Shown: positions 1 through 64,000 of the stretch, one piece after another
Layout: every line of letters starts with the position of its first letter
Position numbering within the stretch: position 1 is the first letter of the stretch
Origin: Desulfoferula mesophila
GTDB taxonomy: Bacteria; Desulfobacterota; Desulfarculia; Desulfarculales; Desulfarculaceae
Direction of reading: 5' to 3'
Length of the DNA: 64,000 nucleotides
NCBI RefSeq assembly: GCF_037076455.1
Contig: NZ_AP028679.1
Location: 1,937,501 to 2,001,500, forward strand
The notes under the pieces: generated by a model
What the model was told of the DNA's origin: nothing
Seen by the model: the letters and a program-made list of their open reading frames with translations, nothing else
Database searches by the model: none
Made by a program: the position numbers and the translations under genes

Positions 1-1
1 C

Positions 2-1327
2 ACTGATGAGTTGATCGACCTGGTTTCCTATTCCTACGACAGCTCCGACCATGACCACCGCCCCGACTGCGCGGTGTATCCCGCCGACGCCGAGGAAATC
101 GGAAAAATACTGCAGTTGGCCAATCAGCGCGGCTTCGCGGTGGTGCCCCGGGGTGCGGGCACCAGCCTGGCCGGCAGCACGGTGCCCGCCAAGGGCGGGG
201 TGGTGCTGGATATGGTGCGCATGAACCGCATCCTGGACATCCGCATTCCGGACCGCCAGGTGGTGGTGCAGCCGGGGGTGGTCTACGCGGAGTTGCAAAA
301 AGCCCTGGCCCCCTCGGGCTTTTGCTTCCCGCCCGACCCGGCCAGCGGCAAGGTCTGCACCCTGGGAGGCAACGTGGCCACCAACGCGGGCGGCATCCGG
401 GGGGCCAAGTACGGGGTGACCCGTGACTACGTTTTGGCCCTGGAGGTGGTGCTGCCCGACGGGCGCATCGTGCACACCGGCACCAAGTGCATGAAGTCCG
501 CTTCTGGCCTGGACCTCACCCGCCTGTTCGTGGGTTCGGAGGGGGTGCTGGGAGTCATCACCGAGATCACCCTGAAGATCAACCCCATGCCCACGGCCTC
601 GCGCACCGCCCTGGCCAGCTTCGAGACCCTGCGCCAGGCCGGGCAGGCGGTGACCGACATCATGCACTCGGGCATCCTGCCCAGCGTGCTGGAGATCATG
701 GAAGAGAACACCATCAGGGTGTTGCGCGAGAACTACGGCGCCGAGTTGCCCGACGTCAAGGCCCTGCTTCTGGTGGAGACCGACGGCTACACCGACGCCG
801 AGGCCGCCTATGCCATGGGCAAGGTGGTGTCCGCCTTTGAGGCCAACCAGGCCAAGACCGTGAGCCAGGCCAAGGACAAGGCTTCGGCGGAAAAGCTCTG
901 GGCCATCCGCCGGTCGGCGGGCAGCGTGGCCGGGGGCCTGCGCCCCAACAACCTCTCCGAGGACGTGACCGTGCCCATCTCCAAGGTGCCCGATCTGTTG
1001 GAGGGCATCCAGAAGATCATGGAGGGGCAACCCTACCCCTTCGTGATTTTCGGCCACGCTGGGGACGGCAACCTGCACCCCAAGATCATGTTCGACGGGG
1101 CGGACCCGGTGCAGGTCAAGGATGTGCACCACATCGCCGAGCAGGTGTTTCGGCTCACCTGCAACCTGGGCGGCACCCTGACCGGCGAGCACGGCATCGG
1201 CCTGGCCAAGGCTCCTTACATGACCATGGAGCACGAGCCCCTGGCCATGGAGTTGATGCGCCTGCTCAAGCGCACCCTGGACCCCAACAACGTGCTCAAC
1301 CCCGGCAAGATGGCCCTGGACGACTAG
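2..1327 (+). CDS. GlcD-like FAD-linked oxidase (glycolate/D-lactate dehydrogenase family), 5' end cut by window
   Basis: FAD-binding oxidoreductase of the GlcD/D-lactate dehydrogenase (VAO/PCMH) family, expected to oxidise a 2-hydroxy acid. The FAD diphosphate loop appears as PRGAGTSLAGS near the N-terminus, and the C-terminal FAD-oxidase domain carries GEHGIG and the family ending DPNNVLNPGKM. The frame is open through the first base of the window (reading TDELIDLVSYSYDSS), so the true start lies upstream. A TTG at 11 is in frame but would remove conserved N-terminal sequence. A CCG iron-sulfur protein follows 79 bases downstream, as in glcDF-type operons. The substrate cannot be read from sequence. 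Confidence 0.88.
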   Translation, partial: TDELIDLVSYSYDSSDHDHRPDCAVYPADAEEIGKILQLANQRGFAVVPRGAGTSLAGSTVPAKGGVVLDMVRMNRILDIRIPDRQVVVQPGVVYAELQKALAPSGFCFPPDPASGKVCTLGGNVATNAGGIRGAKYGVTRDYVLALEVVLPDGRIVHTGTKCMKSASGLDLTRLFVGSEGVLGVITEITLKINPMPTASRTALASFETLRQAGQAVTDIMHSGILPSVLEIMEENTIRVLRENYGAELPDVKALLLVETDGYTDAEAAYAMGKVVSAFEANQAKTVSQAKDKASAEKLWAIRRSAGSVAGGLRPNNLSEDVTVPISKVPDLLEGIQKIMEGQPYPFVIFGHAGDGNLHPKIMFDGADPVQVKDVHHIAEQVFRLTCNLGGTLTGEHGIGLAKAPYMTMEHEPLAMELMRLLKRTLDPNNVLNPGKMALDD

Positions 1328-1406
1328 GCCCCGTAATGGGCCCCGGGCGAACCGGGGAGCAGTGGCTTCTGACCCGCATCATTGAGAATACGGTGGGAAA
1401 TTAACG

Positions 1407-2504
1407 ATGAGCGACAAACACCCCTTGCTGGATAAATTCACCGAACAGATACAGCACTGCACCCGCTGCGGTTTTTGCCAGGCTCATTGCCCGGTTTTCG
1501 GGGCCACCGGCCGCCCGGCGCTGAACGCCCGGGGCAAGATGCTGCTCTTGAAGGAAGTGCTGGCCGGCAAGTTGGAGCTGAACCAGGACTTGGTGGATTC
1601 GCTCTTCCAGTGCACCACCTGCGCCTCCTGCGCCACCAATTGTCCCTCCGGGGTGGACGTGCCCGCCATCATCAAGGCGGCGCGCAAGGAGATGGTGGGC
1701 CTGGGCACCTGCCATCCCGCCTTCACCGGCATGAACGAGGTGCTCGACCAATACGACAACATCTACGCCGAGGACGAGCCCGAGGACTTCGACCGCGAGC
1801 GCAACAAAAAGGCCGAGGTGGTCTACTTCATCGGCTGCGTGGGCCAGTACCGCGAGGAGGACGCCACCGAGGCGGCCCTGGATCTGCTGGACCATCTGGA
1901 GGTGGACTACACCCTCATCGACGAGGTGTGCTGCTCCGGGGTGCTGGAGGACGTGGGCTTCAGCATCAAGCCCCCCCTGGCCCAGAAAAACATCGAGCGC
2001 ATCCTGGCCACCGGGGCCAAAACCCTGGTCACCGGCTGTCCCTATTGCTACCGCACCTTCAGCGGCAAGGATATCTACGCCCCGCTCAGGGATGCGGGGG
2101 TGGAGATTGTGCACTTCAGCCAGTTCCTGGCCCGCCAGGAGTTGGACGTCACCACCGATCTCAAGGTGACCTACCATGATCCCTGCGACCTGGGGCGCCA
2201 TTGCGGCATCTACGAGGAGCCGCGCCAGACCATCAAGGCCATCGCTCCCAACTTCGTGGAGCTGCCCAGCAACCGGGCCAACGCCCTGTGTTGCGGGGCC
2301 GGCGGCGGGGTGCGCGGGGCCTATGCCAAAAACTCCCTGGCCATGGCCCGGCGGCGCTTGGACGAGGTGGAGCAGGTTGGCGCGGACATCCTGTTGACCG
2401 AGTGCAACTCCTGCGTGCACAATTTGGCCAACGCCAAGCTTCGCGCCCAAAAGTTTCAGGTAATGACCACGGCGCAGTTCATCATGGAGTTGTTGGAAGA
2501 CTAG
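1407..2504 (+). CDS. HdrD/GlcF-like (Fe-S)-binding protein with two CCG domains
   Basis: 365-residue electron-transfer protein. Two 4Fe-4S motifs lie at Cys18/21/24/28 (CTRCGFCQAHCP) and Cys69/72/75/79 (CTTCASCATNCP). Two cysteine-rich CCG domains follow, with VCCSG near residue 175 and LCCGAGGG near 297. This HdrC+HdrB arrangement is typical of HdrD, GlcF and LldE. It probably takes electrons from the preceding GlcD-like flavoprotein and passes them to the membrane cytochrome encoded 29 bases downstream. In Hdr proteins CCG domains bind the noncubane clusters that handle disulfides, which is relevant because a lipoyl carrier gene is close by. The start is ATG. Confidence 0.9.
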   Translation: MSDKHPLLDKFTEQIQHCTRCGFCQAHCPVFGATGRPALNARGKMLLLKEVLAGKLELNQDLVDSLFQCTTCASCATNCPSGVDVPAIIKAARKEMVGLGTCHPAFTGMNEVLDQYDNIYAEDEPEDFDRERNKKAEVVYFIGCVGQYREEDATEAALDLLDHLEVDYTLIDEVCCSGVLEDVGFSIKPPLAQKNIERILATGAKTLVTGCPYCYRTFSGKDIYAPLRDAGVEIVHFSQFLARQELDVTTDLKVTYHDPCDLGRHCGIYEEPRQTIKAIAPNFVELPSNRANALCCGAGGGVRGAYAKNSLAMARRRLDEVEQVGADILLTECNSCVHNLANAKLRAQKFQVMTTAQFIMELLED

Positions 2505-2533
2505 CCCGGCGTTGCGGCGAAGGAAGTCCACCT

Positions 2534-3826
2534 ATGAGTCATCGCCTCTGTAAACCCCGCTTGGAAGCGGCTTGTTGGGGAGCGAACCCCGCGCTGCTGC
2601 TGGTCTGCGCGCTTTTCCTGGCCGCCTTGCTGTGTTTGTGGAGCGGAGTTTCCCAGGCGGCGGGCGCCGCCGGGACGGAGGCCAACCAGTCCTGTCTGAG
2701 CTGCCACCAAAAAGAGGGCATGGATGACGGCGGGGCCAAGGACCTGGGTCCGCACCAGGGGTTGGCCTGCCTGGACTGCCACCGGGGAGCCCAGCACTAT
2801 CCCCACGACGACTTGAAGCTGGCTCCCTGCCAGAGCTGCCACACCCCCCACACCGAGGCCACCACCGGCGATCTGCACGCCGGGGTTACCTGCCAGGCCT
2901 GTCACTGGGCCGGCGAGGGCCAGACCCCTCACCGCCTAGCCTCCACCCAGCGGCCGCAGTCCTGTCGGCGTTGCCACTTTGCGGGCAACAAGGTCGGCGC
3001 CCCGGCCGCGGTGCTGCCGGCCAAGGGGGCCCTATGCCTGGTGTGCCACACCGCCACCCTGAGTTTGCCGGACTGGCCCTCGCGCCTGGCCCTGGCCGGT
3101 TTCCTGCTGGGCCTGCTGGCCTCGTTGGGCTTCTGGTTCAGCGGGGGAGGGCGCGGGCCTTCTTCCCAGACGATGCACCAGGGACACTCCGGCGGCGGCG
3201 CGGGAGCGGGCGTGGCGGCCCTGTTCATGGACGGCCTCTTGCAACGACGGCTGTGGCGGCTTTCGCCCGGGCGCTGGCTGGTGCACGCCCTCATGGTGCT
3301 GCCCTTTGTGGCCCGCATGCTCTGGGCCTTGCTGGCCCTGGCGCTCAGCTACGCCCAGCCGGGTGGTGAGCTTACCCAGGCCATGCTCAACAAGAACCAG
3401 CCCGCCACCGCCCTGTTCTTCGATCTCACCGGGCTCTTGGTGCTGGCCGGGGCCGGGCTGGCCATCGCCCGCCGGGTCCTGCGCGGCGGGGTCAAGCTGC
3501 CCGGCCTGCCGGGACCGGACTGGGTGGGCATGGGCCTGTTGGCCCTGGTGGTCATCAGCGGATTCATAACCGAGGCGGCCCGCCTGGCCCTGACCGGTAC
3601 CCAGGATGGCGCGTGGGCTTTTGTAGGCTGGGCCCTCAAGGGGATGTTCAACCCCGGCCCCGGCCTGCAAACGGCTTATGGTTATCTTTGGTATGCCCAT
3701 GCCATAGTCTTCGCGGCGTTCGTGGTCTATCTGCCCTTGGGCCGCATGAAGCACATCTTGCTGGCCCCGCTGAATTTGGCCCTCCGGGCGGCGCGCGGCC
3801 AGGGCAGCGCCAAGGGCGAAGGCTAA
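2534..3826 (+). CDS. Six-haem cytochrome c fused to a NarI/HdrE-like membrane cytochrome b domain
   Basis: 430 residues. The ATG at 2534 is preceded by AAGGAAG and followed by a hydrophobic export signal or anchor (residues about 19-43). Six CXXCH haem motifs lie at residues 54, 79, 99, 120, 144 and 168. A transmembrane segment at about 186-203 leads into several more hydrophobic helices resembling the nitrate reductase gamma/HdrE cytochrome b fold. The likely role is membrane quinone or periplasmic electron exchange for the flanking GlcD and CCG proteins. The fusion of a multihaem domain to a NarI-like domain is seen directly; the direction of electron flow is inferred. A longer upstream in-frame extension overlaps the preceding gene and is not credible. 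Confidence 0.85.
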   Translation: MSHRLCKPRLEAACWGANPALLLVCALFLAALLCLWSGVSQAAGAAGTEANQSCLSCHQKEGMDDGGAKDLGPHQGLACLDCHRGAQHYPHDDLKLAPCQSCHTPHTEATTGDLHAGVTCQACHWAGEGQTPHRLASTQRPQSCRRCHFAGNKVGAPAAVLPAKGALCLVCHTATLSLPDWPSRLALAGFLLGLLASLGFWFSGGGRGPSSQTMHQGHSGGGAGAGVAALFMDGLLQRRLWRLSPGRWLVHALMVLPFVARMLWALLALALSYAQPGGELTQAMLNKNQPATALFFDLTGLLVLAGAGLAIARRVLRGGVKLPGLPGPDWVGMGLLALVVISGFITEAARLALTGTQDGAWAFVGWALKGMFNPGPGLQTAYGYLWYAHAIVFAAFVVYLPLGRMKHILLAPLNLALRAARGQGSAKGEG

Positions 3827-3889
3827 AAGATGATTTGCCCCCCCCTGGGGCGGCCCTAATAAATGGACCTTTAGCAAGGAATCAGGATC

Positions 3890-4315
3890 ATGGAGATAGG
3901 CGGCTACAATTTTCCGGGCGAGCTTTACTACGATCCCGAGCATTTTTGGGTGCGGGTAGAGGGCGACGAGCTGGTGATGGGCATGGACGACTTTGCCCAG
4001 AAGCTGGCCGGCGAGATCGTCTACGTGCAACTGCCCAACGAGGGCAAGAAGCTCAAGAAGGGCAAGAAGCTGGCCAAGGTGGAGTCCGGCAAGTGGCTGG
4101 GCAAGGTGCTGTCGCCGGTGGACGGTGAGCTGATCGCGGTGAACGAGGACCTGGAGCTCAAGCCCGAGCTTATCAACCAGGACTGCTACGGCGCGGGCTG
4201 GATGTATCGGCTCAAGGCCGACGACCTGGGCGACCTAGGCGAGTTGCTGCACGGCGCGGCGGCGGTGGAGCCCTGGGTCAACGAGGAGATCGCCAAGCAC
4301 GCCTCAGAGGGCTAG
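3890..4315 (+). CDS. GcvH-like lipoyl carrier protein
   Basis: 141-residue protein of the glycine-cleavage H family. The lipoyl site is VESGKWLGKVLSP, placing the modified lysine at Lys68 (canonical H protein: ESVKA...SP). The following SPVDGELIAVNEDL and a C-terminal GAGWMYR segment fit the family. No gcvP or gcvT gene is present. Its neighbours are two HdrD-like CCG proteins and, two genes on, a lipoate ligase. That context resembles lipoate-binding proteins of Hdr-like systems (LbpA of sHdr) more than glycine cleavage. Inferred role: a protein-bound dithiol/disulfide substrate or carrier for a CCG protein. A GcvH serving a remote gcvPT cannot be excluded. Confidence 0.85.
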   Translation: MEIGGYNFPGELYYDPEHFWVRVEGDELVMGMDDFAQKLAGEIVYVQLPNEGKKLKKGKKLAKVESGKWLGKVLSPVDGELIAVNEDLELKPELINQDCYGAGWMYRLKADDLGDLGELLHGAAAVEPWVNEEIAKHASEG

Positions 4316-4331
4316 GTTAAGGGGATTCACC

Positions 4332-5519
4332 TTGGACAACCGCCTGTACAGCAAGAGCCAGCTCCTGTCCATGGAGGCCTGCACGGGTTGCGCGGCCTGC
4401 GCCGAGGCCTGCCCGGCGGTGAACGCCTCGGGCGACGGCCAGCTGTCCGGCCTGTATCGCCTGGACTGGCGGCGGCGGGCGGGCAAGGCCGGATCGGGCT
4501 GGCTGGGCCGCATCTTCGGCGGCAAGGCTCCCAGCGAGGAGCAGTGGCAGGCCTTCAGCGACACGGTGTTCCGCTGCACCCTGTGCGGCAACTGCGCGGA
4601 GGTGTGCCCGGCGGGCATCGGGCTCAAGGACATCTGGCTGAGCCTGCGGCAAGAGCTGGTGGAGCAAAAGGCCTACCCGGCCAAGGTGGACCTGATTCGC
4701 GAGAACCTCAATGAGAGCCGCAACGTTTTCGGCGAGGAGCAGGAGGAGCGGGCCGAGTGGGTGGAGGATCTGGACGAGCCGCCCGACGACCTCTACGTAA
4801 AAGACGCCGCCGAGGTGGTGTACTTCACCGGCTGCGTGGCCTCGTTCTTTCCCCTGGCCCAGCAGATACCCCTGGCCCTGGCCGAGGTGCTGGAGGCGGC
4901 CTCGGTGGAGTTCACTCTCTTGGGCGAAGAGGAGTGGTGCTGCGGCTTCCCCTTGCTGGGGGCGGGCGACCTGCCGGCGGCCCAGGAGATGATCGAGCAC
5001 AACCTGGCGGCCGTGGCCGCCAAGGGGGCCAAGGAGGTGGTGTTCGCCTGCCCGTCTTGCTACATGATGTGGCGAGAGCACTATCCCACCGACCTCAAGC
5101 TGAGCCACGCCACGCAATATTTGGAGCGCCTGGTGGCCCAGGGCCGCGTGCCGCTGCGCAATCGCGAGCTGACCGTTACCTATCACGACCCCTGCGATCT
5201 GGGCCGGGCGGCGCGGGTGTTCGAGGAGCCCCGGCGTTTGATCCGCTCCCTGCCTGGCGTGAAGCTGGTGGAGCTGGCCGACAACCGGGAGCACTGCCTG
5301 TGCTGCGGCGGTGGCGGCAACCTGGAGATGATCGACCAGGAGCTCAACGCCGAAATAGCCAAACGCAAGGTTGACCAGGTGTTGGCCACTGGGGCCGAGA
5401 CGGTGGTTAGCGGCTGCCAGCAATGCCTGCGCACCATGGCCACCCACGCCCGGCGCAACAAGCTGCCGCTCAAGGTGCTGGACGTGGCCCAGCTGGTGCG
5501 CGACTCCCTGGATACCTAG
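4332..5519 (+). CDS. Second HdrD/GlcF-like (Fe-S)-binding protein with CCG domains
   Basis: 395 residues. N-terminal 4Fe-4S motifs CTGCAACAEACP and CTLCGNCAEVCP are separated by about 50 residues. Two CCG domains follow, with WCCGFPLLGAG near residue 200 and LCCGGGGNLEM near 325. The start is a TTG spaced after AAGGGG, 16 bases beyond the lipoyl-carrier stop. The same architecture occurs in the CCG protein at 1407-2504, so the cluster carries two non-identical HdrD-type modules. The position between the lipoyl carrier and the lipoate ligase suggests that this copy is the partner of the lipoyl protein; that is inference from gene order. Confidence 0.88.
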   Translation: MDNRLYSKSQLLSMEACTGCAACAEACPAVNASGDGQLSGLYRLDWRRRAGKAGSGWLGRIFGGKAPSEEQWQAFSDTVFRCTLCGNCAEVCPAGIGLKDIWLSLRQELVEQKAYPAKVDLIRENLNESRNVFGEEQEERAEWVEDLDEPPDDLYVKDAAEVVYFTGCVASFFPLAQQIPLALAEVLEAASVEFTLLGEEEWCCGFPLLGAGDLPAAQEMIEHNLAAVAAKGAKEVVFACPSCYMMWREHYPTDLKLSHATQYLERLVAQGRVPLRNRELTVTYHDPCDLGRAARVFEEPRRLIRSLPGVKLVELADNREHCLCCGGGGNLEMIDQELNAEIAKRKVDQVLATGAETVVSGCQQCLRTMATHARRNKLPLKVLDVAQLVRDSLDT

Positions 5520-5524
5520 GCGCC

Positions 5525-6487
5525 ATGCATCTGTACCGGCTGGGCCGGGTATCCTGGCAAGACTCCCAGCTGGCCTATCACACCCTGGCCCATCTGGGCC
5601 GCCAGGGGCTTATCCTTTGCTCACCCGAGCAGCCCTATGTTTCCGTGGGCTATTTCCAGGACCCGGCCCAAGAGCTGGACCTGGAGCACTGCCGGGCAGC
5701 CGGCCTGCCGGTTTTTCGCCGGGAGGTGGGCGGCGGGGCGGTGTATCTGGATAACCATCAGCTGTTCTGGCAGGTGGTGCTCCAGCGGGATCATCCCCTG
5801 GTCAGCTTGAATCGCGAGCTTTTCTACCGGCGCTTGCTGGGCCCGGTGGTGGCGGCTTACCGCGCCCTGGGGGTGGCGGCCACGGTGGCCCCGGTCAACG
5901 ACGTGGCGGTGGGCGAGAGGCGCATCGCGGGCACCGGGGCAGGGGAGATCGGCGATTGCGTGGCCTTTGTGGGCAACCTCATGCGCCGCTTTGATTGCGC
6001 GGCCATGGCCGGGGCGTTGCGCGCGCCGGACGAGGCTTTCCGGGGCGCCTACCTCGGTTACATGCGCGAGCACCTGACCTCCCTGCAACGGGAGCTTGGG
6101 GAGCAACGGGAAGCCTCCCTCGCTGAAGAGGCGCTCTACGATCTGTTGGCCCGGGAGTTTGCCTCGGTGCTGGGCCCTTTGGAGCCGCGCCCCCTGGACG
6201 ACGAGCTGCGCACTGCCATGGAGAGGGTGGGACGACGCCTGCTCTCGGACGCCTGGACCTATCATCCGCGTAAGCCCCGGCCCCACCGCAAGGTCAAGGT
6301 GCGGGCGGGCCTTTATCTGCACCATTGGCGACAGGGTTCACTGGAGGCCCGTTTCGCCAGCCTGGAGGGCAGGGTGCTGGAGGCGAGCCTGCGCGGGCCG
6401 GGGCAAGAGGGCGCCTGGTCCGAAGCTCACGAGTTCGTGGGGCAAGAGGTGGAGGCCCTTACCAGTGCTTTGGCCAAGATGGCCTAG
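5525..6487 (+). CDS. Lipoate-protein ligase A family protein
   Basis: 320 residues of the BPL/LplA/LipB fold, expected to attach lipoate to the H-like protein encoded two genes upstream. The lipoyl-binding RREVGGGAVY motif is at residues 65-74 and NDVAVGERRIAGTG at 125-138. The residue aligned with the catalytic lysine of LplA (E. coli Lys133, in DRKVSGSA) is Arg133 here, an unusual change. The ATG at 5525 follows the CCG gene stop by 5 bases, so the two are probably co-translated. A longer in-frame extension would overlap that gene and is unlikely. Alternatives are a specialised ligase for the clustered carrier, or a variant with altered chemistry. Confidence 0.82.
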   Translation: MHLYRLGRVSWQDSQLAYHTLAHLGRQGLILCSPEQPYVSVGYFQDPAQELDLEHCRAAGLPVFRREVGGGAVYLDNHQLFWQVVLQRDHPLVSLNRELFYRRLLGPVVAAYRALGVAATVAPVNDVAVGERRIAGTGAGEIGDCVAFVGNLMRRFDCAAMAGALRAPDEAFRGAYLGYMREHLTSLQRELGEQREASLAEEALYDLLAREFASVLGPLEPRPLDDELRTAMERVGRRLLSDAWTYHPRKPRPHRKVKVRAGLYLHHWRQGSLEARFASLEGRVLEASLRGPGQEGAWSEAHEFVGQEVEALTSALAKMA

Positions 6488-6646
6488 GCCTGGGGCCCGC
6501 CAGGCTGACGCCCTCTATCAACGCCCTGTTGATCGCCCCAGTATGCTTGCCCACCCCTGCATAGTGGGCTACTATGGCTTATCCGGGGCGGGCGAGATTA
6601 CGCTCCGTTATCAGCCCTAAATCCAAACCGCAAGCGGGCAAGGGCC

Positions 6647-7507
6647 ATGAGCGCAGGCGACAACTCCCAGAACAGACCCCGCTTGAGCCGAGCCGGTCTG
6701 TCTCCCGTGCACCAGGTGGAGGTGGTGGACAATCTGGGACGGCGGCGGGAGGTGTTCATCCCCGGGGAGTCGCCCCTGACCATCAAGGTGGACGACCGGG
6801 AGGTGGTCACCCTGATGACCCTGGGCACCCACCCCGAGGAGTTGGCCCTGGGCTATCTGCACAACCAGCGCCTGATCGAAGACATCGCGGACATCGAGTC
6901 GGTGGAGGTGGATTGGGAGCGGGAGACGGTGAGGGTCGCCACCCGCCACGGCCAGGGCATCGCGGATCTGGATGAAAAGCTCTCGCGGGTCACGGTGACC
7001 AGCGGCTGCGGCCAGGGCACCTTGTTCAGCTGCACCGTGGACAAGCTCTACGAGCACAAGCTGCCCCAGGTGACGGTGCGCCAGTCCACCATCTACCGCC
7101 TTATCGAGGCCGCCGCTCCCTTGAACCCCGTCTACCGCCAGGGTGGATCGGTGCACGGCTGCTACCTGTGCCGCGACGGCGAGGTGCTCATGTCCGTGGA
7201 GGACGTGGGGCGGCACAACGCGGCCGACGCCATCGCCGGTCGCATGTGGCTGGATGGCATGTCCGGCGAGGACAAGATTCTCTACACCACCGGCCGGCTC
7301 ACCTCCGAGATCGTCATGAAGACCGCCTTCATGGGCATCCCGGTGCTTATCTCCAAGTCCGGGGTGACCCAGATGTCCCTGGAGTTGGCCCGCGACATGG
7401 GCATGCTGGTCATCGGCCGGGCCAAGGCCACTCGCTTTTTGGTCTACAACGGCGCGGACCAGGTGGTCTTCGACGCCATCCCCGACCCGCAAGCGACCCA
7501 GGCATAA
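6647..7507 (+). CDS. fdhD: FdhD family sulfurtransferase for Mo/W enzymes
   Basis: 286 residues. In E. coli, FdhD transfers sulfur from IscS to the bis-molybdopterin cofactor of formate dehydrogenase. Family features seen are the GESPLTIKVDDREV start of the domain, HPEELALGYLHNQ, and the C-terminal VEDVGRHNAADAI and TTGRLTSEIVMKTAFMG. The cysteine loop reads TSGCGQGTLFSC, so the first Cys of the usual CxxC is present and the second is Gly. No formate dehydrogenase lies in the window. The nearest tungsten or molybdenum enzyme is BamB on the opposite strand, so service to that enzyme is possible but unproven. The gene converges on bamF. Confidence 0.9.
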   Translation: MSAGDNSQNRPRLSRAGLSPVHQVEVVDNLGRRREVFIPGESPLTIKVDDREVVTLMTLGTHPEELALGYLHNQRLIEDIADIESVEVDWERETVRVATRHGQGIADLDEKLSRVTVTSGCGQGTLFSCTVDKLYEHKLPQVTVRQSTIYRLIEAAAPLNPVYRQGGSVHGCYLCRDGEVLMSVEDVGRHNAADAIAGRMWLDGMSGEDKILYTTGRLTSEIVMKTAFMGIPVLISKSGVTQMSLELARDMGMLVIGRAKATRFLVYNGADQVVFDAIPDPQATQA

Positions 7508-7537
7508 AAAAACGCCCCGCGGCGATGCGCGGGGCGC
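7506..7537 (-). terminator. Rho-independent terminator after bamF
   Basis: A 9-bp GC stem (7513-7521 with 7528-7536, six-base loop) has a run of seven A at 7506-7512. On the minus strand this is a GC hairpin followed by U7, just past the bamF stop. It lies between two convergent genes. Confidence 0.85.
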
Positions 7538-7556
7538 GTGAATGGCGCTGGCGGCC

Positions 7557-8402
7557 TCAGGCCTTGGCCTCCGGGGCTTTACGCTCCAGGGACCGCCCTT
7601 CCAAGGGGATGGGCGGCGGCGCCGGTTCGCCGCTGATCTTGGTGACCGCGCCGAAACGAGGCGGGCAGGCCTCGAAGCAGGTGCCGCACTTGATGCACTT
7701 GTCCTGATCGATCACGTGAATCTGGTTCTTGGCCCCGATGATGGCCTCCACCGGGCAGCGGCGTAGGCAGATCTGGCAGGCCTGGCATTTCTCCGGGTCG
7801 ATGAAATAGGAGACCACCTGACTGAAAAGCTTGTCGATCTCCTCGCTGGTATAGAAGTTTTCGCGTTCCTCGGGCTCCAAGCGGTGGCCCAGCTTGGTGT
7901 TCATCACCAGCTTGATGTAGGGCACCAGCTTCATCACCTCTTGCAGGCGAGCCCGCACCTCCTCGGGCTCCAGGTCTTCGCCTGGGCCTTGGCCCAGCGG
8001 CCCCAGTTCCCGCACCTGCCGGGTAAACTTGTCCACCACCTCCGTGTAGAGGTTGCCTTCGCCGGCGGACATGAACTCGATACGCAAGCGGTCGGGGTTG
8101 AGGCCGATGTGGGCCAGAATCTTCTTGCACAACAGGGCCATGTTCAGGGCGTGGTAATTGCCGTGGGTGATGTAGTTGCACTCACCCAGACGGCACCCGC
8201 CGATGAACACGCCGTCCATTCCGTTGAACAGGGCCTGGAGAACGAACTCCAGGTCAACCCGCCCGGAACACATGACGCGAATGACCCTTATCTCGGTCGC
8301 ATACTGTAGCCTGGAAACTCCAGCTAGGTCCGCAGCCCCGTATGCTCACCAATGACACAAGAAGCCGAGTATCTTGGGCTTGAATTTGCCCCCTGAACCC
8401 AT
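7557..8402 (-). CDS. bamF: BamF: MvhD-like hydrogenase iron-sulfur subunit with ferredoxin domain, selenoprotein (UGA = Sec19)
   Basis: 281 residues if the TGA at 8346-8348 is read as selenocysteine. Reading from the ATG at 8402 (GAGGAG upstream) gives FKPKILGFLCHWU then AYGAADLAGVSRLQY and IRVIRVMCSGRVD. That is the complete MvhD/FlpD N-terminus, with U in place of the usual Cys of GFLCNWC. Starting at the internal Met44 (8273) would delete this conserved cluster-binding region. The C-terminus carries two 4Fe-4S motifs, CQACQICLRRCP and CIKCGTCFEACP. MvhD proteins link HdrA to an electron donor; in the Bam complex BamF partners BamE. A SECIS-like hairpin follows the UGA. It is the last gene of bamBCDEF. 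Confidence 0.85.
8307..8326 (-). promoter_or_regulatory. SECIS-like hairpin of bamF
   Basis: Starting 20 bases after the UGA, the transcript can pair CUGGA with UCCAG around a GUU apical loop located 28-30 bases downstream. The pairing extends through UAGC/GCUA if one G is bulged. Loop distance and a G at the first loop position agree with bacterial SECIS rules. Pairing was done by eye. Confidence 0.6.
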
Positions 8403-8454
8403 GCTTGCTTACTCCTCTGTCCCTAAAATACGGCCCATAAACAATGCTACCTCA

Positions 8455-11400
8455 TCAGGCGGCGGTCATGGCATCGATCTGGCTCATCAACTCGTCGTCG
8501 GTGAAGTGCTTCAAATAGATGGCTCCGGTGGGGCACTTGGCGTTGCACAGGCCGTCGCCCTTGCAGATCACCGGGTTGACCACCGCCTTTTGTCCCTTCT
8601 TGGTCTTGCGAAACTCTATGGCCCCATAGGTGCAGGCCTGGGCGCAGGCCCCGCAGCCCATGCAGCGGTCCTCTTGCACCTCGCACACCGATCCCGACAC
8701 AGTCACGATGTCGTTGGAGAGCAGGGTGACGGCCCGCCCCGCCGCGCCGTAGGCCTGGTTGATGGCCTCGGGGATGTGCTTGGGGTAGTGGGCCGTGCCG
8801 CAAAGGTAGACTCCGTCGGTGGCGAAGTCCACCGGCCGCAGCTTCACGTGGGCTTCCTTGAAGAAGTTGTCCGGCCCCAGGGAGACCTTGAACAACTGGG
8901 ATATATCCTTGTTGTCTTCTCTGGCCACCACCGCGGCGGCCAGGGTGACGATGTCCGCCCCGATGGCCAGCTCTTGTCCCAGGATGTAGTCGGGCAGGCT
9001 CACCTGCAACACCGGGCGGCCTTCCTCTTCAGTGGCCTCCACCTGGGGCGGGTTCTCCGGCTCGTAGCGGATGAACTTTATGTCCTTGGCCGAGGCCTCG
9101 CGGTAATAGTCCTCCAGCATGCCGTAGGTCCTGATGTCCCGGAACAGGATGTAGATATCCATCTCCGGGTTGATCTCTTTGAGCTTCAGGGCGTTCTTGA
9201 TGGACTCGCTGCAACACACGCGGGAGCAGTAGTTACGCTCCTCGTTGCGGCAACCCACGCACTGGATCATCACCAGGGTCTGGGCCCCGGTAACCGCCTC
9301 GTCGCCTAGGGCGATGCGCTCTTCCAACTCCAGGTGGGTCAGCACCCGCTCGTCCTGGCCGTAGAGATATTCGGTGGGCTTGTAGACATCCACGCCCGTG
9401 GCGACGACCGCGGCGCCGTGCTTGATCTCGCTGGTGCCCCGGTCCGACTTGAGCTTGGTCACGAAGTTGCCCACGTAGCCGGTAGCCTCGGTGATCTGGG
9501 CGTTGGCGTACACGTGGATGGCCGGATGCCGGTACACCCGGCGCACCAGGTCGTCCAAATAGGCCTGCACGTCCAAGCCGTCCAGGGTGTGGTGCAGCCG
9601 GCGGGCCATGCCTCCCAGGTCCGGCTCCTTTTCCACCAGGTGGACCTCATGGCCCTGGTTGGCGATGGAAAGGGCGCAGGTCATGCCGGCCAGGCCGCCG
9701 CCCACCACCAGGGCCGCCTTGTTCACCGGCAGGTCGATCTCCTGCAAAGGCTTGAGGTGCCCGGCCCGGGCCACGGACATGCGGATGATGTCCTGGGCCT
9801 TGCGGGTGGATTCCTCCTGCTCCTTGGAGTGGACCCAGGAGCAGTGCTCCCGGATGTTGGCCATGTCGTAATAGTATTGGTTCAGCCCCGCCTCGCGCAG
9901 GGTGTCGCGGAACAGGGGCTCCAGGGTGCGCGGGGAACAGGCGGCCACCACCACCCGGTTGAGGCCCTTTTCCTTGATGGTGTCGGTAATCTGCTTGGCC
10001 GAGTTGGTGGCGCAGGAGAAAAGCTGCTCCTGGGCATAGACCACGTTGGGCAGGCTCAGGGCGTATTCCACCGTGTTGGGCACGTCCACCACGCGGCCGA
10101 TGTTGGAGCCGCAGTGGCAAACGAACACGCCAATCTTGGGCTTTTCTCCAGAGACGTCCTTTTCCGCCGGGTACACCCGCTCCCTGGTCAGCCCGCCCCG
10201 GCGGTAGTCCAACAGCTCGCCTACCTGGGTGCCCGCCCCGCTGGCGGTGAACACCGACTCGGGGATGTCCATGGGACCCTGGAAGGCGCCGCACACATAC
10301 ACGCCGCGCCGGGTGGTTTCAATGGGGTTGGTGGTGGCGGCTTGGCAGAACCCGTGGTCGGTCAGCTCGATGCCCAGCTGCTCGGAGAGCTTCTTGTGGT
10401 CGGCGGGGGGATTGAGCCCCACCGACAACACCACCATGTCGAACTCTTCTTCCTTAACCCCTTCGTCGGGGGTGGAGTAGCGCACGAAGACGTTCTTGGT
10501 CTCCGGGTCTTCGCGCGACACGGTGGTGTAGGAACGGATGAAGCGCACGTCGGAGAGCTCCGAGGTGCGCTGGTAGTAACGCTCGAAATCCTTGCCATAG
10601 GCGCGGATATCGTTGTGGAACACCGTGCACTGAGCCCCGGCGTCGTGGTCCTTGGCCAGGATCACCTGTTTTTGGGTGTAGGAGCAGCACACCGCCGAGC
10701 AGTAGCTGTTGTCGCCCGGGGTAACCCGCCGCGAGCCCACGCATTGAATCCAGGCGATCTTGTGGGGGTGCTTGAGGTCCGAGCCCCGCAGGATCTCGCC
10801 CTCGTAAGGGCCGGTGGCGCACAGCAGGCGCTCGAAACCCATGCTGGTGACCACGTTGGTCAGCTCACCGTAGCCGTATTCTTTTTTCAGGCTGGGGTCA
10901 TAGGTTTCGTAGCCGGTGGCCAGCACGATGGCCCCCACCTTGATATCCATCTTTTCGGGCTTTTGCCGGAAATCGATGGCATCGGCCTGGCAGACGGCCT
11001 CGCAGATGCGGCATTTCTTTTCCTTGAGGTAAATGCAGCTCTCGTCGATGTAGGCGATCAGCGGTATGGCCTGGGCGAAATATATGTGAACAGCTTTGTT
11101 GTCCGATATTTCCTGATTGAATTTGTCGGGATACTCAACGGGGCAGTACTCCACACACGTGGTACAACCCGTGCAGCGGTCCTCGATGATATAGCGGGGC
11201 TTCCGGGTAAGGGTTATCTGGAAATCGCCCACGTCGCCTTCCACACTGTTTAGTTCAGTGTAGGACAGGACCTCGATATTTGGATGCCGGCCGACCTCGA
11301 CCAGTTTGGGCGAGAGTATTCACATGGAGCAGTCATTGGTGGGGTACGTCTTGTCCAACTGCGCCATATGCCCACCAATGGCTGGTCCGTTCTCGACCAA

Positions 11401-11532
11401 ATAGACCTTGTAACCGGCCGTGGCCAGATCCAGGGAAGCCTGGATCCCGCTGATCCCGCCGCCCAGGACCATTACGTCGCCGTAATTGTCCCCGCTGGGG
11501 ATGCTGCCATGCTCTTCGGTTTGCGTTTCCAT
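8455..11532 (-). CDS. bamE: BamE: HdrA-like multidomain flavoprotein, selenoprotein (UGA = Sec71)
   Basis: 1025 residues when the TGA at 11320-11322 is decoded. The N-terminal HdrA module has [15 protein letters not shown] near residue 24 and [12 protein letters not shown], then [19 protein letters not shown], where HdrA normally has Cys at the U position. Ferredoxin motifs [12 protein letters not shown] (about 120) and CRICEAVC follow. A second HdrA module begins with VFVCHCGSN (about 470), has a second FAD motif GGGLAGM (about 610), and ends with C-terminal ferredoxins [11 protein letters not shown] and [12 protein letters not shown] (about 960-1000). HdrA is the electron-bifurcating flavin subunit; in class II benzoyl-CoA reductase it is thought to feed BamC/BamB. 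Treating UGA as stop splits it into a 70-residue stub and a 5'-truncated gene. Confidence 0.88.
11287..11304 (-). promoter_or_regulatory. SECIS-like hairpin of bamE
   Basis: CUGGUC pairs with GGCCGG (6 bp, two G-U wobbles) round a GAGGUC loop lying 22-27 bases after the UGA. The GGUC in the loop resembles the E. coli fdhF SECIS loop as I recall it. Distance and leading G fit the bacterial consensus. Confidence 0.7.
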
Positions 11533-11564
11533 TCACCTATGCCTTTACCAGGGTTGAACGGTCC

Positions 11565-12728
11565 TTAAATGACCTCCTGGACTACCTCGGATATGTCTTT
11601 CACCTCCACCGACTCGCCATTATCCAGGGTCAGCCGGCTGTCCTCGAAGTTGGTGATGCAATAGGGGCAGGCGGTGACCAGCACCTGGGCTTCCAGGTCC
11701 ATGGCCTGTTGCAGGCGCAGATCGGAGAAGCGCTCCCCCTTGGGAGTTTCCATCCAGATGCGCCCCCCGCCACCGCCGCAGCACAGGCTGGTCTCCAGGC
11801 AGTCGGGCATCTCCGCCAACTCCAGGCCGGGCACCGAACCCAGCACCTGGCGGGGCTCGTCGTAAATCCCGTTGTGCCGGCCCAGGTAGCAGGGATCGTG
11901 GTAGGTGATCTTTTTGGCGTACTCGCCCTTGATCTCCAAACGGCCCTCCTGGATCAGTTGGGCCAAGAATTGGCTCATGTGGATCACCTCGAAGTTCACC
12001 ATGAACTCGGGGTATTCGTTCTTGAAGGTGTGATAGCAGTGGGGCGAGGAGACCAGGATCTTCTTCACCCCGGCGTCGATGAAGTTCTTGATGTTTTCCT
12101 TGGCCAGGCGGCGGAAAACCTCCTCATCGCCGGTCTTGCGGATGCTCTCGCCGCAGCAGCTTTCCTTTTCCCCCAGGATGCCGAACTCCACCCCCGCGGC
12201 CTTGAGCACCTGCACCGTGGCCTTGGCCACCTTTTTGAGGCGCTGGTCGTAGCTCAAGTAGCAGCCGGGGAAGTAGAGGATCTCCATTTCCTCGTCAAAG
12301 GTCTGCACCCCCAGGCCCTCGGCCCATTTGGCCCGGTCCTTGCGCTCTTCGCTCAGGGGGTTGCCTTCGCCCATGAGGCTGCCGCTGATGGTGCGGATGG
12401 GTTTCACCGCGGTGGGGAACACGCCGTACTCGGTGGCGATCTTGCGCAGGGCCACCCCGGATTCTATCTGCTTCACGTCGCGGGGGCAGCGGCTGGGACA
12501 CAGGCCGCAGGTGGTGCAGCGCCAGATGTCCTCGCTCTCGATGTCGGTGAAACCAAAGGTGGCTTGGCGCACGATCTTGCGCATGCTGAAATCGCGCACC
12601 CGGTTCCAGGGGCACACGGTATCGCAGAGGCCGCATTGGAAACACATCTTGAATGCGTCCCCGCCGCTGAGTTTTATGACCTCTACGATCTCTTTGTAAT
12701 CGGCTACGTTTTCCACTATCCGCCCCAA
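11565..12728 (-). CDS. bamD: BamD: HdrD/HdrBC-like iron-sulfur protein with CCG domains
   Basis: 387 residues. Two N-terminal 4Fe-4S motifs (CFQCGLCDTVCP near residue 34, CTTCGLCPSRCP near 71) precede two CCG domains (SCCGESIRKTG near 192, LCCGGGGGRIW near 312). This is the Hdr heterodisulfide-type subunit of the Bam complex, expected to accept one electron branch from BamE. The first in-frame start is TTG at 12728, but GGGGAG directly abuts it; the GTG at 12716 has better ribosome-binding spacing, so the N-terminus may be four residues shorter. The gene lies 76 bases after bamC and 32 bases before bamE. Confidence 0.85.
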   Translation of the reverse strand: MGRIVENVADYKEIVEVIKLSGGDAFKMCFQCGLCDTVCPWNRVRDFSMRKIVRQATFGFTDIESEDIWRCTTCGLCPSRCPRDVKQIESGVALRKIATEYGVFPTAVKPIRTISGSLMGEGNPLSEERKDRAKWAEGLGVQTFDEEMEILYFPGCYLSYDQRLKKVAKATVQVLKAAGVEFGILGEKESCCGESIRKTGDEEVFRRLAKENIKNFIDAGVKKILVSSPHCYHTFKNEYPEFMVNFEVIHMSQFLAQLIQEGRLEIKGEYAKKITYHDPCYLGRHNGIYDEPRQVLGSVPGLELAEMPDCLETSLCCGGGGGRIWMETPKGERFSDLRLQQAMDLEAQVLVTACPYCITNFEDSRLTLDNGESVEVKDISEVVQEVI

Positions 12729-12804
12729 CTCCCCGTTTCGGCCGCGGGCAGGCTATCCGCCACGGTGCATGATGGCCGCGCGTTTGGCGGCGTCGGCCGT
12801 TGGG

Positions 12805-13347
12805 CTAATCCTTTTTGTGCTGGGAAAGGCGGGCCATGGCGTCCCTGATCTTGTCCATGCCGAACTTGTCGGCCAGCGCCTCCAGCCCCACCTCCATCTC
12901 CTCCATCTCCTCGCCTTCTTCCACTTCCTCTTCCCGCTCTTCATAGGTGAGGGCGTCCACGATGCACCACTTGACGCAAAGGGGCTCGTCCTCGCCTTCG
13001 CACATGTCGCATTTCAGGGGAAGGCCGGAGTCGGGCTCCTTGAACAGGCTGCGTGAAGGGCAGGAGGCCCGGCAAAAGGCGCACTCGTCGTATTCCTTGC
13101 CGTCGATGATGTACTTGTCGCGGCCCATGCACTCGGCCGGGGTGTATTCGCCGGCGTACACCGGCACGTACACGTCCTTGAGCGGCTCGCGGATAACCCG
13201 GATGCGCGAGCGCTCCGGGTTGTTGCTGCTGTACTTGGGAGCGGCATGGAAGGCCGAGCAGATAACCTCGCAGGCCCGGCAGCCGTTGCACTTGTCCACG
13301 TCCACCTTGATGGTCTTGACGGTCTTGGTCTTTTTCTCGCCCGGCAC
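12805..13347 (-). CDS. bamC: BamC: ferredoxin-like electron-transfer subunit
   Basis: 180 residues with a DMSO-reductase-B/ferredoxin-like layout. Cysteine groups are CNGCRACEVIC near residue 18, CAFCRASC near 90, and CDMCEGEDEPLCVKWC near 115, enough for about three Fe-S clusters. A charged Glu-rich stretch follows (about 145-160). BamC passes electrons to the BamB active site in Geobacter. GTG start at 13347 with GGAGG seven bases upstream, sited inside the end of bamB; the two genes are separated by 2 bases, indicating tight coupling. Confidence 0.88.
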   Translation of the reverse strand: MPGEKKTKTVKTIKVDVDKCNGCRACEVICSAFHAAPKYSSNNPERSRIRVIREPLKDVYVPVYAGEYTPAECMGRDKYIIDGKEYDECAFCRASCPSRSLFKEPDSGLPLKCDMCEGEDEPLCVKWCIVDALTYEEREEEVEEGEEMEEMEVGLEALADKFGMDKIRDAMARLSQHKKD

Positions 13348-13349
13348 GG

Positions 13350-15359
13350 CTACGCCTCCTTTTCCTGGTCAGCCGCAGCTTTCTGGGGGGGAGCCTCCTC
13401 GTCCTTGGTAAGGATGCCGCGCTCGATAAAATCGTCGGCCACGTAGTCCAGCCCCAACTCGCGCAGGGTGGTCTCGGTGGGGATGCCGTCGGAGTTCCAG
13501 CCCTTGAAGGCGTAGTAGGTGTCCAAGAGCTCCTGCTCCAACTCGGGGAAGCGCTTCTTCCAGTGGTCCTTGGGCGGCTGCTCGTCCTTGCGGCGCATGC
13601 CCCGGCGGGTGTTGTTGGCCCTGACCAGGGTGCGGTAGCGCTTGATGGCCTGGGTCAGCTTCTCTTCGTCCATGTCATAGCCGGCCCCGGCGGAGATGAA
13701 CTTGGGGTAGTTGTGGATGTGGTAGGGCGGCTTGAGGGGGAAGGAGGACAGCCCGGCGCACATGCCCAGGGCGTCGTCGATGTAGTGCATCCGCTCCTGC
13801 CAATCCACGATGTCGCAGACCATGGGCGGGGTGGGGTAGTAGGGGATGGAGTTCTCCCCTCTGGGCTCCCAATCCAGGAAGTACTGCTTGAACTTCTCGT
13901 CCGGCACTTGGAACCAGTCCTTGACAAAGGCTTCCCGGTGCTCCCGCTTGGGGAAGGGGGCCTGGGGGAACTGACCCTCGATCTGGGTGATGTTTATCTT
14001 CTCGCCGGTGGCGTACATGATGAAATAGATGGGGTTGAGCATGGACAGCTTCAGGGGAAGCTGCTCGTGCTTCTTGATATTGTTGTGGGCGTACTCCTCG
14101 GCCCCCTTGCCGATGCGCTGGGCGGCCCAATAGGTGCCGTCGGCCAGGATGTCGCCGATGCCCTCGCGGCGCACAATGTGGTCCAAGAGCCAGTAGAAGC
14201 GCCCCTCGTTGTCCTCGGGCATGCCCGGGAAATCCTCGTCGGTGAGGATGCCGTTTTCCAACAGCTCCAGGGCGAAGGCCATCACCTGGGGAGCGGAGAA
14301 GCCGTCCACCCCGTACTCGGTGGCGCTCTGGGCGATGCCCAGGCCGAACTCCAGGTCGGCGAAGGCGGCCATGGTGTAGGTGAGCTTGGAGAAGCATTTC
14401 ATCATGTAGGTGGGCATGCCCGGCGGGGAAATGGTGGCCCCGCAGGTCATGGGGCAGTTGTAGCAGCTGATGAGCCGAGTGCGCATTTTATCCATGGTCT
14501 CGGTCCAGTCCCGCTCCACCTCTTCGCTCCAGAACTCCTTGCGGCGGGTCCGGGAGTTGCCCCAGGAGAAGTTTTCGGTGTGCCACTTCTCGTCGTGCAC
14601 CTTCATCTCTTGGGGCGAGCCCAGCCCGGCCAGGATGGGCATGACTCCGGGGACGGGGTTTTCATTGCGGAACTTGATGTATTCCAAGACCTCCTGGCAC
14701 AGCTCCATGAACTCCGCGGGGCGGGCCAGGCTGATGTCCTTGGTGCCGCGCACCACCACGGCCTTGAGGTTCTTGTCGCCCATCACCGCGCCGATGCCAC
14801 CCCGGCTGGCGCTGGAGCGGCCCTGCTCGATGGAGGCGAAGAACACGCGGTTTTCCCCGGCCATGCCGATGGCCGCCACCTGGGCCTTGGGTTCCTTGAG
14901 CTCTTGGCGGATCAACTCCGCGGTTTCCACGGACCCCCTGCCCCGAAGGTGCTCGGCGGCGCGCAGTTCCACCTTGTCGTTGTTTATGTACAGATAGACC
15001 AGCTCGGGCGACTTGCCCCGGAAGATAACCTTGTCGTACCCGGCGTATTTGAGCTCCGGGGCCCAGAAACCGCCCATCATGGAAAAGGCCATGAGCTTGG
15101 TCTGAGGGGAAATGGTGGTAACGATGGTGCGGTTGCAGCCGGTGGCCGGGGTGCCGCAAAGCAGGCCCGAGGCGAAGATCAAAAGGTTTTCCGGGGAAAA
15201 AGCATCCGCCTCCGGCGGCACCCGATCCCAAATGAGCTTGGCGTTGGTGCCCAACCCACCCAGGTACAACTCGGTGTCGCGGGGGTCGGTTTCCACCCGC
15301 TCGATGTTGCCGGTGGTAAGGTCTATTTCTAGGTTAAAACCTGTTTCTCCGTACCGCAT
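13350..15359 (-). CDS. bamB: BamB: tungsten benzoyl-CoA reductase catalytic subunit (class II, AOR family)
   Basis: 669 residues, ATG start. It catalyses ATP-independent two-electron dearomatisation of benzoyl-CoA to cyclohexa-1,5-diene-1-carbonyl-CoA. The AOR-family N-terminus has NIERVETDP and ELYLGGLGTNAKLIWDR, then PATGCNRTIV, EQGRSSASRGGIGAVMGDK, and the cluster motif CYNCPMTC at 299-306. Glu251, His260 and Cys322 sit at the positions I recall for the active site of the Geobacter BamB structure. That argues for a true BamB rather than a general aldehyde ferredoxin oxidoreductase. It is the first gene of the - strand bamBCDEF run, and a candidate promoter lies upstream. Activity on a related aryl-CoA is possible. 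Confidence 0.88.
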   Translation of the reverse strand: MRYGETGFNLEIDLTTGNIERVETDPRDTELYLGGLGTNAKLIWDRVPPEADAFSPENLLIFASGLLCGTPATGCNRTIVTTISPQTKLMAFSMMGGFWAPELKYAGYDKVIFRGKSPELVYLYINNDKVELRAAEHLRGRGSVETAELIRQELKEPKAQVAAIGMAGENRVFFASIEQGRSSASRGGIGAVMGDKNLKAVVVRGTKDISLARPAEFMELCQEVLEYIKFRNENPVPGVMPILAGLGSPQEMKVHDEKWHTENFSWGNSRTRRKEFWSEEVERDWTETMDKMRTRLISCYNCPMTCGATISPPGMPTYMMKCFSKLTYTMAAFADLEFGLGIAQSATEYGVDGFSAPQVMAFALELLENGILTDEDFPGMPEDNEGRFYWLLDHIVRREGIGDILADGTYWAAQRIGKGAEEYAHNNIKKHEQLPLKLSMLNPIYFIMYATGEKINITQIEGQFPQAPFPKREHREAFVKDWFQVPDEKFKQYFLDWEPRGENSIPYYPTPPMVCDIVDWQERMHYIDDALGMCAGLSSFPLKPPYHIHNYPKFISAGAGYDMDEEKLTQAIKRYRTLVRANNTRRGMRRKDEQPPKDHWKKRFPELEQELLDTYYAFKGWNSDGIPTETTLRELGLDYVADDFIERGILTKDEEAPPQKAAADQEKEA

Positions 15360-15812
15360 GCTTGCCTCTTCCCAATGGCTTTAACGGGGGTAGGACACGC
15401 CTTATCCTCCGGCACCCGCCCTCGACTTTGCCTTGCTATTGGCTTAGCGATCATACCTTTAGGAGGCGTGGACACATCGCAGTTATAATATGGCTACAAT
15501 GTAACTTCATGTCAAGGCAAAACCTGCCCCATGGATGCGTAGGGGGGTAGGACGGGCCATGCAGCGACACCAGAGAAGTAACTTACTCAAAAGTACGGTC
15601 TTTCCGGCACATAGACAGCGCTAGCCAGTTTGGGGTCACACCTGTTGGTAGCAGTGTTGCCCTGTCTTGTGTCTGTAATTCGACCCCATCGCGACCCACG
15701 AACCGGGGCGGTGAGCCTGGCGTCTGGCGATCCAGGTTCCTATCTGCAATAGGAAAATGCTAGAATTCGTTGAAGTAATGAGCTCAACCGCCCGTGGCGA
15801 CAGGAGTATTTC
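15360..15812. promoter_or_regulatory. Divergent intergenic region between bamB and the thiolase-fold gene
   Basis: 453 bases with no convincing gene. On the minus strand TTGACA (15510-15515) and TATTAT (15485-15490) form a possible but widely spaced (19 bp) promoter for bamB, leaving a leader of about 120 bases. On the plus side, a perfect 7-bp inverted repeat TTCCTAT/ATAGGAA (15737-15743 and 15749-15755) lies 58 bases before the thiolase-fold ATG and could be an operator. The region is visibly more AT-rich than the flanking genes. Confidence 0.45.
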
Positions 15813-16976
15813 ATGCAGATACGCGACAGATACGCAGTTGTGGGGGTGGGGTACACCCCGCAAGGGAAGGTACCCGACCGCACTTCCCTGAGTTTTCACC
15901 TGGAGGCCACGGCCAACGCCATCGCCGACGCGGGACTAAAAAAACAGGACATAGACGGGCTCATCTCCTACCGTCATTTTCCTCCCTGCCCTGGCGAGCC
16001 GGACCCGACGCCCCAGTTGCTGGCCCAGCAGTTGGGCCTGACCCCCACCTACCTCAGCCAGGACGCCAATTGATCCCGCTCGCATCTTATGCACGCAGTT
16101 GGCGTGCTGGACGCGGGGATTTGCAACTACGTGGTCATATCCTACGGGCACAGCGGCCTGTGGGGCGGGGGCATGCGCCAGTTGTTGTTCAACACCCGGC
16201 CCAGCGAGGCGGCCTTCGGGCACTTCGGGGCGGTGGGCCGCTACGCCCTGGCGGCCCGCCGGGGCATGCACGAATTTTCGCGCGGCCCGGATACCTGGAA
16301 GCACATCGCCATGGGCCAGCGCAAGTGGGCCAACCTGAACCCGGCGGCCATAATGCACGCCAAGCCCATGAGCGAGGAGGATTACTTCGGCGCTCCCTTG
16401 GTGGTGGAGCCCTTCCGTTTGTTCGACAACTGCCAGATCAATGACGGGGGACGGGCCATCATCGTGACCACGGCGGAGCGGGCCCGGGACCTCAAGCACC
16501 CGCCGGTGCTCCTGATGGGCCTGGGGATGCACAACCCCTCCAACGAAATTGCCCAGGCCCGCTACGTGGCCGGCCCCACCGGGGCAAAGCAGGCCGGGGA
16601 AGCGGCGTTCAAGATGGCCGGCATCGGCCTGGCGGAGGTGGACGCCTGCCAAATCTACGACTGCTTTACCTACACCGTGGAAGTCACCTTGCAGGACTAT
16701 GGTTTCTTCCCGCGCGGCGAAGGCGGGGACTGGATCCAGGGCGGAACCATAGAGCCCGGCGGGTCCATGCCGGTGAATACCTCCGGCGGTCAGCTCTCCG
16801 AGGCCTACTTCATGGGCCTCACCCCCATCTCCGAGGCGGTTATGCAGCTCATGGGGCGCTGCGGGGAGCGGCAACTGGGGCCCAAGACCCAAACCAAGAC
16901 GCCGGAAATAATCCTGTGCAGCGACAACGGCGGCACCCTGCAGTCGCACGCCTGTATGATCTTTAGGAGGGGCTAG
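15813..16976 (+). CDS. Thiolase-fold (SCP2/Ltp-type) protein with in-frame UGA, candidate selenoprotein (U87)
   Basis: 387 residues if the TGA at 16071-16073 is sense. The frame stays open on both sides without a shift: LTPTYLSQDAN then U then SRSHLMHAVGVLDAGICNYV. In the window's other thiolase (43562-44716) the same segment holds the nucleophile Cys83 (FYVETLCSSSSTG), one residue off in spacing from U87. The C-terminus has NTSGGQLSEAYFMG, where true thiolases have GHP, as in Ltp-type lyase/thiolase relatives that work with DUF35 partners. The DUF35 gene follows by 2 bases. Alternatives are a nonsense mutation or two split genes (86 and 295 residues). Start ATG after AGGAG. Confidence 0.6.
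16091..16107 (+). promoter_or_regulatory. SECIS-like hairpin in the thiolase-fold gene
   Basis: A perfect 6-bp stem GCACGC/GCGUGC encloses an AGUUG loop 24-28 bases after the UGA. An outer CCCGC/GCGGG pairing (16075-16079 with 16113-16117) can form beneath it. A G occupies loop position 2, and the distance falls in the bacterial range. Confidence 0.5.
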
Positions 16977-16978
16977 TC

Positions 16979-17386
16979 ATGTCCGGAGAAAGAATTCTGC
17001 CCATGCCCGACGCGGACAGCAAGCCGTTCTGGCAAGGCTGCCAAGAGCATGAATTGCACTTTCAGCAATGCGCCGCCTGCGGCGAGGTGCGCTGGCCGCC
17101 CAGCATCCTCTGCCCCGGCTGCCACTCCCGGGAGACCCGGTGGATCAAGGCCTCCGGTCAGGGCGTGGTCTACACCTTCGCCGTGTACCACCAGGCCTTT
17201 CACCCGGCCTTCAAGGGCCGCGTGCCCTACGTGGTGGCGGTGGTGCGCCTGGAAGAGGGGCCCATGTTGCTGACCAACATCGTCGGCTGCCCGCCCGAGG
17301 CGGTGGCTTGCGACATGCCGGTCCGGGTGGTTTGGGACGATCTCTCCGAAGAGTACAGCCTGCCCCAGTTCCGGCCGCTGGACTGA
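16979..17386 (+). CDS. DUF35 OB-fold/Zn-ribbon protein, thiolase partner
   Basis: 135 residues. A rubredoxin-like zinc ribbon (CAAC near residue 33, CPGC near 48) precedes an OB-fold with VVYTFAVYHQAFHP and PYVVAVVRLEEGPMLLTNIVG. DUF35 proteins form complexes with SCP2/Ltp-type thiolase-fold enzymes (for example ChsH2 with Ltp2, and BbsA with BbsB in anaerobic toluene degradation). The gene starts 2 bases after the candidate selenoprotein, with AGGAGGGG as ribosome-binding site inside its end, so the two should be made together. It may shape the acyl-CoA site of the partner. Confidence 0.85.
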   Translation: MSGERILPMPDADSKPFWQGCQEHELHFQQCAACGEVRWPPSILCPGCHSRETRWIKASGQGVVYTFAVYHQAFHPAFKGRVPYVVAVVRLEEGPMLLTNIVGCPPEAVACDMPVRVVWDDLSEEYSLPQFRPLD

Positions 17387-17424
17387 GCGCCACCGACTGG
17401 AGTTTGCAGCCGGCGGGCAAACGA

Positions 17425-18279
17425 TCAGGCGGTCAGGAACTCCCTGACTGCTTGGGCCCTCTCCGGGCTGGGCTGGAAAATGATGGAGAAGTGGTTGAGC
17501 CTATCCAACTCCACCAGACGGGCCTGGGGAAGGTCGCGCAGGAGCCGCGCGGCGGCATCGGGCGGCAGCACCAGCTGGTCGGGCGCCAGCATGCCCTGGC
17601 CGGCGCGCAACACCAGCACCGGGCAGCGCACCTGGGAATAGAAGCGGGAGAAGTCCACCTTGTTTAGGTTGGCCCTCTCCTCGGCCACGGTGGCGCTGCT
17701 GGTGCCTGACCGAACCCCGCCTGGCACTTTGATGCAGTCATAGCGGTAATAGTTCTCCGTGGCCTGGTTCCAGGGCTGCAGGAAGGGGGCCTGGCGCACC
17801 TGGGCCAGCATATCTTCCACAGAGGCATAGACCTGGGCCAGCCGTTCCAGGGAGGGCCCGATGCCCTGGGCCACCTTGCCCCATTGCTCGGGGCTCAAGA
17901 CCGCGCCGCCGTCCACCAGGATCAGCCGCTCCACGCGCTGGGGCCGAGTGGCGGCGTAGGCCAAGGAGATATAGGCCCCCAGCGAATGCCCCATGAGCAC
18001 CGCCCGTTCCTGGCCCAAATCGTCGAGCACCCCGTCTAGGTCCGCGCAATGATGCTCCAGGTCGTAGCCGTGCTCGGGCTTGTCCGAGCCGCCCCGGCCC
18101 CGCAGGTCCAGGGCCACCAGGCGGCGGCCGCCCGCCAACTCGCGGGCGATGGTTTCCCAGCAGCGGCCGTTGGCGGTGAGGCCGTGCACCGCCACCACCG
18201 GCGGCTCGGGGCCCGGCCAGGAATGCAGCTGTATGCCGAGGCCCGCGCCGGAAGCGTGCAGCACTTGGGGGTCGGCCAT
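17425..18279 (-). CDS. Alpha/beta-fold hydrolase
   Basis: 284 residues. The oxyanion region VVAVHGLTANGRCW, nucleophile elbow GHSLG (Ser near residue 97) and a C-terminal His in LDRLNHFSIIF identify an alpha/beta hydrolase of the type that includes ring-cleaving C-C hydrolases and thioesterases. It is the last gene of the long minus-strand operon and starts directly beside the MaoC stop. In context it may cleave a cyclic beta-diketone or a CoA thioester, but no substrate can be read from the sequence. Confidence 0.85.
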   Translation of the reverse strand: MADPQVLHASGAGLGIQLHSWPGPEPPVVAVHGLTANGRCWETIARELAGGRRLVALDLRGRGGSDKPEHGYDLEHHCADLDGVLDDLGQERAVLMGHSLGAYISLAYAATRPQRVERLILVDGGAVLSPEQWGKVAQGIGPSLERLAQVYASVEDMLAQVRQAPFLQPWNQATENYYRYDCIKVPGGVRSGTSSATVAEERANLNKVDFSRFYSQVRCPVLVLRAGQGMLAPDQLVLPPDAAARLLRDLPQARLVELDRLNHFSIIFQPSPERAQAVREFLTA

Positions 18280-18280
18280 C

Positions 18281-18709
18281 TCAGGACTCCCTGGGCGGCG
18301 GCATGACCATGGCCTCGCCGGTGACCACCTCCTTGCCGTCCTGGTTGAGGCAGGTGGTTTCCACCCGGATGCGGTTTTTTTCGGGCCAAAGCTCCAGCAC
18401 CTTCAGACGCATGGTTATGGCGTCGCCGATGAACACCGGGCGCAGGAAACGCACCGTCTGGGACAGGTAAATGGTGCCCGAGCCCGGAAACTGGGTGCCG
18501 AACACCCCGGATAGGAACCCGGCGGTGAGCATGCCTTGGGCCACCCGGCGGCCGAAGATGCTCTTGGCCGCGGCCTCGTCGTCAAAGTGGATGGGGTTGT
18601 CGTCGTCGGTGGCCTGGGCAAAGGCGGCGATACGCTTCTCGTCCACCTGCACGGTGGTCTCGTAAGTCTGCCCCAGGCTGATCTGGTCTATGCTCAGCGG
18701 TTGGTTCAT
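18281..18709 (-). CDS. MaoC-family (R)-specific enoyl-CoA hydratase
   Basis: 142 residues with the hot-dog hydratase-2 motif ATDDDNPIHFDDEAA (catalytic Asp and His) and the FGRRVAQGMLTAGFLSG helix. This length is usual for single-domain PhaJ/MaoC-type hydratases. Expected role: reversible hydration of an enoyl-CoA in the cytoplasm. It lies 4 bases after the KAS III-like gene, within the operon of ligases, SDRs and enoyl-CoA hydratase, consistent with beta-oxidation or an acyl-chain pathway. Confidence 0.9.
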   Translation of the reverse strand: MNQPLSIDQISLGQTYETTVQVDEKRIAAFAQATDDDNPIHFDDEAAAKSIFGRRVAQGMLTAGFLSGVFGTQFPGSGTIYLSQTVRFLRPVFIGDAITMRLKVLELWPEKNRIRVETTCLNQDGKEVVTGEAMVMPPPRES

Positions 18710-18713
18710 GGGT

Positions 18714-19742
18714 TTAGTCCTTGTGGGAGCGGTCCATGGGCCCCCATTGGAGCGCCGCGGCCGCGTAGTTGAAGCCGATTCCCGCAGCCGCCAGCCCCAC
18801 CACGCCGCTGTTGGGCAGCAGGCCCTTCCGGCGGGCCAGGTCCAGGGAAATCAGGGGATCGTTGGTGCCGTGATGGCCCAACTCGTACAAGGGCAGGGAT
18901 TGCTCTCCCTTCAGGCCCAGGCGGGCCAGCAGACGCGCCCGCAAGGCCGGAGCCAGATGCCGCAGGGCCAGGTAATGGGGCCGCCTACCCGTCAGAGCGC
19001 GCTCCACGACTTCGCCCAGCCGCCCCAGAAAGTTATCATCCAGATAGGAGCTGAGCAACTCGGGGTTAAAAGCGGTGAAGCGCATCAGGCGGGAATCAAG
19101 GTTGTCCGGGGCAAAGGGAATCTCGGTGCCCCCGCCGGGCACGTAGACCTCGTCGGCCATGGCCGGGTCGCTCTCCACGATCGCCCCGAGCAGGAGGTTG
19201 CGCTCCAGGCCGCGCTGGAGGAGCATCGCGCCCCCCGAGGCGGAACAGGCCAGCAGAAAGCGGGTGTACGGGTCGGCATAATCAACCAGGTCGATGTTGC
19301 GGGTTCCACCGGCCAGGAGCACCGTGTTGATGGCCGGATCGGCGGTCATCATGTCCCAGGCCACCTTGAGCCCCAGCACGGCGGTGATGCCCTGGCCCAC
19401 CAGGTCAAAGGCCCAGGCGTTGCGGCAGCCGCACTCCTCCTGCAAGCGGATGGAGGCGGTCTGGGCGATGTAGTCCTTGTATTCCTCGCCGATCCACAGC
19501 ACCAGATCCACCGTGGCCGGGTCCACATCGCCGGCATCGGTCAGGGCGGCCCGGGCCGCGCGGGCGGCCATGCCCACCGGCTGGTCCTTCGGCCCGGGCA
19601 GGGCCTTGGCCACGATGCCCAGTTCACTGAGTTGTTCCCGGCTCAGGCCGGAAAGTTCGGCTATCTCCTCGGCGCCCTGGATTTGGGAGGGGAGGTAGAT
19701 CCCCAGCCCGGCCAGGCCCACCACAGCGGACGGATCAGGCAT
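18714..19742 (-). CDS. KAS III-fold protein lacking the catalytic cysteine
   Basis: 342 residues of the thiolase superfamily, FabH/HMG-CoA synthase branch. It aligns with the companion protein encoded at 21255-22292 through NAWAFDLVGQG versus NAWSFDMQQRC, so the nucleophile Cys is Gly here. Both share GHHGTND/GHHGQND where FabH has a GNTSSAS-type loop, plus a glycine-rich C-terminus (AAAGIGFNYAAAALQWG). ATG at 19742 overlaps the ligase stop; an in-frame GTG at 19751 is the alternative. Likely a non-catalytic partner of a heterodimeric condensing enzyme, as in PqsBC-like pairs. This is inference; reaction unknown. Confidence 0.75.
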   Translation of the reverse strand: MPDPSAVVGLAGLGIYLPSQIQGAEEIAELSGLSREQLSELGIVAKALPGPKDQPVGMAARAARAALTDAGDVDPATVDLVLWIGEEYKDYIAQTASIRLQEECGCRNAWAFDLVGQGITAVLGLKVAWDMMTADPAINTVLLAGGTRNIDLVDYADPYTRFLLACSASGGAMLLQRGLERNLLLGAIVESDPAMADEVYVPGGGTEIPFAPDNLDSRLMRFTAFNPELLSSYLDDNFLGRLGEVVERALTGRRPHYLALRHLAPALRARLLARLGLKGEQSLPLYELGHHGTNDPLISLDLARRKGLLPNSGVVGLAAAGIGFNYAAAALQWGPMDRSHKD

Positions 19743-21258
19743 GGTCCGCACCCCCGTGCTCCTTTTTGAGGATGAATTTTTGTACCTTGCTGGAGGCGGC
19801 GGTGCGCGGCAGCTCGTCGATCACCGCCAGGTACTTGGGCAGCTTGTAGCGTCCCAGGCGAGGCTGCAGGAACTCCAGCAGGCCGGCCAGGTCCAGGCTC
19901 TGGCCTTGGCGCAACTCCACCACCGCCTTGGGCACCTCGCCCCACTTGGGGTCCGGCACCCCGATCACCGCCGCGGCATTCACCGCCGGGTGCTCCACCA
20001 GGTGCATCTCGATCTCCGCCGGGTAGATGTTGGCTCCGCCGGAGATGATCATGTCTTTTTTGCGGCCCACGATGGAAACGTGACCGTCCGTGTCCATGCG
20101 GCCCAGGTCGCCGGTGTGGAACCAGCCTTTCTGGATGGCCTCGGCCGTGGCCTCGGGCTTGTTCCAGTATCCGGCGCTCATGTGCGCGCCGCGCAGCAAA
20201 ATCTCGCCGTCTTGCCCGGCCTCCACCGGGAGCCCCTGATCATCCACCAGCGAGACGTCCACCCCGGGCATGGCGTTGCCGAAGGTGCCCGGCTTGCCAT
20301 TGCCCATGAAGTTGTTGGGCCCGATCTCGGTGAGGCCGTAGCCCTCCCAGATGCGCAGGCCCTTCTGCTCCTGGTAGGCGCGGATGAGTTGCAGATCCAG
20401 GGCCGCGCCGCCGGAGATGCAAAAGCGCAGAGAGCTGAGGTCCGCCTTGGGAAAGGCCGGCGACTCCAACATCATCTGGTACATGGTGGGCACCCCGAAA
20501 AACACGCTGACCCGTTCGCGCTCGATCAACTCCAGCACCTGGTCGGCCTCGAAGCTGGGCACCAGGATGTTGGCCCCCCGGTTCATGAACAGGGGCAGGG
20601 TGAAGACGTTCCACCCGGCGGTGTAGTACATGGCCGCGTGCAGGATGGTGCGGTCGCCGGGGCGCAGGCCCCAGCCCAGCACCGTGTTGTGGCCGTTGGC
20701 CGCGATGGAACCGTGGGTGAGCACCACCCCCTTGGGCAGGCCGGTGGTGCCCGAGGTGTAGATGATGAGCTGGGGGTCGTCGGGGGCGATCTCCACCGCG
20801 GGCAGGGAACCCGAGGGCAGGGCGGCCCAGGCCGAGGGCAGGGACAGTCCGGGGCCGGCTCCGTGGTCGAAACACACCAATTGCTCGATGGCGTGCTTGG
20901 CGGCCAGTTCACCGGCCTGCGTCCGGTGGCCGCCGTCGCAGAACAGGGCTTTGGGGGAGCAGTCGTTCAAGTAATAGTCGAACTCGCCCGCGGCCAAGCG
21001 GAAGTTCAGGGGCACCAGCACCGCGCCCAGGCGGCTGGCCGCGAAGAACAGGGTGATGATCTCCTCCCGGTTCAGGGAGAGGCAGGCCACCCGGTCGCCC
21101 TTGACGATCTTGAGCTCGTTGCCCAGCAGATGGGCCAGGTGATCTATATCCTGGGCCAGTTGCGCGTAGGTGTAGCGCCGGCCGGTCAACTCGCTCACCA
21201 GGGCCTCGCGGCCGCCGTCGGCTTGGCCCCAGCGTCCTATCCAGTCGCCGTAGATCAT
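19735..21258 (-). CDS. AMP-dependent acyl-CoA synthetase/ligase
   Basis: 507 residues of the ANL superfamily. The AMP-binding P-loop IIYTSGTTGLPKGV, GYGLTEIGPNN, the hinge HTGDLGRMDTDGHVSIVGRKKDMIISGG and a C-terminal lysine domain are all present. It activates a carboxylic acid to its CoA thioester. ATG at 21258 overlaps the preceding stop as ATGA; the longer upstream frame is only read-through of the other gene. It lies between two KAS III-fold genes in the same operon, suggesting that it supplies their acyl-CoA substrate. Substrate not determinable. Confidence 0.9.
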   Translation of the reverse strand: MIYGDWIGRWGQADGGREALVSELTGRRYTYAQLAQDIDHLAHLLGNELKIVKGDRVACLSLNREEIITLFFAASRLGAVLVPLNFRLAAGEFDYYLNDCSPKALFCDGGHRTQAGELAAKHAIEQLVCFDHGAGPGLSLPSAWAALPSGSLPAVEIAPDDPQLIIYTSGTTGLPKGVVLTHGSIAANGHNTVLGWGLRPGDRTILHAAMYYTAGWNVFTLPLFMNRGANILVPSFEADQVLELIERERVSVFFGVPTMYQMMLESPAFPKADLSSLRFCISGGAALDLQLIRAYQEQKGLRIWEGYGLTEIGPNNFMGNGKPGTFGNAMPGVDVSLVDDQGLPVEAGQDGEILLRGAHMSAGYWNKPEATAEAIQKGWFHTGDLGRMDTDGHVSIVGRKKDMIISGGANIYPAEIEMHLVEHPAVNAAAVIGVPDPKWGEVPKAVVELRQGQSLDLAGLLEFLQPRLGRYKLPKYLAVIDELPRTAASSKVQKFILKKEHGGADHA

Positions 21259-22292
21259 TTGCCGTTCTCCGCCGCGCCCCAGCGCATGAGCACCACGTCC
21301 CAGGCGTATCCGATACCCGCCGAAATCATCAGCACCAGGTCGCCGTCCTTGAGCCGCCCTTCCTCCAGGGCCAGCTCCAGGGAGAGAATCTGGTCGTTCT
21401 GGCCGTGGTGGCCGAACTCGGCCAGGTAGCGGGTCTGCTCGGGCGCCAGACCCAACTGCTCCATCAGGTAGTCGTGGGCTGAGCGCTTGACCAGCAGGGT
21501 GGCCAGGTAGTCCACGTCGCCCCGCGTGTAGCCCGCCTTGGCAAGGGCCCGGTCGATGCACACCAGCCAGTTGCTCAGGCTGAGTTTTTCCAGGCGCTCT
21601 TTCATGCCCACCGGGTCCATGACGTCAAGGTATTGCCGACCCGCTGCCAGGCCCTCCAGGGTCATGGGCGCGGCCGAGCCGCCTTCGGGCACGTAAACGT
21701 CCCAGGCAAAGGAGCCGTCGCTCATGAAGTGGCTGGAGATGATCTGGTTCTTGGGGCAGGCGCGCTGCACCACGCAGGCGGCACCGCCTGCGGCCAGGTA
21801 ATACATCCAGCGCACCCGGGGGTTGGGGTAGTGGATGAGATCGGCGTTGCGGTAGGCGCTGGCGATGAGGATGTTGTCGATGCCGTCGTTGGCTCGGATC
21901 AAATCCTGGGCCACCTTGAGGGCCACCAGGGTGGTGCCGCAGCGTTGCTGCATGTCAAAGGACCAGGCGTTTTCTATGCCCAACTCCTTTTGCACCTTGG
22001 TGCCCACCGGCCAGTTGCGGTACTCCTTGATCTCCTCGCCGGACCAGATCACCAGGTCTATGTCTTGAGGTTTCAGGTTGGAGTAATACAGGGCCTTGCG
22101 CGCCGCCTTGAGGCCCATGGCCACGGTGCCGTCCCCCGGGCCGGGCACGTTCTTCTGATACCAGCCCAGCTTGGTGCGGATGATATCGGCCGGGGTGTCG
22201 CACTGGGAGGCGATGTAGTCCGCGTCGTGATAGGCGCGGGGGATGTAGGCGGCAAAGCTCAGGATGCCGGCCTCGGCTTTCAGATCAGGCAT
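21255..22292 (-). CDS. KAS III-fold condensing enzyme-like protein with catalytic cysteine
   Basis: 345 residues, FabH/HMG-CoA synthase-like. Candidate nucleophile Cys118 sits in SFDMQQRCGTTLVALKVAQ. The canonical FabH HQAN motif and the GNTSSAS Asn loop are not recognisable; the protein has VKRSAHDYLM and FGHHGQNDQ instead, so this is a divergent subfamily. It overlaps LivM by 8 bases upstream and the ligase by 4 downstream. With the Cys-less homologue two genes on it could form an active/inactive pair for acyl-CoA condensation or the reverse cleavage. Confidence 0.8.
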   Translation of the reverse strand: MPDLKAEAGILSFAAYIPRAYHDADYIASQCDTPADIIRTKLGWYQKNVPGPGDGTVAMGLKAARKALYYSNLKPQDIDLVIWSGEEIKEYRNWPVGTKVQKELGIENAWSFDMQQRCGTTLVALKVAQDLIRANDGIDNILIASAYRNADLIHYPNPRVRWMYYLAAGGAACVVQRACPKNQIISSHFMSDGSFAWDVYVPEGGSAAPMTLEGLAAGRQYLDVMDPVGMKERLEKLSLSNWLVCIDRALAKAGYTRGDVDYLATLLVKRSAHDYLMEQLGLAPEQTRYLAEFGHHGQNDQILSLELALEEGRLKDGDLVLMISAGIGYAWDVVLMRWGAAENGK

Positions 22293-23409
22293 GGGGACCT
22301 CCCAGCTTGGGGGCGGCCTTGCGCCGGGCGGCCATGTCGCGCAGGCTGCCCAGCAGGCCCTTGGGGAAGAACAGCACCACCAGCACGTAGAGGATGCCGA
22401 AGTAGAGCACCCAGCGCTCGGACAGGCGCTGCAAGACCTCCCATCCCGGGAACAGGCTGGCCGTAACCTTTTGCAGGTCCGGCAGCCAGGTTTCGGCGAT
22501 GTTGATGAAGGCCGCGCCCACGATGCCGCCGTAGATGGTGCCCAGGCCGCCCACGATGACCATCAACAGGATGTTGAGCATCAGGGGGATGCCCAGCACC
22601 GTGTCGGGGTTCACGTAGTTGAGCCACATGGCGAACAGTCCGCCGCACAGCGCCGAGATGGTGGAGCCGAACACGGTGGAGAGCATGCGGTAGCGGAAGA
22701 TGCGGTAGCCCAGGGCAGTGGCCCGCTGCTCGTTGTCGCGGATGCCCTTTAGCACCCGGCCGGCCGGGGAGCGCACGAAACGCACTATGCCCACGAACAA
22801 CAGCACGCTGACGATGAGGATGAAATAGTAGGTGACCAGGCGGCCGTTGAGGGGCACCCCCAGGATGGAGCCGTCGGACCAGTTGACGTTGAAGATGCCC
22901 GGCATCTTGAACGACACCCCGTCCTCGCCCTTGGTAAGGCTGGACCACTGGTAGCCCAGGATGTGGGCGAACTCGGCCACCGCCAGGGTCATCATGGCAA
23001 AGAATATGGCCTTGACCCGGAGCGAGAAAAAGGCGATCACCACCGCCAGGATCACGGCCAACAACACGGCCAGGCCCAGGCCCATGAGGATGTGGTGGTA
23101 GTCGGGGGCCTTGGCGTAGTAGGCCACCAGTCCCACCGCATAGGCTCCTATCCCAAAGAACATGCCGTGGGCAAAGGAGATGATGCCGGTGTAGCCGATG
23201 ATGATGTCAAAGGAGGCCACGGCCACCGCGAAGATCATGATCTTGGCCACCACGTCCATGACCCGGAAGGACTGGAACAGCAGCGGGCAGAGCACTAGCA
23301 ACACGAGCAGGAGCAACTGCAACAGGAAAGCGGGCCTGGTGTAGCGGGTGCTCTGCTCGCTCAGGCGCTGGAGTTGGATGGGGGTCAGGCTCTGTTCACT
23401 CACCTGCAT
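22285..23409 (-). CDS. Branched-chain-type ABC transporter permease (LivM family)
   Basis: 374 residues with about ten hydrophobic segments and the LivM signature GYTGIISFAHGMFFGIGAYAV. The loop GRVLKGIRDNEQRATALGY and the C-terminal VLVVLFFPKGLLG are typical. It pairs with LivH (23414-24427) to form the inner-membrane pore. The cassette is complete within this operon (periplasmic receptor, H, M, F, G). Given linkage to CoA ligases, the substrate may be an aromatic or other carboxylic acid rather than an amino acid; that is inference. Confidence 0.9.
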   Translation of the reverse strand: MQVSEQSLTPIQLQRLSEQSTRYTRPAFLLQLLLLVLLVLCPLLFQSFRVMDVVAKIMIFAVAVASFDIIIGYTGIISFAHGMFFGIGAYAVGLVAYYAKAPDYHHILMGLGLAVLLAVILAVVIAFFSLRVKAIFFAMMTLAVAEFAHILGYQWSSLTKGEDGVSFKMPGIFNVNWSDGSILGVPLNGRLVTYYFILIVSVLLFVGIVRFVRSPAGRVLKGIRDNEQRATALGYRIFRYRMLSTVFGSTISALCGGLFAMWLNYVNPDTVLGIPLMLNILLMVIVGGLGTIYGGIVGAAFINIAETWLPDLQKVTASLFPGWEVLQRLSERWVLYFGILYVLVVLFFPKGLLGSLRDMAARRKAAPKLGGPHA

Positions 23410-23413
23410 GAGC

Positions 23414-24427
23414 CTACTCCTTGCCCAGGAGGCCCCAGGGCCTGATTAGAAGGATTATGGCCATGATCAGGATGTTCACCCCCAAGGACAGCTTGGGCAT
23501 GAGGAAAGCCACGTAGTTGAAGGCCAGGCCCACCATCATGGCCGAAAGGAAGGAGCCGGTCACCGAGCCCAGGCCCCCGATGATGACCACGATCAGGGCG
23601 AAGATGAGGTTCTCCTCGCCCATGGCCGGGTTGATCTCCTCGCGGAAGATGCCCCACATGCTGCCGCCCACCGCCGCCAGGGCGGCGCCCGCGGCGAACA
23701 CGCCGGTGAAGATGCGATTGATGTTGTAGCCCAGGGTCTGCACCACCTCGCGGTTTTCCACCCCCGCCCGGATGATGATGCCCAGCTTGGTCTTGAGCAG
23801 CACGGCCATGACCCCGGCGTAGACCACCGCTCCCACCGCGATGGCCGCCACCCGGAACTTGTTGATCACCACGTCGGCGATGTCGTAGCTGCCCACAAAG
23901 GCGGCGGGCACCGGCATGACCTCCTGGTTGGGGCCCCACAGCACCTTGATGATCTCGGCCATGATCATGGCCGCGCCCACGGTGATGAGGATCTGCTTGA
24001 GGTGGTCGCCGTAGATCTTTTTGATGATCAGGCGCTCCAGCACCAGGCCCCACAGGCCGCCCACCACCAGCGCCACCCCAAGGGAGATGAGCACGCTGAG
24101 CACGCTTTGGCCCAAGGTGCCGGTCTCCACCCAACCCAGGCTGTTGAGCCCCCCCAGCACCGTGAAGCCCACGTAGGCCCCCCAGGCGAAGAAGGCGCCG
24201 TGGGCCAGGTTGAGCACGTCCATGAGCCCGAAGATGATGGTGAGCCCCACCGCGGTGAGGAACAGGAGCATGCCCATGGCTATGCCGGCCACGGTGAGCA
24301 CCAGGTAGGTGGTGGGGTCGATCCAGAGCAGGGGCAGCAGCCAGATGCCGCCGGCCACGGTCCAGAAAGCCGTTTGCCGCATGTCCAAGGAGGGCTTGGC
24401 GTTAAGGGCTGAAATTTGGCTGGTCAT
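23414..24427 (-). CDS. Branched-chain-type ABC transporter permease (LivH family)
   Basis: 337 residues, strongly hydrophobic. LivH features are LTIIFGLMDVLNLAHGAFFAWGAY, here with an N-terminal extension of two extra hydrophobic helices, and VVIIGGLGSVTGSFLSAMMVG near the C-terminus. Inner-membrane partner of the LivM protein 4 bases downstream and of the two ATPases upstream. Slightly longer than the usual 290-310 residues because of the N-terminal part. Confidence 0.9.
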   Translation of the reverse strand: MTSQISALNAKPSLDMRQTAFWTVAGGIWLLPLLWIDPTTYLVLTVAGIAMGMLLFLTAVGLTIIFGLMDVLNLAHGAFFAWGAYVGFTVLGGLNSLGWVETGTLGQSVLSVLISLGVALVVGGLWGLVLERLIIKKIYGDHLKQILITVGAAMIMAEIIKVLWGPNQEVMPVPAAFVGSYDIADVVINKFRVAAIAVGAVVYAGVMAVLLKTKLGIIIRAGVENREVVQTLGYNINRIFTGVFAAGAALAAVGGSMWGIFREEINPAMGEENLIFALIVVIIGGLGSVTGSFLSAMMVGLAFNYVAFLMPKLSLGVNILIMAIILLIRPWGLLGKE

Positions 24428-24442
24428 GGTTTCGCCGCTCCC

Positions 24443-25153
24443 TCAGGCAATGCCCAGATATTTTTGTTTCAAAGGCCGATCATCCACCAGCGCCTCCATG
24501 AGCCCCTGGTGCACCACCCGGCCGTCATCCAGGATGAAGTAGTCGCTGCCCACGTGGGAGGCCATGTGGAAGTTCTGCTCCACCAGGATGATGGTGGTGT
24601 GCTCCTTGATGTGGTTGAGCGAGTCGATGAGCTGGTCCACCACGATGGGGGCCAGGCCCTTGGAAGGCTCGTCGATGAGCAGGAGCTTGTGGTCGCCCAC
24701 AAAGGCCCGGGCGATGGCCAGCATCTGCTTCTGCCCACCGGAGAGCACTCCGGCCTTGGAGCGCCAGAACTTTTTGAGCGCCGGGAACAGCTCGAAGATG
24801 GTGTCCATGCGCCGCCAGGAGTCCTCGTTTTCGCTCAGCATGGCCAGGCGGAAGTTTTCCTCCACCGACAGGCTGTAGATCACCGCCTGGTCCTCGGGCA
24901 CGAAGCCCACCCCGGCCTGGGCCACCTCGTAGGGGCGGGCCTTGGTGATGTCCCGCTCCCCCAGGCGGATGCTCCCCCGGCCCGCCGGGGTAAGGCCCAT
25001 CACCGTGCGCATGGTGGTGGACTTGCCCGCCCCGTTGCGTCCCAGGAGCACCGTGGCCCGCCCGGGCATGACCGCCATGTCCACCCCTTGCAGGATGTGG
25101 TGCTGGGCGATGAAGGTGTGCACGCCCTCCAGGCGCAGGATGGGCTCAGTCAT
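24443..25153 (-). CDS. ABC transporter ATP-binding protein (LivF family)
   Basis: 236 residues, the usual LivF length. Walker A LLGRNGAGKSTT, signature LSGGQKQMLAIARA and Walker B LLLIDEPSKGLAP are present; HHILQGVDMAVMPG is the family N-terminus. Energises the import complex with LivG, whose 3' end it overlaps by 8 bases. Confidence 0.93.
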   Translation of the reverse strand: MTEPILRLEGVHTFIAQHHILQGVDMAVMPGRATVLLGRNGAGKSTTMRTVMGLTPAGRGSIRLGERDITKARPYEVAQAGVGFVPEDQAVIYSLSVEENFRLAMLSENEDSWRRMDTIFELFPALKKFWRSKAGVLSGGQKQMLAIARAFVGDHKLLLIDEPSKGLAPIVVDQLIDSLNHIKEHTTIILVEQNFHMASHVGSDYFILDDGRVVHQGLMEALVDDRPLKQKYLGIA

Positions 25154-25913
25154 GGGACACCCCCCCGCCCAGGTAGGCCTCCAGCACCTCCTCGTTGCAG
25201 GACACGGCCTGGGGCGTGTCGTCGCAGATCAGGCTGCCCTCCTTGAGCACCGCGATGGTGTCCGACAGGGCCATGATCATGTCGAACTTGTGCTCCACCA
25301 AGAGAATGGTGCGCTTGCGGGCCTCCTTGATGGCCCGGATCAGCTCCAGAATAGTGGGCACCTCCTCCAGGCTCATGCCCGCGGTGGGCTCGTCCAACAG
25401 CAGCACCTGGGGGTCCAGGGCCAGCAGGATAGCGATCTCCAGCTTGCGCTGTTCGCCGTGGGTCAAGGTGGAGGCCTCGGCCGACCAGCGGTCGTCCAAG
25501 AGCACCTTGCCCAAATAGTCGTAGGCCTCATCCTCCAGTTGGGGCAGGGAGCGGTAGTGGGTCCAAAAATTGAGCCCCACCCCGGCCCGCGACTGCAGGG
25601 CCAGGCGCACGTTTTCCAACACGGTCAGGCTGGGAAACACGTTGGTGAGCTGGAAGGAGCGCCCGATGCCCAGCTTGGTGCGGCGCGGCGCATCCAGGGC
25701 GGTAACGTCCCGGCCGTTGAACAGCACCTGTCCGCCCGTGGGGCGGTACTGCCCGCTGATGAGGTTGAACAAGGTGGTCTTGCCCGCCCCGTTGGGTCCG
25801 ATGATGGACTTCAGGGTGAAAGCCTCCACCTTCAGGTTGACCCGGTTGACGGCCACGTTGCCGCCAAAGCTTATGGTCAGGTCCCTGGTCTCGATTAACG
25901 ACGGGTTGTCCAC
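25146..25913 (-). CDS. ABC transporter ATP-binding protein (LivG family)
   Basis: 255 residues. Walker A IIGPNGAGKTTLFN, LTHGEQRKLEIAILLALDPQ as the signature region and LLLDEPTAGMS as Walker B; the LivG-type ISGQYRPTGGQVLFNGRDVT follows Walker A. It lies 118 bases after the receptor gene, beyond a strong hairpin that may lower its expression relative to the receptor. Confidence 0.93.
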   Translation of the reverse strand: MDNPSLIETRDLTISFGGNVAVNRVNLKVEAFTLKSIIGPNGAGKTTLFNLISGQYRPTGGQVLFNGRDVTALDAPRRTKLGIGRSFQLTNVFPSLTVLENVRLALQSRAGVGLNFWTHYRSLPQLEDEAYDYLGKVLLDDRWSAEASTLTHGEQRKLEIAILLALDPQVLLLDEPTAGMSLEEVPTILELIRAIKEARKRTILLVEHKFDMIMALSDTIAVLKEGSLICDDTPQAVSCNEEVLEAYLGGGVSHD

Positions 25914-25991
25914 GGTCCGATCCCCTCGTCCGCCCGTGGGCGGCGCCTGTGGGCCCCGGCGCTGGGCCGGGGGGTGCGTTTATTGGTCCCC

Positions 25992-26020
25992 GTGGCGGGC
26001 GCCTACAAAGCGCCCGCCAC
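25992..26020 (-). terminator. Intra-operon hairpin after the receptor gene (attenuator-like)
   Basis: Perfect 11-bp inverted repeat GTGGCGGGCGC/GCGCCCGCCAC with a 7-base loop, starting 12 bases after the receptor stop. There is no U-tract, so partial termination or mRNA 3'-end stabilisation is more likely than full termination. A comparable hairpin follows the second receptor gene at 54712-54738. Confidence 0.6.
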
Positions 26021-26031
26021 CGGGAGTTATG

Positions 26032-27237
26032 CTAACGCTTGTTGCGGATGGGGATGTCCATGTCCTTGTAGGTCAGCTCCTTGGTGAGCTCCGGGACACC
26101 CCAGGCCAGCTTGGGATCGGCGGTCATCTTGAAGGCGTACATGCTTTGCAGGGCCTGGTGGTCTTCGGGACGGAAGACCATCTCACCCTTGGGAGTCATG
26201 AAGTGCATGCCTTCCATGACCTTGATGAGCTTTTCGGTGTCCGTGGAGTTTGCCTTCTTCAGGGCCTCCACCACGGCGATGGCCGCGCTCATGCCGCCGC
26301 AGGTAAAGAAGTCGGGCGGGCCGCCGTAGCGCTTCTGATGCTCGGCCTTGAGCCAGTCGTTGATCTTGTTCTTGGGGATGTCGTAGTAGTAGTAGGTGGC
26401 GCCGCGCATGCCCACCAGGGGCTTGTAAAGCTTCAGAGCGTCCAGGATGTTGCCGCCCGAGGCCAGCTGAATGCCGTACTTGGAGTCCAGCTTCATGGCG
26501 TGGAGCTTGCCCAGGGGGTTGTTGCCGCCCGCCCAGATGACGAACAGGTACTTCTCCTGGCACTTGAGGCCCTTCATGGCCTGGATGATGCGCTGGGCCG
26601 GGGCGGTGAAGTCGGTGGTCTTGATGGGCACGTATTCCTCGTGCACCACCTTGGCCCCCGCCTTTTCGGCCGCGGCCTTGTAGGCGGATACGCCGTCACG
26701 CCCGAAGGCGTAGTCCTGGGCCAGGGTGGCGATGCACACGCCGGGCTTGGCAATGGCCATGGCGTTGGACACCGCGTCCTGGGAGGAGTTGCGGCCGGTG
26801 CGGAAGATGTAGCGGTTCCAGGCCGAGCCGGTGATGGAGTCGGCCACCGCGGGCTCCACGATCAGGATGCGCTTGAACTCCTTGGCCACGGGCAGGCAGG
26901 CCAGGGCCACCGCCGAGGAGACCGGGCCCACCGCCAGCACCGCGCCGTCGTCCTTGTAGGCCTCGGTGAGCAGCTGCTTGCCCCGGTCGGGCTTGAGCTG
27001 GGTGTCCTTGACGATGATCTTGATGGGCCGGCCCAGCACCTGGTTGGTGCCGCCGGTGGCATACTCGATGCCCATCTGGAAGCCGTTGACCGCCTGCTTG
27101 GCGTAGGCCTCCAAGGGGCCGGTGAGCCCGGCCAACTGGGCGATTACGATGGGCTCGGCCGCCCGCGCCGCGGGAGCCGCCACCAAAATGGCGGCCACGG
27201 CGAGCAAGGCCAACAGTCCCTTGCCGAAAGATTTCAT
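26032..27237 (-). CDS. ABC transporter substrate-binding protein (LivJ/LivK-type)
   Basis: 401 residues. A Sec signal peptide is clear (hydrophobic LLALLAVAAILVAAPAARA, cleavage after AARA). The mature part is the type I periplasmic binding fold of leucine/urea/amide receptors, with QLAGLTGPLEAYAKQAVNGFQMG and the usual QDYAFGRDGVSAYKAAAE. It captures substrate in the periplasm for the LivHMFG complex encoded next. The ligand is unknown; the surrounding acyl-CoA ligases suggest a carboxylate. Confidence 0.9.
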   Translation of the reverse strand: MKSFGKGLLALLAVAAILVAAPAARAAEPIVIAQLAGLTGPLEAYAKQAVNGFQMGIEYATGGTNQVLGRPIKIIVKDTQLKPDRGKQLLTEAYKDDGAVLAVGPVSSAVALACLPVAKEFKRILIVEPAVADSITGSAWNRYIFRTGRNSSQDAVSNAMAIAKPGVCIATLAQDYAFGRDGVSAYKAAAEKAGAKVVHEEYVPIKTTDFTAPAQRIIQAMKGLKCQEKYLFVIWAGGNNPLGKLHAMKLDSKYGIQLASGGNILDALKLYKPLVGMRGATYYYYDIPKNKINDWLKAEHQKRYGGPPDFFTCGGMSAAIAVVEALKKANSTDTEKLIKVMEGMHFMTPKGEMVFRPEDHQALQSMYAFKMTADPKLAWGVPELTKELTYKDMDIPIRNKR

Positions 27238-27325
27238 GTTTCCCTCCTTAGTCCCTGGTTTTCAATGGTCCGAGTTTGTATGACGATCATTCCGGTCCGT
27301 GGGCCCCATCCCGCGGCCGGTGTTT

Positions 27326-28873
27326 CTAGACGCCTTTCTCGCGCAGGGCGTTCTTGAGCACCTTGCCCGCCGCGTTGCGGGGCAGGGCTTCGCAAAACAC
27401 CACGCTCTTGGGAATCTTGTACTTGGCCAGGCGGCCGGCCAGATGTTCAAGCACCTGCCGCTCGTCCAGCTTGTGCTCCGGCTTGAGCACCACGAAGGCC
27501 CGCCCCACCTCACCCCAGCGCTGGTCTGGCAGGCCCACCACCGCGGCCTCGGCCACGGCCTCCAATTCGAATATGGCGTGCTCCACCTCGGCGGGGTAGA
27601 CGTTCTCGCCGCCGGAGATGAACATGTCCTTCTTGCGGTCCACGATGAACAAGAAGCCTTCCTCGTCCATGCGGGCCAGATCGCCGGTGTGGAACCAGCC
27701 GCCGGCAAAGGCCTCCTCGTTGGCCTCGGCGCGGTTCCAGTAGCCGTTCATGATGTTGGGCCCCTTGAGCAAAAGCTCGCCCACCTGCCCCCGGGGCAGT
27801 TCCTCTCCCTGGGCGTCGGCCACCCGCACCTGCAAGTGGAACAGGGGGCGGCCGATGCTGCCCGCCTTGGCCAGGGCCTGCTCCTTGGGCAGGGTGGCGA
27901 TGGAGGGCGCGGCCTCGCTCATGCCGAAGCCCTGCTGCAAGACGATTCCCCGGGCGTGGTATTGCTCCACCAGGGAAGGGGGCAGGGGAGCCCCGCCGCT
28001 CATCACCAGGCGCACCTTGGCAAAAGCCTCGGGGTCGAAGCCGGGCGACTGGATGAGGAACAGGAAGATGGCCGGCACCCCGAAAAACAGGCTGATCTTT
28101 TCTTGGCGCAGCAGCTCCAGCGTTTGGGCCGGGTCAAAGGTGCGCTGGATCACCACCGTGGCTCCCACGTAGAGCATGGGCAGGGTGAACAGCCCGATGC
28201 CGCCGATGTGGAACATGGGTAGCACCAACAGGTCGCGGTCCGCCCCGGTGAACTCCATGTCCACCTGCAGGTTCATGGCGTTCCACAGGCTGTTGGCCTG
28301 GGTGAGCACCGCGCCCTTGGGCTTGCCGGTGGTGCCGGCGGTGTACATGATGATGTGGGGCGCCTCGGCGGTTACTGGTTCGGCGGTCTGGGGTTCGTCC
28401 CCCGGCTGCGCGGCCAGCAGGGCCTCGTAGGCGTGAGCCCCCAGGGCCTCCTCCTGTCCGACGGCCAGGCAAAAGTCCAGCTCGGCTTGTTGCATGACGC
28501 CCTGGGCCAACTCGGCCAAGCCGGGGTCGAAAACCAGGCTATGGGTCTGGCTGTCGCCTAGCTGGAAGCTCAGCTCCGCCGCGGTGAGGCGCCAGTTCAG
28601 GGGCACCAGGACCAGGCCCAGCTTGGCGCAGGCCATGATGATCTCTATGAACTCCAGGCGGTTGTAGGAGAGCATGGCCAGGCGGTCGCCGTAGGCCAGG
28701 CCCCGGGCCTGCAGGGCGCGGGCCAGGCGGTTGACCCGCTGGTTGAGCTGGGCGTAGCTCAGACGGCGCTCGCCGTCCACCACCGCCTCGCGCTCGGGGC
28801 ATATCTGGGCCCGCAGGGTGAGCCAGGAGCCGATGCCCCGGAGGGCTTGCTGGTTGGGGCTTGTCTCAGGCAT
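27326..28873 (-). CDS. AMP-dependent acyl-CoA synthetase/ligase
   Basis: 515 residues of the ANL family (long-chain/benzoate/cinnamate-CoA ligase-like). IIMYTAGTTGKPKGAV is the P-loop, GFGMSEAAPS and HTGDLARMDEEGFLFIVDRKKDMFISGGE mark the hinge region, and RNAAGKVLKNALREKG carries the C-terminal catalytic lysine. It activates a carboxylic acid imported by the adjacent ABC system. ATG at 28873 overlaps the upstream flavoprotein stop by 8 bases. A second ligase of the same operon lies at 19735-21258; they are clearly different sequences. Confidence 0.92.
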   Translation of the reverse strand: MPETSPNQQALRGIGSWLTLRAQICPEREAVVDGERRLSYAQLNQRVNRLARALQARGLAYGDRLAMLSYNRLEFIEIIMACAKLGLVLVPLNWRLTAAELSFQLGDSQTHSLVFDPGLAELAQGVMQQAELDFCLAVGQEEALGAHAYEALLAAQPGDEPQTAEPVTAEAPHIIMYTAGTTGKPKGAVLTQANSLWNAMNLQVDMEFTGADRDLLVLPMFHIGGIGLFTLPMLYVGATVVIQRTFDPAQTLELLRQEKISLFFGVPAIFLFLIQSPGFDPEAFAKVRLVMSGGAPLPPSLVEQYHARGIVLQQGFGMSEAAPSIATLPKEQALAKAGSIGRPLFHLQVRVADAQGEELPRGQVGELLLKGPNIMNGYWNRAEANEEAFAGGWFHTGDLARMDEEGFLFIVDRKKDMFISGGENVYPAEVEHAIFELEAVAEAAVVGLPDQRWGEVGRAFVVLKPEHKLDERQVLEHLAGRLAKYKIPKSVVFCEALPRNAAGKVLKNALREKGV

Positions 28874-29438
28874 AGAGCTTTTTCATCACCTTTGCCATGT
28901 TTTCGGCGAAATTGGCCACGTGCTGCATGCCCTCGGCGTCCTGGTCGGCGTCGTGGGCCCCGCCCGCCCCGGCCATGCCCACGGTCCAATAGGTGGATCC
29001 GGGCACGGTGATGCCGTTGATGAAGAACCACAGCAGCAGTTGGGAAAAGGCCAGGTTGTGCCCGGCCCGGCGGGCCACGGTGATGGGGCCGCCCACCTTG
29101 CCGGCCAGGAACTTGTTGTTCCAGTGGGCAACGAAGGTGGCTCGGGCCAACAGGGACATCATCTCCGGGGCCACCGAGGACAGGTAGACCGGCGAGCCCA
29201 GCACGATGCCCTGGGCCGACTCCATGGCGGCTAGCACCTCGGCGAAGTCGTCCTTTTGGGCGCAGCGTTTTTCCTTGGTGCAGGCATAGCAGCCCAGGCA
29301 GGGGTTGATCTTCTTTTCGCGCAGGGCGATCAGTTCGGTCTCCAAGCCGTGCTGCCCCAGAACCTCCAAACAATGCTCCACGTAGCGGCGGGTGTTGCTT
29401 TCGACCCGGGGGCTGCCTGTGATGGCCAGCACTTTCAA
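28866..29438 (-). CDS. Iron-sulfur flavoprotein / NADPH-dependent FMN reductase-like
   Basis: 190 residues, flavodoxin fold. The FMN phosphate loop ITGSPRVESNTRRYV is at the N-terminus and GSPVYLSSVAPEMMSLLAR follows. The compact motif CLGCYACTKEKRC (Cx2Cx2Cx5C) matches the 4Fe-4S site of archaeal iron-sulfur flavoprotein (Isf). Start is TTG at 29438 with GGAGG seven bases before; it overlaps the enoyl-CoA hydratase stop. Possible role: FMN-based electron transfer or reduction of quinone or oxygen species in an anaerobe. Confidence 0.85.
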   Translation of the reverse strand: MKVLAITGSPRVESNTRRYVEHCLEVLGQHGLETELIALREKKINPCLGCYACTKEKRCAQKDDFAEVLAAMESAQGIVLGSPVYLSSVAPEMMSLLARATFVAHWNNKFLAGKVGGPITVARRAGHNLAFSQLLLWFFINGITVPGSTYWTVGMAGAGGAHDADQDAEGMQHVANFAENMAKVMKKLYA

Positions 29439-30244
29439 GATGCGTCCTCCTTGAGCAGGTGCCTGACATCGGCGCTGGTGGTAAGGGCGCCTGATTTTAG
29501 TTGCTCGATCATCAGGTCGTGGAACCAACCCCCGGCGTGGCACTGGCTGAAAAGCTCGGCCTCGGCGATCAGGCCTTGTTCCAGGCCGCCCCGGCCGTAG
29601 GACTTGACCGCCCGTTTGGCCAGGGAAAGGGCGTATTGCGGCTGGCGCAGGATGGGGGCGAGCACTTGGTCCACGCCCCCGGCCAGCCCGCCGTCGGCCA
29701 CGCACAGGTGGACCAGGCCCAGGGTCTCGGCCTCGGTTCCGCCATAAAGGCGGCCGGAGAGGATCATCTGCATGGCCCGGCCGCTGCCCACCAGGGCGGG
29801 CAGGCGCTGGGTGCCGCCGCCGCCGGGGATGAGCCCTACCTTGACCTCGGGCAGGCCGATGCGGGCCTTGGCCTCGGCCACCCGTAGATCGCAGGCCAGG
29901 GCGAACTCGAAGCCACCGCCAAAGCACAGCCCGTTGATGGCCGCCACCAACAGCAGGGGGCTGGCCTCCATGCGGTCCAGCATGGCCTGGAAGCGCCGGG
30001 AAAACTGCCGTCCGCCCTCGAGGTCCAGCTGCATCATCTCGATGCCGTCCGCCCCGCCGATGAAGTGAGTGTCGCCCGCGCCGGTGAACACCACCGCCCG
30101 GGCCGGACCCTGCTCCAGTTCCTCCAAAAGCTCCAGGAATTCGGCCATGAGCTGGGAGTTGATGGAGTTGCGGTCCTGGGGCCGGTTGAAAGCCACCCAC
30201 GCCACTTCGCCCTGCTTGACGATGTTCAACAACTGGGTGCTCAT
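29435..30244 (-). CDS. Enoyl-CoA hydratase/isomerase family protein
   Basis: 269 residues of the crotonase fold. The oxyanion-hole segments are VFTGAGDTHFIGGADG and AINGLCFGGGFEFALACDLR; the substrate-side GLPEVKVGLIPGGGGTQRLPALVG keeps the usual Glu. Probable hydration or isomerisation of an enoyl-CoA in the beta-oxidation-type pathway of this operon. It lies 14 bases after the SDR gene and overlaps the flavoprotein start. Confidence 0.92.
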   Translation of the reverse strand: MSTQLLNIVKQGEVAWVAFNRPQDRNSINSQLMAEFLELLEELEQGPARAVVFTGAGDTHFIGGADGIEMMQLDLEGGRQFSRRFQAMLDRMEASPLLLVAAINGLCFGGGFEFALACDLRVAEAKARIGLPEVKVGLIPGGGGTQRLPALVGSGRAMQMILSGRLYGGTEAETLGLVHLCVADGGLAGGVDQVLAPILRQPQYALSLAKRAVKSYGRGGLEQGLIAEAELFSQCHAGGWFHDLMIEQLKSGALTTSADVRHLLKEDAS

Positions 30245-30258
30245 ACCGGTCTCCCTTC

Positions 30259-30996
30259 TCAGATGACCAGGCCGCCGTTGGGGCTCAGGACCTGGCCGGT
30301 GAAAAAGTCGGCCTGGGGGCCGGCCAGGTAGGCCACCAGGGCGGCCACCTCCGACTCCTCGCCCAGGCGGCCCAGAGGGGTTTTTTTGACGATGTATTCG
30401 GCAAAACCCGAGGGCAGCCCCTCAAGCATGGGGGTGCGCACATAGCCGGGGGCGATGACGTTGACCCGGATGTTGTGCTTGGCCGCCTCGGCGGCCAGGG
30501 TGCGGGCCAGCATGTTCACCCCGCCCTTGGCAGCGCTGTAGGGCAGGGCCCCGGGGGTGGGGGTAAGCGAGGCCACCGAGGAGAACAGCAGGATGCGCCC
30601 CCCGCCGGTCCGCTTCATCCAGCGCACCGCCTCTCGGCTGCAATAGAAGGGCCCGTCCAGGTTGACGGCCATCATGCGCCGCCAGGCCGCGTCGCTCACC
30701 TCGTCGATGAACGCGGTGCCGCCCAGGATGGCCGCGGTGTGCACCAGCATGTGCAGGGCCTCGATCTCCTCGCGCAGCTGGGCGAACAGCCCGGCCACCG
30801 AGGCCGGGTCGGCCACGTCCACCGCCCAGCCCAGGGAGCCGCCTCCCGCCTGGCTTGCCGTGGCCTGGGCCGCCGCGAGGTCCAGATCGGCCACCATCAC
30901 CCGCGCTCCGGCCGCGGCCAGGGCCAGGGCCGCGGCCCGGCCCATGCCCGAGCCCCCGCCGACGACCAGGGCGTTTTTAACCTCCGGCGCGATCAT
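30259..30996 (-). CDS. Short-chain dehydrogenase/reductase (FabG-like)
   Basis: 245 residues. The cofactor loop GGGSGMG departs a little from TGxxxGIG; ADLDL after beta-2 suggests NAD(H). Catalytic Ser lies in LLFSSVASL and the YxxxK in YSAAKGG. Likely oxidises a 3-hydroxyacyl-CoA or cyclic alcohol to the ketone. Its ATG follows the stop of the next SDR gene with no gap, so they are co-translated. Confidence 0.9.
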   Translation of the reverse strand: MIAPEVKNALVVGGGSGMGRAAALALAAAGARVMVADLDLAAAQATASQAGGGSLGWAVDVADPASVAGLFAQLREEIEALHMLVHTAAILGGTAFIDEVSDAAWRRMMAVNLDGPFYCSREAVRWMKRTGGGRILLFSSVASLTPTPGALPYSAAKGGVNMLARTLAAEAAKHNIRVNVIAPGYVRTPMLEGLPSGFAEYIVKKTPLGRLGEESEVAALVAYLAGPQADFFTGQVLSPNGGLVI

Positions 30997-31743
30997 CTAC
31001 ATCTCCCGCCCGCGTTCGTAGGCCTGCGCGGGGGCCTGGGTGGGAAAGAAAATCGTGGCCTCGCCGTCCAAACCGGCCAGGACTCCCCGGGCCACCACTT
31101 CGGGGGTGTCCATGTGCTCGCGGTATTTGGCCGCCACCGGGGCCAGCTCCCGTGCGCCCTGGGAGCGGTCGAAAAACTCGGTGGCAGTGAGGTGGGGGCA
31201 GGCGGCCTTGGCCGTCACCCCGCTGCCTTGCAGATCCTTGGCCAGCCCCCGGGTGAAGCCCACCAGGGCGTGCTTGCTGGCCACGTAGGGAGCCACCTTG
31301 ACCGAGTGGGCGATGAGCCCGCCGATGGAGGCCAGGTTGAGGATCAGGCCGCTGCGCTGGGCCAACATGCCCGGCAGCGCGGCCTGGGTGAGAAACACGG
31401 CGGCGAAGAAGTTGATCTCCATGAGCCGGCGCCAGCATTCCTGGCTGAAACCCCCCAGGTCGCCGTAAGCTCCGATCCCGGCGTTGTTGATCAGCAGGTC
31501 GACCCGACCCCAGCGCTCATAAACGGCGGCCAAGAGGGTCTGACGGTCGGTTTCCTGGGTCACGTCCCCGGCCAGCACCAGGCTCTCGCCGGGGCAGGCG
31601 GCGGAGATTTGCTCCAGCTTGGGGCGGCGCCGGGCGAACAAGACCACGTGGGCCCCGGCTTGGGAAAGCTCCACGGCCAGAGCCGCTCCGATGCCGGAGC
31701 TGGCTCCCGTGACGACCGCCACCTTGTGGTGGAGCTGGGGCAT
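30997..31743 (-). CDS. Short-chain dehydrogenase/reductase
   Basis: 248 residues. TGASSGIG cofactor loop, ARRRPK after beta-2 (basic residues suggest NADP(H)), NNAG, catalytic Ser in NLASIGG and YVASKHA. First structural gene downstream of the TetR regulator gene on the same strand, with a 96-base gap holding a motif shared with the regulator's own promoter region. Substrate unknown. Confidence 0.9.
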   Translation of the reverse strand: MPQLHHKVAVVTGASSGIGAALAVELSQAGAHVVLFARRRPKLEQISAACPGESLVLAGDVTQETDRQTLLAAVYERWGRVDLLINNAGIGAYGDLGGFSQECWRRLMEINFFAAVFLTQAALPGMLAQRSGLILNLASIGGLIAHSVKVAPYVASKHALVGFTRGLAKDLQGSGVTAKAACPHLTATEFFDRSQGARELAPVAAKYREHMDTPEVVARGVLAGLDGEATIFFPTQAPAQAYERGREM

Positions 31744-31771
31744 GAAGCTTTCCTTGCGTTTTTATGAAACA

Positions 31772-31790
31772 TGAACCAACTGTCAGAAAT
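31772..31790. promoter_or_regulatory. Candidate TetR operator copy upstream of the SDR-led operon
   Basis: TGAACCAACTGTCAGAAAT lies 29 bases before the SDR start. TGAATCAACTGTCAATTAG occurs before the double-TetR gene at 33126-33144, sharing TGAAyCAACTGTCA. A weaker copy (CCACTGTCGGAAAT) lies at about 33186. Confidence 0.45.
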
Positions 31791-31839
31791 ACTGCCAAAG
31801 CGGAGCTTCGCTTGTCAAGCCCCTAAATGCATAAATTTT

Positions 31840-33105
31840 TCAGGCGTTGGAACTGAGGCCGAAAAGCACTAGAAATATAGTATCTTCAATGGTTTGTTCA
31901 GATACTTTGGCTCCGGGGGCGGAGTTCCAGACCAGCCATTTGAGGCCGATCATGTGGTTGAGGCCCATGAGGCTGCGGGCCAAGAAGGCGGGAGGGAAGG
32001 GACGTAGCTCACCCTGGGACACGCCCTGGGCCAGGGTGTCCTGGTAACCGACGGCCAGCTTGCGGTAGTACCAAAGGCCGGTCTCGCGGCCTATGGTCTC
32101 GCACTCGGCCACCACCCGGTAGATCTGGCTGTGGTTTTCCAGAAAGCGGAAAAAGGCCACGATGCCTTCCTGCTCTTGCAGGCGGCGGTCGTTCACGCGC
32201 TCAGTGGCCTGGCGCAGGTTGTGGCGCAGCTCCCGGGAGAGGTGGCGCACCACCCCCTGCATGAGGTCCTGCTTGCTGTTGAAGTGCACGTAGAAGGTGC
32301 CCTGGGCCACCCCGGCCCGGCGGGTTATCTCGGCGATGCTGGCCCCGTGGTAGCCATTTTTACCGATAACTTTCTCTGCTGCCTGGAAAATTGAGTTGCG
32401 AGTGGGGTTGGCCTGGGTGTCGTCGTCCGCCCAGGCAAAGGGGGCGCCCAGGGTTTCGGGGAAGGCCGAAACCCCCAGGCGGGAAGGAATTTCCCAAGGC
32501 GTGTCCGAGGCAATCCCGCCCAGGAGCAGGTCCGCGGTCATTTGGGTGAGCTCCGCCTGGTTGTAGCGATCCGAATCGGGGCCCCAATCCATGTAGTGGA
32601 AAATGGCCATGCCGATAAGGGAGTAGGCCACCACGTTGGGGTCCAGGTGCCGCAGGTGCCCCTGGTTGGCCGCTTGGCGGAAGAAATCGCGGAAATAGCG
32701 GGCCATGGACTCGTAGTAGCCGATGGTCAGGATGTCTATCAGCTCAAATTCATTAAGGATACGGTGCAGGGCCTGGTGCTGGGAGCAATGCTCGAGCAAG
32801 ACCCCGACCCCGGCGTTCAAGCGGGAATAAAAATCCTGCGAGTCGCCCTGGTTCTGGTTAACCTTTTGCCAGAAATCGGCCAGCACCCGGTCCACCAACT
32901 CGCGGAAAATTTCCTCTTTGTTGCTGAAATACTGATAAAAAGTTCCCTGGCTCACCCCGCAGCGGCGCCCGATCTCCGACACGCTGGTGGCAAAATAACC
33001 GTACTCCTCAAAGGCCAGGCTAGCGCACCCCAGCAATTCGTTGCGGGTACGCAGACCTTTGGCGGTCAGCTTGCGCAGAGGGCGATGGTGTTTACCGGTT
33101 GCCAT
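31840..33105 (-). CDS. Tandem TetR-family regulator with two DNA-binding domains
   Basis: 421 residues, about twice a normal TetR protein. The first helix-turn-helix (TSVSEIGRRCGVSQGTFYQYF, about residues 40-60) and a first ligand domain are followed by a second complete HTH (ASIAEITRRAGVAQGTFYVHF, about 245-265) and a second ligand domain. The two HTHs are similar but not identical, suggesting an in-frame duplication or fusion. It probably represses the ligase/beta-oxidation operon downstream and itself, with an acyl-CoA effector by analogy with FadR-like TetR proteins. Confidence 0.88.
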   Translation of the reverse strand: MATGKHHRPLRKLTAKGLRTRNELLGCASLAFEEYGYFATSVSEIGRRCGVSQGTFYQYFSNKEEIFRELVDRVLADFWQKVNQNQGDSQDFYSRLNAGVGVLLEHCSQHQALHRILNEFELIDILTIGYYESMARYFRDFFRQAANQGHLRHLDPNVVAYSLIGMAIFHYMDWGPDSDRYNQAELTQMTADLLLGGIASDTPWEIPSRLGVSAFPETLGAPFAWADDDTQANPTRNSIFQAAEKVIGKNGYHGASIAEITRRAGVAQGTFYVHFNSKQDLMQGVVRHLSRELRHNLRQATERVNDRRLQEQEGIVAFFRFLENHSQIYRVVAECETIGRETGLWYYRKLAVGYQDTLAQGVSQGELRPFPPAFLARSLMGLNHMIGLKWLVWNSAPGAKVSEQTIEDTIFLVLFGLSSNA

Positions 33106-33549
33106 AGTGAATTTTGCCTAATCGGTGAATCAACTGTCAATTAGAACTGTAGCCATGAAAATCATTGTTGACCAGCATAATTGCTCCACTGTCGGAAATT
33201 ATTATAGCGGTAATGTGGGAAACTGCAAACCTGCGTTTGGTTAAGGCGCAGAAGTTACGCTAAGTTATCCCACTTGAGCTCATCGGAAAACCACGCGGCG
33301 CGCCGTCTTTTCTATGAGCTAAAGCAAGAGTTGGAATATTCGTTTAATTGGGGATTGCCGCGTTGGGGGCGCGCAAGCCCTTGGTTCATACGCTGGGTTT
33401 TTGGTTTGTGGTATCGTGAAAGTCGGCCCTATAAACAAATCCAAATTTCGAACTGTGGCCCTGCGAGGAAAGGTAATAAAATTGGCGATGGTTCAGTTGG
33501 GTTCCAGCAAGGTGGAACCCAACGCTTCCCATCCTCAGGGAGTCCAACC
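33106..33549. promoter_or_regulatory. Divergent intergenic region between the TetR and HD-GYP genes
   Basis: 444 bases without a recognisable gene, though the plus frame is open from 33274 and could extend the HD-GYP protein by 92 residues with no family resemblance. It holds the repeat motif at 33126-33144 and an 11-bp perfect inverted repeat GTTGGGTTCCA/TGGAACCCAAC (33496-33506 and 33513-33523) ending 26 bases before the HD-GYP start, which may be a 5'-leader hairpin or operator. Confidence 0.45.
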
Positions 33550-34845
33550 ATGAAAAAAACCCTGCCCCTGGCGCGTAAGCAAAACCGGAAAACAGTCATA
33601 ATTTTCATCTTGGCCTTGCTGATCTTGTCGGCGATTTCGTTTTCTTCCTGGCAGGTGTACCGGACCATCCTGGAATACAACGGCGTGAACCTATCCAACC
33701 GGGTGCAGTTGCTCAAACTCATCCTGGAGTCCAAGCATCACCGCGACCCCATAGATTTTGCCAAGGAGGTGCTCAAGGCTTATCAGGCCTCCATAAACCA
33801 GGTTCCCGAGGGCGTCGTGGAGAGCGCCATGGTGGGCACCAAGGATGATCGCATAGTGGTGCTGCTTCGGGGACGTGGAGACCCCAACGCCGAGAGGCAT
33901 CCAAGGCTTTTTTACCTGCTCGACAAGCAGGGCCGGCCCCTTTATCTGCCCCAAGGCCACATTATGCATAGTGTCATGCAGCGCGCCTTGCAGGGCAAAA
34001 GCGGGGTGATGGAGGTGAGCACCGTGGAGCGGGGATCTTTTCAGGTGGCCTACGCTCCTCTAACGCTGAACAACATTCATTTGGGCCTGGCCATCGGCAC
34101 GCCCCTGGAGCCCCTGAAAAAGGCTATGTTGGAGCAGTTTGTTTTCATCCTGCTCATGGGGGTTTTCATCATCGCGGGTGGCGCGTGGCTGTTCCTGCGG
34201 CTTAATCCTCTGTTGGCGGAGCTGACCCGCAGCCAAGAAGTGAATATCCAAATGCTTGGCGAGGCCTCCCACTACAAGGACACCGACACCGGCTGGCACG
34301 TCGAGCGCATGGCCGAGTACAGCGTGGCCATCGGCAAGGCCATGAACCTGTCCGCCAAGCAGATTATGATGCTGGGCCTGGCCGCGCGCATGCACGACCT
34401 GGGCAAGGTGGGCACGCCGGACGACGTACTGAAGAAGCCGGGCAAGCTGGATGAGGACGAATGGGTGATCATGCGGCGTCACTCACAGGTGGGGGCCCAG
34501 ATAATGGCTGACGGCGACACCCCGCTTTTTGAGATGGCCAAAGCGATCGCCCAGGGGCATCACGAGAAATGGGACGGCTCAGGCTATCCGGACGGCATTG
34601 CCGGACAAGACATACCCCTGGTGGCGCGCATCACGGCGGTGGCGGATGTGTTCGACGCCCTGACCATGAAGCGCCCCTACAAAGACCCCTGGCCATTGGA
34701 AAAGGCCCTGGCGGTAATCCAGCAGGACGCTGGCAGCCATTTCGACCCGGAGGTGGTGCAGGCCTTTTTGAGCGTGCAAGAGGAGATACTGACGATCAAG
34801 GAACGCTGGGAAAAGAAGGAACAGGAGGCCAGCCGGAAGGCTTGA
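33550..34845 (+). CDS. Membrane-bound HD-GYP domain phosphodiesterase
   Basis: 431 residues. An N-terminal membrane segment (about 17-37), an extracytoplasmic sensing region of about 150 residues and a second membrane segment (about 200-220) precede an HD-GYP domain. Metal and signature residues are seen in MHDLGKVGTPDD, QGHHEKWDGSGYPDG and AVADVFDALT. HD-GYP proteins hydrolyse cyclic di-GMP. Start ATG at 33550 follows AGGGAG. A stand-alone signalling gene at the edge of the metabolic block, closed by its own terminator. Confidence 0.9.
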   Translation: MKKTLPLARKQNRKTVIIFILALLILSAISFSSWQVYRTILEYNGVNLSNRVQLLKLILESKHHRDPIDFAKEVLKAYQASINQVPEGVVESAMVGTKDDRIVVLLRGRGDPNAERHPRLFYLLDKQGRPLYLPQGHIMHSVMQRALQGKSGVMEVSTVERGSFQVAYAPLTLNNIHLGLAIGTPLEPLKKAMLEQFVFILLMGVFIIAGGAWLFLRLNPLLAELTRSQEVNIQMLGEASHYKDTDTGWHVERMAEYSVAIGKAMNLSAKQIMMLGLAARMHDLGKVGTPDDVLKKPGKLDEDEWVIMRRHSQVGAQIMADGDTPLFEMAKAIAQGHHEKWDGSGYPDGIAGQDIPLVARITAVADVFDALTMKRPYKDPWPLEKALAVIQQDAGSHFDPEVVQAFLSVQEEILTIKERWEKKEQEASRKA

Positions 34846-34934
34846 GCCAGGGCGGGCGACGGGTCGTTAAAGAGCAGGAATCCAGCCGGGGAGGACGCCG
34901 AGCGAGATGGCCGCCTTGGCGCGAGATAAGAAGA

Positions 34935-34963
34935 AAGGGCCCAGCCTAAACGGCTGGGCCCTT
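34935..34963 (+). terminator. Terminator after the HD-GYP gene
   Basis: Perfect 12-bp stem AAGGGCCCAGCC/GGCTGGGCCCTT with a 5-base loop. It lies 89 bases past the stop, immediately before the tRNA fragment; the U-tract is poor on both strands. Confidence 0.75.
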
Positions 34964-34972
34964 GATCTTGCG

Positions 34973-35018
34973 TGGCGGGGACGACGAGACTCGAACTCGC
35001 GACCTCCGGCGTGACAGG
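34973..35018 (-). tRNA. 3' fragment of a tRNA-Asp(GUC) gene
   Basis: Read on the minus strand, the segment gives CTGTCAC (anticodon loop, GUC), the 3' anticodon strand GCCGG, variable loop, T-arm with GTTCGAGTC and an acceptor ending CCCCGCCA. Upstream of the anticodon loop the sequence does not pair (GTGTC instead of CCGGC) and no D-arm or 5' acceptor follows. The tRNA therefore breaks exactly at the anticodon loop. This is not a functional tRNA; it looks like the attachment-site copy left by a tyrosine integrase. Confidence 0.7.
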
Positions 35019-35467
35019 ACACCTGGAAGTACGCACCCCTCCTGTTTTCAGGTACTTAACTGCATAGCAATGCATCAAAATGCAGCATTCTGCATAAAAA
35101 TGCATGGCGCGCTACGTCAAATCCTACGTCACGCGATCTCATCTGTTGCTGTAGCAAGTGCACTGTTAAAAAATTGTGTGCCGAGCTAAGTGCAGGGTAC
35201 CTGGCATTATCTTAAATTATGTCTTGCCAGTAAATGTGCATCTTACTTCTACTACACAAAACATCGATCACCTAGAGGATCGTTCCATGGCTGGGGGCTT
35301 CCAAGACCCATGACCCAGATCGCAATTGCTGACCTGCTTCCAAAACAATTATTTGGTTCATAGCACAACTTGAATAGGTTACAGGAAAAACCAGTAAATT
35401 TAATGCCTCTCTGCCAGTGCTCAGACCTACTGGGTTTTCGTTTAATAAAAAGTTCATAAATTAACTG
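35019..35467. other. AT-rich gene-free stretch next to the tRNA fragment
   Basis: About 450 bases with no supported gene, markedly richer in A+T than the flanks. It contains repeated TGCAT words at 35060-35105 and a direct repeat CTACGTCA spaced 13 bases apart near 35113. These could be remnants of integrase arm or recombination-directionality sites, but no integrase gene is visible. Confidence 0.35.
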
Positions 35468-35509
35468 TTGACAGTGGGAGATTTGTTTTTTATATGATGT
35501 CAGACATCA
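35468..35509 (+). promoter_or_regulatory. Promoter with overlapping GntR-type operator
   Basis: TTGACA (35468-35473), a 17-bp spacer and TATATG (35491-35496) form a good sigma-70 promoter. The 15-bp palindrome TGATGTCAGACATCA (35495-35509) overlaps the -10 and start point. It matches the TnGTnnnACnA-type core bound by FadR-subfamily GntR regulators, whose gene starts 20 bases downstream, so autoregulation is likely. Confidence 0.7.
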
Positions 35510-35529
35510 GATAACTACGGAGGCTGTTA

Positions 35530-36321
35530 ATGCCCGACACAGGTGCCCCCTTTAGTCCGATAGGGGATAAAAGCCTTTATCATCAAGTGGTTGATCGTAT
35601 CCGCATCGCAATTTTTAGGGGCGACCTCAAGCCCGGCGATCAATTGCCGTCTGAGCCAGAATTGGCTCGCCAACTGGCCGTTAGTCGTTCCGCCGTGCGT
35701 GAAGCCATCCGGATATTGGAAAGCGCCGGGCTCGTTGCGGTACGACGGGGGCATGGGGGAGGCACCTTTGTACAGGAGCGGGACGTAGCCTCTTTGGTGC
35801 CGGTTTTCGCCGATATTCTCAGGCTCTCCCTGGTAGAGGTCAGCGAGCTTACTCGGACCAGGGTGCTACTGGAGTCAGTGGTGATTCAGGAGGCGGGAGC
35901 TCTCCTGAAACCGGCCGATGTGGCCCTTCTGCACAAGAATGTCGATGAGGCGGAGCAATTCTATAAACAGGGTGAAGTGGAACTGCGCGTCGCTGCTAAC
36001 CTGGATTTTCACATGAAATTGGCCCGCGTAGCCGCCAGCCCCGTCTTGGAACTGAACGTAGGCGCGGTGCTCAAACTCCTGTCCTATTATTTGGAAGCGA
36101 TCCCCCCTACAGCCGAGATGGTGGAAGGCACTCTGGCCGGACACCGGCAACTCATAGAACTGATGGCTACCGGCCAGGTGCTTGAGGCCGTGGCTTTAAA
36201 CCGACAACACATCGAGACTGTGAGCCGCAAATTGATCCTGTGCGCTGAAGAGGATGCGGACAAGGGACTTCCCGCACGGCATTTGTTCGATGACGGAGGA
36301 ATTGATGAAAAAGCGGTTTAG
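35530..36321 (+). CDS. GntR-family regulator, FadR/FCD type
   Basis: 263 residues. N-terminal winged helix with GDQLPSEPELARQLAVSRSAVREAIRILESAG (shown by LPSEPELA and SRSAVREA), wing GHGGGTFV, then an all-helical FCD ligand domain whose metal-site pattern (ESVV, H near residue 160, GHRQLIE) is recognisable. Such regulators respond to carboxylates or acyl-CoAs. It heads the operon with ligase, TRAP transporter and beta-oxidation genes. Its 3' end overlaps the ligase start by 17 bases. Confidence 0.9.
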   Translation: MPDTGAPFSPIGDKSLYHQVVDRIRIAIFRGDLKPGDQLPSEPELARQLAVSRSAVREAIRILESAGLVAVRRGHGGGTFVQERDVASLVPVFADILRLSLVEVSELTRTRVLLESVVIQEAGALLKPADVALLHKNVDEAEQFYKQGEVELRVAANLDFHMKLARVAASPVLELNVGAVLKLLSYYLEAIPPTAEMVEGTLAGHRQLIELMATGQVLEAVALNRQHIETVSRKLILCAEEDADKGLPARHLFDDGGIDEKAV

Positions 36322-37672
36322 TTACTACATGCCCGAAATGGACGGGCTCAGCATACCAGAAATCGAGGCTATGCTGGCCCCACGGCTGCGAGAGCAGCTC
36401 AAATACTGCTACGACTCATCACGCTATTACAAAGAAAAGTTTAAACAAGCGGGGGCTGAACTCGGGGACATACAAACCTTTGAAGACCTGCGCAAGTTGC
36501 CCGTATTCATGACCAAGGAAGACGAGAGGGCCTGTCAGGAGGAGTCGCGCCAAAAACTGGGGCATACCTTCGGAACCCACCTCTGCGCCCCGGTGGATGA
36601 ACTTTACCTCACCGGCACCACCTCTGGAACCACAGGAGTGCCGACCTTTACCTATACCTTCACCAAAAACGACCTGGATTTTTTGGCACCTCGTTTAGCG
36701 CATCGGTTGGCCCTATGCGGGGTAGGCAAGGGTGACAGAGGATTGTTCTGCTTCACCCTGGGCATCTACGCCACTACCATGACTCTGTGGGGATTGCGCC
36801 TATTGGGGGCCTTGCCCATCGATATAGACGCACGGGCGGGAACCGACACTTTCCTAAAGTTCGCCGATTTGACCCGCCCCACTCATCTGGCCTGCACCCC
36901 GTCCTTGGCACTTTATCTCATAGAAAAATGCCCCAAGATGCTGGGATATCCCGTCTCCGAACTTAAGTTAAAAGGGCTGTTGACCACTGGTGAGCCCGGC
37001 ATCGCCAACCCCGCGATAAAAAAGACTCTGGAAGAGTCATACCAATGCCCCAGTTTTGACTATTGGTCCCCGGCTGGCCACGCCCCAGGCATATCCTGTT
37101 TGTCCGATGAATATCAGGGCCTACACGCCATCGCCCCGGAAGTATGTACCAGCTATTTTGACCTGATCGACCCAATAAGCGGTGAATCGGTCCCCTTGGA
37201 AGATGGGGCCGTGGGCCAGATGGTGCACACCTCTTTGCACCGTGAAGCTTGCCCCCTGGTTAAGTACGCGTATGGGGACGTGGTCAAGATATTTTTGGGA
37301 GAGTGCCCCTCTTGCGGATTCAAAGGCATCCGCGCCAAGTTGGTCGGCCGCGCTGACGACATGCTCATCGTAAAAGGGGTAAACGTGTACCCCGCCGCAG
37401 TGCGCACAGAAGTAATGAAGTTCAAGCCTCAAGTAACCGGTCAAATGCGTATAGTGCTGGACTCTCCGCCTCCCAGGGTGGAGCCCCCCTTGAAATTGAA
37501 AGTCGAATACCAAGGGAATTTGGATCAGCGGGAGCTTGACGCCCTGGCCGAAAAAATAGCCCAGGCAGTGCACGACACCCTGCGTATGCGTCCTAAGGTC
37601 ATCATGGTTCCGGAGGGAGATTTGCCGAGGCACACCCGGAAAACACCTGTGTTTGAGAAAGCCTATGAATGA
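36305..37672 (+). CDS. PaaK-type phenylacetate-CoA ligase family protein
   Basis: 455 residues. The family P-loop is YLTGTTSGTTGVPTFTYTF, followed by SFDYWSPAGHAP and GRADDMLIVKGVNVYPAAV, which mark the PaaK-like ANL branch that activates aromatic acids. ATG at 36305 is preceded by GGAGGA; upstream in-frame Mets sit inside the regulator gene. A close paralogue lies at 51241-52602 (shared TSGTTG.PTFTYTF and GVNIYPAA regions). Probably the activating enzyme for the acid taken up by the TRAP system encoded next. Confidence 0.9.
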   Translation: MKKRFSYYMPEMDGLSIPEIEAMLAPRLREQLKYCYDSSRYYKEKFKQAGAELGDIQTFEDLRKLPVFMTKEDERACQEESRQKLGHTFGTHLCAPVDELYLTGTTSGTTGVPTFTYTFTKNDLDFLAPRLAHRLALCGVGKGDRGLFCFTLGIYATTMTLWGLRLLGALPIDIDARAGTDTFLKFADLTRPTHLACTPSLALYLIEKCPKMLGYPVSELKLKGLLTTGEPGIANPAIKKTLEESYQCPSFDYWSPAGHAPGISCLSDEYQGLHAIAPEVCTSYFDLIDPISGESVPLEDGAVGQMVHTSLHREACPLVKYAYGDVVKIFLGECPSCGFKGIRAKLVGRADDMLIVKGVNVYPAAVRTEVMKFKPQVTGQMRIVLDSPPPRVEPPLKLKVEYQGNLDQRELDALAEKIAQAVHDTLRMRPKVIMVPEGDLPRHTRKTPVFEKAYE

Positions 37673-37732
37673 TGCGCTGTCCTAATTAGCAAGGAGTCCC
37701 GATTGACATTCACTCGATCTAGGAGGGGTCAA

Positions 37733-38884
37733 ATGAAGGGAACGAAGGGAATAAGGAAACTATTTTTGTTGGTTATCGCGGCGGCCATAATGTTGCTGCC
37801 GGTCGCGGCGGGCGCTGATGACCTGCCCAAGATGATCAGCGCCACCACCTATACCGTGGGCTCCACCGGCTACGCCATATCCATGGGCCTGTGCAAGGCC
37901 ATTGAGGAAAAGGGCGGAATCAAAGTCAAGGTGGTACCCGCCGGCACCGACGTATCCAAGCTGATGCCGGTCATGTCCAAGGAGGCAGCGTTCAGCATCC
38001 TCACTGGGGCGGGCCAGTTTATGGCCAGCCGCGGGTTGCAGCTTTTCGCTGCCCCCAACATGGGCCCCCAAAAGCTGCGCCTCGTATGGGCGTGCAACAT
38101 CGGAGCCGTGGCCGGCATGATGACCAGGGCCGATGCAGGCATCAAGACCCTGGCCGATCTCAAGGGCAAACGCGTGGCCTTTATACCGGGTTCTCCCGCT
38201 TGCACTTTCCTGCACGGTGGCTATCTGGCTTTTGGCGGATTGGACTGGAAGGACGTAAAGAAGGTCAAGGTTTCTTCCTGGAAGGCGGCCTGGAAGTCGG
38301 TACTGGAAGGCTCCAGCGACACGGCGCATTGCTTGGTCACTTCCAGCGCGGCCATGGAACTGGCGGCCTCCCCGCACGGTATCCACTGGCTTCCCGCTCC
38401 ACCGCAAGACAAGGCGGGCTGGAAGCGCCTGAATTCCTGGTGCCCCTACCTGCGCCCCTATGAGGCCAAGAAAGGCGCCGGCATCACTCCTGAGAAACCG
38501 GCCCACATCGCTTCCTACTATTATGGTTTTGTGACCTATCCCCATATGGACCCAAAGTTAGCCGAGGTAATCACAGGCTCCATCTACAAAGGCTATGACA
38601 TCTATGCCGACATGCACGCGGCCCTTAAAAAATGGACTCGCGCGGCCGCTTTGGATAATGGGGCTTTTGTGGTGCCCTACCACCGAGGATCGGTAGAGGC
38701 CTTCAAGTCTGCCGGCGCTTGGAGCGCCGAGCACGAAAAGATTCAGCAGATGCTGCTGGAACAGGAGAAGGCCAGGTTGGCTGGGTACGTCGCGGCTCAG
38801 AAATCCGCCAAGGGAAAAGGCATTTCCCAAAAGGAGTGGCCTAAATTCTGGGAGGAATATGCCCGCGAGCACAACCTGCTCTAA
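37733..38884 (+). CDS. TAXI-family TRAP transporter solute receptor
   Basis: 383 residues. A signal peptide (hydrophobic LFLLVIAAAIMLLPVAAGA) precedes a TAXI domain with SATTYTVGSTGYAISMGLCKAIEEKGGIKV (core GSTGYAISMG) and LADLKGKRVAFIPGSP. It binds the solute in the periplasm for the fused permease 106 bases downstream. ATG at 37733 has AGGAGGGG upstream; the longer in-frame TTG start would place residues before the signal peptide. Confidence 0.9.
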   Translation: MKGTKGIRKLFLLVIAAAIMLLPVAAGADDLPKMISATTYTVGSTGYAISMGLCKAIEEKGGIKVKVVPAGTDVSKLMPVMSKEAAFSILTGAGQFMASRGLQLFAAPNMGPQKLRLVWACNIGAVAGMMTRADAGIKTLADLKGKRVAFIPGSPACTFLHGGYLAFGGLDWKDVKKVKVSSWKAAWKSVLEGSSDTAHCLVTSSAAMELAASPHGIHWLPAPPQDKAGWKRLNSWCPYLRPYEAKKGAGITPEKPAHIASYYYGFVTYPHMDPKLAEVITGSIYKGYDIYADMHAALKKWTRAAALDNGAFVVPYHRGSVEAFKSAGAWSAEHEKIQQMLLEQEKARLAGYVAAQKSAKGKGISQKEWPKFWEEYAREHNLL

Positions 38885-38990
38885 GACATATCACCGCGTA
38901 TAACAGCCGCGGCGGCGTCTAGTGGACCCGCCGCGGCCCCTCGAGCCTCCCCGCCTGTATCTTTGGCATTGCTACAAAAGGTATGGCCAT

Positions 38991-40958
38991 ATGACAAAAC
39001 CCGCCTCGGCAGATAAGCCTGTTGAGAACGCTGCGGCCCGGCGCCGGGAGTTAAAGGGGTGGCTGGGAATATACTTTCTAGCCACAACCACAGTTGGGGT
39101 ATTCTCGGCCCTGTATCAACTATTTCACCTTGACTTCCTCGGTACCTTGATGGGCAGCGCCTATTACTACCTGCTTTTAGCCTGTTTCCTACCACCGGTG
39201 TTTTTGATCTATCCCATCAAGGGCCGAGCCATAAAAAACAGCCCGCCATCTTACGATGTGTTTTTTGCCGTGCTGGCCTTGGCCAGCAACTTGTATTTTT
39301 GCTGGCATGCCGAGGAGATCGGGGCCATGGGATGGGAAATCTACCCGCCTATGACGCCGCTCATCTGCGGCGTGGTGCTGGTGGTGTTGGTCTTGGAGGC
39401 CGCCCGCCGGGTAGGTGGCCCGGTGTTCGCCGGCCTGTGTCTGTTCTTCGCTACCTTTGGGTTATATTCATCGCATCTTCCCAGCCTGTTGCAAGGCATG
39501 TCCTACGGGCCCAGCCGCTTGGCCGCTTACTTCTCCATGGGACCCTCGGGCATCATCGGCCTGCCCATGCGGGTCGTCGGCAACATACTAATAGGTTACA
39601 TGGTTTTCGCGGTGGCCCTGCAGGCGACCGGGGGTGGCAAGTTTTTTCTGGACCTGGCCTCGGCCCTGTTCGGTTTTGTGCGCGGCGGGGCGGCCAAAGT
39701 CTCCATCTTTTCTAGCGCCTTGTTCGGCAGCATCAGCGGCAGCTCCATTTCCAACGTACTTACTACCGGGGCCATCACCATCCCAGCCATGAAAAAAGCG
39801 GGCTATCCCGCCCATTATGCGGCAGCCATCGAGGCCTGCGCTTCCACCGGCGGAGTACTCATGCCCCCGGTGATGGGCGCCACCGCTTTTGTCATGGCCG
39901 AATTTCTAGGCCTGCCTTACGTGGAAATATGTATCGCGGCAGTTGTTCCCTCCGCCCTGTACTACTCGGGCCTATTTTTGCAAGCGGATGCCTATGCCGC
40001 CCGCACAGGCCTAAAGGGGATGCCCAGAGACCAATTACCGTCCCTGGGAGTAACCGTCAAGAACGGTTGGATCTACATTTTCTCGCTTTTGCTCCTGGTG
40101 TGGATGCTGTTGTACATGCGCTGGGAGGTGTGGGCGCCGTTCATTTCCGCCGCTCTGCTATTGCTGGTGGCGACTACCCGCCAGCACGAAGCGTTAAGGC
40201 TTAAACAGTGGGCCGGTTTTGTGCGTGGAGTGGGAACCGTGCTGGCCGAGTTGGCCGCACTGTTGGCCGCCATCGGTATGATCATTGGGGCCCTCTCCAT
40301 TACCGGCGTGGCGCACTCGTTTTCCAGCGAGATCATCAAACTGGCTGGCGGACAGGTCTGGTTACTTTTAGCCCTTGGCGCGATCACCAGCTTTGTGCTG
40401 GGCATGGGCATGACCATCACCGCTTGCTACGTGTTCCTGGCCATGGTCTTGGCTCCGGCCTTGATACGCTCGGATCTCAACCCTCTGGCGGTGCATCTGT
40501 TCATCATGTATTGGGGTATGGCTTCCTACATCACCCCACCGGTAGCATTGGCCGCCTTTGCCGGCGCGGGCATCGCCGGTTCAGATCCGATGAAGACCGG
40601 TTTCAAGTCAATGCAACTGGGCGTGGTCAAGTATTTCGTGCCTTTCTTCTTTGTATTGAACCCAGGTCTCATCTTTCAGGGACCGCCTTGGGAGGTAGCC
40701 CAGGCGATTTCAGGTTGCTTTTTGGGGGTACTGGTGATCAGCGCCTCCATGGAAGGCTGGGTCCTAGGCCTGGGACGACCACCGCTTTGGCTCAGGCCGG
40801 TTTTGTTCATAGCTGGTTTAATGCTGGCCGCCCCCGAACTCATGACCGACATCGTCGGGCTAGTGCTTTTGGTGGCCTGCTTGCTGTTCATGTGGACCAA
40901 TAGGCGGCGGCCGGGCCGGTTGCATAAAAAGGAGCAAAGTAATGTCCTGGCGCAGTGA
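38991..40958 (+). CDS. TRAP transporter fused permease (4TM/12TM)
   Basis: 655 residues, with about 16-18 hydrophobic helices. The fused DctQ-DctM arrangement is typical of TAXI-TRAP systems. DctM motifs visible are FGSISGSSISNVLTTGAITIPAMKKAGYP, here SGSSISNV, and ASTGGVLMPPVMGATAFVMAEFLG. Sodium-driven uptake is usual for the family. Start ATG at 38991; 106 bases separate it from the receptor gene. The stop overlaps the DUF169 gene. Confidence 0.9.
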   Translation: MTKPASADKPVENAAARRRELKGWLGIYFLATTTVGVFSALYQLFHLDFLGTLMGSAYYYLLLACFLPPVFLIYPIKGRAIKNSPPSYDVFFAVLALASNLYFCWHAEEIGAMGWEIYPPMTPLICGVVLVVLVLEAARRVGGPVFAGLCLFFATFGLYSSHLPSLLQGMSYGPSRLAAYFSMGPSGIIGLPMRVVGNILIGYMVFAVALQATGGGKFFLDLASALFGFVRGGAAKVSIFSSALFGSISGSSISNVLTTGAITIPAMKKAGYPAHYAAAIEACASTGGVLMPPVMGATAFVMAEFLGLPYVEICIAAVVPSALYYSGLFLQADAYAARTGLKGMPRDQLPSLGVTVKNGWIYIFSLLLLVWMLLYMRWEVWAPFISAALLLLVATTRQHEALRLKQWAGFVRGVGTVLAELAALLAAIGMIIGALSITGVAHSFSSEIIKLAGGQVWLLLALGAITSFVLGMGMTITACYVFLAMVLAPALIRSDLNPLAVHLFIMYWGMASYITPPVALAAFAGAGIAGSDPMKTGFKSMQLGVVKYFVPFFFVLNPGLIFQGPPWEVAQAISGCFLGVLVISASMEGWVLGLGRPPLWLRPVLFIAGLMLAAPELMTDIVGLVLLVACLLFMWTNRRRPGRLHKKEQSNVLAQ

Positions 40959-41757
40959 TTGTGAACAACTGGACCGTGCTCTGAAACAGAGGCTTTTCAT
41001 TTCCAACGCCCCTGTGGCTGTGCGTCTGGTGAGCCCCGAAGAAGAGGCCCAGGCCCCTGCCTGGTTGCAGGAAATAAGGAAACCGGGCCAGGGGTTGCCT
41101 GAAAAGCTTTTAGTCTGTCAGGCCATGGCCATTGTGCGTTTGTATGGTTGGCAAGTTTTGGTGACACCGGAATCGGTTGAATGCCCCACCGGGCTGTTGA
41201 CCATGGGCTGGGTGGATATGAGCCCGGAATATTTGCGCGGAGAGATTCCGGTGTCGCCTTTCAACCAAAGCGACGCGGCCAGGGGACGGCGCATGGAGGC
41301 GGTAACCTGCATGCCTGCGGGCAGCGTGGCTTCCATGGCCGCGGCTCCTCTGGGTGATTGTCCCTTTGAGCCCCAGGTGGTGGTTATTTACTGCACCCCC
41401 GGGCAAGCCATGCGCCTGGTGCAATCCACCCTCTTCGAGGAAGGCGGTAGTTTGGAATCGTCTTCCGCCGGGGCCCAGGGGTGTTCGCAATATTTGAGCC
41501 GGGTGATACTTAGCGACAAACCGCGCTACATCTTGCCCGGCAACGGTGACCGCATCTTCGGGCATGTGGAAGACCACCAGATGGCCTTTTCGTTGCCTTT
41601 AAGTTATGCCGGGCGTTTGGCTGAAGGCATAGAAAAGAGTCATGCGGGCGGCCAAGCTTACCCCGTGCCGGCTTATTTGCGCGCCGATTTCAAGGTGCCC
41701 AAGGCCTATGCCAAGGCCAGTGAGCACTTGCGGCAATATACCAAGGACAAAGCATGA
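40942..41757 (+). CDS. DUF169 family protein
   Basis: 271 residues. Recognised as DUF169 by APVAVRLVSPEEE near the N-terminus, VCQAMAIVR, ECPTGLLTMG, CMPAG and the C-terminal SAGAQGCSQYL. Conserved cysteines (about 54, 77, 118, 130, 177) suggest a metal or redox role, but function is unknown. It overlaps the TRAP permease by 17 bases and has its own AAGGAG, so it is translationally linked to the transporter and may act on the imported compound or its CoA ester. Confidence 0.8.
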   Translation: MSWRSDCEQLDRALKQRLFISNAPVAVRLVSPEEEAQAPAWLQEIRKPGQGLPEKLLVCQAMAIVRLYGWQVLVTPESVECPTGLLTMGWVDMSPEYLRGEIPVSPFNQSDAARGRRMEAVTCMPAGSVASMAAAPLGDCPFEPQVVVIYCTPGQAMRLVQSTLFEEGGSLESSSAGAQGCSQYLSRVILSDKPRYILPGNGDRIFGHVEDHQMAFSLPLSYAGRLAEGIEKSHAGGQAYPVPAYLRADFKVPKAYAKASEHLRQYTKDKA

Positions 41758-41809
41758 TAGGCGCTCGTGTCCCATCAGCGTTGCCCTTGTCCATGCATAG
41801 GAGCGGAAA

Positions 41810-42694
41810 ATGCACATCAGCAAGATATTCATCCTGGGGGGCGGCACCATGGGGCGCGGCATCGCCCAGGTTTGCGCCCAAAGCGGTTTGTCGGTGGTGC
41901 TCTGCGACGCGGCCGAAAAGGCTCTGACGGAGGCCGAAAAACAGATCGCCTGGTCTGTGGGCAAGTTCATTCAAAAAGGTAAGGTCGCGGAATCTCTAGA
42001 CCAGGTAATGTCGCGCATCGGCTTCAGCCCTAGCGTCGAGCAAGCGGCCGAAGCCGATATGATCATCGAGGTGGTGTTCGAGGATATCGAGGTAAAGCGC
42101 GAGGTCCTGGAGCAAATAAGCCGGGTGGCCTCACCCGACGCCTTGGTAGCCAGCAACACCAGCGCGATACCAATCACCGACCTGGCCGCCTTTGTGGAGC
42201 ACCCGGAGAGGGTTCTGGGGCTGCACTTTTTCAACCCGGTTCCCCTAATGGCCGCGGTGGAAGTGATCAAGGGCAAATGTACCTCCCCAGAGGTATTGGA
42301 TGCGGGCCGCGAGTTTGTGCTGCATATCGGCAAGGATCCCATAATGGTCATGCGCGACTGCCCGGGCTTTGTTATCAACCGCATAAACCTACCCTCCAGC
42401 ATCGAGGCCATGCGCGTGGTGGAAGAAGGCGTGGCCTCGGTGACCGATATCGACAAAGGCGTGAAGCTGGCTTTGGGTAGACGCATGGGAATCTTCGAGA
42501 CCGGAGACATCGTGGGCCTTGACGTGACCCTGGGCGCCTTGTCGTCCATCTACCAGGAGACCAAAGAGCCCCGTTGGCATCCGCCTATGATACTGCGCCG
42601 CAAGGTGAAAGCCGGACAGTTGGGCCGCAAAACGGGCACCGGTTGGTACCGCTACAGCGAGGACGGCAAGATGCTGGGCCCGGCGGAAGATTGA
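41810..42694 (+). CDS. 3-Hydroxyacyl-CoA dehydrogenase (HBDH type)
   Basis: 294 residues, the length of stand-alone 3-hydroxybutyryl-CoA dehydrogenase. NAD loop FILGGGTMGRGIAQVCAQ, SNTSAIPITDLA, catalytic His in GLHFFNPVPLM and RDCPGFVINRINLP opening the C-terminal dimerisation domain. It oxidises (S)-3-hydroxyacyl-CoA with NAD+ in the cytoplasm. Ribosome-binding site GGAGCGG upstream; 10 bases separate it from the enoyl-CoA hydratase gene. Confidence 0.93.
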   Translation: MHISKIFILGGGTMGRGIAQVCAQSGLSVVLCDAAEKALTEAEKQIAWSVGKFIQKGKVAESLDQVMSRIGFSPSVEQAAEADMIIEVVFEDIEVKREVLEQISRVASPDALVASNTSAIPITDLAAFVEHPERVLGLHFFNPVPLMAAVEVIKGKCTSPEVLDAGREFVLHIGKDPIMVMRDCPGFVINRINLPSSIEAMRVVEEGVASVTDIDKGVKLALGRRMGIFETGDIVGLDVTLGALSSIYQETKEPRWHPPMILRRKVKAGQLGRKTGTGWYRYSEDGKMLGPAED

Positions 42695-42704
42695 GGTTGA
42701 GACA

Positions 42705-43481
42705 ATGGCCCTAGCCCAGTACGAAATCACGGATCAAGTAGCCATCGTCACCATCAATAACCCGCCCCTGAACGCCCTGGACGTTCCCACCAAGCTGGCC
42801 ATTGAGGAAGCCTTTCTGGAGTTGGACCGCATCAGGGATCAAATGCGCGCGGTGGTCCTCACCGGCGGTGGCGAAAAGGCCTTTGTGGCCGGGGCGGACA
42901 TAAAGGCCTTCGTAGACCTGGAGCCCGAGAGCGCCAAGCGCCGGTTGATGCGCAGCCACAAGGTCTACGAAGTGGTGGAGAGCTTTCACTGGCCGGTAAT
43001 CGCGGCCATCCACGGTTTCTGCTTTGGCGGAGGCCTGGAGCTGGCCCTGTGCTGCGATGTGCGCTACGCCTCTCGCGATGCTCAGTTCGGTTTTCCCGAG
43101 GTGAAGCTCTCCATTTTTCCGGGTAATGGGGGAACCGTCCGGTCCCAGTACTTCTTGGGACTGGGGCGTTTCAAGGAAATGGTCTACTCCGGGGAAACTA
43201 TCAGCTCCGAACAGGCCTTGCAGTACGGTCTCGTGGAAAAGGTGACCGAGAGCGGTCAGGTCATGGACGCCGCCCTTGAGTTGGCCCACAAGATTGCCAG
43301 GCGAGGTCCTTTGGGAGTGGCTGCCGCTAAAAAGGCCATAAATCGCAACCGTGACCTGCCTCTACAACAAGGGCTGGAAGTGGAATCCGACCTGTGGGCC
43401 GGACTCAGCTTGAGCCACGATATGAAGGAGGGCGCCAAGGCTTTCATCGAAAAAAGGAAGCCGAAGTATCTGGGCAAGTAG
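42705..43481 (+). CDS. Enoyl-CoA hydratase/isomerase family protein
   Basis: 258 residues, crotonase fold. Oxyanion segments TGGGEKAFVAGADIKAF and AIHGFCFGGGLELALCCDVR are intact, and FGFPEVKLSIFPGNGGTVRS keeps the Glu of PEV. C-terminal EGAKAFIEKRKPKY is typical. Provides the hydration step between the acyl-CoA dehydrogenase product and the hydroxyacyl-CoA dehydrogenase encoded upstream in the same operon. Confidence 0.93.
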   Translation: MALAQYEITDQVAIVTINNPPLNALDVPTKLAIEEAFLELDRIRDQMRAVVLTGGGEKAFVAGADIKAFVDLEPESAKRRLMRSHKVYEVVESFHWPVIAAIHGFCFGGGLELALCCDVRYASRDAQFGFPEVKLSIFPGNGGTVRSQYFLGLGRFKEMVYSGETISSEQALQYGLVEKVTESGQVMDAALELAHKIARRGPLGVAAAKKAINRNRDLPLQQGLEVESDLWAGLSLSHDMKEGAKAFIEKRKPKYLGK

Positions 43482-43561
43482 CTTTTGCCCAAGACGCTTA
43501 AAAGAGGTTACCCATCGCTTGAGACCAGTATAGTGCCTCGTATTGCTTTTAGGAGTTAACT

Positions 43562-44716
43562 ATGCCCAAAGTTGCCGTAATCGGGGTGGGGCAGTCGGCT
43601 TTTGTGCGCGGCTACCCCGGCTCCATCCGTGAACTGGCCTTCGAGGCCTATGCCGAGGCCATGGCCGACGCCGGGGCCCAAAACAGCGACATCGGGGCCA
43701 CGGTGATCTGCTCCAGCCCGGAGTATGACAAACAGCGTTCCCCGGCGGGAGTCATCGCCGAGTACTGCGGCCTCAACCCCCAGCCCACCTTCTACGTGGA
43801 GACCCTGTGCTCCAGTTCCTCCACCGGACTCAAGCTGGCTTATTCCCTGGTGGCCAGCGGCCTGCACGACAGCGTGATGGTGCTGGGCTTTCAAAAGATG
43901 AGCGAGATAACCAGCGCCGAGAGCCAGGAGCGCATGGGCCGCGGGGCGGATATCCAGTTCGAGAGCCCCTTCGGCACCATGATGCCCGCCTATTACGCCA
44001 TGCACGCCAAGGCCTATCTGGACCACTTCGGGGCCAGCGAGGAAGACCTGGCCCGCATCCGGGTGAAGGCGGCCACCTACGGGCAGATCAACGCCAAGGC
44101 GGTGTACCGCAAGGGGGTGGAGCTGGAGCAGTGCCTCAGCGCCGATCCGGTTTCCAAGCCGCTCAAGGTATTTGACTGCTGCGCCAACGCCGACGGCAGC
44201 TCCTGCGTGATCGTGGCCAGCGAAGAGCGGGCCAAGGCCATGGGCATCACCAAGCCGGTGTGGATCCTGGGCATCGGCGCGGCCTCCATGCCCATCAACA
44301 TGTCCTGCCGGGACAAGTTCCACGGCCTGGCGGTGGCCGAAGAAGCGGCCAAGCAGGCCTATGCCATGGCCGGTCTGGGCCCCAAGGACATCAACGTGGC
44401 CGAGGTGCACGACTGCTTCACCATCGCCGAGATGATGGCCTATGAGAACCTGGGCTTTGCCGAGCCGGGCCAGGGGCCGGAGCTTATCCGGGCCAAGGAG
44501 ACCTACAAGGAAGGCTCCATCCCGGTGAACGTGGACGGCGGCCTGCTGAGCAAGGGTCACCCCATCGGAGCCACGGGCGGCAGCCAGGTGCGCACCATCG
44601 TCTTGCAGCTTCGCGACCAGGCGGGCGACATGCAGGTCAAGGACCCGCAGTTCGGTCTGGTGCACAACATCGGCGGCGTGGGCCTGTACGGCAACGTCAC
44701 CATCTTCGGGAGGTGA
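43562..44716 (+). CDS. Thiolase family protein (SCP2-type)
   Basis: 384 residues. Nucleophile Cys83 in FYVETLCSSSSTGLKLAYSL and catalytic His in NVDGGLLSKGHPIGATGGSQ are present; the second thiolase Cys of CGGG is replaced in HNIGGVGLYG, as in SCP2-like thiolases. Expected to cleave a 3-oxoacyl-CoA with CoA. AGGAG precedes the ATG. It is followed by a DUF35 partner gene after 3 bases, the same pairing as at 15813-17386, and provides an internal reference for the Cys/UGA comparison there. Confidence 0.92.
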   Translation: MPKVAVIGVGQSAFVRGYPGSIRELAFEAYAEAMADAGAQNSDIGATVICSSPEYDKQRSPAGVIAEYCGLNPQPTFYVETLCSSSSTGLKLAYSLVASGLHDSVMVLGFQKMSEITSAESQERMGRGADIQFESPFGTMMPAYYAMHAKAYLDHFGASEEDLARIRVKAATYGQINAKAVYRKGVELEQCLSADPVSKPLKVFDCCANADGSSCVIVASEERAKAMGITKPVWILGIGAASMPINMSCRDKFHGLAVAEEAAKQAYAMAGLGPKDINVAEVHDCFTIAEMMAYENLGFAEPGQGPELIRAKETYKEGSIPVNVDGGLLSKGHPIGATGGSQVRTIVLQLRDQAGDMQVKDPQFGLVHNIGGVGLYGNVTIFGR

Positions 44717-44719
44717 GGC

Positions 44720-45148
44720 ATGCCTAAACCGGAAATGGACACCCGTTTCAGCAAATTCGGCACGGTGAGCTTCACCGCGGTCACCAAGGTCAACGATTTC
44801 ATCGGCTACCTGGAAGAGGGCAAGGTGGCGGGCACCCAGTGCACCAAGTGCGGCCAGAAGTTTTTCCCGCCCCGCTCCGACTGCTTCGCCTGCCCCGGTG
44901 AGCCTGTGGAGTGGTTCGAGGTGCAGGGCACGGGCAAGCTGATGACCTTCAGCGAGCTGATGTACGCGCCCATCGGCTTTGGCGAGGACCTGCCTTATGC
45001 CATCGCGGTGTTGGACTACGGCGACTTCAAGGTCTTCGGCCGCATCGGCGAGGTGCCCTTTGAAGAGGTGAAGATCGGCATGGAGATGGTGACCAAGGTC
45101 AACCAACTGCCCAACGGCAACCTCAACTACGTGTTTGAAAAAGCCTAG
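44720..45148 (+). CDS. DUF35 OB-fold/Zn-ribbon protein, thiolase partner
   Basis: 142 residues. Zinc ribbon CTKCGQKFFPPRSDCFAC (about residues 40-57) followed by an OB-fold with GTGKLMTFSELMYAP and DLPYAIAVLDYGDFKVFGRIG. Forms the usual accessory subunit of the SCP2-type thiolase encoded immediately upstream. Last gene of the GntR-headed operon before the insertion sequences begin. Confidence 0.88.
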   Translation: MPKPEMDTRFSKFGTVSFTAVTKVNDFIGYLEEGKVAGTQCTKCGQKFFPPRSDCFACPGEPVEWFEVQGTGKLMTFSELMYAPIGFGEDLPYAIAVLDYGDFKVFGRIGEVPFEEVKIGMEMVTKVNQLPNGNLNYVFEKA

Positions 45149-45202
45149 GCCGCCGGCTCAAAAGCTATAAAAAACGGCCCGCTCCCACCGGTTGGCGAGA
45201 GC

Positions 45203-45307
45203 GTGGGTGTATTGGAAAAAGGTGGAACTTGATTCCAGCCGCCATGGCAAGTCCACGCGCAATGCATTCATCTCGTCATTTAAAGAATTCTTCGGGAGGA
45301 ATGCTTA
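45203..45307 (+). repeat. Decayed fragment of an IS407-type transposase orfB
   Basis: This stretch is clearly similar to 47388-47495 inside the neighbouring orfB (TGGAACAAGGTGGAGCTTGA versus TGGAAAAAGGTGGAACTTGA, and TTCGGGAGGA.TGCTTA at the end), with many substitutions. It is an older IS remnant abutted by the next element at 45308. Confidence 0.75.
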
Positions 45308-45323
45308 TGTAAACCTCCCCCGA

Positions 45324-46133
45324 TTAGTGCCAGTCAACAGTAGAAACTTCAGGTGAATTTATAGCGAGGTATTCGGCTGGTGTCAGGTTGCCGAGGGACT
45401 CATGAGGGCGTTCCTCGTTGTACTCCTTGAGCCAGCGATCCGTGATTTCCCGCACCTCGCTTAGACGGGAAAATATGTAAAGGTCCAGCACCTCTTCCCG
45501 ATAGGTCCGGTTGAAGCGTTCAATGTATGAATTCTGGGTGGGCTTGCCGGGCTGAGTGAAACCCAAATCGATACTATGCTCCTCGGCCCATTGGGCCATA
45601 GCTACACTGACCAGCTCCGGGCCGTTGTCCAGCCTCAGCCTGGACGGGTAGCCCCGCCAGGCAGCGATACGCTCCAGCACTCGGATTATCCTTTGGGCGG
45701 GGAGATTGACGTCCACCTCTATGGCCAGGGCCTCTCGATTGAAATCATCCACCACATTAAAGGTCCTGAATCGCTGGCCGCCATACAGGGCATCGCTCAT
45801 GAAGTCCACCGACCAGCAGATATTGGCCAGATCCGGCACTGCAAGCGGCTGGGGATCACGAGTAGGCAGGCGCTTCTTACCCTTCCTGCGAAGGTTTAGC
45901 TTCAGGGCGCAGTACACTCGGTACACCCGCTTGTGATTCCAGCCATGTCCATCCCGCCGAATTACTTGAAACAGTTTGGCAAAGCCGTATCTGGGATATT
46001 TGTCTGCCAGCGAAGTCAGCGCCTCGATGATCGGACCATCGTCGCGGGGCTTGGGTCGGTAGGCATAAACCGACCGGCTCAGCCTCAGGGCGCGGCAGGC
46101 CCGGCGAATGCTCAGACCGTGCTCTTTGCACAT
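45324..46133 (-). CDS. IS3-family transposase orfB (IS407 group)
   Basis: 269 residues. Integrase DDE core: Asp in WSVDFMSDAL, Asp in RLDNGPELVS, Glu in YIERFNRTYREEVL, with the C-terminal RPHESLGNLTPAEYL. All three catalytic residues are present, so it looks active. Normally made as an OrfAB fusion by -1 frameshifting from the orfA gene upstream; an A-rich run at the orfA end is suitable. Confidence 0.9.
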   Translation of the reverse strand: MCKEHGLSIRRACRALRLSRSVYAYRPKPRDDGPIIEALTSLADKYPRYGFAKLFQVIRRDGHGWNHKRVYRVYCALKLNLRRKGKKRLPTRDPQPLAVPDLANICWSVDFMSDALYGGQRFRTFNVVDDFNREALAIEVDVNLPAQRIIRVLERIAAWRGYPSRLRLDNGPELVSVAMAQWAEEHSIDLGFTQPGKPTQNSYIERFNRTYREEVLDLYIFSRLSEVREITDRWLKEYNEERPHESLGNLTPAEYLAINSPEVSTVDWH

Positions 46134-46165
46134 GAACTTAGCCAGATCGCGCCGACCCGCTGGCC

Positions 46166-46432
46166 TTATATTTTTCTTTCGATGACGTCCTTCAGAGCCC
46201 GATTCTCAAGGCTCAAGTCGGCGTACATCTGCTTTAGACGCCTGTTTTCTTCTTCAAGCTCCTTGAGCCGGACGATGTCCGAGGCCTCCATGCCCCCGTA
46301 CTTGGACTTCCATTTGTAGTAGGTGGCGCTGCTGACACCGTATTCCCGGCAGACCTCCTTGGCGGTCCTGCCCCCTTCCACCTCTTTCAGAATTTTGACG
46401 ATCTGAGTTTCGCTGAATCTGGTCCTGCGCAT
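46166..46432 (-). CDS. IS3-family transposase orfA (HTH protein)
   Basis: 88 residues. A helix-turn-helix (TAKEVCREYGVSSATYYKWK) is followed by a leucine-zipper-like coiled coil (RLKELEEENRRLKQMYADLS). The orfA protein of IS3 elements binds the terminal repeats. Located upstream of orfB on the same strand. Confidence 0.9.
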   Translation of the reverse strand: MRRTRFSETQIVKILKEVEGGRTAKEVCREYGVSSATYYKWKSKYGGMEASDIVRLKELEEENRRLKQMYADLSLENRALKDVIERKI

Positions 46433-46538
46433 CGTGAAGAGTCCTCCTTGCAGACCTCAGTCTGTGACCTGCTTCCCGAATTCTGGTCCATATCGGATGA
46501 GAAAATCGTCATAATTCTCATTTGACCAGGAGGACTGG

Positions 46539-46805
46539 ATGAAGCGCAGGAGGTACACCGAGCCCCAGATCGTTTTTGCCCTGCAGCAGGCTGACAGCGG
46601 CACCCCGGTGGCGGAGATCGTGCGCAAGATGGGGGTGAGCGAGGCCACCTTTTACCGCTGGAAGAAAAAATTCGCGGGCATGGGCGTGGCGGAGATCAGG
46701 CGCCTGAAGCAGCTTGAGGAAGAAAACCGTAAGCTCAAGCAGCTGGTGGCTGACTTGAGCCTGGACAAGGCCATGCTGCAGGACGTCATAAAAAGAAAAC
46801 TATGA
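46539..46805 (+). CDS. IS3-family transposase orfA (HTH protein)
   Basis: 88 residues with HTH (PVAEIVRKMGVSEATFYRWK) and coiled coil (LKQLEEENRKLKQLVADLSL). The stop TGA overlaps the orfB ATG (ATGA), and an A-rich run precedes it, as needed for the programmed frameshift that yields OrfAB. Confidence 0.92.
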   Translation: MKRRRYTEPQIVFALQQADSGTPVAEIVRKMGVSEATFYRWKKKFAGMGVAEIRRLKQLEEENRKLKQLVADLSLDKAMLQDVIKRKL

Positions 46806-47758
46806 AGCCTGTCCGCAAGCGTGCTCTGGCCGGCTATTTGGAGAAGGTATTCAAGGTCAGTGAGCGGCGGGCCTGCCAGGTGCTCAAGTTTGCCCGCTCC
46901 AGCCATCGCTACCAGAGTATTGCGGACAGGCAGGACGAATTGCGCATGCGGCTGAGGGACCTGGCCGCGGTCCGGGTCAGCTATGGCTACCGGCGCCTGC
47001 ATGTGCTCCTGAGGCGGGAGGGCTGGCTGGTCAACGCCAAGCGGGTTTATCGCCTTTATACCGAGGAGGGGCTGACCATGCGCCGCAAGCGCCCCCGGCG
47101 CCGGGTGAGCGCGACCCGCCGGGTGGTCAGCCAGCCAAAGCCCAAGAGGAGCAACGAGAGCTGGTCTATGGACTTTGTGTCCGATCAGCTTTATTCTGGG
47201 CATCAGCTCCGGGTGCTGACGATAGTGGACAACTTTAGTCGTGAGAGCCTTGCTTTGAAGGCTGGTCAGAGCCTACGGGGCGATGATGTAGTGGCAGTGC
47301 TCAACCAGCTGGTCGCTGAACGTGGAGCCCCCAAATCCATCAAAGTGGACAACGGGAGCGAATTCACCTCTAAAGTCCTTGATCAGTGGGCGTACTGGAA
47401 CAAGGTGGAGCTTGATTTCAGCCGCCCAGGCAAGCCCACGGACAACCCATTTATCGAGTCATTCAACGGACGTCTTCGGGAGGAGTGCTTAAACGAAAAC
47501 TGGTTTGTGTCGGTGGTGGACGCCCAGGACAAGCTGGACACCTGGCGGCTGGATTACAACCAACATCGGCCACACAGCTCCCTGGGTAACATGACCCCGG
47601 AGGCCTATGCCAAGCAGGTGGGACCTGCCCCCTGCGTGGCCTCCCCCAGGGCTCCATCTCCAAAGAAGCAAACCTGGGAATCTCTCATCTCACCTGGACC
47701 CGAAACGGGTAGCACCTCATCTGCCAGAAGTCTCTACCTCAAACTGGCCCTATTTTAA
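46802..47758 (+). CDS. IS3-family transposase orfB (IS407 group)
   Basis: 318 residues. DDE catalytic residues lie in WSMDFVSDQL, KVDNGSEFTS and FIESFNGRLREECL; C-terminal RPHSSLGNMTPEAYAKQ. Intact and probably active. About 40 extra C-terminal residues after the conserved end read through the right inverted repeat. Confidence 0.92.
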   Translation: MKPVRKRALAGYLEKVFKVSERRACQVLKFARSSHRYQSIADRQDELRMRLRDLAAVRVSYGYRRLHVLLRREGWLVNAKRVYRLYTEEGLTMRRKRPRRRVSATRRVVSQPKPKRSNESWSMDFVSDQLYSGHQLRVLTIVDNFSRESLALKAGQSLRGDDVVAVLNQLVAERGAPKSIKVDNGSEFTSKVLDQWAYWNKVELDFSRPGKPTDNPFIESFNGRLREECLNENWFVSVVDAQDKLDTWRLDYNQHRPHSSLGNMTPEAYAKQVGPAPCVASPRAPSPKKQTWESLISPGPETGSTSSARSLYLKLALF

Positions 47759-47817
47759 GGGAGGGTTACACCTCTGTATCATTACGGGGGGTGTTGTTTA
47801 TTTTGCCTAGTATTGGG

Positions 47818-48777
47818 CTACAGTTGATTCAACTTCCTCATCACCGAGGATGCCTCTTGCATGATATGGCCCACCAACTCGGCCATTGTGGGATTGGTCT
47901 TAATGCTGCCCACTACCTGGCCACAAGTGATAATTGCGTCGGGATCGCCGGTGAGCCAGGCGTTCTTGGTGCGCTGGCCGCTGATGTATGGCATCAACTT
48001 TTCCAGGCTGGCCCCGCTCTGCTCCATAAGAAGGACCTGACCAGCCCAATCATTGGCTAGTACTCTCACCCCGCTGCCGATACTTTTTTGAATTATCATG
48101 GTTTGATCAGAAGCTGCTTCAATTAACCGCTTCTTAATATATGGGTGCGCGGGGCATTCGGCCACGTTCAAAAAGCGGGTACCCATGAGTACCGCATCGG
48201 CCCCCAAGGCTAGGCCGGCCACTAGAGTACGGCCGTCGCAAAAGCCGCCACCAACGATCACCGGGACATCAAGGGCTTCAGTGACCTGGGGGGCCAACAC
48301 CATGGTGGACACCTCATCCATACTTGGATGGCCGCCACATTCGGTCCCTACTACTGTCACGATGTCCACCCCCAGCGTTTGCGCCTTAATGGCGTCGCGC
48401 AGGCGGGCGCATTTGTGGATGTGGGTGAATCCCGCCTGCTTGATGAAGGCCCGGTGGGGTTCGGGGCTGCGCCCGGCGGTCTCTAGAACCTTGACTTCTT
48501 CGTCGGCCAGGATGTCCAGGGCCTCGTCCACCTTGACTGCCGAATGCCCTGGGAACAATGAGACGTTGACCCCGAAAGGCTGATCGGTAAGGTCATGCAA
48601 TTTGGCGATTTCTTCTTTAAGCGACTGTTTGTCTGGGTACATGGCCGAAGCAAGACAAGCCAGTAGACCTGCGTTGGCTGCCGTCGCCACGAACTCTGCA
48701 TTGGAAAGATACATCATGGTGCCGCATTGGATGGGATACTTGATCCCTAGCATTTTTGTAATCCTGGTTTCAAACAT
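47818..48777 (-). CDS. Nitronate monooxygenase/FabK-like FMN protein
   Basis: 319 residues, TIM-barrel FMN family (2-nitropropane dioxygenase/NMO, FabK). Family features: GIKYPIQCGTMMYLSNAEF, GVNVSLFPG, GTECGGHPSMDEVSTMVLAPQV, IVGGGFCDGRTLVAGLALGADAVLMGTRFL (phosphate-binding GADAVLMGTRF). In an anaerobe it is more likely a flavin enoyl reductase or oxidoreductase than an oxygenase. Isolated between the IS pair and a gene-free stretch; physiological role unknown. Confidence 0.88.
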   Translation of the reverse strand: MFETRITKMLGIKYPIQCGTMMYLSNAEFVATAANAGLLACLASAMYPDKQSLKEEIAKLHDLTDQPFGVNVSLFPGHSAVKVDEALDILADEEVKVLETAGRSPEPHRAFIKQAGFTHIHKCARLRDAIKAQTLGVDIVTVVGTECGGHPSMDEVSTMVLAPQVTEALDVPVIVGGGFCDGRTLVAGLALGADAVLMGTRFLNVAECPAHPYIKKRLIEAASDQTMIIQKSIGSGVRVLANDWAGQVLLMEQSGASLEKLMPYISGQRTKNAWLTGDPDAIITCGQVVGSIKTNPTMAELVGHIMQEASSVMRKLNQL

Positions 48778-49412
48778 CTAGTTTATTCCTTTCATCCAAA
48801 TCTCAAGCAAACATTCCAGCCGCCGACTTCAAGCGCCGCCTAGCATACTTCATCATGCACCTCAAAAGCCAGGTACGGATGGAAATTAAAAATCAGGGCT
48901 CGGCCCTGCAGATTCTGGCCCGAGGGACATACCTATAGCCCAATCGACTTGCTCTAGTTGCATAAAGGAGCCAAGCATTAATGGGTTAGGCAAAAAACGG
49001 TAACCGTCATAATCTCAGTAGCCGCCATCATAATCCCACACGCCTTCAATATAAACAATGCGACCTCATCCCACTACCACCGACTTGTAATTGGTCGATC
49101 GCAGCAGTCTATTATGATGGAAGGGGACCGAATTGGAATGTGACCTAAAGTGTCTCCCGCCAAAGACCTAAAAAATATATTTTATTCCCGCGTCGCAGCA
49201 ATACCTAGCCTTACAACGCGGCGATATGTAATGGTTCTCATCAGACAATTAGACAAATTGATCATCTATCTAATTCAAGGTTCAGCGTTAGGATGTAGCG
49301 GAGACGGCAACATAAAAAGCTTGTTATTGGTATGTAAGATTGTATACGATAACCAATATATGTGCGCTAATTATGGTTCAACTCTGATCTAGATGTAATT
49401 AGGAGTCAGGCA
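48778..49412. other. AT-rich 635-base stretch without a credible gene
   Basis: The only open frame (49150-49392) has no ribosome-binding site and no family resemblance. The 3' part holds the promoter region of the enoyl-CoA hydratase gene, including the GTATAC-centred site at 49339-49350. Base composition is much lower in GC than the flanking genes. Confidence 0.5.
49339..49350. promoter_or_regulatory. Candidate GntR operator ATTGTATACGAT
   Basis: Near-palindrome centred on GTATAC, 62 bases before the enoyl-CoA hydratase ATG. The same ATTGTATACnAT occurs at 51149-51160 before the PaaK-type ligase. The two sites flank the GntR gene at 50300-50980. Confidence 0.5.
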
Positions 49413-50180
49413 ATGGACAAAATCATTTATGAAAAACGAGGTCATATCGCCCATATCACCTTAAACCAGCCCGAAAAGCTCAACGCCTTGGGAAGGACGA
49501 TGGCCAGGGAACTGTCCCAGGCCTGGGTGGATTTCCGCGATGACGACAATCTATGGGTAGCTATCCTAGGGGGCAAGGGTAAGTCATTTTGCGCCGGGGC
49601 CGACGTGAAGGAGATGGAGAGGGGAGAGTGGCGCTTCCGAGATTCCGTGCTCTTGGGTGACGATGCGGCGTTGCCTCATGCCAATGATTTGTATAAGCCG
49701 ATCATAGGCGCGGTGCAGGGACATGTATACGGCGGTGGCCTGGTCATGTTCTTGGAGTGCGACCTACGCCTGGCCGCCGACAACACCAAACTGGGCTTGC
49801 CCGAGGGCCGGGTCAACGTGCCCTTCCTGTTTGCGCCCTTCATCTTCGACTATATTCCCCGGGCGATTGCCTGCGAAATGATCCTTACCGGCAGACCGCT
49901 GCAACTGCAGCGGGCCTATGACCTTGGGGTGGTGAACCGGGTGGTTTCCCAAGCCGAGTTGGTAAATGCGGCGGAGGAAATGGCGGAGCGTGTATGCCAG
50001 ATGGGCCCTCTTGCTAATTTCACAGCCAAAGAACTCTACACCCGAGGGCAACGCATGAGTCCTCAGGAGGCTATGACCTTGCTGGAACGGTTGACCCCTC
50101 CGGTCTGGAATTCCCAGGATTCCAAGGAAGCCAAGCAGGCCTTCATCGAAAAGCGTAGCCCACGCTGGCAACTGAAATAG
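49413..50180 (+). CDS. Enoyl-CoA hydratase/isomerase family protein
   Basis: 255 residues, crotonase fold. GGKGKSFCAGADVKEMERG and AVQGHVYGGGLVMFLECDLRLA form the oxyanion hole. The following region reads LGLPEGRVNVPFLFAPFIFDYIP, without the usual PGxGGT loop, so its chemistry may differ from classical hydration (isomerase, dehalogenase or C-C hydrolase relatives are possible). AGGAG precedes the ATG. First gene of the second catabolic unit. Confidence 0.88.
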   Translation: MDKIIYEKRGHIAHITLNQPEKLNALGRTMARELSQAWVDFRDDDNLWVAILGGKGKSFCAGADVKEMERGEWRFRDSVLLGDDAALPHANDLYKPIIGAVQGHVYGGGLVMFLECDLRLAADNTKLGLPEGRVNVPFLFAPFIFDYIPRAIACEMILTGRPLQLQRAYDLGVVNRVVSQAELVNAAEEMAERVCQMGPLANFTAKELYTRGQRMSPQEAMTLLERLTPPVWNSQDSKEAKQAFIEKRSPRWQLK

Positions 50181-50299
50181 GACTAGGCATTAGACAACAA
50201 CATAGCCAGGAGAGGGCGGGAAGACGGAATTTGCTATGATTGTCTGAAGCTACCGCCAGCGGTCTGCCTGCTTGGGATCAAGGATGGAGAGGGTGTCGG

Positions 50300-50980
50300 A
50301 TGCCTAAAAAAAGCAGCCCCCTTAGGGAAAAAATCTATAATAAATTGATCGAGGACATCGTCACCGACAGGCTCAATCCCGGTGAACGGTTGTCTGAGGC
50401 CAGCCTGGCCAAACGCTTCAAAGTAAGCCGCACTCCCATCAGAGAGGCCCTGCTCCAGTTGGAGAAGTTGGGCTACGTTGTGCACCAAAAGAATGTGGGC
50501 ACCGTGGTAAAGAAGATCTCTCCCGAAGGGGTACGCGAAATATTTGAGGTGGTGGCCGCCTTGGAGGGCATGGCGGTGGAGCTTTTTGGTAAGCTCCCTC
50601 CCTCGCCGGAGGATATGGCCCAACTGGCCCGCTTGCATGAGTCCCTAAAGCGATACACAGAGCACCAGGACTTTGCCGACTACTACGAGGGCAATCGCCA
50701 GTTTCACGATTTCTTTGCCCTCAAATCGGGCAATAAGACCCTTGTTAAGCTAACCCGCTCGCAGCGTGATCGCATATACCGCATAGTGGCCCGAGGCAGT
50801 ACCCTGCCCATTCACATTCACCAGTACGCGGCAGGCCACGAAGCCATCATCAAGGCCTTGGAAAAGGGTAAGGCGGAGTTGGCAGGCTCCATCATGAAAA
50901 ACCACGTGCTGGAAGCTGCCTATCTCATTTCGGGAAACCTAGAGCCATTGCCTTGGTCACCATTTCCCAGCCATGACTGA
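50300..50980 (+). CDS. GntR-family regulator, FCD type
   Basis: 226 residues. Winged helix with LNPGERLSEASLAKRFKVSRTPIREALLQLEKLG, here SRTPIREAL, then an FCD domain (FHDFFALKSGNKTL, GHEAIIKALEKGKAELA). ATG at 50300 with GGAG upstream; a longer in-frame GTG/ATG extension to 50240 lacks support. Probably governs the flanking hydratase and ligase genes through the shared GTATAC sites. Distinct from the regulator at 35530. Confidence 0.9.
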   Translation: MPKKSSPLREKIYNKLIEDIVTDRLNPGERLSEASLAKRFKVSRTPIREALLQLEKLGYVVHQKNVGTVVKKISPEGVREIFEVVAALEGMAVELFGKLPPSPEDMAQLARLHESLKRYTEHQDFADYYEGNRQFHDFFALKSGNKTLVKLTRSQRDRIYRIVARGSTLPIHIHQYAAGHEAIIKALEKGKAELAGSIMKNHVLEAAYLISGNLEPLPWSPFPSHD

Positions 50981-51148
50981 TATCAGCAATGGGGTATGCT
51001 GGCGGGCTTAGGGGCAGTCTCCCTTTCCCTAGACCGTTAGCCAATCACTATTAAACGAGAATTTTGACCGGATGGTTCACGGGTAGTTTCAAACGACCAC
51101 CCTGCTTAAAAACTGGTTGACTTTCACACATGCAGTTAATTATACATA

Positions 51149-51160
51149 ATTGTATACTAT
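51149..51160. promoter_or_regulatory. Candidate GntR operator ATTGTATACTAT
   Basis: Lies in an AT-rich block of overlapping near-palindromes (TTATACATAATTGTATAC) 81 bases before the PaaK-type ligase start, and matches 49339-49350 at 11 of 12 positions. The gene-free interval 50981-51240 shows nothing else. Confidence 0.5.
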
Positions 51161-51240
51161 AGTACACACCACCCGTGATCCGCACTTCGCTGAGCAGCCC
51201 GCATATTATCGTCACCCGCTAGAATGAAAGGGCAATCCCT

Positions 51241-52602
51241 TTGCAACGCTACTTTGCCAATCCAGCCCTTGACGCGCTATCGCCGGAAGAAATCTACGTC
51301 CTGCAGGAGCAACGCCTGGTTCCCCAGCTTACCTATTGCCGCGACCATTCTGAGTTCTACCGCGAAAAGTTCCGCGCCTGCGGCGTCGAACCGGGCGATA
51401 TCAAAACCTTGGATGACCTGCGGGCCCTGCCGGTTTTCATGAACAAGGACCAAGAGCGCCTGAACGCTCAGGAGTCACTGGAACGCGATGGCCATCCCTT
51501 TGGCACGCATCTGTGCGCCGACCCCAAAGACATCTACCTCACGGGCACCACCTCAGGCACCACCGGCATGCCCACCTTCACCTACACCTTCACTAAGCAG
51601 GACGTGGAGACCATCGCCCCAGCCCTGGGCTGGCGCTTCGCCTATAACGGCCTGGCCTACGGCGACCGGGTGTTGTTCATCTTTGCCCTGGGCATCTACG
51701 CCACCAGCATGTCCCTGTGGGGACTGCGCAGCATAAAAGGAGTGCCCATCGACGTGGACGCCCGGGCCGGTTCCGAGCTTATGCTGCGTTTTGCCGATAT
51801 CACCCGGCCCAAGTACATGGCCACCACGGTGTCTCTATCGGAGTACCTCATTGGCAAGGCCCCGGTCGTGCTGGGCAAGGAGGTGGGTGAGCTGGGTTTC
51901 CGGGGTCTTTTCCTTACCGGCGAGGTGGGGGTGAGCATCCCCGAGGTACGCCAGCGCATTGAGTCGGCCTATGGATGCCGCATATACGACTACTGGGCCC
52001 CGGCCGGCCATGCCATCGCCATCACCTGCGATTCGCCCAGCTACAGTGGCATGCACTGGGTCGCTCCGGACCTGTGCACCAGCTTCGATGACCTGGTGGA
52101 CCCGGAAACCAAACAGCCAGTGCCGGTGGTGAATGGCGCGGTGGGAGAAATGGTGATTACCTCCCTGAGGCGTCAAGCCTCCCCACTGCTCAAGTACGCC
52201 ACCGGCGACATCGTGCAGGTGTGGACCGAACCCTGTCCCCACTGCGGTTTCCCCGGCAAGCGAGCTCAGCTCATAGGCAGGGCCGACGATATGTTGGTGG
52301 TCAAGGGAGTGAATATTTATCCCGCAGCCATCAAACAAGTGGTGCAGGGTTTCACTCCGCAGGTTACTGGCGAGATGCGCATTGTACTGGAGACCCGGCC
52401 CCCCCGTGTGGTGCCGCCACTCAAGCTAAAGCTGGAACGCTCGGGCCAGGTGGTCGACACGGACTTGGAGGGTCTGGCACGGCGTATCGTGGGAGCCATG
52501 CACGATCAGCTTAAGATAAGGCCAGAAATCCAATGGGTAGATTCGGGGAGTCTGGAAAAGTCCACCCGCAAGACGCCTTTGTTTGAAAAGAACTATGAAT
52601 AG
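51241..52602 (+). CDS. PaaK-type phenylacetate-CoA ligase family protein (second copy)
   Basis: 453 residues, close paralogue of the ligase at 36305-37672. P-loop YLTGTTSGTTGMPTFTYTF, DYWAPAGHAI, GRADDMLVVKGVNIYPAAI. It forms an aryl- or acyl-CoA from a carboxylic acid using ATP. Start is TTG at 51241 (an in-frame stop lies at 51220 and no ATG intervenes), with GAAAGG nine bases before. Followed 18 bases later by the metallo-hydrolase gene. The two ligases probably serve related acids brought in by different transporters. Confidence 0.9.
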   Translation: MQRYFANPALDALSPEEIYVLQEQRLVPQLTYCRDHSEFYREKFRACGVEPGDIKTLDDLRALPVFMNKDQERLNAQESLERDGHPFGTHLCADPKDIYLTGTTSGTTGMPTFTYTFTKQDVETIAPALGWRFAYNGLAYGDRVLFIFALGIYATSMSLWGLRSIKGVPIDVDARAGSELMLRFADITRPKYMATTVSLSEYLIGKAPVVLGKEVGELGFRGLFLTGEVGVSIPEVRQRIESAYGCRIYDYWAPAGHAIAITCDSPSYSGMHWVAPDLCTSFDDLVDPETKQPVPVVNGAVGEMVITSLRRQASPLLKYATGDIVQVWTEPCPHCGFPGKRAQLIGRADDMLVVKGVNIYPAAIKQVVQGFTPQVTGEMRIVLETRPPRVVPPLKLKLERSGQVVDTDLEGLARRIVGAMHDQLKIRPEIQWVDSGSLEKSTRKTPLFEKNYE

Positions 52603-52620
52603 CAGGACGAGCGGTTAGAT

Positions 52621-53364
52621 ATGTCATTTGAAATCGTTCCCTTGACCTTGTGCTACTACCAAGCGGAAAAGGGCTACATGACCTATATGACCGGCTACGG
52701 GCAAAACATCATCCGCCCCTTTGTGGTGTGGTTCATCAAGGGGACGTCCAAAAACATAATAGTGGACAGCGGAATAGAGTCCCAGGACTACCGCGACTAC
52801 CACCCCGGATTCAAGGACCTGGAAATCACCCACCTGCAGAGTTTTGACGAGGCTTTAACCTCAGTGGGCATCACCCCGGAGCAGGTGGACATAGTGGTGC
52901 AGACCCACTTGCATTTCGACCATTGCTACAACCTGAGGCGCTGCATCAACGCTGAAGTGCTGGTGCAAAAGGCAGAACTCGACTTCGCCATGGACCCGGT
53001 ACCCTACGCGGGCATATACCGTCCGGAGCTTTGGGAAGGGGCCAACCTGAAACTCATCGAGGGCGAGTATGAAATAGAGCCCGGCCTAACCTTGTTGCCG
53101 GTACCCGGACACGCGGCCGGCGGGCAGGCGGTCTTGGTGGATACCAACAGCGGGACGGTGGCCATCGCAGGCATGTGCACCTGCCAAGAGAATTTTTATC
53201 CTGAGGCCGGGCACCCCATGGTCGGCGACGACCACACCTTGTTGCCAGGCATACTCTTGAACGCCCGCGATGCCTACGAAAGCATGGTACGGCTCAGAAG
53301 CCGTGCCGATAAAATACTGGCTTTGCATGATCCTGACATCCTGCAACAAAAAATTATCTCCTGA
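52621..53364 (+). CDS. MBL-fold metallo-hydrolase (AHL lactonase-like family)
   Basis: 247 residues. Zinc motif VQTHLHFDHCYN (HxHxDH), PGHAAGGQAVL and a late LALHDPDIL place it in the beta-lactamase-fold family that includes N-acyl-homoserine lactonases. Possible roles here are lactone or thioester hydrolysis of a ring-cleavage intermediate. It sits between the ligase and transporter genes of the second catabolic unit. Substrate cannot be assigned. Confidence 0.87.
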   Translation: MSFEIVPLTLCYYQAEKGYMTYMTGYGQNIIRPFVVWFIKGTSKNIIVDSGIESQDYRDYHPGFKDLEITHLQSFDEALTSVGITPEQVDIVVQTHLHFDHCYNLRRCINAEVLVQKAELDFAMDPVPYAGIYRPELWEGANLKLIEGEYEIEPGLTLLPVPGHAAGGQAVLVDTNSGTVAIAGMCTCQENFYPEAGHPMVGDDHTLLPGILLNARDAYESMVRLRSRADKILALHDPDILQQKIIS

Positions 53365-53429
53365 GCAAGTAAAAGATGTGAGCACGATCAAGCCAGAAAA
53401 TCCTGTTCCTATTTCCGCGGGAGGGAAAG

Positions 53430-54692
53430 ATGGTGAAGAAACAGATCACGCGTAGAGAATTTGTGAAAGTGGTGGGGGGCGGCGCCATGGTTGCCGGGGC
53501 GGCGACCTTCGGAGTGCCCACCCTGCTCAGGGCTGCCAACAAGCCCATCAAGTTCGGCCAGCTCAATACAACCTCGGGCATCATGGCCAGCCAGGGCGTG
53601 CCGGCCATGCGCGCCGCGCAGATCGCTCAGGATTTCATCAACCAGTCAGGCGGGATCATGGGGCGCAAGCTGGTGCTGGTGCAGGAAGACGACCAAGTGA
53701 AGCCCAGCGTGGGCGTGCGCAAGTTCAGAAAGCTGGTCCTCGAGGACGAGGTGGAATTTGTCTTCGGCACCAATTCCAGCGGCGTGGGCCTGGCCTGCGT
53801 GCCCCTGGCCAACGAGTTCAAGAAAATATTCATCTCCACCTCCATGAGCGACAAGTACACCGGCGCCAACTGCAGCCCATACGTGTTCAGGATCGGCGAG
53901 TCCACCAGCATGGCCTCCAAAGCCAGCGCCTATTGCATGGTGGCCAACGCTCCGGACGTCAAAAAGTGGGCCGGAATCAATCCCGACTACGTCTTTGGCC
54001 ACGAATCCTGGGAGTTTTTCAAGCAGGGCATGAAGGACAAAAAGCACCCGGTGCAATACGTCAAAGAGTCTTTTTCACCCTTTGGCTGCCAGGACTACAA
54101 GCCTTACATCACCGCCCTGCTGGAATCCAAGGCCGAAGGCGTGTTCACCTCCCTGTGGACCGGGGACCTGATCAACTTCATAAAGCAGGCCAAGCCGTTC
54201 GGATTCTTCGACAAGGTCAAGGTGTTCGTCAACAACACCACCGCCGTGGCGACCTCCATCGGATTGGGCAATGAGATGCTGCCCTTCTGGGGAGAGGCCC
54301 GCTACTATCCCTTCTATCGGGACTCCGAGCTCAACCGCAAGTACATCGGCATGTACCAGAAGAAGTTCGGCGGATACCCCGCGGCCGATACCGGAGCGGA
54401 ATGTTTTGCCGCGGTTCTGGCCCTGAAGCTGGCCATTGAAAAGGTCGGAACCACGGACACCCCCAAGGTGATTGCGGCCCTGGAAGGCTTAGAATTCGAA
54501 GTCCCCGAGGGCAAAAAGTGGATCCGTCCCGAGGATCACAGCGGCATCGACGAGGTGGTGCTGCTGGGTAAATTTCATCACGACCCCAAGTACCCCTTCT
54601 GGGTGTACGACCCCAAGACCTACTTCACGGTGCCGGGCAAGGAACTCGCCATGCCCCTGGACCAGACCGGCTGCAAGATGGCCAAGCCCTAA
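53430..54692 (+). CDS. ABC transporter substrate-binding protein, Tat-exported
   Basis: 420 residues. A twin-arginine signal (TRREFVKVVGGGAMVAGAA) precedes a type I periplasmic receptor fold (KFGQLNTTSGIMASQGVPAM, VLVQEDDQVKPSVGVRKFRKL). Tat export suggests folding in the cytoplasm before secretion, unlike the Sec-type signal of the receptor at 26032-27237. It supplies the LivHMGF complex encoded directly downstream. GGGAGGGAAAG precedes the ATG. Confidence 0.9.
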   Translation: MVKKQITRREFVKVVGGGAMVAGAATFGVPTLLRAANKPIKFGQLNTTSGIMASQGVPAMRAAQIAQDFINQSGGIMGRKLVLVQEDDQVKPSVGVRKFRKLVLEDEVEFVFGTNSSGVGLACVPLANEFKKIFISTSMSDKYTGANCSPYVFRIGESTSMASKASAYCMVANAPDVKKWAGINPDYVFGHESWEFFKQGMKDKKHPVQYVKESFSPFGCQDYKPYITALLESKAEGVFTSLWTGDLINFIKQAKPFGFFDKVKVFVNNTTAVATSIGLGNEMLPFWGEARYYPFYRDSELNRKYIGMYQKKFGGYPAADTGAECFAAVLALKLAIEKVGTTDTPKVIAALEGLEFEVPEGKKWIRPEDHSGIDEVVLLGKFHHDPKYPFWVYDPKTYFTVPGKELAMPLDQTGCKMAKP

Positions 54693-54711
54693 ATTCCCAA
54701 CGACGACAAAT

Positions 54712-54738
54712 CGCCCCCAGGGATTTTCCCTGGGGGCG
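54712..54738 (+). terminator. Intra-operon hairpin after the receptor gene (attenuator-like)
   Basis: Perfect 12-bp inverted repeat CGCCCCCAGGGA/TCCCTGGGGGCG with a 3-base loop, 20 bases after the receptor stop and 54 before livH. No U-tract. Comparable in position to the hairpin at 25992-26020 in the other ABC operon. Confidence 0.65.
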
Positions 54739-54792
54739 TGCAACCTGCCCGCGAATATTAAGCTTCTGTAATTCGGAAGATAAAACAGACGC

Positions 54793-55665
54793 ATGGAATT
54801 TTCCTACTTCATATATCAGCTGATCATCGGTCTGTCCTATAGCATGTTGCTGTTTTTGATCGCATCGGGTCTTACCATTATTTTCGGTCTGCTGAATATT
54901 CCAAACTTTGCCCACGGCTCCCTGTATATGCTGGGGGCCTACTTCACATACTACTTCCTAAAGAGTATTCCCGGGCTGCCCTTCGGCCTAGCCATTGTAT
55001 TTTCTGTAATGGCGGTGGGAATCATCGGAGCGGTCCTGGAGTTCATCCCCCTTCGCAAGATATATGAAAGAACGCACGCCCTGCAGTTGTTGATGACCTT
55101 CAGCTTCATTCTGATGATCGACGACGCCACCAAATATTTCGCGGGCACGGATTTTCTCAGCATTGCCATACCCAAGCTTATGGATGGGGCCATCACCCTC
55201 CCGGGCGATCGGGAAATGCCGATCTACTCCATTTTCATCATCCTGTGCGGCCTGGTGGTTGCCTATCTGCTTTGGCTCGGGTTGTACAAGACGCGACTGG
55301 GTAAGTTGATCCAGGCGGGCACCGCTAACAAGGAAATGCTCAGCGCCCTGGGCATAAACGTACCCAGGCTCTTTACCCTGGTCTTTATTTTAGGCGCCAT
55401 CCTGGCCGGGATGGCGGGCGGCCTGTCGGGCCCTCTCAAAGCGGTCAGCGTGGGTATGGGCGAAACGGTGATCATCACCATCTTCGCCATCGTGATCGTG
55501 GGGGGGGTGGGCAGTCTGAAGGGCGCCTTTATCGCGTCCATTTTGATCGGGGAGTTGAACACCTTCGGGGTGGTCTTCTTCCCCGACTTCGCCATGGCAT
55601 TCACTTATATCTTGGTGATCGTGGTCCTGTTGACCAAGCCGGAAGGCTTATTCAGATCAAGGTAA
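54793..55665 (+). CDS. Branched-chain-type ABC transporter permease (LivH family)
   Basis: 290 residues, multi-helix membrane protein with SGLTIIFGLLNIPNFAHGSLYMLGAY and VIVGGVGSLKGAFIASILIGELNTFG. Usual LivH length, unlike the longer copy at 23414. Pairs with the LivM protein 19 bases downstream in the inner membrane. Confidence 0.92.
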   Translation: MEFSYFIYQLIIGLSYSMLLFLIASGLTIIFGLLNIPNFAHGSLYMLGAYFTYYFLKSIPGLPFGLAIVFSVMAVGIIGAVLEFIPLRKIYERTHALQLLMTFSFILMIDDATKYFAGTDFLSIAIPKLMDGAITLPGDREMPIYSIFIILCGLVVAYLLWLGLYKTRLGKLIQAGTANKEMLSALGINVPRLFTLVFILGAILAGMAGGLSGPLKAVSVGMGETVIITIFAIVIVGGVGSLKGAFIASILIGELNTFGVVFFPDFAMAFTYILVIVVLLTKPEGLFRSR

Positions 55666-55684
55666 CGGAATAAAGTCATTGATT

Positions 55685-56647
55685 ATGCCTTCTAAACCGC
55701 ATAGATTTGAAAACCCCATTATCTGGTTTATCGCCAGCTTGATTATTCTTTGGGTCGCCCCATTATTTTTGCCCACCTTTTATGTCTACCTCATCACCGA
55801 AATATTGATCGTGAGCCTTTTTGCGGTGAGCACCAACGTACTGCTGGGCTTCACCGGGCTGTTGTCATTCGGCCAGGTGGCGTTTTTCGGCTCCAGCGCC
55901 TATGCGGTGTCCTTGCTGATCAAGGGAACCAGTTTGCCCTTTGCGGCCTCGTTTTTCATCTGCGTGGGAATGAGCGCCCTGTGCGCTTTGATCATCGGCT
56001 TGTTCTGCATGCGCTTACGTGGTTTCTACTTCGCCATTATCACGCTGGCCTTCTCGCAAATATTTTTTGTGGTGGCCTACAAGTGGTCCAGCCTCACCGG
56101 CGGAGACGACGGAATCGTGGGCATACCCAAAAAGCCGTTCCTGGCCATGAACATCGACGGGCCGGAAGCCTATTACCACTTCGTGCTGCTAGTGGTGTTG
56201 GTGTCCATGGCCTTGCTTTACCTCATAATCAGGTCGCCCCTGGGCGAGGTGCTGCAAGCCATCCGCGACAATTCCGAGCGTACCGAGTTTCTGGGTATCC
56301 AGGTTCGCAACTACCGCCTGGCCTCCTTCGTGATAGCCGGGACCTTCGGGGGAGTGGCCGGCGCCCTGTTCGCGCCGTTCCAGGGAATCGTCACCCCGGA
56401 GTTGCTGCACTGGTCCCACTCAGCGGAGCCGCTCATGATAAGCCTGCTGGGCGGCATGTACTTTTTCTTCGGTCCCATCGCTGGAGCCATCATCTTCGTG
56501 TTCATCAAGGAATGGATCACCGGTTTTACCGAGTATTGGATGTTTTGGTACGGCCTTTTGCTCATGCTGCTCATCATGTACCTGCCCGGGGGCATCATGG
56601 GGTTCGTGTCCGAGCATTTGAAACGCGGCAAGGATGATTCCAAATGA
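55685..56647 (+). CDS. Branched-chain-type ABC transporter permease (LivM family)
   Basis: 320 residues with LLGFTGLLSFGQVAFFGSSAYAVSLL and GEVLQAIRDNSERTEFLGIQ. ATG at 55685 is chosen over an in-frame TTG two codons upstream. The stop overlaps livG by 4 bases (ATGA). Same transporter class as the minus-strand operon but a different sequence. Confidence 0.92.
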   Translation: MPSKPHRFENPIIWFIASLIILWVAPLFLPTFYVYLITEILIVSLFAVSTNVLLGFTGLLSFGQVAFFGSSAYAVSLLIKGTSLPFAASFFICVGMSALCALIIGLFCMRLRGFYFAIITLAFSQIFFVVAYKWSSLTGGDDGIVGIPKKPFLAMNIDGPEAYYHFVLLVVLVSMALLYLIIRSPLGEVLQAIRDNSERTEFLGIQVRNYRLASFVIAGTFGGVAGALFAPFQGIVTPELLHWSHSAEPLMISLLGGMYFFFGPIAGAIIFVFIKEWITGFTEYWMFWYGLLLMLLIMYLPGGIMGFVSEHLKRGKDDSK

Positions 56648-57396
56648 GTCTGTTAGAGGTACGCTCGGTCAGCAAATCCTTCGGCAAGCTGCAGGCGGTC
56701 AACGGCCTGGACTTGGCAATCGAAGAAGGAGAGGTGCGCTGCATCATCGGGGCCAACGGTGCGGGCAAGACCACTTTGTTCAATCTGATATCCGGACGCA
56801 TTAAGCCTGACAACGGGAAGGTGGTGTTCGCGGGCAAGGAGATATCAGGTATGCGCCCGCCCCACATTGTGCGCAAAGGGCTCAGCCGCTCCTTCCAGGT
56901 TTCCAATTACTTCTCAAACCTCAGCGTCTTTCAAAACGTGCGCATCGCCGTGCTCTCGCGTATGCGCAAAAGCCGTATCTTTTACTGGCCGGTGAGCCGC
57001 CTGGAACAAGTGAACCAGCGTGTAAGTAAGATACTGGAAGACTTCAGCCTGCTGCCCTTGGCCGATGTCATAGCTGACAATCTGTCCCACGGTGACCGCC
57101 GCAAGCTGGAGATAAGTCTGGTGGTGGCCCAGGAGCCCCGCATGCTCCTGTTGGATGAGCCCACCGCGGGCATGAACTCCACGGAGACCGAAAGCACCAT
57201 CCAGTTGATCAAGGACCTGGTAGGCCGCATGCGCCTCACCCTGCTTCTCACCGAGCACGACATGAAGGTCGTGTTCTCCTTGGCCGACAAAATCACCTTC
57301 ATGCATTACGGGCAAGTGGTTTGCGAGGGGCTGCCCCAGGACATCAAGAACAACCGCGACGTGCAGGAGATTTACTTGGGAGGGGAAGTGTGCTGA
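56644..57396 (+). CDS. ABC transporter ATP-binding protein (LivG family)
   Basis: 250 residues. Walker A IIGANGAGKTTLFN, LSHGDRRKLEISLVVAQEP, Walker B LLLDEPTAGMNS and the switch His in LLLTEHDMKVV. Coupled to livM by a 4-base overlap and to livF by a 7-base overlap. Confidence 0.94.
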   Translation: MSLLEVRSVSKSFGKLQAVNGLDLAIEEGEVRCIIGANGAGKTTLFNLISGRIKPDNGKVVFAGKEISGMRPPHIVRKGLSRSFQVSNYFSNLSVFQNVRIAVLSRMRKSRIFYWPVSRLEQVNQRVSKILEDFSLLPLADVIADNLSHGDRRKLEISLVVAQEPRMLLLDEPTAGMNSTETESTIQLIKDLVGRMRLTLLLTEHDMKVVFSLADKITFMHYGQVVCEGLPQDIKNNRDVQEIYLGGEVC

Positions 57397-58103
57397 TCCT
57401 GGAAGTGGACCGTATCAACACCTATTACGGCAAGAGTCACATCTTGCAGGACGTTTCGCTGAAAGTGGAACAGGGGCAGATCGTAGCTCTGCTGGGGCGC
57501 AACGGGGCGGGCAAGACCACCACTCTGCGCAGCATAATGGGGCTTACCCCTCCCCGAAGTGGGGCCGTTCGCTTCAAGGGCCAGGATATTCAGCGCTGCA
57601 AACCTTTTGAGGTGGCTCGCAAGGGGCTGGGCTTTGTGCCTGAAGACCGGGGGATATTCCCAGACATATCCGTGCTGGACAACCTTACCGTCGCCGCCAA
57701 GCAATCAGCCGATGGACAAAGACGCTGGTCCCTTGAAAAGATTTACCATTACTTTCCGGTGCTCCAGCGCTTGCGGGACAACAAGGGGCAAAACCTAAGC
57801 GGGGGCGAGCAGCAAATGCTTACCATCGCGCGCACCCTGATGACTAACCCAGACCTCCTGCTGTTGGACGAGCCTTGTGAGGGCTTGGCCCCTCAGATCG
57901 TGAACCAGGTGCTCTTTGGCCTGATCAAGAGTCTCAAGGAGCAGGAGGGGGTGACCATTCTCCTGGCAGAGCAGAACGCCAGATTTTGCCTGGGTCTGGC
58001 CGATTGGGGTTATTTGCTGGACAAGGGGGCGGTACAATTCGACGCCAGCAGCGAGGAAATCACAAGCAACGAGGAAATACAGCGCAAGTATCTCTCCCTC
58101 TAA
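57390..58103 (+). CDS. ABC transporter ATP-binding protein (LivF family)
   Basis: 237 residues. Walker A LLGRNGAGKTTTL, signature LSGGEQQMLTIARTL, Walker B LLLDEPCEGLAP. GTG at 57390 sits in the livG stop region with GGAGGGG just before; a longer frame to 57321 is read-through inside livG. Last gene of the transporter set. The 248 bases after it, up to the IS, show nothing recognisable. Confidence 0.93.
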   Translation: MLILEVDRINTYYGKSHILQDVSLKVEQGQIVALLGRNGAGKTTTLRSIMGLTPPRSGAVRFKGQDIQRCKPFEVARKGLGFVPEDRGIFPDISVLDNLTVAAKQSADGQRRWSLEKIYHYFPVLQRLRDNKGQNLSGGEQQMLTIARTLMTNPDLLLLDEPCEGLAPQIVNQVLFGLIKSLKEQEGVTILLAEQNARFCLGLADWGYLLDKGAVQFDASSEEITSNEEIQRKYLSL

Positions 58104-58414
58104 TCCCACCTCAGCACCTGCCTTATTTTGATTGAGCGCGCCACCACAGTCCTTACGGGGGCTCTACCTACGGTGTCGGCGCTGCAAAGGAGAGGAAAAA
58201 TGCTCATCCCGTTCTGCTGTGACCTACTCAGTTGACGATATCGGCTACAGGCTTAACTATGGCGATTAGGGCGAAAATTAGCGTAGTATTTGCTAGCTAA
58301 AATCAGGCTGGCTTTTGAGCGGTGGACATCAAGTGATTTCCACTGGTTCGCTGATCCACCCCATTTTTGGCGGACACCCGGTTAAGCGAGTAAATTGCTT
58401 AACGGAGGTGATCC

Positions 58415-58714
58415 ATGACCGATGAGAAGAGTCGGAGGCAGGTAAGCCGTCGGCGGTACTCGGGCGAGTTCAAGACAGAAGCCTATGGCCTTGCCGAGCA
58501 GGTGGGGGTGTCCGGTGCGGCGAAGCAGCTTGGCCTGCATGAATCTCAGCTTTATGCCTGGGGCAAGAAAGCCCGGTATGAGGCGAGCCGTAGCGAGACC
58601 GAAAAGGCACTGGCCATCGAGAATGCCAGGCTCAAGCGCCAACTGGCCAGGCAGGAAGAGGAGTTGGCCCTGTTAAAAAAGGCGGCCGCGTACTTCGCGA
58701 AAGGCCTGAAGTGA
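58415..58714 (+). CDS. IS3-family transposase orfA
   Basis: 99 residues. RRRYSGEFKTEAYGLAEQVGV opens a transposase-8-type HTH (AAKQLGLHESQLYAWGKK), followed by a coiled coil ending in LLKKAAAYFAKGLK, the classical IS3 orfA terminus. GTGA overlap with orfB. Confidence 0.9.
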   Translation: MTDEKSRRQVSRRRYSGEFKTEAYGLAEQVGVSGAAKQLGLHESQLYAWGKKARYEASRSETEKALAIENARLKRQLARQEEELALLKKAAAYFAKGLK

Positions 58715-59577
58715 AGTACGCATTTATACACAAGCATGTAGGCCAAGCCAGCATCCGAGTTCAGTGTGAAGTTTATGGCGTGTCGCGTAGCGGCGATTAC
58801 GCTTGGCGGCGCAGGCAAGATCACCCCCGCCGAAGACAGTTTGCCCGTTATCGGCTGGACCAGTTGGTGGCAGAGGCCTTTGCCGCTCGTAAGGGCCGTA
58901 GCGGCTCGGTGGGGCTTACCCTTGACCTTGATGAGTTGGGCCACAATTATAATCGCAAGACCGTAGCAGCCAGTATGAAAAGGCAGGGGCTGGTTGCCAA
59001 GGCGGCTAAGAAGTACAAAGCTACCACCGACGCGGATCACAACTTGCCGGTTGCCCCGAACCACCTGGGTCAGGATTTCAGCGCCCAAGCCCCGAATCGG
59101 AAGTGGGTCTGCGATATCACCTACCTTTGGATCGGTTAGGGCTGGCTGTGCCTGGCGGTGGTGCTGGATCTTTTCTCGCGCATGGTGGTTGGTTGGGCGA
59201 TGGATAAACGCATGAAGGCCAAGATAGTCCGCGATGCCCTGCAAATGGCCCTTTGTCGGCGAAAAATGCCCAGAGGCGTGATGGTCCACTCGGATCGAGG
59301 CAGCCAGTATTGCTCAAAGCAGTATAAGGCCCTCGTGGCCAAACACGACTTGACCCCCAGTATGAGCGGCAAGGGCAATTGCTATGACAATGCCTGCGCC
59401 GAGAGTTTCTTCCACACTCTCAAGGTGGAGATGGTCCACGGCGAGAGCTTCACCACACGTGAGGACATGCGTCGGGCCATATTCGAGTATATTGAAGTGG
59501 ACTACAACCGATCCATAAGGCACAGCGCCAACGGCTACATCAGCCCGATGGCCTTTGAACGCAAAATGGTCGCTTAA
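58711..59577 (+). pseudogene. IS3-family transposase orfB with in-frame amber codon
   Basis: About 288 residues once the TAG at 59137-59139 is ignored. The frame is continuous: CDITYLWIG, stop, then [19 protein letters not shown]. The family normally has Glu or similar here (GAG to TAG is one base). DDE residues lie in [18 protein letters not shown] and [12 protein letters not shown], so the stop separates the first Asp from the others and should inactivate the enzyme. Unlike the three UGA cases, the codon is UAG in a mobile element, so simple decay is the best reading. Confidence 0.88.
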
Positions 59578-59739
59578 CTAATTGTCCGCTGTTACTGGGT
59601 AGGATCAAGCCTGCCGACATTAAAGGCGGGATTCAATCGTCCTGTGGGCAGAGGTATGCACCCCAGTCTCCCCAAAATAAGCAAAACCAAGGGTCGACGC
59701 GGGGGCCGGGAGCGCCGGTCGATCGGGGCGCCAAGGTAT

Positions 59740-60645
59740 CTAGCCGTTCGCCTCAGGGCCGACCCTTTCGCCGGCCGAACGCTTTCGGGAGGAGCGGTTT
59801 AGAAACGCCCCGCCCAGCATGATCATGCAGCCCCCGACCACCAGGCGCCAGGATATGGGCTCGCCGAACATCACCACCCCCCAGGCCGCGGCGATGACCA
59901 CCTGGCTCATCAGCACTACCCCCCCCTCAGCTGCGGGCAGGTGGAAGAAGCCCTGGTTCATCAGCACCTGGCCGAAGGTGGCCACTACCCCGATGCCGAC
60001 CAGATAGAGCATGCCGATGCCGCTGGACAGCACGGGCTCGGAGCCTATGGCCAGGGGCCAGATGGATACCACTGCCGCCGCCAGGCAAAAGAAAAAGTAG
60101 ATGGCATACGGGCTGTGCCGGCTGGAGAGGCGGCGTACCAGGGAGGTGTTTAGCCCGGCCAGCACGGCCGTGATCAGGGCATAAATATGTCCCAGGCATA
60201 GCTGGATGCCACCACCGCGGAACAAAATTACCAAAGTGCCGGCAAAGGCCAGAGCCAGAAAAAGCCAGTCGCGGGGGGCAAGGCGCTCGTCATTGAGCCA
60301 GGGCGAGAACAGGGCCGCGAAAGCGGGGAACATGTAAAACAAAACCATCACCTCGGCCAGGGGTATCTGGCGCAGGGCCATCATCATGGACAAAAAGCCG
60401 AAGGTGCCGGACAGCCCTCGCAAAGAGAGCAGCTTCAAGTCCGGGCCCACCAGCGGCACCTTGTACACCAGAGCCACGGCGGCCATGAGCACGATGCCCA
60501 CCAGGGCGCGGTAGAAGCTGATCTGCCAGATGCCTACCTGACTGCCGGCGAGCTTCACTCCTACCCCCACCAGGGCAAAGAAAAAGGCCGAGCCCACCAT
60601 GCATACCGCCCCCGCCAGGCGCTTATTGCCTCGCGGGTTGGCCAT
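59740..60645 (-). CDS. EamA/DMT-family membrane transporter
   Basis: 301 residues with about ten hydrophobic helices in two EamA repeats (AVCMVGSAFFFALVGVGVKLAG; LNTSLVRRLSSRHSPYAIYFF). RhaT/EamA-type exporters move amino acids or other metabolites; substrate unknown. ATG at 60645; a longer frame to 60708 has no support. A second, broken member of the family follows 237 bases away on the same strand. Confidence 0.88.
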   Translation of the reverse strand: MANPRGNKRLAGAVCMVGSAFFFALVGVGVKLAGSQVGIWQISFYRALVGIVLMAAVALVYKVPLVGPDLKLLSLRGLSGTFGFLSMMMALRQIPLAEVMVLFYMFPAFAALFSPWLNDERLAPRDWLFLALAFAGTLVILFRGGGIQLCLGHIYALITAVLAGLNTSLVRRLSSRHSPYAIYFFFCLAAAVVSIWPLAIGSEPVLSSGIGMLYLVGIGVVATFGQVLMNQGFFHLPAAEGGVVLMSQVVIAAAWGVVMFGEPISWRLVVGGCMIMLGGAFLNRSSRKRSAGERVGPEANG

Positions 60646-60792
60646 ATCAATAGGCTCCGGCTGATGCTGACGCGTGCATGGGCGGCTGTCTGCCTTTGTC
60701 CACGGCACTAGACTGGAAACAGTTCAGGGCTTTTTCCCTGGCCAGTCAAGAATCGTAGATATTGGGTTATCTCGTTCAGGGGTATCCAATCC

Positions 60793-60858
60793 ATGATCGA
60801 GGCATGGAAGAAAGATTACAACCGAAAGCGTATCCACAGGTCCTTGGGCAACCAAATT
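60793..60858 (+). repeat. IS3 transposase C-terminal fragment
   Basis: Reads EAWKKDYNRKRIHRSLGN, the DYNxxRxHxSLG ending of IS3-family orfB proteins, with no catalytic core upstream. A decayed insertion-sequence scrap inside the intergenic region of the two DMT genes. Confidence 0.65.
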
Positions 60859-60881
60859 GGAAATACCGCCCAAAAAAGACG

Positions 60882-61815
60882 CTATGCCACCGTTGCTTTG
60901 TGGGCCGGACGGTTGACCAATACCAGGCCGATGCTGATCAGGGCCAAGGACAACAATAATCGCAGCTCCACATTTTCATGCAAAATCCAAAACCCACTGA
61001 TGAACACCCCGGCCACTGGTGTGAAGAAGGTGAAGGCCTGCACCAGGCTGGCCGGGTGGTGGTGGATCAGGTTGAACCATGCCAGGTAGCTGATGAAGGC
61101 CACTATTACCGACTGATAGAAAAGCGAGAAGGCCCCGAAGCCGGTTAGGCTGGCCGACAGAGGGTCTTCCAGCAAGAAACTGGCTGCCAACAACAATGGC
61201 CACGAGAAAAAGAGTTGGTAAAAGAACGTTTGGAGGGCTTGTGCACGTTCGGCCAGGAAACGCTTTAGATAGACGGTGGTGGCTCCCCACAGGGCCCCGG
61301 CAGTTAGTGAAAACAGATCGCCCAACAGGAACCTGGGCGTGATTCGGTCTAGACCCTGGCCAAACAGGACCACCAAGCCGCCGAAGGCCAGCACCAAGCC
61401 TGCCACCTTCAGGCGCGTCAAGCGGTCGTTTGGCAGCCAGAAATGGGCCCCCACGGCCACGAAAAACGGCGCAGCATACAGTATAGCTGCGGGCCACGTT
61501 GGTCAAGATCATGCCAGGATAAAGAAAGCCGAACTCTGTGCCGAAGAAAAGGCCTAGGACTAAGCCGTGAACCGCCACCACCCGGTTCGGAAATACCCGC
61601 ACCCCCTTGAACACCATCCACACCCACAGGCAAAATGCGGCCACTACCGAGCGAACTCCGGCCTGGAAAATGGGAGGCAATTGGCCTGCGGCCAGCTTGA
61701 CCACGGCCATGTTGGCGCCCCAGAGCAGTGCCAGGGCCATCATAGTCAGGACCAAGCCTATGCTTAGGCTCTGATCAATTTGTGATCCTAAAGGTGCTGC
61801 TACCGCCTGTTTCAT
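60882..61815 (-). pseudogene. EamA/DMT-family transporter, frameshifted
   Basis: The N-terminal half (MKQAVAAPLG start at 61815, LALLWGANMAVVKLAAGQLPP) and the C-terminal half (APFFVAVGAHFWLPNDRLTR to the end at 60882) lie in different frames. Reading NVAR then AILYAAPFFVAVG requires removing one base near 61484-61490. Otherwise a full-length ten-helix transporter of about 310 residues. Either a real single-base lesion or a sequencing error. Confidence 0.8.
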
Positions 61816-61954
61816 CGTATTACGCCGCAGGATGAAAATAACTTTGACCAAACCAGGAAATAGTGGCCCAAATTATGCGGCTACGGCCCATAATCCTAAC
61901 TTAAAATCTGTACCGGTTTAAGGGGGGCAGGTCAGGTTGATGATGACCCACCCG

Positions 61955-62080
61955 TGCGATTCAGAATGCCCATTGTCGATGTAACCGAGCGCAAAAGAGC
62001 TGAAAACCGACTAAGCCAAAGCGAAGAGCGTTATCGCCGCCTCATAGAGACTATGCCGGACGCGATCTTCACTCTTTTGC
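61955..62080 (+). pseudogene. Fragment of a PAS-domain sensor kinase gene
   Basis: The frame reads DVTERKRAENRLSQSEERYR then LIETMPDAIFTL, the stereotyped junction between PAS domains in sensor histidine kinases. Similarity ends at about 62080, just before the acyl-CoA dehydrogenase 3' end, and nothing kinase-like lies upstream. A scrap left by rearrangement. Confidence 0.7.
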
Positions 62081-62121
62081 CTGATGTTTCCGCCAGCTGT
62101 GCGCCTGAATTCGAACCGTCC

Positions 62122-63279
62122 TCAGATCTCCTTCAAGAGTTCCCGGGCAATGATCATTTTCTGTATTTCAGAGGTACCGCCGCCTATCTCCACCAGCTTG
62201 GCGTCTCGCATGTAGCGTTCAACGGGGTACTCGCGCATGTAACCGTAGCCTCCGTGTATCTGGATGGCGTCCAGGGCCGCCTGGGTGGCCATGGACGAAG
62301 CGTAATACTTGGCGATTGAGGCTTCCTTGGAAATGCGGCGCCCATCGTCGATCAGGGGGCACAGCGAGTATGCGTAGTGCCTGGCCAACTCCAGGCGGGT
62401 GGCCATTTCGGCCAGCATGTTTTTGACCAGTTGGAAGTCGCAGATGGGCTGGCTGAACTGCTTGCGCTCCTTTGCGTACTTTACCGATTCTTCCAGGCAG
62501 GCCTGCATGATGCCGATGCTGGTGACTGCCCCCAGCACACGCTCCTCGTCCAGGGTCTCGAACAGGATTGGGTAGCCGTGCCCTTCGGCGCCCATAATTT
62601 GCTCGCCGGACACCTCCACGTGGTCCAGGAACACCTCGCCGGTGGGCGAGCAGCGCATGCCCATTTTCTCGAAGGGCTGGCCTGTGGAAACCCCCGGCAT
62701 TTCCCGATCTAGAATGAACAGGGTGCCGCCGCCCGCGCCCCTGGTGCCGTGCTCTCTAGCCATTACCAGGAAGTACTGGGCCAGGGGGGCGTTGGTGATA
62801 AAGGTTTTGGATCCGTTCAGCACATAGGCCGCGCCCTTTTTGGCGTAGGTGGTCTTGATGGCCAGTGCGTCAGAGCCCGCCTCGGGTTCGGTGAGGCAAA
62901 AGGCTGCCAGCTTTTCCCCGTTTAGCACCGGCGGTATGTAGGTGGTCTTTTGCTTTTCGCTGCCGTACTTGGAGATGAAGTAACAGAAGTTGGTGGTGCA
63001 CATGTTCACCGACATGCCGAAACCGGCGGCCACCCGGCAAAACTCTTCCTTGATCAGGGCGTTGGTCAGCAGGTCCGCCCCGCCGCCGCCATACTCTACC
63101 GGGGAGGTGGAGCCGATCAACCCGTTGCGCCCCGCTTCCCGGTAGGCTTCCATTGGGAATCTCTCTTGCTCGTCGAGCTCCCGGGCGATGGGGGCCAATT
63201 CTTTTTCCGCCAGCCTGCGCGCCGTCTCGCGCACCATGCGGTGTTCCTCGGAAAGCAGCGCGTCCCAGATGTTTTTCAC
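62122..63279 (-). CDS. Acyl-CoA dehydrogenase
   Basis: 385 residues. FAD/substrate motifs [65 protein letters not shown] (conserved Glu of REYP as probable base). Oxidises an acyl-CoA to the enoyl-CoA, passing electrons to ETF. No etf genes in the window. Starts 15 bases after the MaoC stop and is probably co-transcribed with the MaoC and ligase genes upstream. Confidence 0.94.
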
Positions 63280-63294
63280 AACAGCTCCTCCTGA

Positions 63295-63750
63295 CTAGTC
63301 GTCGCCGGATTTCTTGCGCAGCATGAGCACGGTGGTGGTCCCGCTTTGCACCACCTGGTGGCGCTGGTTGAGCACTTCTTTTTCAAAGGTCAAAACCCCG
63401 CGATTGCCCTGGGAGGTTTCGCGCAGTTCCTTGACCCTCTGCACCACGTGGATGGTATCGCCGATCTTGATGGGATGGTGGAATTGCCAGTTCATGCCCA
63501 GGAAAGCCACCAGGGTGCCTTCCAGGTTGCCCAACTGCTGGGAAAGACCGGCGTGGATCACCAGGCCCAGCATGCCGTGGGCGATGCGCTCGCCAAAATG
63601 GCTCCCGGCGGCGAACTCGGCGTCGGTGTGCAGCGGGTTGGTGTCCCAAGACAGGGCCGCGAAGTTCACGATGTCGGCCTCGGTCACCGTCCTGGCCTTG
63701 GTCACGAACTCCTGGCCCAGCTCAAAGTCGTCGAAGTACATTGGATTCAT
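63295..63750 (-). CDS. MaoC-family dehydratase
   Basis: 151 residues, hot-dog fold. Catalytic motif LSWDTNPLHTDAEFA and FGERIAHGMLGLVIHAG; full length for the family. Expected to hydrate an enoyl-CoA formed by the neighbouring acyl-CoA dehydrogenase. Related in type to, but different from, the MaoC at 18281-18709. Confidence 0.9.
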   Translation of the reverse strand: MNPMYFDDFELGQEFVTKARTVTEADIVNFAALSWDTNPLHTDAEFAAGSHFGERIAHGMLGLVIHAGLSQQLGNLEGTLVAFLGMNWQFHHPIKIGDTIHVVQRVKELRETSQGNRGVLTFEKEVLNQRHQVVQSGTTTVLMLRKKSGDD

Positions 63751-63801
63751 TTCAGGCCTCTTTTAAAAATGCCGTTTCTCGGGCTGCGGCGGGCTACAAC
63801 C

Positions 63802-64000
63802 CTAGCTGTCTTTGAACATCTCGCGCAGCTCCCGTTTCAGGACCTTGCCCCCGAAGGTGGTTTTGGGGAGCGCGTCCACGAAGCGGATCATGGCGGGCTT
63901 CTTGTACCCGGCCAGGCGCTCTTGGCAGTGGGCCTGGATGATCCCCTCGTCCAGAAGGGCGCCGGGCTGGGCCATCACCACCGCGCACACCGCTTCACCC
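63802..64000 (-). CDS. AMP-dependent acyl-CoA ligase, C-terminal part, cut by window edge
   Basis: The frame is open to the last base and reads EAVCAVVMAQPGA, ERLAGYKKPAMIRFVDALPK and TTFGGKVLKRELREMFKDS. This is the C-terminal ANL subdomain with the catalytic lysine of GGKVLKR. Only about 65 residues are visible. It would be the first gene of the run with MaoC and acyl-CoA dehydrogenase. Confidence 0.88.
   Translation of the reverse strand, partial: GEAVCAVVMAQPGALLDEGIIQAHCQERLAGYKKPAMIRFVDALPKTTFGGKVLKRELREMFKDS

Follow-up and report, generated by a model that had tools for sequence, protein, structure and literature searches.

The solved sequences closest to the protein analyzed here are a putative thiolase of Sphaerobacter thermophilus (4U4E; PRK06158-type), whose function is untested, and two aldolases that have a DUF35 partner. 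These are the steroid side-chain aldolase TcLtp2-ChsH2(DUF35) (Ltp2; 6OK1) and the bile acid aldolase CtSal-Shy(DUF35) (Sal; 9MYR). In CtSal, the Tyr and Cys of the YDC motif have been tested and are catalytic (PMC12329534). A pair of thiolase-fold and DUF35 proteins also constitutes the benzoylsuccinyl-CoA thiolase BbsAB (7PXP), a more remote relative (1.5e-19, Z 43). Neither thiolases nor acyltransferases nor aldolases occur among the 119 prokaryotic selenoprotein families in a catalogue of May 2026 (PMC13188914), and all three are absent from the deep-Sep list of 2025. An initial sequence-only reading of the locus had stated that no described selenocysteine (Sec) enzyme with a thiolase fold was known to it. 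We likewise found none in the catalogue, the deep-Sep list or phrase searches; an earlier report in a subscription journal cannot be excluded.

The window, i.e. the whole stretch of 64,000 nucleotides from Desulfoferula mesophila that was analyzed, contains a frame of 387 codons with a single TGA at codon 87, as had been noticed from its letters. The following features define the gene:

15802-15806, plus strand: ribosome-binding site AGGAG, with the ATG 6 nt downstream (from the sequence)
15813-16976, plus strand: selenoprotein gene, thiolase-superfamily catalytic subunit (Thiolase_C_1; Ltp2/Sal-like), 387 aa (Pfam PF22691 4e-41, 45 orthologues, PDB relatives 4u4e/6ok1/9myr)
16071-16073, plus strand: UGA codon 87, read as selenocysteine (from the codons of the orthologues)

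The best overall explanation, which we consider likely in the absence of data on expression, selenium or activity, is a Sec-containing, DUF35-partnered, Ltp2/Sal-like enzyme acting on C-C bonds.

Decoding of the in-frame UGA

Relatives were collected from GTDB genomes and 45 non-redundant orthologues (61-100% identity) were kept. Codon 87 was TGA in 32 of these and TGC or TGT in the remaining 13, with no other codon observed. This meets the criterion for a bacterial selenoprotein, a conserved in-frame UGA that is swapped only for Cys, and passes the check that had been proposed at the outset, namely that orthologues should carry Cys or UGA at position 87. At the Sec position of relatives with less than ~45% identity, the residue is Ser, Thr, Asn or Gln. 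Further lesions would have spoken against the proposal; no other in-frame stops were present in the orthologues, with the exception of one fragment (L044).

If the TGA were an ordinary stop, the mark of a pseudogene or a sequencing error, the locus would consist of two separate fragments, and a shorter frame does start past the stop, from an ATG at 16089. However, 32 distinct genomes share the TGA at this codon and all others have Cys, the protein is conserved on both sides of it, and the SECIS element covaries (see below). We regard this explanation as virtually ruled out. It is already refuted by the 32 TGA orthologues, unless an artefact is common to all 32 assemblies.

A tree was built from 34 rows. 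Beside the Sec forms, it placed six Cys forms from Thermodesulfobacteriota, Aquificota and other MAGs. The Sec-dominated clade as a whole had moderate support (90/81). Nested in it, within a group of six (support 100/100), was a Cys form from the host's own family (G009), which is without the hairpin. This position suggests a change from Sec to Cys. The selenoprotein occurs across sulfate reducers, syntrophs and relatives; one named strain with the Sec form is Desulfatibacillum alkenivorans DSM 16219 (L018). Since natural Sec and Cys forms exist, even between genera of one family, the benefit of selenium is directly testable.

The host had been expected to possess the Sec machinery, and selA, selB, the gene for tRNA-Sec (selC) and selD were all located in the genome, with selD itself carrying an in-frame TGA. 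Note that the hosts of Cys forms also have this machinery. Its presence thus does not decide between Sec and Cys forms, and we dropped it as a discriminator. The combination of UGA, SECIS and SelB machinery is shared with bacterial selenoproteins that have an in-frame SECIS (HdrA2, SelD). Two further genes of the window had been thought to use UGA for Sec. One could be identified, the HdrA2 gene at 8455-11532 (minus strand), with an in-frame UGA at 11320 within the motif DCSMU; the second was not identified. HdrA is an already known selenoprotein family (NF040770).

The element downstream of the UGA is as follows:

16090-16108, plus strand: SECIS hairpin GCACGC-AGUUG-GCGUGC plus one flanking base per side, with the loop G-U at 16098-16099 (covariation, codon bias, folds)

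The perfect 6-bp hairpin with an AGUUG loop that had been noted earlier is present, with its 5' arm GCACGC at 16091-16096 and its 3' arm GCGTGC at 16102-16107. The loop AGTTG (16097-16101) is located 24-28 nt past the UGA. According to the bSECIS model, a loop of 3-9 nt, a stem of 4-16 bp, a G in the first two loop positions and a spacing of 16-37 nt are required (PMC13188914). The energy limit was an MFE of at most -7.5 kcal/mol. The window gene satisfies these rules (MFE -10.4), and the layout is satisfied in all 32 TGA genes; as isolated hairpins, 4 of 25 reached -6.5 to -7.1 kcal/mol, slightly weaker than the limit. Compared with shuffled sequences, the window hairpin on its own folded only mildly better (z -1.6). 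The case therefore rests on comparison, the conservation in 32 orthologues being the proof.

All 32 TGA genes have a hairpin 23 nt downstream of the TGA with an invariant loop G-U, which is found in none of the 13 Cys genes. The loop takes the form N1-G-U-N2-(G/A). Of the six stem pairs, five are present without exception in the TGA genes, and half of the genes (16/32) have a mismatch, A.C or U.C, at the remaining one. N1 and N2 are the third codon positions of an Ala and a Val codon (GCA-GTT, GCG-GTC, GCC-GTG), and thus synonymous sites. They are paired in 31 of the 32 genes (A-U 21, G-C 6, C-G 4). Among 25 sequences, 8 cells changed on both sides of N1-N2, versus a mean of 1.1 after shuffling, and controls in slid registers scored below the real one. 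The codon pair GCA-GTT was observed at 72%, where the remainder of each gene would predict 2.8%. The sole Sec gene with unpaired N1-N2 (C-U) was L063.

The exchange of Sec for Cys only, the covarying SECIS and the host machinery together lend strong support to the original proposal of a new selenoprotein. From these comparisons of sequence, it is close to certain that the gene seemingly split by a stop codon is one genuine selenoprotein gene with predicted insertion of Sec. We have hardly any doubt about the route, in which UGA87 would be decoded by SelB and tRNA-Sec, directed to it by the short in-frame hairpin just downstream. Other Sec thiolase-fold genes may carry truncated annotations.

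Putative catalytic residues and the position of Sec87

NCBIfam models matched the protein, but only under their cut-offs. By fold comparison, it was most similar to 4u4e (Z 49.1), followed by Ltp2 (48.5) and Sal (48.1), with classical thiolases at ~34. 4U4E is also the nearest solved sequence (1.3e-62) but has Ser at the Sec position. Three sites are central to the comparison:

16065-16067, plus strand: codon of Ala85, the position of the canonical nucleophile Cys (Gly89 of CtSal; alignments)
16656-16664, plus strand: Tyr282-Asp283-Cys284 motif, matching Tyr302 and Cys304, both catalytic in CtSal (alignment; invariant in the family)
16806-16808, plus strand: Tyr332, corresponding to the catalytic Tyr344 of TcLtp2 (alignment; invariant in the family)

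Neither of the two criteria for a classical thiolase was met. The nucleophilic Cys that opens the active-site helix of the N-domain is replaced by Ala85 in 31/31 aligned members, and instead of the His of GHP near the C-terminus there is EAYxMG with the invariant Tyr332. The absence of this His, recognized at first inspection, was borne out, with SEAYFMG standing where thiolases have GHP. In contrast, the criterion for Ltp2/Sal aldolases, the Tyr base of YDxF/Y plus an acid, either the Cys of YDC or the Tyr of EAY, was met (roles: PMC12329534). Tyr282, Cys284, Tyr332 and Arg89 are invariant in the 31 aligned members. A set of four residues, Gln83, Ala85, Sec/Cys87 and Arg89, is found without exception within the family but not in outgroups.

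With TcLtp2, the protein shares the fold, the DUF35 partner, the catalytic Tyr of YDxF and a second catalytic Tyr in GGQLxEAYxxG; TcLtp2 differs in having the His of YDHF in place of Cys284 and Ala at the Sec position. With CtSal, it shares the catalytic Tyr and Cys of YDC, the DUF35 partner and a helix start without a nucleophile Cys. Here the differences are Gly89/Ser91 versus Ala85/Sec87, Gln352 versus Tyr332, and a DUF35 domain that is fused to a hydratase. As judged by alignment and fold, the protein is closest to the DUF35-dependent Ltp2/Sal aldolases, with the putative catalytic residues Tyr282, Cys284 and Tyr332 kept.

The UGA had been placed in the nucleophile segment, where the second thiolase of the window has its nucleophile Cys83. 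The segment was correct, but Sec87 is not at the nucleophile position; in the alignment it is two residues C-terminal of the residue matching that Cys, and it corresponds to Ser91 of CtSal. We rejected the canonical nucleophile position for Sec87 on account of this +2 shift. In an AlphaFold2 model (pLDDT 85, pTM 0.90), residues 85-90 formed a loop and the helix did not begin until 91. As a control, the Cys thiolase of the same genome (L004) was modelled; there, the helix began at 82 and contained the nucleophile Cys83. Thus, the nucleophile segment appears to be remodelled in the model, with Sec87 inside it. The confidence of the model is moderate around residue 87 (pLDDT ~71) and no distances are available, leaving contact of Sec87 with the CoA pocket an inference.

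The main rival to the aldolase reading is a Claisen-type thiolase with a relocated nucleophile, in which Sec87 replaces the missing Cys and takes up the acyl group; the resulting acyl-selenoenzyme would undergo either condensation with an enolate or cleavage by CoA. The canonical position is Ala85 with the chalcogen always two residues on, the model shows a remodelled loop, and the relatives include the DUF35-partnered BbsAB and archaeal acetoacetyl-CoA thiolase, all of which would be consistent with such an enzyme. However, Tyr332 stands for the His of GHP as in Ltp2, the HDCF of SCP2 thiolases is replaced by the YDCF of Sal-type proteins, and the nearest characterised relatives in sequence and fold are aldolases. 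We consider this rival unlikely. A redox role, with Sec87 and one of the invariant Cys residues (104, 207 or 284) forming a selenenylsulfide switch or taking part in a reductive step, appears still less plausible. In its favor, a redox function is assumed for the majority of known selenoproteins, and Cys104, Cys207 and Cys284 are invariant across both Sec and Cys forms. Against it, UxxC and CxxU motifs are both lacking, the fold is not of an oxidoreductase type and the homologous enzymes are not redox enzymes.

Beyond the insertion of Sec, which is predicted from sequence, all statements on the chemistry, the substrate and the function of Sec are untested inferences. For the aldolase reading, we infer, with about an even chance of being right, Ltp2/Sal-like making or breaking of C-C bonds beside a CoA thioester, where Tyr282 would act as base and Cys284 and/or Tyr332 would donate a proton in an aldol or retro-aldol reaction on acyl-CoA. 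It seems somewhat more probable that Sec87, in a remodelled loop where the nucleophile helix would otherwise have its first turns, serves as an added active-site nucleophile or a low-pKa group for proton transfer; this too is inferred. Whether the protein is the first thiolase-fold selenoenzyme, with a non-redox Sec at +2 from the canonical nucleophile that acts as nucleophile or in proton transfer in acyl-CoA C-C chemistry, is in our estimate evenly balanced. Known selenoproteins being mostly thought to be redox or metal-binding, Sec in a superfamily of C-C bond enzymes would broaden the uses of selenium.

DUF35 partner and gene neighbourhood

The gene that follows is preceded by AGGAGG:

16979-17386, plus strand: DUF35 partner (zf-ChsH2 + OB_ChsH2_C), 135 aa, with a four-Cys zinc ribbon (Pfam; next gene in 32/32 loci examined)

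The requirement of Ltp2 and Sal for a DUF35 partner is met in the form of this adjacent gene, a physical complex being inferred. The gap between the two genes is less than 10 bp in 31 of the 32 loci. In the remaining one, ~355 bp with a 106-aa frame lie between them (L015:7162-7519). Based on gene order and the solved relatives, it is very likely that the enzyme has two subunits, with the thiolase-fold selenoprotein as the catalytic one, which would pair with the adjacent DUF35 protein. A lyase or a modified condensation with DUF35 had been suggested initially, which fits with the nearest solved proteins in sequence and fold: besides one thiolase-like protein that is uncharacterised, these are the aldolases Ltp2 and Sal.

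A search for shared pathway genes around the loci revealed none that are widely common beyond DUF35, leaving the substrate and the direction of the reaction open. Assignment of a pathway from neighbours was rejected for this reason. Unlike TcLtp2, no common steroid-pathway neighbours were seen at the selenoprotein loci.

Divergent from the thiolase-fold gene, the window contains a row of genes for HdrA2, a CCG-domain Fe-S protein, a ferredoxin-like protein and an aldehyde ferredoxin oxidoreductase (8455-15359, minus strand). These possibly form a unit for aldehyde oxidation, a good match for an aldolase whose product is an aldehyde. The row is not conserved beside other orthologues, however, and an aldehyde ferredoxin oxidoreductase was not found in the flanks of their loci. 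Two KAS III-like proteins (PRK06840 type) are encoded at 18714-19751 and 21255-22292 (minus strand), near a branched-chain-type ABC transporter.

Follow-up and report, generated by a model that had tools for sequence, protein, structure and literature searches.

The Islander paper, in the part available, describes the signature of islands that sit in tRNA genes (tDNAs) as an intact tDNA plus a 3' fragment, with a length of 2-200 kb, and counts 2083 of 3919 tDNA islands as anticodon-centred (PMC4383910). A second described system is PYG1 in the tRNA-Gln of Pyrococcus yayanosii, where, according to the available part of the source, partial and complete tRNA copies bracket the island and direct repeats of 44 bp are present (PMC9897764). 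The locus reported here shares this bracketing, whereas PYG1, in the same part of that source, is archaeal, 21.4 kb long and placed in another tRNA (PMC9897764). The third system is an element in the relative G010, which is presumably Desulfocarbo indianensis SCBM, given a 100% match in the record LBMP01000007.1. Searches of the literature on islands of this family by title listing returned no named tRNA-Asp island of Desulfarculaceae. The present locus is a new, well-resolved case of the already described anticodon-loop tRNA islands.

The window is the whole stretch of 64,000 nucleotides that was analysed (C1:1937501-2001500); it belongs to a genome of a single contig (C1, 4,479,191 bp), and positions without this prefix are those of the window. 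The initial annotation had read here a tRNA-Asp 3' fragment, from the anticodon loop to CCA and without a 5' half, next to an AT-rich gap with short repeats. It had proposed an integration scar at one end of a catabolic genomic island, with an intact tRNA-Asp(GUC), an integrase and a matching att repeat to be sought elsewhere. Both the fragment and the gap were confirmed, and matched ends, an integrase remnant and an att repeat of 46 bp now support the proposal. The features at this end are as follows:

34935..34963, minus strand: terminator behind the original tRNA-Asp gene, on the chromosomal side of the scar, with a 12-pair stem and a T-rich tail
34973..35018, minus strand: attR-type scar, a 3' part of tRNA-Asp(GTC) that extends from anticodon loop to CCA, 100% identical over 46 bp to the intact tRNA-Asp
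35019..35140, minus strand: attachment-site arm (P arm), conserved with other islands, 91% to the G010 island end and 90% to G005
35060..35105: TGCA-containing short repeats in the arm, three 14-nt copies at 35061-35104 with spacings of 10 and 20
35113..35131, minus strand: paired arm motif GACGTA-N-GACGTA (TACGTC-N-TACGTC on the plus strand), probable integrase arm-binding site

On the minus strand the scar reads CCTGTCACGCCGG...CCA (window 34973-35018). Direct comparison showed exactly 46 of 46 bases in common with the intact tRNA-Asp(GTC) and a mismatch at both sides. The homology starts at C31/C32, the start of the anticodon loop, as in the anticodon-loop class of att sites. A genome-wide search with 34940-35140 returned the same 46-base match at C1:2069723-2069768 (E 4e-17). 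No tRNA is called by ARAGORN within the window, so the piece is not a gene, and a search of the window for a decayed second fragment found none. Over 106 bp, the stretch 34916-35019 and the outermost tRNA-Asp fragment of the relative G007 share 83% identity; the terminator that the two have in common supports 34935-35018 as the original chromosomal 3' end. The scar forms the outer, chromosome-side end, with the island to its right from 35019. The adjoining gap (35019-35529) has a G+C content of 42.1%.

The intact tRNA-Asp(GTC) was found at C1:2069723-2069800 on the minus strand, 97.2 kb from the scar; past it come tRNA-Val, lon, clpX, clpP and a trigger-factor-like gene (names read from translations). 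A second intact tRNA-Asp was not seen in a genome search with the tRNA pair, so the rebuilt gene is probably the cell's only copy. The interval between the two tRNA-Asp copies (C1:1972519-2069722) measures 97,204 bp and has 56.9% G+C, against 64.0% in window positions 1-15400, 64.4% in 15400-34972 and 62.0% on the right side. Only two copies of TACGTC-N-TACGTC occur in 138 kb, one inside each end (35113 and 132138 in joined coordinates), the second lying at C1:2069638, 84 bp inside the far end; 50 shuffles preserving base composition gave a mean of 0.1. A similar motif is found at the ends of islands in the tRNA-Glu(CTC) and tRNA-Thr(CGT) of the same genome. The paired motif is probably an arm-binding site of the integrase. 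The locus resembles the Islander site A islands, as the available part of that source describes them, in having an intact tDNA and its cognate 3' fragment on one replicon, the same orientation (both on the minus strand, the fragment at the 3' side of the tDNA), a tyrosine integrase frame in the interval, here of the C-terminal 139 residues only, and a length between 2 and 200 kb (PMC4383910). It differs from them in its truncated integrase and in its cargo, which is acyl-CoA catabolism in a sulfate-reducer family.

The integrase at the far end is a C-terminal remnant of a tyrosine recombinase (Pfam PF00589, 2.1e-7) that adjoins the intact tRNA, its C-terminus towards the tRNA 3' end. Its 139 residues are 95% identical to residues 254-392 of the complete integrase that lies beside tRNA-Asp in G010. 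The part matching residues 1-253 of 392 is missing, the break is at an IS21 element, and a genome-wide search for the N-terminal part found it absent. As read from the alignment, the remnant still has the HxxR, H and Y motifs and lacks the first catalytic arginine. In the IS21 element at the break, istB was recognised by Pfam PF01695 and istA by its position and a Mu-transpos_C_2 domain; other copies of the element, within the island and close to the tRNA-Glu(CTC) island, match it at 99.8% identity or more. Because the integrase is truncated, the island is probably immobile now, unless a related integrase acts in trans, and excision is not expected from its own incomplete integrase. Four integrases were compared with NCBIfam, and no model scored above the cut-off.

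Taken together, the scar is almost certainly the 3' end of the chromosomal tRNA-Asp(GTC), displaced from its gene, and one end of a 97-kb tRNA-anchored integrative island with catabolic genes, which is probably stranded. An integrative element carrying its own tRNA 3' part would have recombined with the tRNA-Asp gene at the anticodon loop by means of a tyrosine recombinase, the crossover presumably falling within the loop. At the far end the incoming copy would have restored a complete tRNA-Asp, while the original 3' part and terminator would have been pushed aside to 34935-35018. The element in between carries several regulator-plus-catabolic operons and many insertion sequences, and the loss of integrase residues 1-253, including the first catalytic arginine, at IS21 would have left it stranded. 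The common orientation, the position of the 3' fragment downstream of the tRNA and the distance of 97 kb were counted for the island, as was the repetition of its layout in the tRNA-Glu(CTC) and tRNA-Thr(CGT) of the same genome. No conjugation gene family that would explain entry was found (families tested: PF02534 and PF03432; 66 of 97 genes scanned).

Sixty genomes (G000 included) were searched with the tRNA-Val/tRNA-Asp region, and 18 stretches of 15 relatives were fetched. Fragments of the tRNA-Asp 3' part broken at the same loop occur in 6 of the 15 (G004, G005, G007, G008, G010 and G015), with a shorter one in G006. The arm (35019-35140) is matched in 5 of the 60 genomes, its own included; the match in G010 adjoins a tRNA-Asp fragment. 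The G010 element has the same tRNA and the same ends: its tRNA-Asp fragment equals that of the present island over 45 of 45 bases, the left end adjoining this fragment is 88% identical over 139 bp, and the right end is 94% identical over 464 bp. In contrast, its integrase is complete, and the 53 kb adjoining its fragment contain no homologue, at E 1e-15, of any protein of the present island.

Close to their tRNA-Asp att, G005, G006 and G007 keep genes of the left part of the window (4.3-15.4 kb), with other DNA between, so that one chromosomal place is filled by different DNA in different genomes. None of the relatives read showed the conserved synteny across the junction that the initial annotation had set against an insertion. 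To the left of the scar, 19.4 kb (about 15.5-34.9 kb) have no counterpart in the regions read from relatives, and the exact empty site, or pre-insertion junction, is therefore seen in no relative. The HD-domain gene at 33274-34845 failed as a marker of the empty site; it has no close orthologue in the genus, where its best match is 48% identical over the C-terminal part only. In G005 (contig C28, 3209-3253 and 1937-1981) the intact tRNA-Asp gene and a displaced fragment have different T arms, so that integration apparently exchanges the 3' halves of tRNAs between strains.

The cargo inside the window is as follows:

35490..35514: 12-nt inverted repeat ahead of the GntR gene, candidate operator, arms 92% complementary and 1 nt apart
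35530..36321, plus strand: GntR/FCD regulator (Pfam GntR 4.6e-20, FCD 1e-16)
36290..45148, plus strand: first catabolic cluster (Pfam)
45324..47758: two IS3-like transposase gene pairs, HTH_Tnp_1 plus rve (Pfam)
50300..58103, plus strand: second GntR/FCD regulator, acyl-CoA ligase, metallo-hydrolase and branched-chain-type ABC transporter (Pfam)
58415..59577, plus strand: IS3-like transposase pair, apparently broken (Pfam HTH_Tnp_1, rve)
62122..63741, minus strand: acyl-CoA dehydrogenase and MaoC-type hydratase (Pfam)

The annotated GntR-controlled catabolic operon with insertion sequences was borne out by the GntR/FCD gene, the acyl-CoA and TRAP genes and the transposases at 45.3-47.8 and 58.4-59.6 kb; its proposed end at about 62 kb was not, as the island runs on for 68 kb past the window, to C1:2069722 in the gene list of the joined stretch. 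The first cluster holds an acyl-CoA ligase (AMP-binding_C_2), an NMT1-type binding protein, TRAP DctM, DUF169, a 3-hydroxyacyl-CoA dehydrogenase, an enoyl-CoA hydratase and a thiolase with an OB-fold partner. The inverted repeat that immediately precedes the first GntR/FCD gene may serve in autoregulation. An Rfam match to isrN at 46025-46167 (57.7 bits) overlaps an IS3-like transposase pair and was not counted as a separate RNA; the isrN family may itself be partly IS-derived.

The Pfam scan covered 66 of the 97 called island genes, transposases, short, boundary-spanning and some other genes being left out, and a family was assigned to 64 of the 66 proteins. Across the island the enzymes comprise acyl-CoA ligases, thiolases with OB-fold partners, acyl-CoA dehydrogenases, enoyl-CoA hydratases, 3-hydroxyacyl-CoA dehydrogenases, methylmalonyl-CoA mutase, a beta-keto acid cleavage enzyme, an HpcH-type lyase and a CoA-transferase, which points to a catabolic role. 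They are accompanied by TRAP and branched-chain-type ABC transporters, six GntR/FCD regulators and one IclR regulator, three IS21 copies and several IS3-like copies. A succinyl-CoA-ligase-like pair, an HpcH-type lyase, a CoA-transferase III and a fumarate-reductase-like flavoprotein at C1:2011990-2019048 are suggestive of dicarboxylic acid breakdown. The operon at 51.2-58.1 kb is 81-85% identical in DNA to copies in G005 and G007, and the stretches of 39-40 kb around those copies contain no tRNA gene; these copies away from a tRNA suggest that the cargo may have gathered stepwise and not as one piece.

It was also asked whether the scar could be a chance match or a decayed tRNA pseudogene, left by duplication or deletion without any element. 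There are other routes to a tRNA fragment, such as a CRISPR spacer according to the available part of one source (PMC9897764), but here 46 of 46 bases are kept, the arm motif stands at both ends, an integrase remnant lies at the intact copy, the same break recurs in relatives and the G010 element has matched ends. The exact 46-bp pair and these matched ends led to the rejection of a pseudogene as extremely improbable. A degenerate prophage or conjugative element, in place of a cargo-only island, would fit the occurrence of related integrases in IMG/VR contigs (21 loci) and is nevertheless considered quite improbable: the 66 of 97 island genes scanned with Pfam include no phage structural (capsid, terminase, tail) or conjugation family, and both a relaxase, PF03432, and a type IV coupling protein, PF02534, the only families that this search covered, are absent from the present genome and that of G010, with positive controls.

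The 97 kb could also be a former tandem or nested array, in which a first element was followed by later elements and IS-driven gene captures and the inner att copies were lost. Fragments in a row at the tRNA-Thr of the same genome (C1:224276 and 267113) and in the tRNA-Asp regions of G005 and G007 lend themselves to this history, as do the IS21 and IS3-like copies in the island and the occurrence of some cargo elsewhere in relatives. However, the genome yielded no third tRNA-Asp fragment and the 97 kb no additional arm motif, and an array is held to be possible but rather unlikely. The analysis gives a 97-kb catabolic island its exact borders on a chromosome from the Desulfocarbo family, and acyl-CoA degradation operons of this group are seen to reside on tRNA-anchored islands.

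Islands of the same type are present at other tRNA genes. The tRNA-Glu(CTC) at 3473.5 kb has a complete integrase relative, with a fragment at 3501.2 kb, and the tRNA-Thr(CGT) at 192.3 kb likewise has a complete integrase relative, its two fragments lying at 224.3 and 267.1 kb. By alignment the Asp, Glu(CTC) and Thr(CGT) islands have the same arm, and the fragment homology begins at the loop start in Asp and two to three bases ahead of it in Glu(CTC) and Thr(CGT). On sublocation preference, a 2002 paper by Williams, cited in the Islander paper, is said to be the classic one. An integrase also lies near tRNA-Glu(TTC), tRNA-Arg(ACG) and tRNA-SeC. Of the best 39 integrase relatives in public genomes, 30 have an opposite-strand tRNA no more than 300 bp from the match end (26 Glu, 3 Asp, 1 Val; 9 without). 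In a tree of 39 rows, several deep forks of which are open, the three Asp cases are spread over different groups; this scatter suggests repeated change of the tRNA target. The IMG/VR contigs gave little on targets, since a tRNA (tRNA-Glu) is present in only 1 of the 21 loci.

Genes for tRNA-Asp, tRNA-Glu, tRNA-Thr and tRNA-Val serve as docks for a single integrase lineage. Within the genome, the wobble base is the sole difference between the loops of tRNA-Asp(GTC) and tRNA-Glu(CTC/TTC): CCTNTCAC. It is tentatively proposed, as an idea that may well prove wrong, that this sulfate-reducer lineage reads the anticodon stem-loop as its core site, the stem serving as inverted arms and the 7-base loop as the exchange region. 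The lineage might then hop between Asp and Glu genes, because their loops differ only at the wobble base, and take a larger step to Thr and Val with the same arm sites; the tRNA set would form a ring of exchangeable docks that collects catabolic islands in Desulfarculaceae. Asp, Glu-CTC and Thr, which occur together in one genome and have the arm in common, form a small natural series in which integrase target change can be studied.

Several of these loci carry further details. The stretch C1:192300-267300 is a tandem island pair in tRNA-Thr(CGT), with one intact tRNA, two displaced 3' fragments and conserved arms. A near-identical twin of the tRNA-Thr integrase, with the arm motif, lies at C1:4245475-4246572, in a 3.3-kb locus in which no tRNA gene was found. 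Directly behind the displaced tRNA-Glu(CTC) fragment and beside an IS21, a second, different integrase remnant (C1:3501351-3501809) likely represents a second, tandem element. The integrase by tRNA-Arg(ACG), at C1:1647653-1648231, has its front fused to IS21 end sequence and is a second IS21-cut integrase.
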